The notes under the pieces were generated by a model. It saw only the letters and a program-made list of their open reading frames with translations. It did not search any database and was not told the DNA's origin. This document shows positions 1-64,000 of a stretch of 64,000 nt of DNA, piece after piece. Source of the stretch: Liolophura sinensis (Eukaryota > Mollusca > Polyplacophora > Chitonida > Chitonidae); NCBI RefSeq assembly GCF_032854445.1, contig NC_088300.1, positions 14,663,191 through 14,727,190 of the forward strand. Direction: 5' to 3'. A program made the translations under genes and the position numbers. Position 1 is the first letter of the stretch; each line of letters begins with the position of its first letter.

Positions 1-1547
1 TTGGCGGCAAGATGACAGAAGAGAGTAGTTAGCCTTCCGTCCGTTTCATTACCTAGCATGGCTCTTAGCAGTTTTGGTTGCTAATCCTCGCCACATGGTG
101 TCAAGTGTGCAGGCTCCTGACTATTGGGCCTACATGTACATCTCTAACTATACCCATGACTGAAATGGAAGAAAGTATCAAGACAGGCGATGTCTATTAC
201 AAATCTTTAAATTCCAAACACTGTCTCAAAGAAGACCATGCCAAATAAGGCATGTACATGCACAGTGTACACTGCAGACGAACCGATTACTCAGGTTAGG
301 CCTACATGAAAGTCACCTCACATGGTTATCTGGTGAACGGTTTTCTGCTGAGAGCTTTCATTATGCAAGGGATTTGTGAACACATGTATTTCAGCTAAAA
401 ACGAATTTCACTGAGAAATATCTGTCATCAGGTTCCTGTGTCCATGTAATTCCAATTTAGTATGTCAGTCTACACGTATAATTGTTTTTCTTTACGGCTG
501 GGACTGTCTTCCTATTGCAGAAGAGTTCCCCTTCCCGTGTTTTCATATCGGGAACCTCCCATTAAACACAGAAAACATTCTCCATGGGAGGTCTCCGAAA
601 ACTACCATGATTCATTAACTGTTATACGCTGGCACTGTGAAATTTCATTTCGATTAAGTATTAAGTAAATTAAGCATTTATGTTCACGAAATACGGGAGG
701 AAGTTGACAGACGTTCAAATTAGGCCAGAATGAACAAGAAATGTTTAGCTGTAGCGGTACATACACACCTGTGTAGGTGTCGCTTTTATCGCAGTTTTAC
801 ATCTTCATCTCGTCTGCTGTAGGCCTTGGATTAGTGGTATGCTAAACTCCCCGGTAGCTTTATATACGGCGAGTCCTGTAGTTTAAAACCGATATTTGAC
901 ACGATACTCCACATGCGTAAAGGTACTGGGTAGCCACGCCACAGAGTTTTCTTCGAAATTTACATTTATCACAAAATAGCAATAATAAAACAATCGACCT
1001 GTTGCGAAGTGCATGTTCTGAGGAAAACATGAACTGTTGGTGGTAGGAGCATAAACTAAGTGAAACATGGGCGTGTTTATTACATTCTTGAACTGCGAGT
1101 ATAATCCCCTGACCACCACTGATGCTATCCCGCGGCGCCCAGTCAGCAAGCACCACAATCAACGCAAAGAATCCTGGGATACACTCTCCAAGTCCCAGGG
1201 GGGTGATTTTAAATTAAGTCACTTACCGTAAACATCATAATATACTGTTATATGCTGCGGTCCATGCGTATTTACATGAATGGCTTCACTGTTGTCTGTA
1301 TGTATAATGTAAGTAAATATATTTAGATATGTTTGAAAATAGGTAAATAGAGGAAATTTTATGAACGCATGAAGGGTAGAGTAAACACCCACCATGTGGC
1401 AGGAATGAAAATGCAAACGTTTTCTCAATACTTACGTGTTGAAGTTTGATGTAAAACAGCAACAGATTTCTTTATATTACACGAATAGAATTATCAATTT
1501 ACAGTTAACTCTTGCTATATTGTTTCACAAGCTGAACTCTCACAAAA

Positions 1548-1550
<3 letters not shown>

Positions 1551-1626
<76 letters not shown>
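1551..1626. repeat. (TA)n microsatellite
   Basis: About 38 uninterrupted TA dinucleotides. The two open frames through it encode only Ile-Tyr repeats and are not genes. Confidence 0.97.
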
Positions 1627-1629
<3 letters not shown>

Positions 1630-2392
1630 TCCTCCTCCGTAGAGACTGACTCATGATAAATGTGACTACATGGCCGGAGCATAATTGATGGCTTCGATAT
1701 GACGTTTCGGTGATGCAGCATAAATAAAGCCAAACTTTACCTTAATCTCCAGGTAAACAATTTCCTGTCTACATAGGAACTGGAATAGCACAATCCACAT
1801 TTTAAAATTCGTTTACACTACACGAAACAGTATTCGCCTAGAACGTTCTTAATTAGGAGTGATAAGAACTGAAGTACTAGCCTCACCGAAAAAACATGCA
1901 TATATTTTAGAAACCACTGAGCTGGGGCTGAGGCAATGATTCGCTTTTTGTGGAGGACAGAACAGACATCTACTTTCTCCCTGCCCAGCTTTCCAAGACT
2001 AATTTTCAGACGCCATGACCACGATGACTCGTTGTGGGAGACTTTGCAAATGAAAAATATTTTATCTCACTTGTTGATCTGAATGCGAGATGTGATATGG
2101 ATTCGTTATCACTTTGGCTTGGAGTACGAAATATGTATGGTATATTTTTTAACGAAGCCACACCACATCATTGGATCTGAAGAGAGATGAAAACTCTTTA
2201 ATGTACATTTCTTTGAAATTTGAGCAAACTAATCACAAGCAACAAGACATATACACAATATTTTGAGAGCCTGTCTGAGGCGTGGGGTAATGAGGCAAAC
2301 ATGCATGCACATTTAAGGCCGTTTTCTGAGATGGGAGCATATTGTTTTTAGATGTAGTATCTACGATTGCCACCCCGAACTATCAACAGGGT

Positions 2393-2600
2393 GCCGACCG
2401 CCACGGTGGCCAAGTGGTTAGAGCATCCGCTTCGATTTCGACAAACGTTGGTGGAGTCATACCAAAGACTAAAAATGGTGAGCGGTTAGAGCAAGGGAAA
2501 AGGATTGGCTGGTCCGTTGTAAGTATAATGCGACTGGGTGGGATTTCATGTCTGGTGTCTTCGGCATGATAAGTCAATTGTGGCAGCACTGTCTCGACCT
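2393..2600 (+). mobile_element. tRNA-headed SINE, second family
   Basis: The start carries an A-box-like stretch (ggtggccaagtggttagagc) typical of a tRNA-derived SINE head. The body includes 'tgtctggtgtcttcggcatgat'. Body and 3' end differ from the dominant SINE family of the window, so I treat it as a separate family. No target-site duplication was found. The overlapping open frames are shadows. Confidence 0.55.
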
Positions 2601-2905
2601 GTCAAAGAAGACACAGTCAGTATGTAAACACATCTAATGAATCCTTGAGATCTTATGACGCAGAATTATGAAACGGTGACCAGGTCTTGTTTTATGAAAC
2701 AGATACAGACGTGCAGCAAACTGAGCGAACCATGGACGGCAGTGTGATATTAAGTACCGTTAGCTGGGTACAAGTAACCATTGACGTACGGCCACTGGCG
2801 GAAACAATCCACTTCTATGTACAGCCATGTCTGTCAGGTGGTGACTAGTAGTTTGTACAGCTTGTCTGTACAACAGATTTACTTATGGTAATTCCAAATG
2901 TTGGT

Positions 2906-2925
2906 CGTCGTCGTCGTCGTCGTCG

Positions 2926-2980
<55 letters not shown>
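2906..2980. repeat. (GTC)n-(ATC)n compound trinucleotide repeat
   Basis: About seven GTC units run into about seventeen ATC units. The open frame across it encodes Arg then His runs and has no other sign of being coding. Confidence 0.95.
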
Positions 2981-4099
2981 TACTTGTTTCGTGTTTTACT
3001 GGTTACTTCTTGCCAAGTCCAGTGTTTCAGTTCGGTTGTGCTTGGTTTAAATAATTTGAAATATCCATCCGATTTGTATCATACTAGAGACTCTCTTAAA
3101 TATTTTCATTCTTTATCTTCATTACAGTCCTGTAACCAAATACACTGTCCTCCCAATACATTTTTTGTGTGACAAGTCACCATTGAACGTGGATAATATT
3201 TCTTAACCAAGGACAGCGAGGTGAGACACCACAATCATCCAACATCAACAGAGAAGCTAGTAACCATGGAAACAGAACAGAGGTAAGGTTATGTGAATAG
3301 CTAGATAACGTGGAAGGGGTAACGCCAGGCAATACGCATTTTAAGCACCATGTATTCAACAGGTACTGGTTGTTCCAGAGGTGATTAGCTGAGTGGGGTT
3401 CTCAAATTTAAAACAATTTGTTCGGTACAAACATCGTTACAACAGTTCCTGTCAAATGCAGCCCTTAAACCGAACACTGACGGATACACTATTAGCGTGG
3501 TTCCACCGGCTCCAGCCACATATTATTATGATTTGCAGCTGCTATAAATTAGCTGTCCCGAAAGCACGGACAACATGAAATAATGTGAGGTTATTCGCAT
3601 TGTCTTGGTTTTGTTAATGGAAAGTATACTTGTAGACCAATATTCAGCAAACAAACACAGACATTTGATCTTGACGTGTCAAAACATTACCATAGCAGGT
3701 TTAGGAGGTCAAAAGTATGCGCTTGTGCTATCTTCAATTATGCGCTATCACACTTTGGAATTGTATTTTGTGTTGACACATAATGCTTGAAGCTCTCCGA
3801 TGTGGCACTTTGAAACTTTTCCTAGCCCTGGGTTAGGGTCATTTATGAGTATCAAAGTGTGTCGATACCTGGTATGAAATGTTATGAACTTACCACATAT
3901 GATAATCGAGGAGCACGTGTTTATTACAAATGTGCAGAAACATTCGGGCACCTTTCACATCACGCCTTCGATTTATTTTAAGAACATTATAGTCACGTAC
4001 ATATAAGAAATACATCATGATATAGTTTCCAAGCGCACCATAAAAAAATCGAAAACTTATCATATGTTGTATACATGGGTGCGATCTAATAACTTTGAC

Positions 4100-4380
4100 C
4101 CACAGCGGGATAACTTCTTGACATGAAAACTGGGAGAAACATCTTATATCATAATTTGATGAAACCTTTTATATTGCAACGTTGGGGAAGTTACCTGGGG
4201 AAACGTCATATCACAACACGAGGACACTTTATATAGAAGCACTTGGAGAAACCTCTTTATATCACAACCGGAGGACATTTCTTGAATAAGTACCTGGGGA
4301 AACCTCTTTAGATCACAAACCGAGGGAACTTCTTATATAAGTACTTGGAGAAGGCTTTCCACAGCCCAAGGAAATATCTT
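4100..4380. repeat. Decayed tandem repeat, unit about 55 bp
   Basis: Five or so degenerate units share the pattern 'aagtacctggggaaacctc', 'tttatatcacaac', 'gaggacacttcttatat'. Units differ by many substitutions and small indels, so the array is old. Confidence 0.75.
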
Positions 4381-4983
4381 ATATTTTTACATGGTGGGAG
4401 CCTATCTTAAGAAAATATCTCATATCATGTTAGGCTTATATCATATTCACATCATAGGGATACGCAATGATTGTCAATCAAGCGTTCATAAGACAAAACA
4501 TGATTTTCGTAAAATTTTGGAGTTCCAACCCTTGCTGCCATGTATATGTAGGGAAACCCTTCTTGCAAAGTTTTATAACCAATGTCGGGTTATCGCTCGC
4601 ATAATGGATTCATCTCACGACCTCAGTGTAGATCAGAAATGAGACTGTAAGGTAGTTCAGTCAGTGAGGACGTTCACAAGTTCAAACTTGATACATGAGA
4701 TATTTTCACAATGCATTCCACTCATATTGTGAATGTACTTGCCAAAAGCACTTTCATGTTTGCAGAGGGTCCCCTTTCTGGGTTATTATTTCAGCTGAAA
4801 TAGAAAACTTTTCTTCCATCCTTAAATAACAGATGTGTACATGCTATGGTATTTTTATAACAGCATACATGAATATGACTTGGTCAATCGTGTTTGATAT
4901 TGTATTACTATGGGGATATCTTTCATAGGCTTATGGACCTGCCTGGTGATATCACATATGTTGTAAAGCCCAAAGGACGGACC

Positions 4984-7900
4984 ATGGACGGTAGAATTGT
5001 TAAAACTGCGTTCCTGATTTTAGTATGGATTTGCCTGGTAAGGAATTCGTAATATTTCATATACTTAATTTTTGTTCTGTTGCTTTGGCTATAGAAACTG
5101 CCCGCTGATGTTTTCTATTTATTTATTTGATTGAATCTCAAATAAATAGGGTTGACTTAAATGGCCTCTATCATCGTCGACAATCGGGTTTACATGCATG
5201 TACATATAGGAAACTCGGTGTAAATCACCAATGGAGTAAATAAAATATATCATTCAAAATTGAACTTGATCATGTTAGCTTTTGAAGGGGTGTTTTCTGT
5301 TGCTTTTCAAGTTTTCCAGACTTCTTTTTTAAATAGCGTAATTTAGAAGAAGGGAATGTACGTGCTTTTAACCTATAATGCCTAAGGTTAAGGCTTAGGG
5401 TATAACTGAACGGGGTTTATTGAGTCTATCGGGTCATAGCGCCAGTAAATAATAACTATACCACTGGATACGCATCAAGACCTATACTTCAACCACGACG
5501 AACATTTAAAACTTACTGTAATTATTACTGTAATTGAGTCAAGTTCAATGTTGAATATTACTGCTCATAATGTCCGACCCAAGGTCTAATGTAATGGACA
5601 CGCACCATTGTCCAACTCAGCGTCTACTCCACTTGCTACTAATATGGATTCTGGCCAAGTCGTTCTGAAACACAACAAGGTTTGACTCAATCTCTCATGA
5701 AAATAGTACTAAATCTGACTGTTGGCCTGGTCTTTCAAATACTGCTCTGTTACACCAACTGATACATGCATGCCTCAAACAACAGCGTAAGATAAACTGG
5801 TCTTTTTCTTGTTGTTTGCTTGCTTTTTGTTTATCTGTAGAAATCTGAGAACTCAAGCTATAAAGGCGCATTTGGCAACAGCACAAACATTATCTTTTCT
5901 TTTACAAAAATACCCAAGGTTTTGTTTTTTTTATCGAACGGATCGCTTGAAACCAGGGGTCTTTCACAGGCTATACAACTGAGTGTTCTTTGTACCGTAA
6001 CTGCCTCGAGTCTTATTTGTGTTGTTATGTATGACTATTTAACGTTTTCATGTACTGTTAGTCTTCGGACCTTTGTGTTATATGTTATAAGCATAACAGG
6101 CCCTGTTATATATGTACAGCGCGGACCTGGCTGAAAGCACCTTGTTCAAGGCTCTGTTTATTTAACTGGCTGTTCATTGGCTGTTAATTCTGTGTCTAAG
6201 AATAGTTGAATCCACCTGGCACGTATATAAGCCGTGTTTTCTGTGCAGAGGGGAGGTATTTTTGCTGCATCCACTGGGAGCCAGGAGAGTGTGCGACGCT
6301 CTCGTATCGAGTCCATTATTTTGATATGAGCTGGTGATGCCAGTTTCAGTTGGGAGGACAGATTTTTATGCCGACACCGTTTGTGTACCACAGCAGTACT
6401 GATGTCTGGTTTATGTGAATTTCTGCGGAAGTCACGTTTATTGGTGTTCGGATCTTTATTATGATTATACAGTGTGGATTGTGTAATTTGTTTAACACGC
6501 TGACCTCACCTGACCGACAAGGTCGTCAAGGACTCTAAACTGAAGTTTTCAGTTTTGGCAAAGGACGTTCGTTCTGCCACAAGGTGACATTACTCTACGT
6601 CTCTGAACGGCTCGTTTGTGAGCTTCTGCGGGAGCTGTGACTGATCTGAAGTGGATTATACCTCCATGCCTGTATTTACCCTGTGTTGTGCTCTGCGGGT
6701 GTGACGTCATTCAAAGGCTTGACTGTTCCAGTTCTGTGTAACCTGTGTACTGTGTTCGTGTTCGCTAACCTGGCGAAGTACCTGTCTAGGACAATTTGTG
6801 ACTTGTGTGGATTGTGTGTTCATCCCATGGTCTTTACGTTGGATTTCCTGGAATACATTCCTTGGGATGCAAAGGTGAACTGGAAACTTGTAAAGACCGG
6901 TAATACTGATGTGTATGTAGTTGTTGTTGCTGTTGTTGAACTGTCTGTAAAACTGTACGTCTCATTTTATATATAAAGCATTGTTTACATTGTAATATTG
7001 AGTCACTGAGTCTGTTTTCTGTTGCCGTTTTCAATACCGTAACAGTGTATAGCAACAGATGTACAGAAAAGTTAATCTCTCTTCACCTTATTCCAAATGG
7101 TCACATCATCATTAACATTTGTAACTCATGACAGAGTAAAACTATGAACGACCACTTTCTAGTTAAAAGCGTACCTGGGAAAACTACATCCAGATAGAAA
7201 ACAAAATTAAACGGGAATTCCATCAATGAACTCATTATCATACCGAATAACCCTTCGTAGTGTCTCTTGTCATTCTTTCCCGATAATGTACTATTCGACT
7301 TAGTGAAACTCGCGTTAGAAAATTCTTTCTGTGCCCTTAACAAAAGTATTACCAAAAACATACTGTGGTATTTTCCACTTACAGAACATTGTATTCTATA
7401 TAGGCTTCAAATATGTACCCTCCATAGTCGTAGAATACCTCAATTAATTCAAACCACTAGCTCGTTGTCAACCCTGAGGTCGTGTGTTCAAATCCAGGTG
7501 AAATAAGTAAATGTACCGTGAAAGTGACAGCAAATTTACTGTAAAGCATGTCAGTAGTATAGTATGTTGCAAACGTGTCGGATTGAGGAGGATAAATTGA
7601 AGAGGATCAGGAGTGTTGATGAGTCCGCGCTCCCCTAGGCGCATGCCTCTGACATCACGCGAGGCGCGCCAATGTACCAATGAGTGAAGCTCCTTCAGCT
7701 CCATGTCGCGCCAAAATGGACCAATGCGTTTGCGCCAAAACTGACCAATGGGTGAGTTCCATTTCGCTGGCGCCAAAACTGTCCAATGGGTGAACTCTAA
7801 TCACACCATGCGCGAGAGCAGCTCCTTGGGCGCATCTCCTTCAGCTCCTTGGCGACCAAGCTGACGCAAGGGTGATCACGTGATCGGTCTTGGCGCCTGA

Positions 7901-9458
7901 ATTTTGTTGACAAATGCATGTACACAAGTGGATAACACATATCCGCTGTCTGGGGTAGGTTCACTCACTATACACGGACAGGGACGACAGGCTCTCTCGC
8001 GTGGAGCGAATGTTCACCCATTGGTCAGTTTTGGCGCGAACGAAATGGAGACGATTACCGAAATGGAGCGCCAAAACTGATGTCACGCGCAAGAGCAGCT
8101 CCTTCAGCTCATTTCACGCCAAAACTGGCCAATGGGTGAAAGGCGCATGCGCATGACGTCACAAGAGGCGCGCCATTCGCGCCAAAGCATTCACTCACTC
8201 TGGTCCGCGAATTCCACCAGACAAGCGAGGTGGGTGAGGGTGGGTAGGCTTGTAAAGATTGTGTGTTGAGCTGCGTGGCGCCAAAACGGACCAGTGAGGT
8301 GGTTGGGTTGGGTGTGTGTGTGTTTTCCCGCTCGGTTATTTCTTTGAGGTCAGCGCTGCGTCGTCCAAAGAGCGAGGAGGATGAGGGAGTCGTGCTCGAG
8401 AAGGGAGCGAAATAACATTGCATAGTATAACATTGTATAGCATTGTATAGTATAACATTGTAAGAGTATGTATAGTATTACATAATTTCGCTCCAAAACT
8501 GACCCATGGGTGAGCTCCATGTTGTTCGCGCCAAAACTGACCAATGGGTGTGCGTGACGTCACGCGCTAGAGCAGCTCCTTCAGCTTCATGTTGCGTTAC
8601 GCGTGAGAGCAGCTCTGTTTTGCCGTTCGGTTATTTGGCTGAGGTCCGCGCTGCGTCGTCCAATGAGCAAGGAGGATGAGGAGGATGAGCAAAATAACAT
8701 TGTATAGTATAACATTGTATAGCACTGTATAGTATAACATTGTAACAGTGTGTGTAGTATTCCGTTAGTATTATATTTTTGGGTAGGCTTGTAAAAAAAA
8801 CATCATGAGTCATTTTTACCTATATGTTGCTTAAACGTGGAGGGTGCTTAAATGTGGAGGGTGGGGGGCACCGATGACTTTATTGATTTCTTTCCTAACG
8901 GGCCAGGCGGCCTATATGGCTAACTTAAGCCCACTTGTTATAGAGACGACGTGATTTCCCTGGTTGCAAATAGGGTGGGTGTCAAATCGATGTCAGCGAC
9001 TTATGTGATATTTTTTTGTTTTTTCTTTACAAGACTACCCAAAAATATAATACTATACAATACTGATGTAATACTATACACACTGTTACAATGTTATACT
9101 ATACAATGTTATACTATACAGTGCTATACAATGTTATTTTGCTCCCTTCTTCGAGTACAACTCCCTCATCCTCCTCGCTCATTGGACGACGCAGCGCGGA
9201 CCTCAGCCAAATAACCGAGCGGGAAAACAGAGCTGCTCTCGCGCGTAACGCGACATGGAGCTGAAGGAGCTGCTCTCGCGCGTAACGTCACGCACACCCA
9301 TGGGTCAGTTTTGGAGCGAAATTATGTAATACTATACACACTGTTACAATGTTATACTATACAATGATATTTCGCTCCCTTCTCGAGCACAACTCCCTCA
9401 TCCTCCTCGCTCTTTGGACGATGCAGCACGGACCTCAACGAAATAACCGAGCGGGAAA

Positions 9459-9508
<50 letters not shown>

Positions 9509-12500
9509 TGGCCAGTTTTGGCGTGAAATGGAGCTGAAGGAGCTGCTCTTGCGCGTGACATCAGTTTTAGCGCGAAATGGAGCTTACCCATGGAACTGAC
9601 CAATCGATAAGCTTCATTTCGTTCGCGCCAAAGCTGACTATTGGTTGAACTCCATCGCGCCATGCGTGAGAGCCTCTCGTCCCTGTGTCCGTGTATAGTG
9701 AATGAATTTACCCCAGACAGCGGATAAATATTATCCAATAGTGTACATGCATTTGTCAACAAAATTCAGGCGCCAAGATTGACCGCGTGATCACCCATAG
9801 GTCAGCTTGGTCGCCAAGGACCTGAAGGAGCTGCGCTCAAGGAGCTGCTCTCCCGCGTAGTGTGAATGGAGTTCACCCATTGGTCAGTTCGGGCGCGAAC
9901 GAAATGGAACTGCACTCATTGGTCCATTGGAGCTCCTCGTATGACGTGTGACGTCACAGGCATGCGTCTAGGGAAGCGCGGACTCAACAAGACGCCTGAT
10001 CCTCCTCAATTTATCCTCCTCAATGCGACACGTTTGCAACATACTATACTACTCATGTCGACCAACTCCAGAAATGCATAAAAAAATAAATACATCTGCT
10101 GCCAAAATGAGAGTAAATTTACTGTGAAAAGTCTATACAGCTTAGGAATGAATTATTTAAATCAGTCATTTAACAGGAATCGTTGATGTTTAAGGGTGGG
10201 TACAGCTCGATGATCAGCACCTCACTGGTAGACTTCAAGGAGCGACTGGCCGAGGATTACGACTTGATAGCACGGGCTATTGCTGCTAAGAGCGTCGGTG
10301 TCATGTTAGGTGCCATCATTGCCGGCTGTTTGAATGACAGATTTACCAAACATGGCGACCTCATCATGGCGGGCACATTGTTCATAGCCTCTCTATCTGT
10401 GGCCTCCAAACCCTGGGTGACATCAATCGTTCCGCTGGGCGCGTTGTACACAGTAGAGGGACTCGCACATGGTGGCATGAGCGCAGGTAGCATGTCATTT
10501 TGTATTCTCTGTCCTCTGGCCATTCTAAAGAGGTAGACTACCATTAGCCCGAACATTGTTGGGAATTAGAGTATTACTATTTTTTAAAGAGTGTTTTATT
10601 ATAAGTATGCAACTGGAATGAAGTAGCAAACAATGTTCTCATAAGCAAAACAAACGACTTCTAAAGCTAGATGAACAGAATGTGTCATCTTAAGAAAGTC
10701 TTAACTAACAAGTTTGCACTTCTGCAGTGACTGTATTGTGATCTAACACTAAGGCTTTCGATTCTTTCCCTGTGACATTTTGTTTCTTCTGTTCTATACA
10801 TGCATCAGTATTCTCACGCTGTGACTTTCTGTCTCTTAAAGTCTACGCGTGTAGCAGTATTCTGCAAATGTGACTTTCTATTTCTTCAGTTCTATACATG
10901 TACCAGTGTTCCGAAACTGTGCCTCAATCTCTACACACAAAAAAATAATCTGTTCATTTTAACAGAAAGTCTAAGTAATGTTAGAATGTATTCTGTTATT
11001 ATAACACAATATCCTGTCATATTGAACATAATATCCTGTTAGCCTAATAGAATCTTTATGTACTTTTTTTAGTTCTATGCATGTAGTAGTATGCATGTAT
11101 CTGAACATTGCCTTTCTATTTCTTCTGTTATGTGCATGTAACAGAATTCTGAACATTGCCTTTCTATTTCTTCTGTTATGTGCATGTAACAGTATTCTGA
11201 ACATTGCCTTTCTATTTCTTCTGTTCTGTGCATGTAGCAGTATTCTGAACACTGCCTTTCTATTTCTTCAGTTCTGTGCATGTAGTAGTATTTTAAACAT
11301 TGCCTTTCTATTTCTTCAGTTCTGTGCATGTAGCAGTATTCTGAACACTGCCTTTCTATTTCTTCAGTTCTGTGCATGTAGTAGTATTCTGAACATTGCC
11401 TTTCTGTTTCTTCAGTTCTGTGCATGTAGCCACTATTCTGAACATTGCCTTTCTATTTCTTCAGTTCTGTGCATGTAGCAGTATTCTGAACACTGCCTTT
11501 CTATTCTTCTTCTGTTTCTGTGCATGTAGTAGTATTCTGAACATTGCCTTTCTATTTCTTCAGTTCTGTGCATGTAGCACTATTCTGAACATTGCCTTTC
11601 TATTTCTTCTGTTCTGTGCATGTAGCAGTATTCTGAACACTGCCTTTCTATTTCTTCTGTTCTGTGCATGTAGTAGTATTCTGAACATTGCCTTTCTATT
11701 TCTTCAGTTCTGTGCATGTAGCAGTATTCTGAACACTGCCTTTCTATTTCTTCAGTTCTGTGCATGTAGCAGGATTCTGAACACTGCCTTTCTATTTCTT
11801 CTGTTCTGTGCATGTAGTAGTATTCTGAACATTGCCTTTCTATTTCTTCAGTTCTGTGCATGTAGCAGTATTCTGAACACTGCCTTTCTATTTCTTCAGT
11901 TCTGTGCATGTAGTAGTATTCTGACACCTAGCTTTGATTACGTATACTATGACAGCCCTGACTTACTTGTCCTATAAGCTTTACTTTGCTGGCTTCAGTA
12001 TACTAATGCAGGGCATCAAATAATTTGTCTGTCCGTAGTCATAGTCGTCTCAGCTATCAATTCCAGGTAGGTCTTCCCATGTGTCATCACTTAGTAAACC
12101 CACACAAGCATGAAACTATAGTGAACATTGGATAAATTCCAACTCCAACCGCCAGGTTTGAATGCATACTCCTCACAGTGAGGAGAATCATGTATACAAT
12201 TATCACAACCACTATTACGCAAGTTAGACCTTTTGGCACGCATTCTGACTAATTACTTAGGATCAGTCTTACAGTAATGACCTAGAGGGAACCATAATCA
12301 ACACTGATCACTAAATACATTTCTCAATAAACAAAATTGAAGAAAACAAGTACAAAATATGACAGAAGTGTCAGTAGTTATCTCCCTTGTATGGGCTGTG
12401 AGGAGTATGTAATCAAACATGACGGCTGGAGTAGGAATGTACCCAATTTTCACTTCAGTTTCACGCTTCTGTGGATTTACTAGTACTGACACATGGAAAC

Positions 12501-14111
12501 ACCTACCAGGAATTGACAGCGGAGACGACTATGACTACAGATATACAAATTATTTGGTGCCCAGCAGTAGTATACTGAAGCCAGCAAGGAAAGTGCAGAG
12601 GTATTGAAGGTAAGCTTTTGGAACAAGACAGGGCTGTAATGTATACATAATCACAGCCATATAAAACTATCTGATACTGTACCTGTACATGTCTTCAGTT
12701 GTATATATGTAGTAGTATTCTGAAACTGTTTCTATTTCTTGAGTTCGATGCATGTGGTAATATTCCGGAGCTGTGACTTTCTATTTCTTCAGTTCTATGC
12801 AGTTAGCCGTATTCTGACAGCGTACCTTTATATTAATAGATTTGTATAGCAGGACTCAGACAGTGTACTTTCGTATTCCTTCACTGATAAAGTAATCTTC
12901 TAACACCGTCACTTTTTATTCCGTCAGTTGTAAAAGCAATCTTCTGAACGGTGTGTTTTTCTGTTCCTTCAGTTGGCAACGCCATGTGTCTGCAGCTATG
13001 GCAGGAGAAGGCCAACACGCCCATCCACGCGTTACATTTCGGTTTCGGTCTCGGTTCGGTCATCTCTCCTCAAGTCACCAGACCGTTCCTGTCTCTCATC
13101 GTAAGGAACGGAACACTGATGAACCCGAACTCCACTGAGCTAGAGGACCACGGATTAAACAGCACCTCCATGGTAGTTCTCAGACCGTCTCGTATCGAGA
13201 TACCTTACTTCATCGTCGGAGGTGTAGTGTTTCTCATGGGAATGGCGTTTGTTGCTTTCCAGTTTGTCTACACCTCTGGAAGACCTGGATCACCCGACGT
13301 GGATAACGAGGATGCCCAGACGACGTTATCCGACGTAAAAAGCATATTTTTCTCAAGATCCGCCAAACGTCTTGATGTCATCATCTTGACCCAAGTATTT
13401 TTCTTTTACTTTTTTCTGTACGGAGGCACCAATCCGGTGGACACTTTCCTCTTCACCTATGCCGTTGAGAGTGACTTGGGTTTCACGAAGGACGAGGCAG
13501 CCTACCTGGACTCGGCATATTGGGCGAGTTTCACGGTGGGACGCTTCATCTCAGCAGTCGTGGCACATTGGGTGTCTGTCAACTATATGATATTCTTTGA
13601 AGTATTCGCCTCCGCCGGGGTCTTGGCTTTTCTGTCTTTTAAAGCTGTTGAAACCAAGACACTGCTGTGGGTGTTCTCGTGTCTGTATTCGGCGGCGTCA
13701 GCGCCCCTGTTCCCTTCTGGCACCGCCTGGGCAGATCGTTACATCAAGGTATCCGGCATTATCATCGCTGTTTTCGATGTGGGCTTCGGGGTAGCCGGCT
13801 TCATATTTCAATCTTTGGCCGGTCACTTGTTTACGCGGTACAACCCAAACTCGTTGCTGTATTTAAGCTTAGGAAGTGCAGTGGTTTTATGCCTGCTTAT
13901 GATCTCCATGAAGCTCGTGGGTGGTTGCCAAGGTGATCGTCATCGGCGACAAAGATACCAGAATGAACAGGTCAAGAAGATGCGGGAGTTTACTCCCGTG
14001 CCAACATGGCGGACTCGTACAAAATTTAGGAATTGTCATATTCGAAAAGTAGGCTTTCTATATGCAGTAATCAATACTGCATGTGGAATATATGTAAACA
14101 TCGGTGTTTGA
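4984..14111 (+). CDS. MFSD4-like: MFSD4-like major facilitator sugar transporter (3 exons)
   Basis: Exons 4984-5037, 10177-10486 and 12973-14111 join in phase (0, then 1) with GT-AG borders and give 500 residues, close to the roughly 510 usual for MFSD4 proteins. The start sits in a strong context (accATGG). Residues 1-18 begin transmembrane helix 1. Helix 2 ends in GCLNDRF (68-74), the MFS helix 2-3 loop. The start of exon 3 reads LHFGFGLGSVISP, and later come GGTNPVDTFLFTYAV and FPSGTAWADRY, blocks typical of MFSD4A/MFSD4B (NaGLT1). About twelve hydrophobic segments are visible. Family knowledge: MFSD4B is a plasma-membrane sodium-dependent glucose/fructose transporter; the substrate here is inferred. 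The C-tail is basic and cytosolic. An AATAAA lies at 14322-14327. Intron 1 (5.1 kb) and intron 2 (2.5 kb) are loaded with repeats. Exon 1 rests on hydrophobicity, start context and phase, so it is less certain than the others. Confidence 0.85.
6105..7044 (+). mobile_element. Possible solo LTR of a Gypsy-type retrotransposon
   Basis: The segment begins TGTTA and ends TAACA, as many LTRs do. It has a TATA box (TATATAA, 6224-6230) followed by a GC-richer transcribed-looking region. Near the end 'atataaagcattgtttacattgt' resembles an LTR polyadenylation region. No primer-binding site or gag/pol follows, and no 5-bp target duplication is visible at these ends, so the borders are uncertain. It could instead be another promoter-bearing repeat. 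Confidence 0.35.
7553..10053. mobile_element. Foldback-type transposon, 2.5 kb, with long inverted arms
   Basis: The two ends are near-perfect inverted copies: the left end AGTAGTATAGTATGTTGCAA returns as its reverse complement at the right end, and similarity continues for hundreds of bases. The left arm is about 7553-8805 and the right arm about 9008-10053; a short unique centre of about 200 bp lies between. CATGTC occurs directly outside both ends (7547-7552 and 10054-10059), a 6-bp target-site duplication. Arms are built of internal subrepeats: 'ccaatgggtg' beside 'gcgccaaaa', AT-rich 'tataacattgtatag' tracts, and a 'gaggaggatgag' block. No transposase frame is present; the open frames inside are repeat shadows. 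This architecture matches foldback elements, which are non-autonomous. The element sits in intron 1 of the MFSD4-like gene. Confidence 0.85.
9460..9508. repeat. (CA)n microsatellite
   Basis: An (AC)n run with one interruption, inside the right arm of the foldback element. A shorter GT run (about 8313-8322) lies at the mirror position in the left arm, so the arms have diverged here. Confidence 0.9.
11070..11932. repeat. Minisatellite, 48-bp unit, about 18 copies
   Basis: The unit reads 'ttctgtgcatgtagcagtat' then 'tctgaacactgcctttctat' then 'ttcttcag'. Two versions alternate (agcag...cactg and agtag...cattg), suggesting a higher-order period. Because 48 is 16 codons, both strands stay open and give false proteins with 16-residue repeats. 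Each unit contains a branch-point-like CTGAAC, a pyrimidine tract and an AG. Confidence 0.95.
12690..12972 (+). repeat. Degenerate units of the 48-bp minisatellite ending at a 3' splice site
   Basis: Diverged units can be followed up to the exon: '...cagtattctgaaactg...', '...ctatttcttcagttctatg...', '...gcaatcttctgaacggtgtg', 'tttttctgttccttcag'. The last unit provides the splice acceptor of exon 3 of the MFSD4-like gene. Confidence 0.75.
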
Positions 14112-15076
14112 GTATAAAGTTTCGTAAAAGGGTTGGGTGATGCACGTTTGTGAATTAACACTCCTTATTTGGCCATCTCTATTCAGTGGTTGTAATATTT
14201 TCTGTTTACCTTATATTCATTTCGAGGTTAACCTTTCCAAGGAAATATGTACATTACGTTTTAAAGCATATACCCGCAAGCCTTCATCGCATTTCTCATG
14301 ACAAAGTCTAACATAACATATAATAAATAACTAAGTTTATGGTGCGATTTGGTAAACAGAAATTTCAGTATTTATATTCATAAACCTATCAGAACACAAA
14401 AGAATACATTTAAGTGGGGGAGACGGCCAAATAAAATAGCTCCTCCTGTCCGCCCGGTGTGTTCATTTAATACAAGGAGATTTTGTACCATGAACATGTA
14501 AAATTAATAATTCCAAGAAGTTTGGTGGAATGGAGGCAACTGGGCAAACGCAAGAAATTGTTCCTTTCTCCCAAAAGTATAGAGACACTGAGGATGTCTA
14601 ATAAGTTGAGTTGAATGGTTATTAATATCTGCTTTGTGATGTGAACGCTGTTTCTTTTTTATTTGCATGTTTGTCGAAAAAGTTATACACATGTTTACAA
14701 CAGCTGCTTGCACACGACATTGACGTGTTTTGGTGTTTTAATTTTCCTACCATATAGTTGATTTTGTCAGGGTAGAACCCTGCAGCGCAACCAACGCCGG
14801 ATAGAGTAGCCGTTTTACTCACTTGACACCGATTATAGTGGACGGCAGGCCAGTTTAACATGATCTGCTACTAGATTACACTTTACTGATTTGTTTAACG
14901 CACACCGTGCTCAATAATTTTCACCTATATGACGGCGACTACATTTATAGGTGGCAGAAACCGGAGTACCTGGGGGTAATCCTCCTATCTTAAAGTCGTG
15001 GATGAAACAACTCATTGGTCAAGGGAAAGATACTCACAGCGAGCCAGCGCATTAACAGTCTGAACCAGGATCTCAC

Positions 15077-15320
15077 TTTATTTCTTTGATTGGTGTTTTT
15101 TTTACTTAAGAACATTTTCCTCAGACAACAGAGGTCAGCTTTATGGTAGGAGAAAACCGGACAAAGCCATAGGGAAACCCGCGGCCATCTGAAGATTGCA
15201 GGCAGACGTACGGCCATAGAGGAAGCCAGCATCAGCTGGACTTGAACTCACAGCCACGGCATTGGTGAGAGGCTCATCAATCATGCAAGGCTAGTACGCT
15301 AACCAAGACATCGATCTGGT
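15077..15320 (-). mobile_element. tRNA-headed SINE, dominant family, diverged copy
   Basis: Read on the minus strand it has 'gtgagttcaagtccagctg' (B-box region), 'gaggaagccagcat' on plus, and the 3' end that normally reads 'gtaaaacaccaatcaa', here decayed with a T-run insertion. Nearly full length. Confidence 0.7.
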
Positions 15321-15537
15321 TAAATTGTCCCAAACTTGGGACAGCGCCGACATCTCATTTAAGATATACTTGTAAAAAAATCCAGTGTATATAAATGAAC
15401 AGTCCTTTCATTATAGAGAACGAAAATCAGCTGTCGGTAAATTAGAATATTTACACTTCTGGTCTTTATTTTAAATGTCATTGGTTACAACAGCGTATGT
15501 GTGGTCATAACATTTTGCTCTGTTATTATGAATAGCT

Positions 15538-15778
15538 GAAGTGTGTAGACTCACAAGAGATACAAGGTAACGCTGAAGGAGGTAGCTGATATCATGAAGT
15601 GTGTAGACAACTCACAAGAGATAGAAGGCAACGCTGAAGGAGGTAGCTGATATCATAAAGTGTGTGGACAACTCACAAGAGATAGAAGGCAATGCTGAAG
15701 GATGTAGCTGATATCATGAAGTGTGTAGACAAATCACAAGAGATAGAAGGCAACGCTGAAGGAGGTAGCTGATATCAG
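15538..15778. repeat. Tandem repeat, 61-bp unit, 4 copies
   Basis: Four copies start at 15538, 15596, 15657 and 15718: 'gaagtgtgtagacaactcac', 'aagagatagaaggcaacgct', 'gaaggaggtagctgatatca'. The first copy lacks 3 bp. Similarity is high, so the array is fairly recent. Confidence 0.93.
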
Positions 15779-17168
15779 CATACAGCGGTTGTAGCATTAT
15801 ACAGAGTGATGGCAAGACCATAAAACCAGTACCATTAGCATTGATGTCAAACCCCAAAAATTTGTTAGCTTTGTATGAAGAAATATCAAACTCTGAAGAT
15901 TTTCACACTGAAAATGTTGAAACAGACAAAAAAACGAAAGCGTAAGTCACTTAACAATGCTGAATTCTCAGCTTCATTAGGCGTAGATTAATGAAAAATG
16001 TCATTTATACGATTGTGCTGGCTGTCGGATATTATTGATATGTTGACATTCAGAGCAAGTACAGTTGGGACAGGGAAAAGTACTGTCCCTTACTCCGCAC
16101 TGCGTTTTACATATATATTCTATTTTTATGAAATCGGATGTATCTTCACAGAGCAGAGATTCTAAAATGAAAATGGAGGTCATTTCCTCGTAACTTTGGA
16201 GTGATTGGTCACTGCTTTGCTTTATAATTTACACAAAACCCCCTGATTTTGTGTAGGATTGTATCACGCATAGCCAGTACATAAAACATCATCTTCACGC
16301 AGATGTCAAAATGGTTCGTGAAAACCCTTCAAATATGTTGACGAAAACAATCTGAACTTTCAAGGTTTTTGTGGATTATACTCAGGATTTTTTCAGCGAT
16401 TTGTGTAATAAATAATGTTACACTAAGAACGGTATAAATTCAAGCATCTGTGGACCGCCAGAGTAAACGGAACCACACGACGGGCGTGTTAAACGAGATG
16501 GTTTTTTTTTTTACATAATAAAACGCTCTTAGCTAGCGTAATTTACCGTTAAACGCACGAATAAAGGGAGACAATTCTCTATGAAACGTTTAAGTAATAT
16601 CTCTAAAGATACGGAGCCAATAACGGTAAGACCACGTGACGTTCACATACATCTCTCATGACCTATACGGAGAGTCTTCAATGCAGTCTTCATCACAGAT
16701 TTCATGGATTGTTGTATGATGATATGCTATACTTACAAATAGGTGAACCGCAAAAATGTTTGATCTAAAACTGAAAATCATCAGAGTTAATACGTGTTCA
16801 TTGTTTTGATTCATTTCTCGATTGTTCTATACACTGGTATGAATTTGCAGCTTATTTTCGACCGGAAGTAAACCACAAAATCTGACGGTCTGCTCAAAAC
16901 ACCGTGGCTTGTTTTCCTTGGATTTTGGAATGTCTTGACGTCAAAGTGAAGCTGGTTTATTCATTTGAATGGCGACGATGTCATAAAAACTGTTACACTT
17001 TTAACTTAAATCATGGGCATCGCCAGTAACGTCGAGAAGTTCTAAAAACATTCCAAGATATAACAGTTACTTTGGACAATTATAGATTCATATAAATTCG
17101 TCTTAGTTTAAGGCTCTCTAGTAACCCAAGTAGTTTACAACATTTTATGTAAATGAGTCCACCAGCAC

Positions 17169-20100
17169 TCAGTTATTGTCAGCAACATCGCCATCGTTAG
17201 CCACATCGCTGTCTTCACCAACAGTGGGGATCGGCTGGAAATAGGCTGTCTGATCAGATTTTCTCCTCAACACTTCCACAGCCCTAAACATGAAAACCAG
17301 AGGAAAATGGAAATAGATTATGTGGAGAAAATACATGTACAAGCGATCTACCTACGACATGCACGCATGTTGTTGTGAACGGCTGTTCGTATATGACAGA
17401 ATATGCGCATGTGATGCGGATGGGACAAATGCGTGGATGTGACTGACTGTGCGGTTTTTGATAGGTTGTGCAGAAATGGTAAAATTGTGCTGATGTGACA
17501 GCTTACGAGGTTATGACTTACTGTGGGTATGTGACAGAATATGGGCATCTGACGTATGGTGTGGATGTCAGAGAACAGAATTTACGGATGTAACCGAATT
17601 TGCGGATGTGACAGATTGTATGGATGTGACGGACTGTGGGTTTTGACAGGCAGAAACCATAGTGCTGGCCGGCATTGAGTAAGTAAAATATTCTTGAGTA
17701 TGGCGTGACACATCAAACCAGGTTAATAAAAAATGAATTAAAGAATATGAACAGGTGACAGACTGTGGGGAAGTGATAGAATATGCGGATGTGATAGGAC
17801 GCGCGGATTTGAGAGATTGTGTTGATATAACAATAGGTTACATTTGTGGTTTACAACTGTCGCCATGAGAATTAGGTCTATTAAGAGGCACTATATAAGA
17901 GTGAATCTAAAACCGAAATTAAAACCGAAACAGTTCCCTGTACAAACACAAGTATAGATAAAGATTAACACGTTAGACAAACACATAAGTAAATGCCTTA
18001 CCCCATCATGACGCATGTCAGAAATATGAGACATGACATGACCAGATAGACGAGACCCGGGAAACTGGACACGGTCGAAGCATAGACAGTATTGAATAAA
18101 GAGCTCCCAAATGTAAAACATATCAACTGTATACTGCTGATGCCTGCAAACAGAGACCCTGCGGAGAGAAAAACAATATCTGCCTGAAATAAAAACAATA
18201 AAGTCGACGACAACGTTGAAACTGACAAAGTAAAAGGAAAGTATAAGTCATATAACTGTACTGAACTGTCGGACCCAGACAGATACACAAACATAAGTAT
18301 ACATAAATAACAGAAACATTTCATTTTACGTCATTACCTTGGCTGTCGGACTTGACACTAAAATAGTTAAAAATAAATTACTCTGTGCAATGAATACTAA
18401 ATCATTCCATTTAAAACCATGATGATGATTAATGTACGAAATGTACACTTCTGAATTTGACAAATTCTTCGGATGTCGGGTCCAAACTGTGCAAAAAAGT
18501 ATCGCACTTTGATTTAACGCTCACGTGGTTGTGAACTACCTCTTTGCTTCACAAACACAACAAGATAACAACAGGGAAATATTACTAAAAGGAACACACG
18601 TTTAGACGACTTGAACCGACTTGTTTTTAAGCACCATTTGAGCTACTTAAAGGTACTAAAATGAACTTGCAGAAAACGGGTTTCAATAAATCCCCACCAT
18701 CTTGGGCTGATGGTAATGGTAAGTATCTATTTTAAAAACAGACAATATTTTGCTTACCTTGTTCGTTTGGCCCAACCAAAAGTGAAGACACCGATTTTAT
18801 CATTGATGCCGGCATGGAACTAAGGAAACCCGCAATAGGTGCTAAAATGGAGAAGAAATAAGCATATCCTGAATTACTTAGGTAACTCAGTTGAAACGTG
18901 TCTTTATGATATGAAATCCAAATGTTAATTCTGTACGTCAATGCTCAATGTTATACCTCTACCATGTACATGTTATTCCTTAGCCTTAAAGCTTTAAATG
19001 TAACAATATATTCATATTGGGTGTATGAAGGTATACATGTATGTTCATACAGGGTGTTAATTTATTTTTTTTATTTGGTTGGTGTTTTACGCAGTACTCA
19101 AGAATATTTCACTTATACGATGGCGGCCAGCATTAAGGTGGGAGGAAACCGAGCAGAGCCCGGGGGAAACCCACGACGATCCGCAGGTTGCTGACAGACC
19201 TTTCCACTTACAGCCGGAATGGAAGCCAGGTAGAGGGTTTAAAAGGTATATATTCATAGAAGGTTTAAAAGATATATATATATTCATGCAGGAGTGAGTG
19301 CTTGGGGTTTAACGTCGTACTTAACAATTTTTCAGTCATATGACGACGAAGGAATCCATAGTGCCTCCTTGTTGCAGGACAGTTTTAGTGCTGCCTCATT
19401 GAGACGAGTTACCGAAGCCGCCCCGCCAGAGCCATTATACTGATACGGGTCAACTAGTTGTTCCCTTCATGCTGAACGCCAAGCGTGTGACCCGACCCAG
19501 GACTGACCCCTGGAATAATATCTACCGCTCCCGAAGCCGATGCCCTACCCACTGTGTTAGTAGAGCATGTGCTATGGAGGCCGGTATGTTCATGCAGGAT
19601 ATTAAAGGTACATATGTTCATACAGGATGTTAAAGGTATATATGTTCATTTAGGGCGTTAAAAATGTATACGTTCATACATGGTGTTAAAACTATATACA
19701 TTCATACAGGGTGTTAAAACTATACCTGTTCATACAGGGTGTTAAACGTATATGTGTTCATACAGGGTGTTAAAACTGTACATGTTCATACATGGTGTTA
19801 AAATCGTTTGATTTATTTATTTATTTGATTGGACAGGTGTTTTACGTGGAACTAATATTCAAGATTATTCTGACTGGAGGAAACCTGGCAGAGCCCGGGG
19901 GAAACCCATCCGCAGGTTGCTGGAAGACCTTCTTACGTACGGTCGGAGAGGAAGCCAATTTTTTCGAAACTTTGTAATAAACAACTACTCCTCGGTTATC
20001 ATACGTGGTAAATTCCCAACATTGCATAGAAGATATGGAAAGTACAATAGCATCTTTCACGTATACATTTAGTTATTCATAAATTGAACTGACAGCGATT

Positions 20101-21509
20101 GCTTTGGTTAGGAGACTCCTCGGTCATTGCGTCTCGCTGGCGTGCTAACCACCTCGGCCCCGAATAATGGTTTGATGTACACATATATGCCATGAAGCTC
20201 GAAACAATATTCTGCAATTTTCAAAGTCATGTCAATACCATGGTCGGAAGATGGCAATAATGAATGCAGTCTCTTTTCACTCCCCCCCCCCCCCCCTCCC
20301 CGCTTCCCATCCCTGCCATAGGCAGAGGTCAAAACAAAACTCACCGAAGAAAAGCATGACGTCATTTACAGCTAGTCCTGTCATCAAAAGCTCGCCAATC
20401 TCGGATAACAGTCCAAACACACCAACGACATTTTCATGGACACATCGTGTGAGCGGCCGTAACAGCAGAAGCATACAGGAGACCTGTACAGTGGTTCCCA
20501 CAGCACTCCAAATGCCTAGTTTAACGGAGCGCCAGCAAAACGGGAAGCCCATCTGGAAAAGTGTACTTAAAACTCCTTTCCCTATCAGAACCATTTCTAA
20601 GAGGAGATAGGCTAGAAGTAGTAGCATAAGCTGAGGCCGCTTGTTTCCTTCCCTTGGCTTGATGTAAGTTTTAACGGTTGATGTCAGTCTATTGAAGCTC
20701 ATAATAGGATCGTCTGACGGTTCGACCGTTTCAGGTAAAAACAATACGACTAGAAATACGACCAACGTAAACAGCACAAGAGCAACCACCAATGGATAAA
20801 AAAATCCAGCCGCCCTGATAAAATACCCGGTTCCTAGGGATACAGCCGACGCACAGACTCCGTTGAGCGCCTGTACTATTGTTATCCGGAAAGTTCGTGT
20901 CTTTCCGGGCTCGGTTACGTCCGCCAAGTAGGCTAATGCCGCCACGAAGCACGTGCCAAACGATCCAAGGCAGCCATCCAGAAATCCGGCAATCAGTAAG
21001 ACATACAGAGGCCAGTTCAACTTTACGACCAGCATGGTTAGTAGCATCTTTATCATTGTTCCCACAGTAGGAATGACCATGCCCAACTTTCTACCCCGCG
21101 AATCTGTGATGGCCCCTATAACTAACGTGGAGAAGATTCCTGGAACAGCGTTTGAGAGGCCGATATAAAGAAGCCATTCAGCAGATTCCCGTTCTGCCAT
21201 TTCCTCAGCTTCCTGTTCCTCACTGGTGTTGTTGTAACAAGAGTTGCCTAGGCTGCTGGTTCCGTTGTGACTATGGCTGGCCCCTATTTCCCGTTTCTCG
21301 TCAAGCATTCGATGAAACAAATACTGCTGTATTGTCGGATAATATGACACAAGACCGGCGTACGTGACAACGACAATCAGCTCTAAAAGTCCGGTTCGAA
21401 CACGAACCCTTGGTTTAAATTCCCCGCCGCTAACAACAGACGGCGCCATCTTTGAATTAGTTGACTTCTGAGTTCCTTGAGCAAGTCTGTTGGAGGAGAA
21501 TGACATCAT
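17169..21509 (-). CDS. SLC46-like: SLC46-type transporter (proton-coupled folate transporter family), 4 exons
   Basis: Minus-strand exons 21509-20345, 18841-18758, 18158-18002 and 17283-17169 join in phase (1, 1, 2) with GT-AG borders and give 506 residues. I start at the MM pair at 21509; upstream in-frame residues look like 5' UTR or intron because a T-rich tract and AACAG precede it. Helix 1 is followed by a long extracellular loop with two N-glycosylation sequons (near residues 82 and 93) and two acidic stretches. The MFS loop motif TDSRGRK is at 135-141. Exon 2 reads SMIKSVSSLLVGPNEQG, and exon 3 has SSIQLICFTFGSSLFNTVY, blocks characteristic of SLC46A proteins. The C-tail is hydrophilic and acidic. 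Family knowledge: SLC46A1 carries folate with protons, and SLC46A2/A3 carry other organic or peptide-like solutes; which applies here is unknown. A polyadenylation signal (TTTATT on plus) lies at 16956-16961. Confidence 0.9.
17395..17830. repeat. Decayed short tandem repeat in the last intron of the SLC46-like gene
   Basis: Many loose copies of a unit of about 18 bp ('cggatgtgacagaatatg' and variants) fill 17395-17640 and resume at 17755-17830. A SINE 3' fragment (17668-17735, 'aaatattcttgagtatggcg') sits between the two blocks. Confidence 0.6.
19062..19231 (-). mobile_element. SINE, dominant family, 3' part
   Basis: Minus-strand copy: 'tggtgttttacgcagtactc', 'aagaatatttcacttatacg', 'atggcggccagcattaagg', then the 'gagcccgggggaaaccc' block. 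Lacks the tRNA head. Confidence 0.85.
19293..19583 (+). mobile_element. Dispersed repeat family B ('ggggtttaacgtcgtac')
   Basis: Contains 'gtttaacgtcgtacttaac', 'aatttttcagtcatatgacg', 'attatactgatacgggtcaa' and 'gtgacccgacccaggactga'. A related copy lies at 42965-43446 and shorter pieces near 47057 and 54490. It has no open frame and looks like a non-autonomous element. Confidence 0.75.
19805..20166 (-). mobile_element. SINE, dominant family, interrupted full-length copy
   Basis: The 3' end starts at 19805 (tttatttatttgattgg...) and the tRNA-like head ends at about 20166 ('gctaaccacctcggccccga', which is 'ggggccgaggtggttagc' on minus). About 130 bp of unrelated sequence at 19965-20100 lies inside it. 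Confidence 0.8.
20281..20299. repeat. Poly-C tract
   Basis: Sixteen C in a row within a C-rich run, in the SLC46-like intron just past the donor site. Reads as Gly in the unspliced minus frame. Confidence 0.9.
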
Positions 21510-24500
21510 GATATGAGTCACAAATACTGTTATAAATATGGAAGTATTTAAAACAAATTGAATCACGATTAAAACACCAGGTACAAGAAAAAAAACAACC
21601 TCATATTCCCATACACACAAAATCCAATAACATTTTTCGTTCACCTCCCAAAATAGAATATTTTTGTTACACCGAGATTATCACATTGGGGCTACAAGTC
21701 CAACAGAAATCATTCAACCACACCAAGTACCCCGGTATGAAGCCAAGGACGAACCTTCAGTCTTCACAGTGAATGACTGTAGACTTTGTCATATCCGAGA
21801 TCACTGCATTCAAAAAAAGAGTCAAACTCCGTTGAGGTTATGCCCTAAACTGGTTGTACCTTGAACCACAAGCTCTCGTAAAGCAGAGGTTTTTAGCATG
21901 GAACAGACAGGGAAAATTTTGATTGGATAACAAAAACCAAAATTATATATACATACATCTTTTAGTTTTCCTATCACCATGCAAACGCATATACATTGGA
22001 GTCATAATTTTGTATAGGCTCTCAAACAAGAAAATTCAGTAACTGTACAATTTTTACCCATGAACGTTTGTGTTAAATTTCCATGTTTATTTTCCATGTT
22101 TTACTAAAAGATATAATATAATAGATAACAGGGCAATGTCCAGTGCCTTCACTAGCACCCATGACTGGATGAAATGATAGTAGGTATAGAAGTCGGTTAA
22201 GGTCATCTTTGCGTTATCGCAGGATTCACAAAATGATGACAGGATGACGCAAGCGATGACACGGTGGCGCGAAGCCATGACAGAATAATATCTTGTCAAC
22301 GAAGCGATGACACGTTGGCGCGAAGTTATGACTGAATAATATCTTGTCAACGAAGTGATGACAAGGTGGCGCGAAGACAGAATAATATGTCCTCAGACCC
22401 ATATTAATTAGTCATAAGCGACCATGTTAACATTTTAGTGCTGTAACACAGTTCCAAACATTCCTGGGCCATTAAAGGATTAGTGTCCAGATTTAACTCC
22501 CGGTTCTTATTAAAAAAAACTATAACCTGTTTAAGCAGTATGTTGCCGCTTGGATTTCTGAGGAACATAATATTGACTTGTAACACACATGAGAGAAGCG
22601 GTCATCAGTTTTCAAGGATGGATTTTAACTTCAGGTTTAGATGTGTTAAGTAAAGCCTGTCACGGATAATCACACAGTAACCTGAAATGCGGGTGCATGT
22701 TTATAGGCCCTATAACGCGTGGCATGAATACGCACAGAGAGTTGTACACACCAACAAAATATGTCTGCCTGACCGGACATTATAATGAAGTATATATTTA
22801 CTCAGAAGATTGTAGACCTATATTCCAGACATTCGCCGTTTTACTTGAGTCTGTGTGCTTACGAAGGGAACGGGTATTAAAGTATTGCATGAATTGCATG
22901 GGTGTTTGTTTTCTTAACGGCCTCATACGTCCGAAATGGGCTTTGCTGACGTTCACAATTTACATATGGTGTGCAGGACTGTACGTCCTAAGCATGCATG
23001 TAGTCTGGTATTTTATTTCTGGTTATAATTTCTGGTTATCAGGAGTAGTTCTCCAAATATGCCCGATGCTGTTTATTTCCCTATACCAGAAATCCATTAT
23101 AATCTGTCACCTCGTCGCATGCTTGCCACTGCCTGGTGTGAGTGAAGTACCCGGACATGTCGGATGTCCGTGTACCTACCTTTCGAATTTCATGGAAATT
23201 TTGTGAGAACACCGGGATTTTGCTGACTGACTAGAGTTACATCTTTTGATTATTATTTATTTTGACGGTTGGGTCCCTATCTGCCAAATTATAGAAACAC
23301 ATAGAGTACATCATACAGTCAGCTTAACTGACAATTACACTCGTGTCAAACCCGCGAATACCATGCATAGTAATAAAAAATACGACAGGTTCTACCGCAT
23401 TCTGTCACCACCACTCGCAAAAATCCCGTGTAACGTGAGATCTCCGCAAGCACACGAATATCAGTTATTGACAGCACGCGTGTAAGAGATGTAGCTCACT
23501 TTTACATGTGTATAAACTACGTAGGGCCTACATATATACTGCTCTCTGCCTGCATAGCGTGGCACGTAACACTCAGAACTCGCTGTAAGTATGGTCTGTA
23601 CATGTGTGCCGACAACTTGGTGTTGCGCAGAATTGCTTAATCCTGCAGTTTTGTATGACGAGATTTCCCATTACGTAACGATATGAACTTTGGTGAAGGG
23701 GGAGAGAATTTGATCCAATAATGCCCGTCCACATGTTACATGTATGCATTTGTACGGGTCAGCAAAGGTTACATAGTATCCGTTGTGCTTGGACTCCTGT
23801 TACCTTCGACGCGTCAGACACGCCTCAGTGATATCAGCAACGCGATTTTATCGTAGACATTCACCTTACACTTTCATGAGTGTTGTGTTCTTGCCAAGCA
23901 TTAAGATGTATTTGTTTTGGACCTATTTGAGAATACATACTAAAATTTGACTCTTCAGGCAGTTCTTCAAATCGGGCCTCGAGACGGCCAACCCCACTGG
24001 CGTTTCTTTTATCACTCAGTCCAGGCTACGCCGTACTAGAAATTTCAGGTCTGAACAATTGATTAACACACCTTTTTATACTGCTATAGCCTATTTTACA
24101 TCAGACATAACATTTGACTCACCTCTTGTTCCATGCAGGCTGTAGCTATATGCAATCTTCACCTATAGTACTGGCATATATACACTTCTCCCGAATATTT
24201 CAACCTACTGCCCTATACCGATGATACTCGTCTGTGGACTTCCCTCGCTTAAATTGGGCCTTTGTTCATCTAACTACGGCAGCGGCAGTCCAATACGAGC
24301 AGATGTTTGTCTCGCTACTACAGCAAGTCAGGGGGCAAACAATGTGGACACACTTCGGCCACTGTCCACTACAGCTGTCTAGAATAAGCCTCATATAACC
24401 TGAATGGCCTATTCAGCCATTGGCGGAACCTCGATGTTCACACATTACGGCTGGATCACTGCGGTATGTTATTCAAATAGATGCGCTGTTTGCAACATAC

Positions 24501-25020
24501 AGGAATTAGGCTGTATTCTCCTGAGCTTATACAAGGCAAAGCCAGGTGTTATTGCATGTATTAATCATTTTGGATTTTATCTCAATCAAACGTGCGGTGG
24601 TAATTTTAACCATATATTTATTTATTTATTTAATGACCGTGGGTTTACGCCATGGTGAACAGTATTTCACTTGATTTATGGGAAATGCGGTTACAATTAC
24701 ATCTGATCTGATAGGTCAATAAACAGTTCGAATTTACACAAATTCTAAAAACAAATGTGGACTACAAACCTGTTTGTTTGCCCTCGCTCACTTTCGTTAT
24801 TGAGCCGCTTTTGGCAAGGAGAGCATGAGTGGAATCCATCTAACGCGTGACTCTGCTTTTGTACTGGATATATTGCAACGGTTATTTTACTCCATTAGAA
24901 ATCTCAAATGCCCCATCATGCGCCGTACCCAGCCGATGGCAGTCAGCTTTATAAAAACTTATAAGTGAAAAACACCGTCCTTGTGGCTAGTGAAAGATAT
25001 ATATAAGCGTCATGTCCGAC
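21510..25020. other. Gene-poor stretch upstream of the SLC46-like gene
   Basis: No exon recognised. An open frame of 169 codons at 22697-23206 (+) is the longest here; it is rich in Cys, Tyr and hydrophobic residues but matches no family I know and has no visible promoter, so I leave it unassigned. A degenerate tandem repeat (about 22220-22385, 'gaagcgatgacacgttggcg') and a SINE scrap (24617-24685, minus) are present. A piece of the 0.36-kb repeat recurs at 22577-22617. Confidence 0.5.
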
Positions 25021-25024
25021 ATTC

Positions 25025-25400
25025 ATATACCATTCGTAGTCCGTAAAAGGCGTTCCAAGTCGATAATCGCAAGATCCATTTCCAAAACAACGTTTAACAC
25101 TAACTCCCAAAGACAAAGGTATGTAAAAAATTATACAAATAAGAAATAAAGCAGGTAATACACAAAATAGAAGCGGTCATCAGTTTTCAATGATGCCGGG
25201 CAGACAGTGGATATTCCAGGCATGAATTCCATATCAAAGTTCAAATTCGTGGCCCGTGAATGAGTTCCAGGTCAAATAACAATTAAACAAGTATCTCAGT
25301 CGCCCTTTGATTGCAACTGTTCATAAAGGCATCATGCTGATGTAATGAGCATGGCTACCTTTACGGCCCCTAGCCGCAGGTTAAACTGTATTAGAAGTAG
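25025..25400 (+). repeat. 0.36-kb direct repeat, copy A
   Basis: Starts 'ataccattcgtagtccgtaa' and runs through 'gatgccgggcagacagtgga' and 'cattaaaggcatcatgctgatg'-like sequence to 'acggcccctagccgcaggtt'. It pairs with the copy at 26261-26620. No open frame. Confidence 0.85.
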
Positions 25401-25419
25401 AAGGTCCCCAATGACGACT

Positions 25420-25520
25420 TATTTATTTATTTATTTGATTGTTGTTTAACGCCACACTCAAGAATTGCCCCAGAGGTTTATACGACGGCATATTTGAAGG
25501 AAACCAGAGTGCCGAGTCTA
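25420..25520 (-). mobile_element. SINE 3' fragment
   Basis: 'tttatttatttgattgttgt', 'ttaacgccacactcaagaat' and 'ataCGACGGCatatttgaag' match the minus-strand 3' end of the dominant SINE family, decayed. Confidence 0.65.
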
Positions 25521-25811
25521 AAACCATCGACCTTTGGCATGTTACAGACAAAATTACCTACATGCTACGTACAGCGATAAACGAAACTGATGGAAGACGA
25601 AAACCATAGTTCTTACAGCGCATGCGTCGCTCTCTACCTTTCAGTTTACATCACTGCCACCACTAGTAAATTCTGTACAGAAAAATGAACAACGCCGAGA
25701 TCACTAGAGTCACGGTGATAAGGCAGGAAGTGATGTCAGAAAACACAAACAATCTGTCTCAACCTTTGTCTCTAACAATACTTTATACACATGCATCCTC
25801 TTTATCTAGAG

Positions 25812-25953
25812 GTCTGGCAGTAACCTGCGGATGGTCGTGGGTTTCCCCTGGGCTCTGCCCGGTTTCATTCCATCATAATGCTGGCGACCGTCGTATAAGT
25901 CAAATATTCTTGAGTACGGCGTAAAACACCAATCAAGTAAATAAATCAATAAA
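25812..25953 (+). mobile_element. 5'-truncated SINE with target-site duplication
   Basis: Body from 'gtctggcagtaacctgcgga' to 'aataaatcaataaa'. The 13-bp TCTTTATCTAGAG stands directly before (25799-25811) and after (25954-25966) it, a clean target-site duplication from target-primed insertion. The insertion lies in the segment between the two 0.36-kb repeats. Confidence 0.93.
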
Positions 25954-26260
25954 TCTTTATCTAGAGTGTGCAGTGTATGATTCTAACCAAAACTTAAAAC
26001 AATTTTATTGTTGAATGCTGATTAAAAAGTTACGCAGGAGAACACACGTGATAAGTCTTAGCTCAAACAAGCCTACGTGCGTCTCACAGGTTCGAAAGGT
26101 CAAGGCTGAATAATGGTAAAACGAAAAGGTAGAGAGCGACGCATGTGCTGAAAGGAGTATGCCCCAGAGCCCCATAAACAGTGAAAACGGCTGAATCCAC
26201 AAACTTCCTTTCCGAGGACAGGTCTCAAATTAATTCATACTCCGTCTGTTCTTGTTTTTA

Positions 26261-26620
26261 ATATACCATTCGTAGTGTGTAAAGGGCGTTCCAAGTCGAT
26301 AATCGCAAGATCCATTTCCAAAACAACGTTTAACACTAGGTACGAAAGACAAAGGTATGTAAGATATTATACAAATAGGAAATAAAGCCGGTAACACACA
26401 AGAGAGAAACGATCATCAGTTTTCAATGATGCCGGGCAGACAGTGGATATTCCAGGCATGAATTCCATATCAAAGTTCAATTTCGTAGTACATGAATGAG
26501 TTCCAGGTCAAATAACAATTAAAGAAGTATCTCAGTCGCGCTTCATAAAGGCATCATGCAGATGTAATGAGCATGGCTGCCTTTACGGCCCCAAGCCCCA
26601 GGTTAAGAGCTATTAGATAC
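26261..26620 (+). repeat. 0.36-kb direct repeat, copy B
   Basis: Same order and orientation as copy A, with scattered substitutions and a deletion of about 15 bp before 'cataaaggcatcatgcagat'. Roughly 0.86 kb separates the copies. Confidence 0.85.
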
Positions 26621-26729
26621 AGTTCGAAAATGACGAGCGTTACACACCTTAACCGGACAGATTGTGATTCAAAAGTAACGGACGATTACGTCTTTCCCGT
26701 TAATATGTAACCATCTCATACTGCAAGAG

Positions 26730-26890
26730 ACGCCATCTATGATGTTATACATGACATGCTGGTCTGTATAAAAGCTGTCTACAAGATAGACGGTTACACT
26801 CGGCAACCAGCGCCATCTATGTTGTTAAATACCATGTACGCGATAGATATGTACATAAGGATAACAGCGCCGTCTATGTGGTTGATCACA
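26730..26890. repeat. Short degenerate tandem repeat
   Basis: Three copies of a block with 'agcgccatctatg' at spacings near 70-80 bp, each followed by a variable AT-rich part. Confidence 0.5.
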
Positions 26891-27224
26891 ATGCGGATCG
26901 CCAGAGATTCTGAACGCTTTGTCCATACTTACCAACGAGAGTGTTACACTCGTTGTATAATTTGAGAAACTTAGAATGAAGGCGTTTGATGAAGTATCCT
27001 TGAAAAACTAGTTTTTGAACAACTTGTGGCACAGATTAAAGTCATCACAATTTTCGCAAGATCTGACAAATGCTACAAGGCCAGATATGTATACGCCGTA
27101 TGCAGGGCCCTTTGGTATATTGCTGTCCAAATAAGGATAATGTACAATATCAAAATTGAAGTTATCCCTTTTGTTGTAAAGGCGGCGTGAAAGGAGACTT
27201 AGTTCGTCTTTGCACAGATATAGG

Positions 27225-28804
27225 TCAAAATAATAGTGTACCGTCAGGACTATCTGTTGTCTCCTTTAAATCCAATGAAGGCGAATAGATTTCCTTCACC
27301 TCTTCAGCATTATGGGGGTTATTTAAAGCCAGTAGATCATCAGTATACCGATTGGTAAATGAAAAGGATCGAACTTTAGAGATATTACTTTTAAGTAATT
27401 TCTGCATATTGTCGTATTCATATGAAAACAGGTATAGGTCTGCCTAAAAGAGGCGCACAACTGATACCCACTGGAATGCCTATGCACTGTAGGTAAATGG
27501 TATCCCCGAATTTCACAAATATGTTATTAATGAGAAATTCAAGTAATTCAATGAAAAATGTAACATCCCATGAGTGGTAACCTCTATAACTACTAGAACT
27601 AAAGAAAGCCTTATTGGTTCTGACGTTAATGTAACGGTGACCTGTTTTAGTAATTAAGAGTAGAGGGTAGAGAAATCTCATGTGGATACGTCTTTGCACG
27701 GTATAGGCATATGAGCATCAAATTCTTCTGTAAGACGTTTGGAGTTGTTAAGAATACACATGCCTTTGACAGGTATGGCACAACAATACATATTCCAAAA
27801 TGACTTTACTTCTTGTAACGCTCTCGTAAGTAGGGTTGACGAGTTTGGTGGTACAGCTTCTTGAACCCGCAATAAATCGAGCCTTATATGGGGATTTATG
27901 CATTTTAGGAATCCAGTAAAGTTGTAGAATTTCTGTATAACGGGTAGGTATATTTAGGCGCCTTTCTTTTCAAGAAAGGTTTTGTGTGTATTAAGAAGTT
28001 CCTTCAGAGTAGATGTAGTAGCGGAATACGTGGATGTTGTTGTAGATGTACATAGCTGTTGAACAAGAATTTGATTATAATAATTCCTTCAAATAAATAT
28101 GACATTATTAGGAGCCTTGTCTGCTACAGTGATGACAAATTTACTATGAAGGTCAGCGAGTGTTTCTTACACAGTGGGATCCTTCCGAACCTGTTTAACT
28201 TTAGGGAGAGCATCAATGTCTAGACGGTGTATAGCTAAACTAACCTTCTTTTTGACTCAAGCCAATCGTTAAGTACCGAAGAATCCACTTTCTCCCGTTT
28301 TGACCACTTTTTAACATATTCCTCAAGCGCCGAGATGATATTTTTTATGTTAGATCTAAGGTTGACATTTCTCTTGTCTGTATACTTAGAGCCTCTCACA
28401 AAGGGATTCCTTAGATCATGATTCTTAATAATATTAAGGTCACCAGTCAGGACATGTTTACATTTGTCATAGGTAAAAACTGAGGATTCGCAATCACAGT
28501 TATAGCCGCCAGAGGTATACATCGCCAAATCATACTCCTTGATGGCCTGGGAATAATTGAAAATTTTGGAAGGGGTAGGCTTTGTATACTCATAGGATTT
28601 GGAAGGGGGCTCGTGGATATTAAAATAATTAGGCACAGCACTGCGGACCTCAGGTTCATTAAAGATGCGTCGTAGGTTAATTAACTCTAGGCATCTGTCT
28701 AAATACTTTATCTTCAGAAAGAATCGATCGTGTTGAGCTTCAATTGTAGATACAGGGCGATACAATCGAAAATACGATATGACTTGACACAGATGTACAA
28801 GCAA
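27225..28804 (-). pseudogene. Broken reverse-transcriptase element (Penelope-like or related)
   Basis: On the minus strand an N-terminal part (28804-28235) ends in a CDC...KHVLTGDLNII segment. The frame is then broken by stops at 28167-28169 and 28089-28091, between which KFVITVADKAPNN (finger region of a reverse transcriptase) is readable. Further down lie GIPVGISCAPLL (27418-27699 frame; compare GIPMGTNCAPLL) and FTNRYTDDLLALNNP (27407-27225), which holds the YxDD catalytic box. The pieces lie in several frames. This RT type is common in invertebrate genomes; I place it near Penelope-like elements but cannot exclude another clade. It is dead and truncated; no terminal repeats were found. 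Confidence 0.75.
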
Positions 28805-29245
28805 ACATTAGAGTTGTGTCTGTTATTGGATATGTCTTGAATTACCTGTTTTAGCAAACTCAATGGCAGTGCATACAATACTGTGCGTAGAGCATGCATG
28901 CTATTGGTGTCATACGACAATCCTACTAAATAGCTACCTGTAACGTGTTTGTGAATCATGGATCATGAAAATCAATTAATTCATTTCCATCATGTCAGAG
29001 ATATTCCTTCCACAGGTGGTATTGTTTCTTTTTTTCTTTTTCAGTTTGTTGTAGTCAGGAGTTCATCGTTTAATTTATTTTTCATTGCGTATATACATAC
29101 GATTCGCTGTTGTTAAATATATGGAAACAGAATCTTTATCATTTAATTAGATTTCCAGTGCAGCCTATATACATGGACATTGAAAGGATAATATTTAAAT
29201 GCTGCCTTTAAAAAGCCATAATCATTCCTTGGTTCAAATATAATC

Positions 29246-29482
29246 GTTGTGGGGCCTCCATGGCCGAGGTGGCTAAGGTGCAAGCGAGGCGCGATGATCC
29301 AGGAGCCTTTCATCAATGCGGTCGCTGTGGGTTCACGTTCAACTCTCCGACCGTACGAGCAAGTAACCTGCTGGTGGTCGTGGGTTTCCCCCATTTTCTC
29401 CCACCTTAATGCAGACCACCGTCGTATAAGTGAAATGTTCTTTGGCACGGCGTAAAACACCAATCAAATAAATAAAGTAAAT
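29246..29482 (+). mobile_element. SINE, dominant family, full length
   Basis: Head 'ggggcctccatggccgaggt' (A-box region), 'gtcgctgtgggttcacgttc' (B-box region), body 'ggtcgtgggtttccccc', 3' end 'ggcgtaaaacaccaatcaaa' and an (aaat)n tail. It is one of the best copies for defining the family. The flanking minus frames are shadows. Confidence 0.9.
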
Positions 29483-30904
29483 ATATTGAACTTTGCTCGG
29501 CCCCGCGTGTAGTGAATTGCCCATGTTAAAACTAGGACACCACGGTTTGACAGACAGACCGACTGAGAGTCCAAGCTACCGATATACAAGCAGACAAACA
29601 GAACGACATATATAGTGTTACTTGTCAAATCTAAGACTTCAGTCAAAGCACCATTTTGCCATGCTCCTTGACATTTCCAATATGCATGGCGTTTAAACGT
29701 TACTTGGGCTAAACTGTTGGTTGCATAGTTCCAAACAATCATAAATGTTTCAGACTTCGATCGTACATGATACCGGTATTGACTTTTTCTGGTAGGTCTA
29801 CAGATGTACATCTACGGGCATACGTTCCTGTTTCAAGGATGTCCTTTGTTCCATAAATTGCTTTTCAATTAATACATGCTCGTTGTATGTCTAGAGCAAA
29901 TAGTAGAATTCGGCAGAAGAAAATTGTACACCGGTGCGTCAAGTCACCTATAAATACATGTATACATCTGTTCAAACGTGAGGAAAAGTTAGTCAGTGAC
30001 AGGCCAAAATTTGGCGGTTTACCCCGAGCACCCTGGTTCCTCCACTCGTAAAACTATACCTTCCATTATAGAGGTGAAAGATTTGTGATTCTTGGCGTTG
30101 ACAACAGTAATATAAATGTAACCACTACACGTTGCGCACGGCCGATGAGGTCCCTTGTTCTAATTCATGGAACTGTTTCCAGTCGTTATGATTTGTCCTG
30201 CAGGTGATGTGTCATTATGTGGTCGAATACGTCCACTCATAAACCCGCTCGCCTTCAGTGTAAGTACAAAATTCCAGATGCTGTAGGCCTACTGGGTGAA
30301 ACGAATCAGTCGCACAAACTATAGCAAGTCAATTATAGTACAGACGGAAAAAATTTCTCATGACTAGTACCTGGTTACATATGAATTCAGCGAAGCGTGT
30401 TAAATTCCTAAACGTGCTTACCTCTGTCTAGGGTATTTATGATATTATTAACAGTTCATATAACATGACAAACATATGACAGCGATTACAATACATACCT
30501 CCAAATACGGCAAATTGTGTTCACTAAAAGATTTTACCTGGGACAAACAACTCTAGATAAATTGCTCTTGGTCGGTCGGATTGTCAGTCGGTAGAATTCA
30601 TGTAGCATCCGATCGTTTCACATGAGTATTTCGTTTAACCAGGGAAATGAGTGCTGATTTGCTGGATGCCACTGCTACTGTGCATTTGCGTTTTATTTTC
30701 ATGTCATAGTTATAAAATACCTTATGAATTATTTCGTAAGATGCAGGTTTATCACATTACATTAATAACCAGGTACACGTCAGCTCAAGGCAAGGGAAAT
30801 GTTTCAGGGTGTTACGACCCAAACTGTGTGTATTATAAAGAGATGGCTTGTTCGAAATACACGACAGTTTAGCCGCACAAAAAATTAACCAAAACCAACT
30901 GATT

Positions 30905-31022
30905 TTATTTTTCAACAATTAATTAGGTTTAACAAGAACAGATAACAAGACTTATACAAATACTAAAGTACTTAAGTTTAACAAGAAAGGATAGCAATAT
31001 TTATACAAATACTAAAGTACTT
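30905..31022. repeat. Tandem duplication of about 58 bp
   Basis: 'aggtttaacaagaacagata' ... 'ttatacaaatactaaagtac' occurs twice in a row with few differences ('aagtttaacaagaaaggata' ... 'ttatacaaatactaaagtac'). Confidence 0.8.
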
Positions 31023-31024
31023 AC

Positions 31025-31118
31025 ATGTACAACGGTGTCAAGTCCAAATGTACAACGGTGTCAGGTCCAAATGTACACCGGTGTCCAGTCCAAATGTACA
31101 ACGGTGTCAAGTCCAAAC
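31025..31118. repeat. Tandem repeat, 23-bp unit, 4 copies
   Basis: Unit 'tgtacaacggtgtcaagtcc' plus 'aaa', with small variants in copies two and three. Confidence 0.92.
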
Positions 31119-32678
31119 GGACGCATATATTCCACAATGCTGAAAACCACAAAGGCACAAATGCACAGAGGCAATATTCACAAGAGGGAAATTCCACAGG
31201 ATAACTGAGTGTATGAGGAAATATACACAAAATTCCACAGACAGGGTCCGTGTACTAACAGGCACTGTGTACACAAGAGCACAAGTTAAATATACAAGTT
31301 CAGACTGAACAAGTGCCCGGTGGAGATATGATATAACAAAGCCAGAGGTTATAAGGACACCAAAATTCAGCACAAAAGGCCTACTGAAGTAACACACAGC
31401 GAAAGCATCCAAAACTCTCAGTAACTCTCCTTTCTTTTTCCCCTTTTGACCAGCTTTCATAGGTCTTATATAGACTGGTGGAATTTTCTAGAATAAGAAA
31501 ATTCTTGAACACTTGTGGTAAACAAACAGGCCCCGAACTGAGCGTATTCTGGAACATTTTAAGGCAGACAGCAGGCCCTGAACTCAGCCTTTGTAAACAG
31601 TGGCAAGCTAAATGCAGAAGCTAACGGCAGTTGTTCACATAACAAGGGTCAATCATCCCAGTGTGACGAACAGCTATACTATGTTCGTGAAATGAGACTT
31701 ACATTTGGTGGGGGGGGGGGAGTCATTGTGTATTTATGTACTGAGATTTCGTCCAAGGAAATGCATTAAAACATTAACAACTACACGTGAAATGATTAGG
31801 TATTTTTCCTTGATTGACGTGTGTCCAGGCTGATCAATTGGCCATTTGTTTGATTTGATTGATTTACAATATCCGTTTTCATTTGTGCTCATCAAATCAT
31901 ATGTTCTGTATTTATCAAGAATAGAACAGACTATTGCCTTTTAATAAACATGATTCCTAACTAAAACATGTACAGTATTCAGATGATTCAAAAGTTTGAA
32001 TGCATCACGTGACCCGCTTTATACAGTTTTTCCTTGGCTGACACCTTACAGGTTTTGTTCTGGTAGGTCAAAACAATGTTATACCTGCATGTCGCTTGCG
32101 AGACTAAAATGCTGTGTTGTAAGAGTAAGTCAGAGCGTGAGATAGTGTAACGCATTGTTCCGCATGTCATTACATTTCCTGTCCAAAGTGCAAAAAAACT
32201 GTTATGCAATCAAGGAAATGATCGATGGTGCTCCTACAGGCCACTGGCGAGGAAACAATGTGGAAGAACTCGTTCTTTTCTGTTGATGTTATACATCGGA
32301 TCCCTGAAAAGTAACTACACTATACCGATATATATCTTGACCTGTACATGGATTCGTGACATGACGTAATTTTCCACGCCTACATCATTTCACCCCAGGT
32401 GTTTTTACACCGTGGCCCACATAAGTGCTTGGCTATTAAATGCTTATTGCGGTAAAAACGAGTTTGCCCATGTATGAATCTCAGGGCACCGCGCTCTTTT
32501 TCAAAGCGCTACCCAAGTCCGATACGGTCCATTGGAGAATCTCTTCAAGCTTCACAGGAATCAGCGAAAATAACAATGGCCGTTAATTATTCCACCTGGG
32601 ACGGGAATGTGCTCAGAACCGGTTAGCTGGACAACAACAATGAGTGGATTTGGAATTATGGGTAGACCATTGAGTACA

Positions 32679-32757
32679 TATAACGCCATTGTTTAGTACA
32701 GCGTTCAGTAAACTTACTCTGGGATACGAGAGGTTAAGGAGGCAGTGATTTCGACAG
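32679..32757 (+). promoter_or_regulatory. Putative core promoter and 5' UTR exon of the PLAC-module gene
   Basis: TATAA at 32679-32683 lies about 25-30 bp before the purine-start segment 'agtacagcgttcagtaaac'. A non-coding exon would then run to 32757, where CGACAG|GTAAATC makes a good donor. Inferred from spacing and the downstream gene only. Confidence 0.45.
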
Positions 32758-33246
32758 GTAAATCAACAAAACAGGTAAGAGTTGTTCTCAGGCAAAAAAA
32801 CACCCCAGTAAGATAGGCTTAATATTGTGTATTCCCTGTGTAGTTAAGTAATTTGCGGCCTTAGATTATTTCGTTTAGAATACTTACTAGAACTTTCATT
32901 AGTTGATCTGTGCGTGAAGAAATCTGAACTTGCTATATTTTCTACATCCGTCCTATTTTGCTATACTTTTTACTAAAGCTCTGCAGTTCAACATTAATGT
33001 TGATTTGATCACACACAAGCGGTAATTTCATTAACAATAATATGTGTGCATGTACACACTGTTTCCCAAACCAAATTGGATTCTGCAATCTAAACTTTAA
33101 TGTTTGATTTATTCGATACATGCTTTATTAAATGAACGAAAACAGCTATAAGACACTGACTTTCTGAACAAATAGGTCTGTTGTTAGATTATACTCAATT
33201 TATATTATAAATATTTATTTCAATGTTTTCTTTTTTTGTTTTGCAG

Positions 33247-36200
33247 AGTGAGAATGTCTTTGCTTTCTGTTACCGTCCTTTTTGTCAATGATCCTTCTCG
33301 TCTATGCTGGACAATGGGATCTACCTGAAAGTAAGTGTTTTTCTGTCAATTCTCCATCACATCTCGGGAACCAACTGTTCCCACATTTCATAACCAGATG
33401 AAACGTTGTAGCATAATGTTAAATGTCTAATTATCTGAACCTGCAGACCAAAATGGCGTATTGACCGTTTGTTATTTAGTTTATGCAATAAACGGGTACT
33501 TTTGAAATAAGATAATGGCCCTATACATTTAAAAGATCGAGTTCTTTTATCCTATACAGTGGTATATAGCTTTGTTACTACCGCACTGTGCTTACAAAAT
33601 GGAACTGGCTATCCCGGCGTCACGCTCAGCCAAGGATTACAATGCCATCGGTTGCTACTTGTATTGCTACTAGTGCTACATATTAAGCATGAATAATCAG
33701 AGGTTATGTAAATTTATGCTGTCCCTTTCAAATACTTAAAAATATATATACCAACAAATGTATGTGAGTCAGCGATTTCAAAATTCGAACGCCAACTTAA
33801 ACCTTTATTTCCACCATCGTACAAGCGAAATAGCCTTGAGTATTTTTGAGGTAAATATCAATCAAATAATTAAAATGTCATTCTGATTCTTATATTTTGG
33901 AACCGTACTTTCACATTGTTGTCTTCCCCGGAGTAAGTGTCTAAATAAGGCATCAAATCAAAAATGGTTTCATTGAGTGGGCTTCCATTGTTGAAATTTG
34001 ATCAATACACTCTCACGAGCTTAGGGATATGTCTATCTTCAGTCCAGATCAATAATGTCATTGAACAAAAATTATTGCGTTTACCCGAATTCTTTGCACC
34101 ACATGGCATTATCCCACATTTATTATCTTAAATTTTTATGTCATGCTCGCTTTGTACTCATCCTTGAAACAGAAAATTTTATTTCATTAGATTATGAGCC
34201 ATGCGTCATAAAGTCTCAGATAAACTTCTTATGGTGTCTTTTTAAACAGAAAAAAATCTTCAAAATGTATGAGGACAAACAGTGATAAACAGTTCTGAAT
34301 GCTCATTCGGTACATATTCCAGCTTTAGTGGCCACATGTGGCATTTTACAAGAGTATGTTCGAAATGAAATCTTTCAAAAATAAGCAAAACAGAATCCTG
34401 TCTTATTCTTCTTGAAAGCACTCTCAACCTTTTTGTTTATGTGGGAAAGTTTCACTGGTAAATGGCAAATTCGGGCGGAAGTGCTTTCTGATCAGATTAC
34501 TGTCGGTGGAAAACACAGATCTGTGGTGTGCTAAAGCCACGATGGTCTGGTTTGTAGGAGGAAGAAACCATAAACCGAGTCCATTGTAAACTACCGCCCT
34601 TCTCCCTGTAACCGACACACTTCCAGGCGGAGCTGTGATTTTCAGCATGGATGAGGTTTAGATCTATAATCTTTTCAATTTAACATCATGTTATGTTTTC
34701 GGAATGATGGAATAGAATAGATTGTTACCGTAGTGCAGCATAAGGTGAAATTATAAGATACCCCGTTGTACACCAAACAAACAGTACCCTGTTGGAATAG
34801 TGGAATGTCATCTTTAGCACAATAGTTTGTTGCAGTATAACACACACCACAGTCCATTCTGCCATAACTCAGTGTTCTATCGAATGAACGTACTGTATAT
34901 GTGTTTTTAGAGTATGATATGACGGACACAGTGTTGAAATTGAAATGAATCTATGTATTTACGTTACCAGTTGCCATAAATTGAATGTATATAAGACCTG
35001 CCTCGCTTTTAGTGTCGACATAACGAGGGCAAACAAATTTTCATACTCATCAAATCTGTTGAAACCTTAGGAGTCCACCATGAATTTCAAATTCTCGGTT
35101 GTCTTGTGATTCAGATTGCCCCGTGGACGACGTCTTGTGTGACCTCGCAATCCGTGAGAGTAACAAGAGACAGTGTTACGAACACCAGATGTCAACGCTT
35201 TGTTGTAACCGATGTAAATCTCTGAGAGATAACAGCAAAGTGGAGAGTAAGTGGATATATGGGTATTCTTAAATCATACCAAACTGGACAGTTTGATTGG
35301 ACAGTTTCAAACTGGACAGTTTGATTGGTATTTTACGTCGTATATAATCAGGATTTTCTGACTCTATGGCGGCAACCATGCTTATTTGTGGTCATGGTGG
35401 TGGGCATCGAGCAAAGTCACAAAATCCACCTAACACGGTAACATACCTAAAAATGACATCCATTGTATTTCACATATCATTGTTTGTGCAAACCAGGATC
35501 ACGTTTCGTTGCTATCCAGCACATGCTCTCCAACTGTGTGCTGGAGAAAGGTTTTACAGTTACATCGACCTGATTAATATCACCAATAACGGTCAACAGT
35601 TAACACCCGGCATGTAAACATTGAAGTTAAAACGTGGTATACAAACCAAATCTCAAACAAATATGGCGCCTCCACATTTGGGTTTTTTCTAACGAAGTAA
35701 CGTACATGAATGAGCCATCACGGCCATTAAATTCTGCGTCACCAGGTCACCTTGATTCCGAATATATGAGTCTTTATACTAATCGACACTATATGTTCAA
35801 TTAGATATGGTGCCACGCCAACATTCCTCACATTAATTTCATCATTTTGTTATGAAACTTTGTTTGGTGAAATTTCTTATCTACAGGACTTTCCTGAACC
35901 TTTTCGCCCGGCTGGGAACGGCTGTACTTACATATACATATTCAAACCATTTAAACATGATCAGTCCCAATAATTAATTGGCAGTATAGAGTGAGCCGGT
36001 GTTACCATATTCACAAGCCAAGAAAGTAATCCACGTTTGCATCAATAATTGTATGATCAGTCATTTCATATACTGATTTCTGTCCTGTTGTTATATGATC
36101 TGTCATTTCATATACTAATTCCTGTCCTGTTGTTATATGATCAGTCATTTCATATACTGATTTCTGTCCTGTTGTTATATGATCTGTCATTTCATATACT

Positions 36201-37036
36201 GATTTCTGTCCCAATGTTATATGATCTGTCATTTCATATACTGATTTCTGTCCTGTTGTTATATGATCTGTCATTTCATACACCGACTTCTGTCCTGCGG
36301 TTATATGAGCAATCATTTCATATACTGATTTCTGTCCAGCTGTTATATGATCAGTCATTTCATACACCGATTTCTGTCCTGTGGTTATATGATCAATCAT
36401 TTCATATACTGATTTCTGTCCTGTTGTTATATGATCTGTCATTTCATACACCGACTTCTGTCCTGTGGTTATATGATCAATCATTTCATATACTGATTTC
36501 TGTCCTGTTGTTACATGATCTGTCATTTCATATACTGATTTCTGTCCTGTTGTTATGTGATCAATCATTTCATATACTGATTTCTGTCCTGTTGTTATAT
36601 GATCTGTCATTTCATATACTGATTTCTGTCCTGTGGTTATGTGAGCAATCATTTCATATACTGATTTCTGTCCTGTTGTTATATGATCAGTCATTTCATA
36701 CACCGATTTTTGTCCTGTGGTTATATGATCAAACATTTTATATAATGATTTCCGTCCTGTTGTTATATGATCAGTCATTTCATAAACTGATTTCCGCTTT
36801 CAGCTTGCCCTTATGGAGATTACACCGATCACATTTCTGTCAGTAATGGAAATATAGTTACCTGTGACTTCATCAGAACTACGAATAACTGTGATTCTTG
36901 CCAATCCTCAAGACTAGGACGACAAAACTGCTGCAAGACGTGTGAGGAAGTGTGTGGGCCGGTACCGAGCAAGAGAAGCCATACTAATAGGCTCAGCGAC
37001 CTGATCAGAGAGCTCAAGAGTTTGATTGAGAAATAA
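33247..37036 (+). CDS. Small secreted protein with two PLAC-like Cys-rich modules
   Basis: Coding exons 33247-33330, 35115-35246 and 36804-37036 join in phase 1 each time with GT-AG borders. Exon 2 encodes C-x6-C-x11-C-x9-CC-x2-C, close to the six-cysteine PLAC module seen in papilin and ADAMTS-like extracellular proteins. Exon 3 encodes a second module with C-x9-CC-x2-C at its end plus extra cysteines, followed by a basic C-tail (PSKRSH, RELKSLIEK). Exon 1 should provide a signal peptide, but the frame that joins exon 2 starts only at ATG 33288-33290, leaving about seven hydrophobic residues. An earlier ATG (33254-33256) opens a hydrophobic stretch in another frame and stops at 33326-33328. 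From the second ATG the product is about 135 residues. AATAAA is at 37144-37149. The role is unknown; an extracellular matrix or secreted defence/shell-type protein is possible. ShK-like folds share a similar cysteine pattern, so the PLAC label is tentative. Confidence 0.7.
35247..36803 (+). other. Last intron of the PLAC-module gene
   Basis: It runs from GTAAGTGG to CGCTTTCAG. The first part holds a decayed minus SINE (about 35290-35410) beside a small local duplication of 'aaactggacagtttgattgg'. The second half is a 42-bp minisatellite that ends at the splice acceptor. Confidence 0.85.
36046..36795. repeat. Minisatellite, 42-bp unit, about 18 copies, abutting a 3' splice site
   Basis: Unit 'tgatcagtcatttcatatac' then 'tgatttctgtcctgttgtta' then 'ta'. 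Variants with 'cacc' + 'gacttctgtcctgtgg' alternate with the main type, giving an 84-bp higher-order pattern in places. 42 bp is 14 codons, so both strands stay open and give false repeat proteins. The last unit mutates into 'tgatttccgctttcag', the acceptor of the final exon. Confidence 0.96.
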
Positions 37037-37339
37037 ACTAAACAACATGACAACAATAACTGCAAAGTATATCAAGGAAAAGTTTACTGAAAAGAGGAAA
37101 GGAATAGCGTTTAATGATATGTATGGCCATATCTTAATGTTTAAATAAAACGATACGTTATCTTTTTGTACAGAGACTGTTTTGTTTTGGTATATAAGTG
37201 TATGTTGCTTATAAAACTGCTAACATTGGTGCACTGGGATTATCTTCAGGAGTCGAGAGGCATAAGGCGTCCCGAGACCATGAATCGGGCTTATTTACAG
37301 ACCCGCGTGGTTATATGGTAGTTGCACATGTACATTAGT

Positions 37340-37490
37340 TCGGCGGGCCTCCGTGGCCGAGGCGCATGGTTAGCGTGTCAGTTCGGTGCAATGACCCACT
37401 CGCCACTCGCCACTCGCCAATGTGTTCACTGTGAGTTCAAGTCCAGCTCATGCTGGATTTCTCTACGTCTCTACGTGGGGTCTGTCATCC
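37340..37490 (+). mobile_element. SINE, dominant family, 5' half
   Basis: Head 'gggcctccgtggccgaggcg' and 'gtgagttcaagtccagctca' show the A and B box regions. A small internal expansion of 'cactcgc' is present. The 3' half is missing. Confidence 0.85.
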
Positions 37491-37929
37491 TTTTAGATCG
37501 GATTAATTAGTGAAATGATGACTTGACTGACATTTTATCCAATATATATGTTGAAGCGTATGGTATGACACCATTCACGTTCATGGATAGGCTGTTCATA
37601 CTATAACCTAATATATCATGCTTTCTCGATGAGTCTAGGCTACACTATGTATGTTACTGTGACAATATTTTGTCCTTATATCATGCGTGGTTGTCGATTG
37701 CCATTGGCTGACCAGACGGGTTAACATTTTGACATACACTTGCCACAACTGCAGGACACTCCACACAGGGCATACGAATCACATCAGGGGTTTAAATGTC
37801 ATATGCCCTGCGCAATAGAATTACCGCGCAGGATAAGGGGTATAAGTGGGATAACTCAGTTCAGCCTACTGCCGTCTGCTGGAATTCTCTGTGGCTAAAA
37901 ATGGAGGATAACGTTGATGTGCCTGCATG

Positions 37930-38880
37930 CGGCATGAAACGAGTTATTCCAAAGTCGACAAAAAAGTGTAATTCAACCCGGGCGAGAATATTTCGCGAAT
38001 ACCTCCTCTAAAAAACAACAAGATGTGGATTTCAAGACATACGACCCCGTGAGTCTTAATGACTCTTTATCGCGCTTTTACATTAACTGTCGCAAAGAGA
38101 GACGGTACTCACTACAACACAAATTCCCAAGAAAGTATCCTGTATGGATTAAACCGCTGAAAGCTCCGTCCCACTGTAAGAAATTTGACATCATCAGAGA
38201 CCCGGTATTTACCGATGTAAATGAAATGTTCCAGACAGCAATTAATGAACTGAAACAACTTGGCCTTGGTAAAACAACCCATTACCCTGTCATTTGTGAA
38301 GTTGGCAGGAAGAAGATTTATTCCTCCATTCACGTCAGTCCCAAAACCCTTTATGGGTTTTTAAATAAAGTTGTATTTGACGTGAGATTGTACTTTTGTC
38401 GACGAGGACTTGAAAACACGGAAAAGATGACAAAGGCCACATTTGCAGTGAAAATGGACAGTAGGCCTACCACTGGACTGAAATATGTTCATAAGGCTGT
38501 GGACAAAGTGACAAAAAATCAAAGAGCTTGTGAAAGATGGTGTCTCGGGTTTCATGCCAGAAGAACAAGACTCACCCATGTGCCCAGTGGCTTTATTACA
38601 AACATAGATCGCTAAACTGCATTCCAATCTGGACAGACTCACGTCCAAACTGAGTGAACAATGTAATCTGTCCCAAGTATATACCATTCACATCATTCGT
38701 GCCACAGGGACAACGATACTGTCATAGTTCAACTTCAGCGCGTTACAAATTTTGGCAGTCACGGGACACAAAATTTTGTCGAGCCTTGTTGTGTATCAGC
38801 GTGTATCTGAGGGTGAAAAATTGGTAACGAAGAGAGCCAAGATTGCTGGTATGTCCTCAACAAAACCTAATGTGCTTATC
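37930..38880 (+). pseudogene. Crypton-like (DUF3504) tyrosine recombinase relic 1
   Basis: The frame at 38025-38615 encodes SLNDSLSRFYINCRKE, then FDIIRDPVF, a long middle part and VVFDVRLYFCRRGLENTEKM, matching DUF3504 proteins of Crypton origin. After a frame change MPEEQDSPMCPV is readable. Then, past a stop, comes LTSKLSEQCNLSQVYTIHIIRATGTTIL, with the HxxR catalytic box (38689-38700), followed past another stop by AVTGHKILSSLVVYQ, which holds the H and the candidate nucleophile Tyr. The upstream segment KSTKK...FREYL at about 37950-38011 needs one frameshift. The central block (SPFYL...VWY type) seen in relic 2 is absent. Dead copy; no terminal repeats, as usual for Cryptons. Confidence 0.75.
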
Positions 38881-39184
38881 TCTGGAATACAACTTCTTGC
38901 AATACTTCCCGCTAATGTAACTGCCAGCTCATTAACCGGGCCAGGAGACGTCGTCTCAGGTGATGCACTAGTTCACCCCCTCACCAGTAACCTCGATCGA
39001 TGGAGAAGATATGTATGGATAATTTGAATTTGATTTTGACCTTTAGAGCATGCTGAGCGTTTATGAAGACCAGGGTGAAATGTAACCACAGAACAATAGA
39101 GTTCTAAACTTGTCTCAGGCCAGTCGCAGAGACAAAGGTCCAGTTTTTAACAATTGCGTTTTTTTATCATTAAGAAATAGACAT

Positions 39185-39405
39185 AACTATAAATTTAATT
39201 AGCCGTTTGTTTTCTAGACGAAGGCCCAAGATAAAAGCTACTTGTATATAGGCCACCTATATATATGTTGTCTGCCATGTCGACATAATTATAAATTCAA
39301 CTTACTGGCAATTTGTGTTCTAGATGAGGGCCCAAGAGAAGGACCACTTGTAAGTCTATATCAGTCCCCTATATATATGTTGTTTGCTATGTTGAAAGAT
39401 ACTTC
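39185..39405. repeat. Tandem duplication of about 110 bp
   Basis: Two consecutive copies share 'ataactataaatttaatta', 'ttctagacgaaggcccaaga' and 'cctatatatatgttgtctgc' with about 75-80 percent similarity by eye. Confidence 0.75.
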
Positions 39406-40281
39406 GTTGACCCTTGTCTGCTACGTCAAAGGCCTACATATACCTACATGTACATTTCCGAGTACCGATATACAAAGTGAACATAAAATGTTTACAAAGA
39501 TGAATAGATCTCAGAGTTTCTAAATTCATTTACACGGTTCATCATCTAGTTGATTTTTTGCTTTAACATTTTTCACTCATTATATTCCTAGTTGACATCG
39601 CATGCGTTTTATATAGATTGCCGGATTAAATTTGATTTGATTGGTTATTAGAATGATTGCCATTCTGGTGAAAGCGTGCTTACACGATAGATGTTGACAC
39701 ACGTTAGAGCTGGCCACGGATGAAGCCCACTGGTAATGAACCCCAAGGGTATATAGATAGCCTATATAAAAGTGAAGTTCACTTTATGAGGGCAAAATCG
39801 ATGTCCGGTGGATATGGAGGTGTTTTAGCCTAGTATGACGAAGTCGGCTGACGTCAATTTTCTCTGTGTCGCTTGATTCCATGGCGCGTCATGGTGACGT
39901 AAATGAGCATGACGACTTAACTGAGTTCAACATTCCATAGCGCGTCATTGTGACTTTGTACCACCCGACAGTGCTGTCTACATGCAATATAGCTTGCATG
40001 ATATTTGCTAGCTCAGCTTTACGTGTACTCAAGAATGGTTTTCTATTTGAAAAATATTGTAGGAACAAAATCGCAATCCGCGTGATGGGAAGGCTAAGGG
40101 TTGACATTTCACACCCAGGGTTTAAATCCCACGGGTAACACGCGGGTAACTTAGAATATTATGGACAACACAATACCCTGTTAAACCAAAAAAGGTATTC
40201 TGTTGGAATAACAGAACAAGTCTTATATGACATATTATTATACACCTAAGTGTCCAGCGCCTACTATATTATGTAGTAAAC

Positions 40282-40318
40282 ACAACTGTCCAATATATTT
40301 AATACATTGGACAGTTGT
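40282..40318. repeat. Perfect 13-bp inverted repeat (hairpin)
   Basis: ACAACTGTCCAAT (40282-40294) and its exact reverse complement (40306-40318) flank an 11-nt AT-rich loop. It lies 60 bp before Crypton relic 2. Confidence 0.9.
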
Positions 40319-40379
40319 AACTGTGACGTCACACGTACGGACTACTTTCTGTTTGTCAACAAGCAGACGACACAACACG

Positions 40380-40884
40380 ATGTTCGTTCCTGCTCGTCCA
40401 GAAAAATCTGTGTCTCCGGACAGTCCGTTCTACCTCACACCATTTTCTGATTGTCGCCTCAAACCTGATGCAGCTGTATGGTATTACTCCACTCCAATGG
40501 GAGAGCATCGTTTGGGAGAGGTAATAAAGAGGGCAGCCAAGGCTGCTGGACTGAAAGGGTCACCGGACACAAATCCTTGCTAGGATCCAGGAGTATGATT
40601 CTAAATTAGATCACGTAGAGCAGAAGCAAATGTCGAGTTCACTTCAGGGCAATCGCGCCTTCAGTCAACCATCTCCCGCGCTTCCACTCGCTGGCAGGTC
40701 AGCTCAAGTGCACACAAACGAAGTTTTCACGACTCCGATGTCATCAACTTCCGCACAGAATCCCAAGGATAATCAGCTAATTTTGTCAGCAAACTCTACT
40801 TCTCTTTCGTCCTTATCCTGTAAAGATTACACTAGTCTGTTCGGTGGCACAATTTTCAATAACTGCACGTTTAATTTTCACTGA
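40380..40884 (+). pseudogene. Crypton-like (DUF3504) tyrosine recombinase relic 2
   Basis: First part: SPDSPFYLTPF, AAVWYYSTPMGEHRLGEVIK and KAAGLKG up to a TN, the DUF3504 segment just before the catalytic HxxR. After a junction near 40575 the frame changes to RIQEYDSKLDHVEQKQMSSSL and a Ser-rich tail ending TSLFGGTIFNNCTFNF, which is the usual C-terminus. The stretch carrying HxxR and TGHK is missing, so the copy lacks its catalytic core through a clean internal deletion. Reads as dead. It cannot simply be the 3' end of relic 1, because the relic 1 frame already contains its own C-terminal catalytic segment. Confidence 0.7.
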
Positions 40885-42058
40885 AACGTCTGCATTCCTT
40901 TTCTTTACACTTCTATTTGTAAAATACCGCTTCGGCCATGTGCGCCTGACCCAGTTTTCCGTCAGCCAATGAAAGTGCTCCATTCAGTATTCCATATTCA
41001 TCCTCACCCGGCTATCCGCTATTGATACGCGATATGAAATAATTAGCACGGTTTTACCCAACTTGTTTAGCGTTCGAGTTTATTTACTTACGTTTTTGAC
41101 AAGTGGGTTTATAATAAATAGGTTATTGGATTGTATGGTCCTGTATTATGTAGCAATAATGTATTCTGCATGTCATCACCCATGCATTATATTCTGATAT
41201 TCTGTTCAACACGAACACGGATATGTCCTGGCGAACGTATTGCTGTCATTATGGTTAGCCCTTTCTCTTTCTACATGCACGGCGGTATAGCGATGGCTAT
41301 GAAAGCATGATGCGCAATAAAGGTAGCTTCTCCCTGTGAGTGTTCTGTCACGTCTTAGAGTGTAGCGATAATGTATTACGTCTGAGAAATGTGTAGAGAC
41401 TTCTAGACATATTTGCATACAGTGATATTTACATCTTGGCCTAGGTAGTGATATCTGGAATTAAGTTAGGCGTCTATCTTATCCCCAGGATATATAACGG
41501 CAAAAGTTTCAGTTCAAATGTTAACCTTTACTATGGTCGAACTATGGTTGAAACGGACAATGGCTTAACATGTACACACTTGATGATTGAGGACTTGACA
41601 CAATGGATAACCGTGTACGTCATAACGTTGCTCAAATCCAGTGAATATTGGCTACCGAAAAGAAAATACAAAGCCGAAAAATGCGACTTGAAAATCAGTT
41701 TAATTTGTCATAATGCTTTTCCTCATGCGTTGTATCATAATAATACGGTTGACATTTTCTTCAATATTTTAATAGACAATTTTAATAGAACATTTTAGCT
41801 GAAGGAAATAACTTTTAACACACCATATGGCCTGAACTCCCACTTGATCGTAACCACAACAACATGTCAACAAATCAAGCAAATATTTATGGAAATTGAC
41901 TTTTATTGAAACTGTTTATATTAAATACCGAGGTGGCATTGAGATAAAGGAAGTTGGCAAACGAAAAACCAAATTAACGAAACCATGCAAAGTAAAAGAA
42001 TATAATATACTTGAACCGTTTTGGCAAATCTCGGAAATCGCATTCTAGTTCCCAGATA
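40885..42058. other. Non-genic stretch between Crypton relic 2 and the CIMIP1-like gene
   Basis: AT-rich sequence without recognisable exons. The plus frame at 41448-41798 has no motif and is most likely chance. TTTATT at 41902-41907 is a candidate polyadenylation signal for the minus-strand gene. Confidence 0.5.
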
Positions 42059-45000
42059 TTAGACAGCGTCCAAGATAGTTAATTTAGGAAGGGCAAACTT
42101 GTTTCTAGACTTTATGTCAAATGCATTCTCGTAAAAGTCGAACATGTTGCCTGTCTTTGCCGACTTCCATCCAATCATCTGCGTGGTTGTTAATGGGTAC
42201 CGATCGGTAGGATCGAGAGCTTTGACTTTGGGTATCGGGGGCAGCTTGAAACCGAGGCTGTCGGGTTTGTCGGTAGATGACGCTCGAGACAGCGGGGATT
42301 CCATGGCCAGTATTCTGTCAAGCTGAAAGTACATATATAAACAGCCGTATATTTATTTATTTGATTGGTGTTTTACGCCATACACAAGAATATTTCGCTT
42401 ATACCATGGCGGCCAGAATTATGGTAAGAGGAAACCGGGAGGGGCCAGAGAGAAACCCATGACCATCTGCAGTTGCTGAAAGACCTTTCCACGCAAAGCT
42501 GGTTTGGAAGCCAGCATCCCAGCGACCGCATTAGTGAGAGGTTCCTGGGTCATTGCTCCGCGTTGGCGTGTTACGAAGCCCCTAGCTGTATGGGATATCA
42601 ATGATTTTGATACATTATAAAGTGTTTGAAAGCAAAATTTGTATTCTGCGTCATTTAAGCCCTGGTCTATTAGCTGCTTAATACACATACCAATGAATTA
42701 CCGAGTTACCTCCTTAATAAAATTCTCTTTTAAATCACGGCACCTGGCCACTTGTCAGGCCGCCTGACGTGAGGCCGCAACCGAACCACTGCGTGACTCA
42801 ACACGTGACTATAAGTTTACATCAGATACTAATGAGGGCAGAACGCTGAATTCGCTGGACCGTTTTCGTTCTTGAACGAAAGCTTAATATTAACATGACA
42901 TTTTTTAGGTCTACACGGTTATAGTTTCCATTAGAAATTGGAGTTTATGGCGGTTATAAAATCTGTGGTGTTAATTAACAATTTTTCGGTCATATGTCGA
43001 GGAAGGAGTCCTTAAAGTGTATGTAATGTGCTTCCTTGTTGAAGAACGGATTTCCACTGCTGTTTTATCTAGTGCTGCTTCACTGAGGCGCCTTACCGAA
43101 GGCAAGTAAGCTGCAGCACCCTAGACATTATACTGATACGGGTCAACCAGTTGTTGCACTATCCCCTTCATGCTGAAAGCCAAGCGAGTTAAAACTATCA
43201 CTTTCAAAGTCTTAGATCATGCTGGCTTCCTCTCCGGCCGTACATGGGAAGGTCTGTCACCAGCCTGCGGATGGTCGTGGGTTTCGTCCGAGCTCTGCCC
43301 GGTTTCATCCCACCATAATGCTGGCCGCCGTCGTATAAGTGAAATATTCTTGAGTACGGCGTAAAACACTAATCAAATAAATAAATAAATCAAAGTCTTA
43401 GATGTGACCCGGCCCAGGATTGACCCTGGATGTACCAAATGTCCTGGATGACATTAGACTTTTGTTGGGAAAAAGTTGGTGTTCATACACGTGTTTTTTT
43501 GTTTGTGTGTAGCAACTTACACGCATCATGGCATATGCTGGATCTGTTCAAAACATGCAGTGATGTTAATTGCAATTTATTATGGGCGTTACTTGTCTAG
43601 AATTGCTCAAAATGCTGTGTTGTCAACACATTTAACATACAATAATATATCTCATACCCCTGTCGTCGGAGTTGGCATTTACCATATAGCAGTTGACGTA
43701 AATGATGGGAGTGTTTTTTACAGCACATGTTCTTTTGCTTTGACGCAACGATTTCTAACATTCAGAGAAGGGGATATTCAAAGATCATTTGCAAAATACA
43801 TATTATCGTGCATACTTGATAAATCTGATTTCTAAAGGGTCGATCTAGCCAGTGTTCAGGTAAATGCTGTATAGTATCGGAAAAAGAACACTTCATGTAC
43901 TTAACTCGAGTTTTGCATTCATATGTACAGCCTTATGACACGAGGGAGATATTATATCGTTGACGTGATATCACTCTAATTTTAGTGTGTGATGTTCAAT
44001 GCTAAAACAATGTCAGCAAGTTTTTATGTACTGATCCGATCATGTACCTCGTGCAGGCCGCTAGCCTTTCTCTCCCCTCCTCCCCCACTCTTCCTCATCT
44101 AAGCTTTCACTTAGACCACTTAGACAGTGACCACGAAGCCATCTTAGACTTAAGGCAGAGTTTGAAATCACTTTAAAATTGCTATTTCTCAGCTTACAAG
44201 GTCAAAATATTGCTAGACAACGAAAATTCAGGGTAAGTTACTGTAAAACAGATTTCAGCTAAAACAAAGGAAAGGAACCTACCAATTTAGTGACTTAAAT
44301 TTTGACTTAGGTCTTAGATCGTTTCTTGGTCTCTGTCTAAATATGAAAAATGCGTTTTCAAAGGCATATAGCATTATAAACTAGCACCATCTATCGTTTC
44401 ACCGTTTACTGTCATTTGAAGAAAGTGACTATTCAAGAATAAGAAAGAATCATACGTTGCCACATGTGAAACCAGACCAGTATAGCTTGTCATGCTCAGA
44501 CTTTCATATTGCTATAGTCAGGTTTGAAATTACAAACCAAATTCTCGGGACTGAGAGCACAAAGCAGACTCATACCTTGTCATACTCGTGAATGAGAAAC
44601 CCCCACCGACCCGGCCATATTCTCAACTGGGAATTGGTCTCATGGCGCACATGTTCTTTCCTGTAGTGGAAATTAACCAAATTGAAAAAAAAACAATACT
44701 AAAAAACTGACATTATCATTAAGGTCAATGTGTATTTTACAGGTATTAACACTTTATAGAAAATAAAAAATACGTTTTCACATTTAATGTTTCGTGACAA
44801 GTTAGCGTGTTGTAATCAGCTGGCATTACTCTCCACGACAAACCATTCCAATCTCTTGATCCTACATGCTCTTCCGAAAGATACCGGGTTTTCTGATACG
44901 AGTGAAAATTGACATTTTTAGTGTAATCCATAAATGTGACTCAGGGCATGGGATACAGGGTGTGGGATAATTTCCGTATCCCATCTTTCGTCAACAATAT

Positions 45001-48000
45001 TGGCAGCTACTTGATTGATTCACGCCAGTTCACTGATAAAAATCAGGCAATGAAAAGCCCACACGCATCGAACTACTTTGTCACTTTTTCGTTTGCATTC
45101 AGTGCAAAAATTGGGTTAGTTTCTCGACGGACGCTCGAAACAAAAGAAATTTTTTGACTAGAGTTTAATAAAGGGTCTGGTATACGGAGAGTCGGCCCGT
45201 GAGAGGTACGATAAGAAAGTGCAGAATTCAAAATGCCAGTACGATTCTGTAAATTTCCGAATCAGAAGTATTAACTTGGTCGAAGTACCCATGGAAGTTA
45301 TATGACCATAAATAGATGGTTGCCTAGTAATGGTTGCCGCCAAAACCGCACTTCCGATCCAAAACGCCAATTTTTCGTTCAAACCAGGCACTGTGTTTTT
45401 AACTTACTGTGTTATTTATTTTTATTGAAACTTTCAAGTATGTATTCGTATGTGCCGTCAAAACATACTTTTGTGGAAGTAAAGATATAGGCGGTCATGC
45501 ATTAAATGTTAATGTGAATTAAAATGGATACGTGTTGAGGTATGATATACGTAACTTGTAGTTACATGTATAGTGAAATCATGCGTGAATACCTGCTTGA
45601 GAGCGTAATTAGTCGTGTGTCAGGAACATGTCACGTGCAGTGGAATTATGAGCGTGAAAGCTGCATTTATTATATGTTATTACATAACTCAGAAACTCAC
45701 ATTTGTGGCGCAGTGATTTCCCACAATCTACAGTGTCTAATGCAAAAAGATATATCAGTCTGACGAGAGTAAGCTACCATTTTTCCATTTTATGACCTAT
45801 ACGTCGCTTCAGTGCCTGTTTGGGGCTTTATAAGTCGTGTGCTTACCTAGAGTAAAACTGAACTGAAAAAAAAAGTGAACCTACGAGTGTGTCAGCAGCT
45901 GTCACTCAGAACTATAGCTTGCTTCGCTTCTTCAGGTGCACAGTTTCCTGTATTGGGGCGGATTCCCCGCGTTACCATACCAAGTCCTTTGATACTACGA
46001 GTTGGAGATCCTCTATCTAGCCTGTCAGCGATCAGTATGAACCAAACCTTTAGCGTGGTAGCACACATTTTCATTGGTCGAAGTAGAGGTGTACAGCATC
46101 TACGTAATTCACACAGAGGCAACGCATCGACCACCGAGTCTCGCATTTCCATCCAAAAAGTATATTTTAGCAACTCTTCGCGCACAAATAAACCATGAAT
46201 ATCGCCTTCATTGTACAGTCCTGAAACTGCTAACTTCCTCTCAATGCATCCATCCTAATTTCTTACCTTATGTACTTTCTTAGCTCTTTGATGGTTTATG
46301 TGAACAGTTGTTTTGGAACGACAGCTATCCTTGACAACGGAGATACTGTAGGAATGTATGTTCCGAAGATCCACACTTAAAACCCGAACTACATCAACGA
46401 ATTTGGTACAAACTTCCACTGCGGCTGTTCTATGCCCTCATAGTAAATCCAGAACAAAATGTTGATTTTTTATGTACGGCAGTTTCCACTTTTCGCTGTG
46501 AATTATGTTAATTAGTATCTCTACGTCACTGTATCGTACTGACTTGTGTTTTCTGCAGAGGTAAAGTATAGCGAAGGCTACGGGCCTCTACATGAGGATA
46601 GCAGGCTGGCGCATGCGTGCACTTGGTAAAGTTTGCCTATTTGTTAATACCGCTTACAGAACAGCATAGAGAAGCTCGTCTTATTTTAAAACTTCAGAAA
46701 TAAAGTCCACATTTGTGGCTGGCAAACTTTGTACTGATGATGTATAGGGAGAAAGACTTCCTCTTCAAGTGAAACGTATATGACACCACGTTCATTTATA
46801 TATACCATTATATAGCATGTCATTCACACTGTTGGACAGCCTTCATGAAGAAGCTTATACTCCATTTATATCATCGTAAAAAAGAAAACAGTGCCGCTCG
46901 CCGAGTGGCAGAGGTGTGTAAAAAAAACACAACAAGATGTTGTCCAGGTTACAGGCTTATATAATTGGGAGAAGCATAATTCATACAGCAGGAAACCCAA
47001 CGAAGTAAGGTCCTTTTGGAAATAAGGATGACTTACCAAGAATAAATGTATGTATGCTTGGGGTTTAACACCATACTCAACAATTTTTCAGTGATATGAC
47101 GACGATCAAGGATAAAACTAAAACAAATGTGAGCTAACATACAGCGTGTGTAAATGGCCCAAATGACATAAATTCACAAGGCTAAGGGTAGAGCTTAAGT
47201 ACGTATGTTTTCGGTACATTCCTGTATTTATCTCAGAATTTAATTCATCCTTGCGTTAATATTTTACTGTATGCATGTCTTCAAAAGGTAATACTAGACC
47301 ATTCCCATTGCCATGAATGACTTGTTTGGAAACGTACTCGGCGCCCTAGTACACCGCAAAAGAATAACATTTAGCTGAAAGTAGATATGTGGCCTCTGTG
47401 CGTGACAAAATGGTGTGTGGTCAGTTATACGATCAAATAGTTGAAATAGATGATTGTATAGAGATTGCTCATGGTTGTGTGTGTGTGTGTTTTGTTTTTT
47501 TTAATGTCAAAATCAGATCTGGCATATATAACTCTGCTGAAGTGAAATATTCTTGAGGGGGGCGTAAAACGTCAATTGAGTAAATAAGTAAATAAATAAA
47601 TATATCCAACTCATACACTTTATGCACATATGACATTTATATATTAAAGTCCAGCTCATGATGGCTTCCTGTTTGGTTGTACGCATAAAGGTCTGCCAGT
47701 CAGTGGATGGTCCTGGATTTCCGCCGGGTTTCTTCCCACCACAATGCTAGACGCCGTGAAATATTCTGAAGCACTGCGTTAAATTCCAATGAGAAAAAAA
47801 AAATAAATAAGACTTACATAAACACCTGAATATATCACATATCACATCCGTGAGATAATGTGGCAAGGCTTAGCAATTATACACGTAACCTCGGTGTAAA
47901 CAAAGACCTTAACATCGCTAAATGGTGCATCTTATTAAATAGAGAAGATCGATCTTACCATATTTCCTCGTTGTGCACCACATTAAGGTTTGTTTTGGGG

Positions 48001-48026
48001 CGATCGCCTGCCTTGGGGGAAGCCAT
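42059..48026 (-). CDS. CIMIP1: CIMIP1-like ciliary microtubule inner protein (C20orf85/LLC1 type), 3 exons
   Basis: Minus-strand coding exons 48026-47959, 44660-44576 and 42322-42059 join with GT-AG borders in phases 2 and 0 and give 138 residues, nearly the same as the human protein (137). Exon 1 ends VVHNEEIW, matching the family's N-terminal D/E-E-I-W. Exon 2 reads IWPGRWGFLIHEYDK, matching the family WP-x-x-WGFL block. Exon 3 has YPLTTTQMIGWKSA, matching the family TT-x-x-x-IGWRSA block, and ends PKLTILDAV. All three family blocks occur in the right order. Family knowledge: the protein sits inside doublet microtubules of motile cilia. A polyadenylation signal on the minus strand is at 41902-41907. 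Introns are 3.3 and 2.25 kb and contain repeats. I have not found an upstream non-coding exon. Confidence 0.85.
42345..42592 (-). mobile_element. SINE, dominant family, nearly full length
   Basis: Minus-strand copy just upstream of the last exon of the CIMIP1-like gene: 'ttgattggtgttttacgcca', 'atggcggccagaattatgg', head at 'gcgttggcgtgttacgaagc'. The plus frame through it is a shadow. Confidence 0.88.
42965..43446 (+). mobile_element. Dispersed repeat family B, split by a SINE insertion
   Basis: Blocks 42965-43217 and 43404-43446 are the two halves of one family B copy ('caatttttcggtcatatgtc', 'attatactgatacgggtcaa', then 'gtgacccggcccaggattga'). The SINE at 43218-43389 lies between them. 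Confidence 0.85.
43218..43389 (+). mobile_element. 5'-truncated SINE with a 14-bp target-site duplication
   Basis: Body begins 'catgctggcttcctctccgg' and ends with 'aatcaaataaataaataaa'. TCAAAGTCTTAGAT is present at 43204-43217 and 43390-43403. The insertion is nested in family B, so the SINE is the younger element. Confidence 0.95.
44661..47958 (-). other. Intron 1 of the CIMIP1-like gene
   Basis: 3.3 kb without recognisable exons. It carries a family B scrap near 47057, a SINE scrap (47540-47604) and a longer decayed SINE (47649-47805). The frames at 45875-46198 on both strands belong to a dispersed repeat also seen near 58857. Confidence 0.65.
47649..47805 (+). mobile_element. SINE, dominant family, decayed
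   Basis: 'aaagtccagctcatgatggc', 'ggtctgccagtcagtggatg' and 'cttcccaccacaatgctaga' follow the family consensus; the 3' end is eroded. A separate 3' scrap lies just upstream at 47540-47604. Confidence 0.75.
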
Positions 48027-50328
48027 GCTCCCAAATCACCACCTGGACTTCTCCCACTGGTACACAACCACGTCGCTATGGCGGTAACAGATATACAGCA
48101 CGTGGTGACGTCATAATACTATGACGTAGCTGTCTTGTGTGACCATCTCTCAGTGACGAAGTTAACAATGTGACGTCATAAACACTAGACGTCCCAATGA
48201 CGTCAGAAAATGAGCTATCGAACGTTTAGTGTTTGCTACATTACGGTTTATAACAACGAAGCTGTCGTAACTGGCGCCACGTCCGCGGTAACATGAATGC
48301 AAGGCACATGTCACCGTTGTAAATCCGCTTGACAACACGCTGTGACAACTCTGCAAAACGATCCCCAGGGTTGGTCGCCAATATTCCAGTTTAGAACACA
48401 TTTAGGTCTTTATCAAAAGTTATTTCTAATTGGTACATTGCTGTATAAAATCTGATAACAATTTGGAACAGTGGCATCATGTGATGTCATTTTGGAACCC
48501 TAGCACCATCAGATATAAATATATGGTTTACATCGGATGAATGATATTCCTTCATATTTATGTAGAAAATTTGTCAACTTCAGTGTCTCTCGTACTATTC
48601 TCTAATTTTTGCGCGGTGCCAATCCACACCACCAAGGAGCTTTCAACAAATTTTCTCTACAACATATCAAAACATCAACCTAGCATGACCGACATTTGTA
48701 AACTATTATTGTTGCGCTTTGTTACCTTGATAAAGGGTTAAAGGGACACAGAATTGCCGCTTATTGGCTGCTGTGTACTTATTTTAGTGGTTATATTCAA
48801 CCGTGATTAAACTCAGGACTCTTTAACCCAGGATGTCCTATCTCCAATGTGAACCAATCAGTGAAATATCCTTATGAAAACCTTTACTTCTGGCATAAAG
48901 CTCACGACTCTCGGAACCAAGTGTAATAAATGACACCATATGGACATGCAATGTTCCGATTATTCGGAGGTACTCATGCAACACTAGTGCATGAGGAAAC
49001 ATAGGACAGCTAAAATAACTAAGTTATTTATTTATTTATTTGAAGTAATGATAATATTCCTTTAATCCAGTTGCACAACATTTTTGTAATTTAATTCCCA
49101 CAACTCTTGTGTATATTAATTACTATAATCTACGTGGTAAACAAAAATCAAGAGTGACAGAAATCAATGAAGACCCAACTACCGTGTTTAACGTGTTTCA
49201 GTGAGATATTATCGCACGTAATACTTCATCAAAGCGTATTTACTTATTCCCTGTAAAAGAAAGGGGAAAGTTTACTTCTCACCAGTCTAAAAAGAGCCTT
49301 TCAGCTGATCCATGTAGAGCATTTTCTAACATTAACTGGTGTGTAAAGGTGATTTTGTCAGTTATAGCCAACATTTTTGCTATATCTTACTCCTTTCTGC
49401 CTTTTTTTGTCTGGCGTTTTCAGGCGTTCGTAACGTAACTCCGGTGACAATTATCAAGGAGGCTGATAACTGGCGTAACCTTATGATGCCTTAAATGGAT
49501 AAAGAATTGATTCTGACTGGTTGATTTGAAAGAGGCGGGTAGAGGCTTTGCATGGACTTACGCTGAATTTTAGGTATGGCAGATTTCTTCAATTTCTTCA
49601 CTTTTAACCAATCAGTGTCGATTCAGTAGCTTATCCCTTAATACGGACGTTTCTAGTTCGAACTTTTTGTCGTTAAAGGTAAAACAGTACAATTGTACCA
49701 TGTGACTTGTGAAAATGATAGGTAGCCTTTGTTGACATTAAAATGCCGATCACCTGTCTCAGCGTTTCTTCAGGAACTTCTCATGTTCCCAAACGTTCAG
49801 CTCCTCAGTTTTCTCCATGGTTCATCTTCTCCAAATTACTTTTTCCGAACCTTTTCCCGAGGCCCATGTTAGAAAATGTGAACAAAAGCAGTTACCTAAC
49901 ATTTTTCACATTTTTCACATGATACAGTAAGACTTTTTTGACCTATTGCGATAAAGAAATTCGAACTCGAAACTCCCCTAACGTGCAACAGCCTCCACGT
50001 TTATTAGTACGCTGTATTCCGTTACTCACACTTGTTGCATTACTGCAGCAGTGGTATTTCACTAAAGCCGCTTATATTTCCACGTAACGAAAATTTTACA
50101 CATACAAATTCACAGTGATCCACCAAGGCTATTAATACTTTGTTCATCGACTCTATGGGCGTCAGGGGAGATAATCCAAATGGTCATTTGGTTCGTTACC
50201 TTTCTAGAGTCGCTACTTGGTCTCACAGTCGCTACACAATGCGAATTACTGAGTTAATACTGACGCATAATCAACTTTTGGCATGCGTTTTACCCCATGG
50301 CGTGTCATGATGCTGTACGAGTACAATG
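48027..50328. other. Intergenic region between the CIMIP1-like and GCL-like genes
   Basis: It holds the presumed promoter of the CIMIP1-like gene, with several TGACGTCA-like sites at about 48105-48205 (gtgacgtcat, tgacgtcata, atgacgtcag). The rest is AT-rich and without recognisable exons. TTTATT at 50000-50005 is a candidate polyadenylation signal for the minus-strand GCL-like gene. Confidence 0.5.
48100..48205 (-). promoter_or_regulatory. Cluster of CRE-like TGACGTCA sites upstream of CIMIP1-like
   Basis: Four TGACGT half or near-full sites lie within 105 bp, 75-180 bp upstream of the start codon: 'ggtgacgtcataata', 'atgacgtagc', 'gtgacgtcataaac' and 'atgacgtcagaaaa'. CREB/ATF-type factors bind TGACGTCA. 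The role here is inferred from position only. Confidence 0.4.
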
Positions 50329-53300
50329 TTACAATCTATCTAACAAATGAGCCTTCACAATATCATACTGAATATTCTCTGTCACCTTCGAGTCTTTTTT
50401 GTACTCTGGATGATTCAGGACAAGTTCTCGGATTCTCCGGGCTACAGTCGGACGCTCTCCTACAATACCAAAAGTGGACGAGATTGTGATACACCTCACA
50501 GAAAAGCAATATTTAATCACATATTGTTCAAACAAATCTCCATTGTATAATTAAAATATCTCTCTCAAAAAAATAAAGAAACAAATAAATAATCATTCAG
50601 TGACAAATGAAGAACGTACAAAAGAAAAGAACCGTTTAATCATTTCATTCATATTACGGAAGGTGTGGCTTTATCGACGGTGAATTATAGAAATAACAAA
50701 AAAGAAATTGGAATCGCTGAGTCCATTCTAGAAAAGATCACCAACACATATGATTTTGATTTTCATCCTATCAGAAGGTGCAGTCAGCCAATCAGCTGTA
50801 AGGACGTATCGACCACTCACCAGAAGCTGTTTGAGATATCATGTGCAGATAGCTATCAACTTTCTGTCTGACAGCCGTCTGAAGTATTCTTGTGTCCAGA
50901 AACTGGTGGACCAATGACAGCAGACCTGGGTTCATTGGCTGAAAACATGAAAACAAAAGCATTAAACAAGAAATAAAACATCAAAGTTTTAGCTTTTAGG
51001 AGTGTTTTTAAACTGAAACTTACCAAACATAGGCTATTGTCATTATATTTTTTTATAATATTCTCAGTTTCCCGGTGGTTTTATCAGACTGTGTCGTTTA
51101 CTATTTGTCGTGTATTGAAAATGACATACATTTTCAAAATCAAAGATAAAAATAATTCTTATTATTGATATCAAAACTTACCCGAGGAGATATACGTGTA
51201 ATTAAAAACATACAGGTTTTTCATTAACCTGTAATGCTTGGTTATGCTTAAAAAAATAAAATAATAATAAATAAACCTGTATCGAACAAAGAGGCGAATA
51301 TACATATTAACACACGTACGACCCAGAACTGGGCGCTTAGAGATGGTTACTTACACTCCCATTCACAATGTCGTCAATAGACATTTCCTCATACTTGGCA
51401 GAAGATGTTTTCGAGTCTGAAAGGTCAAATCACGTGGACTGTAAAGAGATTTGGTTTCGCAAGGTAATGGATAAGAATTGGTACGAATAAATTCATAATA
51501 TTATGTTCAAGAGTAAGTATTACGTAAATATATAACTCATATTATTTACAATGATGTGTTCTAAGGTAAGGTAATTTACCTATTGTTTGTTTTTAAATCA
51601 TAAATCCTAGACGTAATCACCCATTATCGCAAAAGATCTGGAAGAGATGCATTGAAACTTAGCAGTAGTCAAGTTGCTTAGACCTTTAAACACGAATTAA
51701 ATAACCATATGAAGTTAACTGATACATTACGTAGCAGCTTCTGCTTTTGTGAGGACCACACCCACGCTTCTAAACCTCGTCATTTACATATATTTCTAGA
51801 CTAGCTTCACAAAAAGTACTTCTCGAACATTTCAGTTTCAGGTAACCCTCTAAAGACCATGTTACAATGCCACCTATCTGAGGCTGACAACTTTCATCGG
51901 ATCTTTCTAGAAAGCAGTGCATTAATTTCAGAGAATTTAGGCTTCTTTTTGAGTGCAATTTCCGTTAGTCACCAAAAACGTTTCTCCGGAAGTGAAATGC
52001 CTTTCTCCTGACAGCATCTTGGCTCAAAGATCTCTGACAATTTTCGTGTACCTGGAATAAACACAACCAAACCGCATCTGAGACCAACACTATTCATGGT
52101 TACAATATTTGTGATATATGCATAAGGAATAACAATCCAGTCTTGGCACAAATTGTGGTAGAAGGTTGTAAACCGTATTGTTACTTGATATATCATATGA
52201 CCCGAAACGAATACGCATTTTGTTAAATAATGTAAATCAGGCATGGCTTGATAATGTAGTATGCTGCACGTCATTCCATCGATCACCAACAACATACTAC
52301 CTTTTCGACCTCCTGTTAAGAAGAGATTAATCTCAGCAATCCATTCCACGTTTACATGAATTGTCTGTGAGCTTACATGTCGTACTTTTGTATTTTCTAA
52401 ATATGTGTAAATGGCCAAAAATATCAGAAACAGATAAATCTATAAGCCTATAATTTATTCACCACTAACCTTTGACATTGAGATAAGAAAATTGAGAGAG
52501 AAGTGTCTGATGGTCCGTGTGAGGAGAAAGATAAATACCGCATAGGCGGCGTTCTCAGAATCTGTCGGCTGCACCTGATGAAAAGAACTGGAAATACTAA
52601 GACAAAAAAACTGTGAGCAAAGTGTTGTGATCAAGAATTACAGCCATTACTCGAGGTTATGGTATGAAATGAATCCGTACAGATATACATGTACGTGTGC
52701 TAACATTTCAGGTCTTTCAGTCATAAATGTTTTCTTGCCATACACGCTATGGCGGAAATTTGTTTTGAAACTAAGCACAATGCCCAAATAAAAATCAAAA
52801 TAGTCGTGCTTAGCAAACTTCTGGTCAGTTCTCTGTAATTCTTAAATTGTTTTTCGCTCATGAAGACGATTTGTATTTGAACAATTTTAACCTGGCATTC
52901 TTTAATATATTACGGCAGGATCATGCTATTTTATTTGACTTATACGACTGTGGCCAGCATTATGGTGGGAAGAAATCAGACAAAGCCCGGACGAAACTCA
53001 CGACCATCTGCAGGTTGCTGACTGACCTTCCTACTTACTACCACTGACAGGCGGAACTGAAACTGTCCCTTTAAAGACACATATACATGTACTTGTCACG
53101 GATTGGTTGATAGATTCATCAATAACGTTTCTTCTTGATTTTAAGAGTAAAAAAAAAAACTGATATCAACATAACACAGTAAAATGTTCAGAACTCACAG
53201 CCATTGGTCTGAACTCTACCCTCCATCCCAGTTTTCCGTCAGCTTGTGGGATCTTCAGACGGACATATGGCCACACAGTCGAGTTCATAGTCTAGGATAA

Positions 53301-56300
53301 CAAAGATTTAAATCCAAAGATTATAAGGTGAAACACTTTTTGTTTTAGAAGTTGGCTTTCCCAACAGCAGAAAGCGCAAGTCGTTTGCATAAGTACACAG
53401 GCATTTCAAATGATCACGAACTACATCGTTTAGGGTCTTTAAGTTTGAGAAGGAACAATAGTGAAGCGTATTAACATAAACAATTGTTAATCGTTAAATT
53501 GAAAGAATAGCCAAAAAATGCAACGGTTCAGACTGAACGTGACCTAAGAAAGTCTTGAAAATAAGACACTGATGTTTCCAAAACCGTTCAATTCATGTTC
53601 TTTGAAAAGCCGTGGAATGTTGCTTGTCAGTAAGACCTGACATGAGGATCATTAAAGTTCTCATAGTGACCTCAAATAGTTGTGTGCTGTCTTTCTCTTG
53701 GGTCATCATCTCATTTTCTTTCACGGCATAGAAGGCATGAGAAAACAAAATGGCAGTGTGCATCGCCATCCCCATGTCAATCCCTGGTTAAAACAGAGAA
53801 GGCAGAACATATTGTATCCCGTATACCGTAAGTATATGTGTGTAGGAACACTTCTATTACCTGAGAATAAACCTGCGGATGGCCGTGGGTTTCCAACGGG
53901 CTCTATGCGGCTTCCCTCCAGCAATGCTATAACGTACAAGTGAAATATTCTTGAGCATCGCGAAAAACACCAATCAAATAAATAAACAAATACTACGTCA
54001 TTACAGGGTTGCTAATTTTGATCTGGGGTCTCCATGGCTCGGTTGGTTAGCGCCATATCTCAGTTTAATGAACCAGGAGCCTCTCACCCATGCGATCGCT
54101 GTGAGTTCAAGTCCAGCTCATCCTGGCCTCCCTTTCCGGTACGTGGGAAGGTCTGTCAACAACCTGCAGATGATCGTGGGATTCCCCCGGGCTCCGCTCG
54201 GTTTCCTCCCACCACAATGCTGGCCGCCGTATATTTATTTTTGTTTGTTAAGCAATTCACATACCTTTTCTGACGCAAGTGTGATGGACTGGTGCATTGT
54301 AAACCAACTTAAGGTCATTATAGTGCTGGCCTTCATCGCTTAAGTACCAAGGGACCAGTCCAGATCGGGGCAACATATGTCTCACTTCACCATTCGCGTC
54401 AACCTGAAATACCAATAGGTCAACTGCATCAGTGAACACTACATAATTATGGTTACTTTACCTATCCTAAAATGTCTGTATGTACATATGTATGTTTGAG
54501 GTTTAACGTCATTCCTGATATGTCAGGATCTCTTGGCTACAGTTGCACTTAAAACTAGACAGGAAGCTCTGTCAGCAACCTTCTGATGACTGTGGACTGT
54601 CAGTTTTCATGGGCGGTATTCCCGGCTTAAACTAATGACTTTTGGCAAGTTAGTGACGAGCTCACGTACGTACATGCACACCGCATTGGTGGAAGTTTGC
54701 ACAAATGGCCACACAAGCGGCATCGACTGACTTTTGTCACCAAAGCCCCACGTGTAGTGAGAGCGGAGGAATCTACAAATCCCTAAACCTACGGTCGGGT
54801 TTTAACTCGCATTTAAACTCGCATTTAAATCGCATTTCCCGTGCGATTTCGATCGAAAGGCAAGCGCATCTATAATTTTAAGCCACGTACTCCTGAGATT
54901 GGTGAGGAAATAAAGAGGAAAAAGGCTTACCACAGGCTTTCTCTCCTCTTCTGTACGGTCATCCTGTGCCTGCAAAAGCATCCCTAACCGGGAATCGTTT
55001 TGTTTAACAAGTCCATAAGCCACTGGTGTTGCGACAGTAAGGCAAATCTAAAATAAAGAAAACGTTATTGCAGGAACAAGGATTCAAAATCTTGAAATTT
55101 CCCACGTTAGATTGACTATAGTACACGTGTACGCGTGTACCAAGGACCGCCTTTAAAAAGCTGCCCAGACTTGCGTTCTGTATGTTTATGCGCACCAAGA
55201 TCCCGCATTTGAATAGCCAGGCCCATGGCGACACTTTATATGTATACACATACAATGAATCCTTGTCGTCCTATGACTGAAAAATTGTTAAGTACGAAGT
55301 TAAACCGCAATCATTCATTCATTGTAACGTGCAACGGCAAATAGTTAACAAGATATCTCCGTGAAATGGAGAAACGCTTAAAATAAATGGGACCTAAGCT
55401 GTCTAGCCTGTTGTTCATTCCTGATTTTGCGATCATGTTTTGTGGGCAAACCGGTTTTATCCATGCATTGCAAGAGAACAAAGGTCATTTCCGTTTGGAC
55501 AAGAGTCGTCATTGCTAGGGAAAAGACTCACAGTTAAAGGCAAACATATACTGACATAAGCTATTTGCCTGATGAAAACTATTTAATAATGTTTAGGAAA
55601 ACAATTTCTTAAAAAAATAAAAATAAAAAAACTCTCAAAACATTGAAATTAGTGATGGCTTCTCCTGATCACATTGCGACCATTGGCGTCACATCATATC
55701 TTTGCCATATTGTTTTAATACACATATACTTCATGGACCGTGTAATGAACTACTGCAAGTTGAAAAAATATGGATATGACGCCATTGATATCTACCAGAA
55801 CCAAATAGACCACGTCGAATCCAATGCACTAAAAGCATTGAAAGTAGGAAAAAAATAAATGAAAAATGGAATTGTTTTTGCTGCACACTGTTTACTAATG
55901 GCCTTTCACGTGGCGTCTACTTCATTTTAATGCTTTCTTTGCGTTTAACGATAACATACCAGTACTGGGGAGAGAACAGCGAGTTGATCGTGTAGATATC
56001 TGGCTTCCTGTAAACTCTTGGCCTGAATGGTGACCTGAAGACCGCTACAGCTCGTTGCTATGGAAATACCACCTATGGTTACGTGATCTGAGTCACAGGA
56101 AGCGCCATTATTTCCATGGCAACTCTGGGTGTTTACGTCCTGGAATACTGCCAACACAACGTTTTAAGAGAAATCTGTCATTATTTCATGTTTTCCCCTT
56201 ACAAATGGACACAGTTGGAATGGCAGAAATTCTATATGCCCAAGTTAATAACTTGTCAAACGACACAGAAAGATGCCTATGAAACGGCTTAAGTTTTACA

Positions 56301-59300
56301 AACAGTTCATTTCCATCCACCTTCGCACATCGTTACATGTTCTTGCAAACCACAGATATTATGCAACTGTAAAAACACAGATTATTTGCATGCAAAAAAT
56401 TGGATAAATAATAATGAAGATGTATTTATTGATCAGTCGATACCATATTTACCTGACATATGAAATCCATACGGTTTCCCTGTCCTGTTTTTAATGCCAG
56501 TTGCAAGACGTCTGAAAATGGTAACAACTTATAACCAAATGGTTATTTTATACTTTTTTAAAGGTAAGACAGGTTATTAAATATTGTATATATATGAAGT
56601 CAAATTTAATTCATTTGAAGAGAAGAAAACAAGTCTCACATATATCGTCGGTTTGATTTGCTAGCCAGAGAGTTGTCAAATGAATTCCAATCTGTACTTT
56701 GCTTTATCCCATTAAGTTTGTCGTCCATTTCACGGCCGAGTCTGAAAATCAAACATTTATAATCCTTTAAAAAATTCTCTTTTGGTATAAAGTGTCGACC
56801 AACTATACATTATTTGCAGGAGCACATGACAAATCGTACCCTTCCTCCTAGATGTGGTAAACACATATAGTAAAATGAAGAAAGAAACACAGACATGTAT
56901 AACTCTGCCCATTATCAACTTATGACAACAGGTAATATATGATCTATTAAAAGTAAAGTTCGACTTGACTGAAAGTGGGAACGGTTACGACTTATCTGAA
57001 ATTGGGTACCGGTACAACTTATCTGAAGTAGGGTATCAGTACGACTTAGCTCAAGTTGGGTACGACTTGGCCTGCACGGGTACGAGTTTGCATGGGTTAA
57101 CCCTATCCCTATTTTAGTTCCTAAGATCATTTTACCATATCATTTTATCCAACATTCTGGCATTACCAAGCCATTGAGGATGCTAAAACATGAAGATAAT
57201 GTTTTTTTTCCAAACTGACGCAGCTCCTGTAAATTTGTTCGTAGGCTTCTGGTGGTTCAAATGGTTAAACCTATGGCAATGTATTGAGAGTTGTATTACG
57301 TTATAGATGATAACGACTGGCCACTGGATACGCTTTGACTGTACCAGAAATCACCATGAAACCAGAAATCTAGATACGTCTATGACTCAAAGAACTACAA
57401 GGGATTATATTAGTTGATCTTTTTCAATGAACTGTTGTTACTACATATTTAACAAGCAATAATTTCATTCATTATTTACCTGGATGTTTTAAGTTTTATT
57501 TTTGTCAAACGACGCCGTTAGTATTTTTCAGTATCAACCATTATTCTACAGATTAAAGTAAAATCGTAAGCACACGTCCCATATATTGCAAACAAAATGG
57601 CGATATAGCCAGGTTACCTTGGAAACGATGCCATCGTTAGAAGATAGGTATTTGGAGGCAGCAACGATTGTACTACTTTGCGTCTGTAAACGAGAAAAGC
57701 CTGAATGTTGGATAGCACCAAGGGTTCAACTATGGTTTAAATCTCATACATTTCTTTTCCTTTCTCACCCAGAAAGGCCAAGAATTATAAGCAAAACACC
57801 TTGCGATTATTGAACTGGAAAGCCCATCTTAGCTGACGTCTGGTATACGAATGTCTGTTTCGAAAAAATTCAAATAAATTCAAACAAAATCCACTGACAA
57901 TTATTTTAAATTATTTTCAAAAAAAAATCTCTCTATATTTTGCAAAAAAAAAAAGAAGAAAAAAAAAAACACTGAAAGATTGAAGACTATCCCAACCACA
58001 GACATATTTATACCTTTCTTCCATATTGTCTTCTACTGCTCCCAGATCTTCCAGTCTTCCACTATATGGTCGAGGCGGAATCGTCTCCAGTTGAAATTCG
58101 GAAAACTCCGGCATTATAAAGGGAGATAATCTGAAATCGACGCATGTGGCTCAATGTGTTTGTTGTAAATAGTCAATTCTAATTCATGGTAACATGTTAC
58201 TTCATTAACTAACCAGGAATACGAACTTTTAATGCACCAAAAATGAAAAAAACTGTTCTCATCATAAACTTTATGGTTAACATTAACCAAAAACAAAAAA
58301 CACCGAAATACACACACACATCAGGTTTTATGCCACTAAACACATACGTGTATAGTCTACGTAATTTCATCACTGAAAATTCACATATACATGTAAATCT
58401 ATAAACGCATTCGCAGAATGGACCTTGACATGAACTTTTTCAAGTAATGTGACGGCACCGATACCCTCTGGGTCTCTACAGACGACCGTAGAATTTAATA
58501 TTTTAAAATCGTTTTACTCGCTTGGAGAAACTGTAAAGAAATAAATCGAACTATTTCCTGGACAGTGTTGAATGGTCTTTCATCTGATATATACTTCATT
58601 TTAATGTTTTCTTTGCCTTTAATGTCGATCTCATGTAGTAAATTTACTTAAAAGCGCCTTATTGATCAACCGAAAATTATCATTTTTGATCCAGAGTGGC
58701 TTTTTGGTGGCTTATTACTAAGCATCAACCTCGTTTACGACCATGAAACGTTTATCAAGGCGTTTCGACCAATTTTTATACTTCTGACCCGGAATTTTAC
58801 AAAATTATGCTAGGACCTTGAAATTTGCACTTTCTTATGGTGCGTCCTTGGGGCCGATTCTCCACCTTACCATACAACGTCCTTTGGATAAATGATAGAG
58901 ACAGTGATGCATGCCGTGTAATAAAGACAAGGCAAAATCATCGCTGACTGACCTGATCATTGCAGAAATGACAGCCTTTTGAAGCCGACCATAATCTTTA
59001 ATAATCACATGACATGCAATAAACTGTTCCATTTTGCTCTATTGAGGAAAGGTCTTAAGCTATTAAAAATAGTGCACACCTGCCACCCAAAATGCAGTAA
59101 ACACTACTTCGTATTACTACCACACGTCGTTTAATTATTTATTATTTTCAGCATAGATCAATCCATGTTCACCTGAAGTAGTATGGGCGAAACAATTCGT
59201 GTTGAAAAAGAAGAAGAAAAACGAAAAAAAACGAAACTCAGACACCCAACGATGGCAGCGAAAAGATTTTGAGTTTGTCACCATTTTCTCTTTTTCTACA

Positions 59301-62179
59301 ACATTTTACGTCCTATTTAAGCAAAATGGTCGCTGGATGAGGCAAGCGATAACAGCCTGTTACCCCTATATGTCCCCACTTTTGGAACTTCCCATTAATG
59401 TGTCATTGTGAAGCATGTCTAATAAAAGTGCTGCCGTAATATGAAAATCTTTTCCTGATAAGCAAGCATTATGACTTAATGCAAAGGTCAGAGATAGAAT
59501 ACAGGCCATTTACATAAACAACGACAAGGTAAAACGACAAGCGCAAAATCAGTCAAGATCCATGTACTAGGCTTCGACGAAGAACGTGGAGGGTTATCTG
59601 ATACAGAAACAAAGCTCCTAATGAGAAAAATGAAGGAAAAAGACCCGCCACTTTGAAACAGCACGAAAACTGGTGATGTGTTATCTTGGTGCCGCAGGCG
59701 AATCCAACACATCATCAGTGAACTATGACACTTGTCAACGAAGTATATACAATGTCACAAAATAAAACTGCGTTACCTGACATAAACATACACCACATCA
59801 TATCTGTGCTATAATATTCCTTTATTTGTGATGTCATAGCGTTCAATTTTATTGTTTTCACAAGTACACTCTTGCGATCGCTATGAGTTGCAATCCAGCC
59901 CATGTTGGTTTATTCTCCAGTTGTACATGTGTTGGTCTGAAGGAAGCTGTGCATCGTCATGGGTTTCTCTCGGGCTTTTCCCGGTTTCCTCCCACCATAA
60001 TACTGGCCGCTGTCGTACACGTGAAATATTCTTGAGCGTAAAGCACAAATCAAAACAATAAATAAATAAGTCCACTCAGAAATGACATGCAATCGTGAAT
60101 GACTGGGGTTTGAGTTAATACTTCGACTTTTCATTACCAACATTCGAGTTTTATGCCCTTAATGGCAAACAGGGCAACATGAACGACAGATCTGTTAAAA
60201 TATTTGTAATAATAAAAATATTGTATTTCAGCTAAAATATAATATTTTTCAAGTGAACCATAATTGTGACTCTTATAGTGACATTTTTGTGAAGTTTGAT
60301 TTACTTCTTATCAGTAAAACTTAAGTGCTGGCCTTGGTCTTAAACGTGTCATTTAAAATTTCTTCTTTTCTTAAAATGCATTTTTTCAAACCAAATTTTA
60401 GGTTCAATGGAGTATACTATTTTCTCTAAGTCTCAAGACAATTTTTAGTTATTTTTCATGCAGACAATCAATGTGGATTCTATTTGCCTTTAAATATCTG
60501 TTCCTCAGTGCGTCCGTGACATAGCGCTATTTATAAGCAAACAACTGTGAATTACTCATTTTTTCGTGTACTGTATGGAGGTGCTGTATTACATGTAAGT
60601 TCTTCCATTCCAACACGTGATTTTCACACAGCACACCCCCTCTATACATTGACTGCAAAGTGTAGACCTATGTTAAAGCGAAATGCGCTGAAATACATGT
60701 AAAACTCGGGGAAGGAATCACCTTTATTACCTTACCCATTGGCCTGTGCTAGATTCCTGGCAAGTCGCAGAACGTGTGATGCGCACGGCAACAGGCTGGC
60801 TGACTTCTCTTCTTCATTGGTACTGACAGTCAGGTACTCAATCTGGTAAGTTAACAGTAAAGTTATTCTGGCTTAGCAAGCTTTCAGATAGATCACGTCA
60901 GTCTCCGCTCTAACACGATGTCTAAATAACTGCACGGCAGCCATAGTTAAATAAAGCGCAATAACGTAGCTTATTTGCCGCTCTGTTGTCCATGATTTGC
61001 GTCAATTCCCTTAAAGGATACGTGAAAAGATATTATAAAACATGTATAGAACATGGTATTTAGGAAAATACATAAGAAAGAAATACATATAAAAATACAT
61101 AAGAAATTTCAATGAAAAAATAATTTTCATTTTTGAGGAAATGATGCCATCGATGAACATATTGTGAACGCGGGGCTAGTTTAGCGCTCCCCAATTTGAG
61201 CCCCTCGAGTTGTTTTGACAGCTATCGCCGTTGACGTCAACACCAGCAGATTACTGAATTTCCGGATTGACCTCTGGGGCCTTAGGAAAACCTAGGTTAA
61301 AGCCAATTTTATGCCCCAAGGAGAAAGCCGAGAAGCTTTTTCGTACTTTTATGTTTTAAGCCACCTCGTATATACCGTACTGAGAAATGCAAATCGAGCG
61401 TTCCATGTATATTCTTTAATTTGTTAAACAAAAGATCGCAGTGTGGCGTTAATGCCCTAGCAACAGGAGGCCAGGATTTCATAGAAGCGCCCAAAATTTG
61501 AATGTAAAGTGGCATGATTGTCACTCTTGAAAATAGAGATGAGAAAACCCCGATACTTTACCTAAAATGGTGTCATTTCTCTCACTCTTTGTTATTGAAA
61601 TCAACACGGTTGTCTACACTATGACACTACATTTCGTTTTAAAATATCACCTCCCATAACCACAAGACTTGCGCAACATGCAGAAGAAAATTTCCTCAAC
61701 CATAAGCAATTTGTTTAAAGTTATTCCTGATGAATTAGTTCCTTTTCGTTATAAACAGAATCTAGATTTGCCTCTGCATTTCTGGATATGAATATTAACA
61801 AATCTATGTGTTCACCTCCTTGTTATCTTTAAACATATCTTATCTTTAAATAAGAAGACATAAGTATACAAAATATGTAACCATCATCTGATAATGCGTA
61901 TGATGGACGAGAGAAGTTACATGCATCGTTTAACATAACATAAACTCAATGCGCAAAGTCTAACAGTCTCCTTAAACAAGCCATTCATCGTGAATTGCTG
62001 GTGAAGAAAAGACTGGGTACTGCAAAAGATGAACAAAAGATGAAAATTACCTCATCGCCCCAAAGAAGGCCTTCGCTTTGAAGGTCCTTGTGTTTATGGT
62101 ATATGTAACAGAACTGCTCGACGGCATATTGCACGGCTCGCTCTGGGAGTAGGGCTGCGTCGTCGTCCGAACTCATCAT
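50329..62179 (-). CDS. GCLC-like: Diverged glutamate-cysteine ligase catalytic-subunit paralogue (15 exons)
   Basis: Minus-strand exons: 62179-62051, 60842-60736, 58130-58014, 56741-about 56662, 56511-56453, 56139-55960, 55047-54931, 54403-54265, 53783-53671, 53291-53199, 52574-52470, 52051-51973, 51416-51355, 50938-50821, 50459-50329. They give about 542 residues (human GCLC has 637). Family blocks appear in order: YIYHKHKD...WGDE (26-43), PEFSEFQLETIPPRPYSG, GLQVTIQA...EARYLHDQLA, DDRTEEER (253-260), GWRVEFRPM (369-377), DSENAAYAVF, MSIDDIVNG and TVARRIRELVLNHPEY near the end. GCLC joins glutamate and cysteine, the first step of glutathione synthesis. Changed here: EGTPGxPYGG became ETIPPRPYSG, the MGFGMGCC block became GISIATSC, and LAQHxAHLF is lost. 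A loop of about 35 residues is missing. Two junctions use weak donors: exon 4 (GC donor or frame break) and exon 9 (GAG|GTCACT, fixed by alignment). Activity is doubtful. Confidence 0.85.
52930..53045 (-). mobile_element. SINE fragment in an intron of the GCL-like gene
   Basis: 'ttatacgactgtggccagca', 'ttatggtgggaagaaatcag' and 'atctgcaggttgctgactga' match the middle and 3' part of the dominant family on the minus strand. Confidence 0.8.
53868..53992 (+). mobile_element. SINE 3' half
   Basis: 'aaacctgcggatggccgtgg', 'gtgaaatattcttgagcatc' and 'aacaccaatcaaataaataa' match the family 3' half. It lies between exons 8 and 9 of the GCL-like gene. Confidence 0.88.
54025..54232 (+). mobile_element. 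SINE with tRNA head, 3' end missing
   Basis: Head 'ggggtctccatggctcggtt' and 'gtgagttcaagtccagctca', body to 'accacaatgctggccgccgt'. It ends about 35 bp before exon 8 of the GCL-like gene, with the usual 3' end replaced by 'atatttatttttgttt'. Confidence 0.87.
56955..57100. repeat. Degenerate tandem repeat, unit about 28 bp
   Basis: About five units of 'ggtacgacttatctgaaatt' + 'gggtacc' with variants, in an intron of the GCL-like gene. Confidence 0.8.
57905..57975. repeat. Poly-A rich tract
   Basis: A-runs separated by single bases just past the donor of exon 3 of the GCL-like gene; reads as T-rich on the gene strand. Confidence 0.85.
58857..59035. repeat. Dispersed repeat shared with about 45953
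   Basis: 'ttggggccgattctccacct' + 'taccatacaacgtcctttgg' matches 'ttggggcggattccccgcgt' + 'taccataccaagtcctttga' at 45953-45992. The minus frame here is a shadow; it does not join the GCL-like exons, which splice in frame without it. Confidence 0.6.
59868..60068 (+). mobile_element. SINE, dominant family, head eroded
   Basis: 'gcgatcgctatgagttgcaa', 'gggtttctctcgggcttttc', 'cctcccaccataatactggc' and 'gaaatattcttgagcgtaaa' follow the consensus; tail (aaat)n is present. Confidence 0.85.
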
Positions 62180-64000
62180 CTCTGTGTTCACCGAATGTTA
62201 TTCTTGGTATAACTGCTCCTCGGCCCAATACGTCTCGTACTCACGTGCTGGGATACAGTTATGACCCCAGTTACTCACACTGTATGCTCAAGTAGACAGG
62301 TTAGTAAATAACCACAATGAGTCACCATTAGGCTTTGAAGAGTTTTTTTTTTCTGTATTCTTTTTTTATTTCACAAAAATGTATTATTGTTAAGGACTAA
62401 TGTTGTAACCTAGCCGCCAGAAGAGTAACCAGTTAGTCCGGAATGAGTCTTACAAATAATAACCTTATCATTCCTAGCAGATTTCTTTCTATATTCGGTT
62501 CTTTTTTTATATACCACACTCATGAGAATTTCGGTGATGTCAGTGAACTTAGCTCCCAGTGAAATGTTCCAGGTCCTCCGTCAACATTCCCCCAAAGGGG
62601 ATCGCTTAAACATTTGGGTCATAATGGCAGTTCTCATGATGGCACTGTGTGTGTCAGCCGATTGATGGAATGGAAGGAGTGTATCAGTCTCCTCGTGTAT
62701 ACTTACCTCCACGGAATGTAAAAAGTGTCTTCTTGCCTAGGATTGGTTCCGAATAATTTACTTGTCATTATGTCACAAAAAAATTTACCAACTGATCTTT
62801 AAAGATCCCGTTTTGTACGTTTAGCAGTTATGTTTGGGAAGTTTTCTTTCTTTGAGAGAAAAAGAAAGATATGAATCAACCAGAACATGTATCTGACTTC
62901 CGGATTTTAAGTATACACAAGCGAATTGGCCTTAAGACTCAGTGTTAACAATGGCTGATAGGAGCATAGAAACAGTCTACCATCTACTGAAGCTGCATCA
63001 GTTTAAATCGGGGTGGTTTGGACAAATCCGTCTTGAAATGACTAGTTTATTCAAAAGAATTTTATTGTTGTCATCCGTAAACTATCAGAAAGTGTGATGA
63101 TTGAAAGAGGAAACACTGTGATAATAAGTGTAATAATGAGTTTTAAGTTTACATCTGTCTTTTTTTATTAAACTCGGATGAGAACATCCCTTAAACTCTC
63201 AGTTCATGACTTTCTTATTAGAAGATGGTCGTGTCAGTTAAGAATGGGAAGTGTCATTCAGGAACCTGGTACTTGAATGACTGAATCTGCTTCAGTGTAT
63301 TGAGTTGCTCTTGCAGCCTCTTCGGATGTTTCAACGAGATAAAAGCAATTTACCCTTTCGTTGGTTGAAAAGGGATGTATCAACAAATAAGGTTTGGATT
63401 CTTTTTGGTAGACTTTGCTTCAGTTGTAACTTTCTGTATCATTTTCATTTCCTCCTGCACTCATAGATAATGTTTTTTAAATAGGTCAAAATTGAAAAAA
63501 ACGTCTTGCTGGGCCTTTTTTTATCACCTCTGACTCAGTGACCGGATCATTCCCTTGCCGCCCTGTGAAAATTGTGAGCGAAATCATTTCAGACTAATCG
63601 GAGAAGAAACAAGCCTTAATGCTCTTTCTCTTCCACTTCCCCTTACTTAATAATCATTATAGGTGCCTTCTTTCTCCACACTCCTTTACGTTTTGCCAAC
63701 TCATAAAGTCTTGTTATTAAAGAATGAATGAATCGTGATGGTTTAACGTCACTTCGGCAATATTGCTGCCATATGGTGGCGACAACATGTTTCACCGAGG
63801 TCCTATTCTGTTTACTCCGGAGAACCCACAGGAGAAGGTAGGGAGGGGGTCGTGTTATGAACAAAAAACTTATTAAGTAGGGCAGACGATAACTGCCAAT
63901 CACTTCTATGATTCATTCAGAGTGGAACATGATGATAACGTTTCATCGTGATACGTCACAATAGAAAGTGGGATGCATTTAATCGAGCGTTTCTTTCTGG
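62180..64000. other. Region upstream of the GCL-like gene
   Basis: No exon recognised. The start of the GCL-like gene is set at the first ATG (62177-62179) of an ATG-ATG pair; a GTG-initiated extension exists upstream but is not needed. A repeat with 'tgatggtttaacgtcacttc', 'ggcaatattgctgccatatg' occupies about 63735-63860 and is of a type widely dispersed in molluscan DNA as far as I recall. Confidence 0.5.

Follow-up and report, generated by a model that had tools for sequence, protein, structure and literature searches.

Animal genomes are, to our knowledge, described with one gene for GCLC, the catalytic subunit of glutamate-cysteine ligase (GCL), and glutathione synthesis is regarded as the sole task of this enzyme. 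The locus analyzed here raises the question whether a second, strongly diverged GCLC-like gene of the chiton Liolophura sinensis still encodes a selected protein, and which reaction this protein would catalyze. The gene is located on contig C6, in a stretch of 64,000 nucleotides which was analyzed as a whole and is referred to as the window.

Using spliced alignment and splice-site inspection, a GCLC homologue (hereafter the paralogue) with 16 exons was identified on the minus strand of the window, reaching from the ATG at position 62179 to the end of the TAA at position 50329 (Table 1). The outer limits are as originally predicted, but fifteen exons had been counted instead of 16. The frames had rightly been described as intact, although for 14 of 15 junctions only; in the model all 15 keep the frame and have GT-AG borders. 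The encoded protein consists of 573 residues, without internal stop codon and without frameshift. It matches PF03074 with 331.7 bits (cut-off 25) over profile positions 10-368 of 372, this being the sole Pfam family matched at an E-value of 0.001 or better. In a comparison with solved structures, yeast GCL (3ig5) was found with E = 1.1e-54; a single exon of the paralogue reached yeast GCL with an E-value of 0.6 only. The weakest part of the model is the N-terminus, for which the first ATG in exon 1 was taken as start. An upstream exon may have been missed, and the loss of the N-terminal MGLL described below may hinge on this.

Table 1. Exons of the paralogue and open reading frames with MFS matches, in positions of the window.
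Feature	Position	Strand	Remarks
Exon 1	62051..62179	-	Start ATG, ends with WGDE; donor gtaatt, end phase 0; canonical column
Exon 2	60736..60842	-	IEYLTV...; borders ag/gt, end phase 2
Exon 3	58014..58130	-	PEFSEFQLETIPPRPYSG...; E87 and E94 kept
Exon 4	57618..57683	-	RRKVVQ...ASFPR; 66 nt, canonical length
Exon 5	56640..56741	-	Strongly diverged
Exon 6	56453..56511	-	59 nt; length and phase as canonical
Exon 7	55960..56147	-	ISIATS in place of MGFGMG; LQVTIQ kept; 10 residues shorter
Exon 8	54934..55047	-	DSRLG...DDRTEEER
Exon 9	54265..54403	-	RSGLVPWYLS; Tyr at yeast position 362 lost; 139 nt, as canonical
Exon 10	53671..53783	-	AMHTAILFSHAF; IRDP lost; 113 nt, canonical length
Exon 11	53199..53291	-	GWRVEFRPM kept; 93 nt, canonical length
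Exon 12	52470..52574	-	ENAAYAVFIFLLTR; best conserved, 24/35; 105 nt, as canonical
Exon 13	51973..52051	-	End phase 1, as canonical
Exon 14	51355..51416	-	Gap of 17 residues relative to canonical where exons 13 and 14 meet
Exon 15	50821..50938	-	Splice-site model
Exon 16	50329..50459	-	Stop TAA
MFS ORF (PF07690)	10174-10533	+	19 bits (cut-off 33.4 not reached)
MFS ORF (PF07690)	12948-14108	+	43.6 bits
MFS ORF (PF07690)	20280-21677	-	42.5 bits

The window contains 352 ORFs of at least 55 amino acids, ten of which were scanned. Three of these match transporters of the major facilitator superfamily (MFS), in one case with a score under the cut-off; the other seven gave no match. Two further stretches (11032-11974 and 36014-36843) are open on both strands and have repeated translations of the NIAFLFLQFCACSSIL and QKSVYEMTDHITTG types; their appearance is that of minisatellites and not of protein-coding sequence.

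The phases of the 15 introns (0,2,2,2,2,1,0,0,1,0,0,0,1,0,1) are all common to the paralogue and the canonical GCLC gene of the same genome. Twelve of the 15 junctions lie in the same alignment column as in the canonical gene, and introns 2, 8, and 13 adjoin gaps. Exons 4, 6, 9, 10, 11, and 12 are of equal length in both genes. Shared phases and columns therefore indicate the duplication of an intron-bearing gene, and a retrotransposed copy is ruled out by these common introns.

Two introns of the paralogue, at about 59940-60010 and at 54107-54247 (both on the minus strand), contain a similar short stretch with GTGGGAGGAAACCGG as motif or translation, resembling a SINE-like element.

The canonical gene was found on contig C3 (10976308-11012064, plus strand), with 16 exons coding for 667 residues; a genome without a separate canonical GCLC had been named in the original prediction as a case against it, and this case is thereby excluded. 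The genome searched comprises 609,464,459 bases in 632 contigs, and the searches for copies were run exon by exon, so that weak matches may escape. With PF03074, 11 exon matches were obtained at two loci, seven on C3 and four on C6; with the paralogue as query there were 19 matches at the same two loci (16 on C6, three on C3). Further GCL copies or haplotigs were not found in these genome searches. The glutathione synthetase (GSS) family gave six matches at one locus on contig C9, human GCLM as query gave three at one locus on contig C13, and the search for the glutamine synthetase family gave one match. Since a separate canonical GCLC, GCLM, and GSS are present, the paralogue need not supply gamma-glutamylcysteine.

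In the same assembly, COX1 matches were located on contig C99 (seven, one of them partial, in 108,685 bases) and on C632 (one), those on C99 being spaced by about 15.5 kb. Contig C99 looks like the mitochondrial genome as a head-to-tail concatemer, which is probably an assembly artefact; by gene order, the COX1 frame and its surroundings fit a molluscan mitochondrion.

A scan of a genome-contig collection with the canonical protein gave no match to further GCL sequences, and a scan of this collection with the chiton-yeast alignment gave one locus. Two scans of a viral-contig collection for GCL sequences were without a match. A eukaryote-type GCL gene (L008) is located at 2501-5813 of JAIYDP010000418.1, which is filed under a Verrucomicrobiaceae MAG. 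It has 19 introns, most of 32-37 bases, in a spliced alignment allowing GT/GC-AG borders only, and its last exons are doubtful. The contig looks like eukaryotic contamination of the MAG bin.

The paralogue is identical to the canonical chiton protein at 196 of 566 positions (0.346), to human GCLC at 200 of 568 (0.352), and to yeast GCL at 169 of 563 (0.300), while canonical chiton and human GCLC share 398 of 629 (0.633). In a tree of five sequences, branch lengths of 1.79 and 0.35 substitutions per site were obtained for the paralogue and the canonical chiton gene, respectively; none of five topologies for the placement of the paralogue was rejected with these five sequences (AU 0.28 to 0.74). 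Between paralogue and canonical gene, the identities at the three codon positions are 0.464, 0.593, and 0.346 over 567 aligned codons. Where both genes encode the same amino acid, the identity at fourfold sites is 0.297 (74 sites), which is near saturation.

For comparison, the canonical coding sequence was left to drift neutrally in a simulation with substitutions only, using 60 runs per target identity. Drift to the amino-acid identity of 0.346 produced on average 21.4 stop codons (lowest value 10), whereas the paralogue has none, and left the three codon positions equally identical (0.61 to 0.62). Already at an identity of 0.55 a mean of 15.2 stops was reached, with 8 as the lowest value. 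Replacement in the paralogue is also somewhat more conservative, with a mean BLOSUM62 score at changed sites of -0.42 against -0.77 in the matched simulation. The lack of stops and the uneven identity of the codon positions, compared with the simulation, therefore speak for selection on the encoded protein through most of the gene's history. Judged from its sequence, the paralogue is an old duplicate on which purifying selection acted over the greater part of that time, and the original view of a diverged GCLC paralogue that is no simple pseudogene holds on account of the intact model, the constraint and the 15 of 15 shared intron phases. A pseudogene state for most of this history is ruled out by the stop simulation together with the intact 16-exon model. 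For the simulation and the tree, as well as for the clustering test given below, the canonical gene was used in an earlier model that deviates in the exon 13/14 loop and in the C-terminal tail.

Alternatively, the gene could have been disabled, or have begun to decay, only recently, being now unexpressed after selection over most of its history. This would agree with the very long branch and with some donors that look weak (gtcact, gttagt, gtgact). Against such decay stand the complete lack of stops and frameshifts and the GT-AG borders at every intron, and we consider it unlikely.

The blocks named in the original prediction are altered as described, with EGTPGKPYGG changed to ETIPPRPYSG, MGFGMGCSC to ISIATSCSG, RYDSIDSYLS to RSGLVPWYLS, and SQHIAHLFIRDP to AMHTAILFSHAF, while DDRTEEER and GWRVEFRPM persist. 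To call them nearly fixed in the family is appropriate for MGFGMG, which is identical in human, chiton, yeast, and L008, but too strong for the other three of the four blocks, where yeast has EATPASPYLN, RYSSVDLFLG, and LAKHFAHLY. The canonical block MGFGMGCSCLQVTFQ reads ISIATSCSGLQVTIQ in the paralogue, for which it is diagnostic. All six residues of MGFGMG are changed, and RYDSID, HLFIRDP, and the N-terminal MGLL are lost as well. The loss of a loop of about 35 residues was not confirmed: exon 5 (34 residues) exists, though it can hardly be recognized, with 4 of 34 residues identical to the canonical protein, and the largest internal gap measures 17 residues. Compared with the canonical protein, length is lost in this gap at exon 13/14, in exon 7 (10 residues), and in the C-terminal tail.

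In chiton, human, and yeast, 236 columns are identical, and the paralogue keeps 120 of them (120 of 235 with the earlier canonical model). When L008 is added, 180 columns are identical, of which 103 are kept and 77 are changed or missing, both with the earlier and with the corrected canonical model. The losses are clustered, the agreement between neighbouring invariant columns being 110, where 20,000 shuffles gave 90.9 (s.d. 6.6; P 0.0026). In windows of 25 canonical residues holding invariant columns, those kept amount to 1/8 (residues 1-25), 6/6 (26-50), 4/4 (51-75), 2/3 (76-100), 8/10 (101-125), 5/5 (126-150), 1/6 (151-175), 5/13 (176-200), 2/4 (201-225), 0/11 (226-250, with MGFGMG), 10/13 (251-275), 5/9 (276-300), 3/8 (301-325), 4/8 (326-350), 3/4 (351-375), 0/6 (376-400, with HLFIRDP), 10/16 (401-425), 13/15 (426-450), 5/6 (451-475), 1/3 (476-500), 2/2 (501-525), 0/2 (526-550), 9/12 (551-575), and 4/6 (576-600), where the windows stressed here were picked post hoc and the clustering test is free of this choice.

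Yeast E50, E52, E96, E103, R313, E470, and R472, which we take from the yeast structures to be ligands of the metal, ATP, and glutamate, are all identical in the paralogue. The designation as altered catalytic blocks thus applies to the surroundings of the blocks, which are changed, but not to the presumed ligand glutamates and arginines inside them, which are all kept. The probability of keeping seven of seven is 0.008 measured against the three-way invariant columns and 0.018 against the 180 four-way columns. It rises to 0.12 when residues are matched by type (Glu, 9 of 11 kept; Arg, 12 of 18 kept), and for this reason the kept ligands are a hint and not a proof. Near the cysteine site, where yeast Y362 and C266 are presumably located, Y362 is replaced by Ser and C266 (human C249) by Gly. 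Among the human positions R127, H370, P414, and P158, which we take to be sites of disease mutations, the first three are kept, and P158 is Met in the paralogue and Ile in yeast. A review of inborn errors gave no hit for these four mutations, and nothing on active-site residues emerged from the literature searched. The position of human Cys553, presumably the disulphide site to GCLM, is occupied by Gln516 in the paralogue, by Cys550 in the canonical chiton protein (first model), and by Glu in yeast.

These residues bear on two alternatives. The paralogue could be a non-catalytic, GCLC-like pseudoenzyme, which would modulate the synthesis of glutathione while bound to the canonical subunit or to a different partner. 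This would agree with the change or loss of 77 of the 180 four-way invariant columns, including the whole of MGFGMG, with the glycine in place of the yeast C266 cysteine, and with the branch about which the tree reports 1.79 against 0.35 substitutions per site. The seven kept ligands speak against it, though not significantly when matched by residue type, as does the Gln at the Cys553 position in a genome which does have a GCLM locus; on balance a pseudoenzyme is rather unlikely. Alternatively, the paralogue could still be a gamma-glutamylcysteine synthetase, specialized by tissue, stage, or regulation, e.g., no longer responding to glutathione or not requiring GCLM. Membership in PF03074, the complete set of presumed ligands, and the lost Cys553 position would suit such an enzyme, but the clustered loss of columns identical in the human, yeast, canonical chiton, and L008 GCLs makes it distinctly unlikely.

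The reading preferred here is that of a gamma-glutamyl ligase, ATP-dependent and altered in its acceptor, which we propose tentatively and with somewhat less than an even chance of being right. The lost segments (MGFGMG, the exons 5-6 loop, and IRDP) are presumably located near the substrate pocket, and an altered acceptor is suggested because the losses concentrate in the MGFGMG segment, the exons 5-6 loop, and the IRDP segment. As an ancient duplicate of the GCL catalytic subunit still encoding a full-length protein, the ligase would depend on ATP and Mg, with the kept glutamates and arginines holding the metal, ATP, and glutamate. The gamma-carboxylate of glutamate would be phosphorylated and then attacked by an amine, and the acceptor, perhaps also the exact fit of glutamate, would differ from that of GCL. 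We infer catalytic activity, glutamate as donor, and an acceptor other than cysteine. A selected full-length protein in which the residues of the chemistry are kept and clustered segments are rebuilt is what can be expected of a ligase with a new acceptor; it is compatible with a pseudoenzyme too, since the argument from the kept ligands is weak once the residue type is counted. The 77 changed or missing invariant columns, including all six of MGFGMG, count against the proposed ligase as well, and an active GCL may need MGFGMG. According to the part of PMC6508711 available, gamma-Glu-Val is made by yeast Gsh1p, and a shift of the acceptor would therefore be chemically near.

No report of such a GCLC paralogue in molluscs was found in a thin search of the literature. 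If the proposed ligase is real, the acceptor of GCL would have been changed in nature, in an old and selected single-copy paralogue whose pocket was rebuilt, and this paralogue would be a concrete candidate for molluscan gamma-glutamyl compounds without a known enzyme.

Among known systems, GCLC (PF03074; yeast GCL, PDB 3ig5/3ig8/3lvv/3lvw) is the closest, with full-length homology, the intron phases, and the presumed ligands common to both. The paralogue differs from it in lacking MGFGMG, RYDSID, HLFIRDP, and MGLL and in its shorter exon 7, exon 13/14 region, and C-terminus, and from the subunit of the animal GCL holoenzyme in lacking a cysteine at the human Cys553 position.

In glutamine synthetase and the Pup ligase PafA, gamma-glutamyl-amine ligases of the superfamily to which GCL belongs, a glutamate carboxylate is phosphorylated and an amine attacks subsequently. 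These enzymes resemble the paralogue in the expected chemistry but are not close to it in sequence, PF03074 being its only Pfam match at an E-value of 0.001 or better. The superfamily is named in PMC8599861, a paper on Dop.

The gamma-glutamylation of monoamines in molluscs was described in the 1980s (PMC4472778 and PMC6454038, each as partial text). In the nervous tissue of Aplysia such conjugation seems to replace monoamine oxidase, and gastropods differ from cephalopods and bivalves in it (PMC6454038, excerpt, with no mention of chitons). A gamma-glutamylhistamine synthetase of Aplysia goes back to Stein and Weinreich (1983), as cited in the available portion of PMC4472778, and no gene or sequence for the gamma-glutamyl-monoamine ligase of Aplysia was found in the literature searched. 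The synthetase couples glutamate to an amine in a mollusc, and it is linked to the chiton paralogue by the kind of reaction only; connecting the paralogue with monoamine conjugation of the Aplysia type would be a guess by analogy. That the paralogue might belong to an unrecognized molluscan group of GCL-derived ligases, which would gamma-glutamylate monoamines such as histamine and dopamine and thereby inactivate them, is a long shot.

In plant-parasitic nematodes, duplicated glutathione-synthetase-like enzymes with changed activity were described (PMC5919673, in the part of the text available). They concern another enzyme of the pathway, another lineage, and a large gene family, whereas one extra copy was found in the chiton, but they show by precedent that a gene of the glutathione pathway can be duplicated and change its activity.
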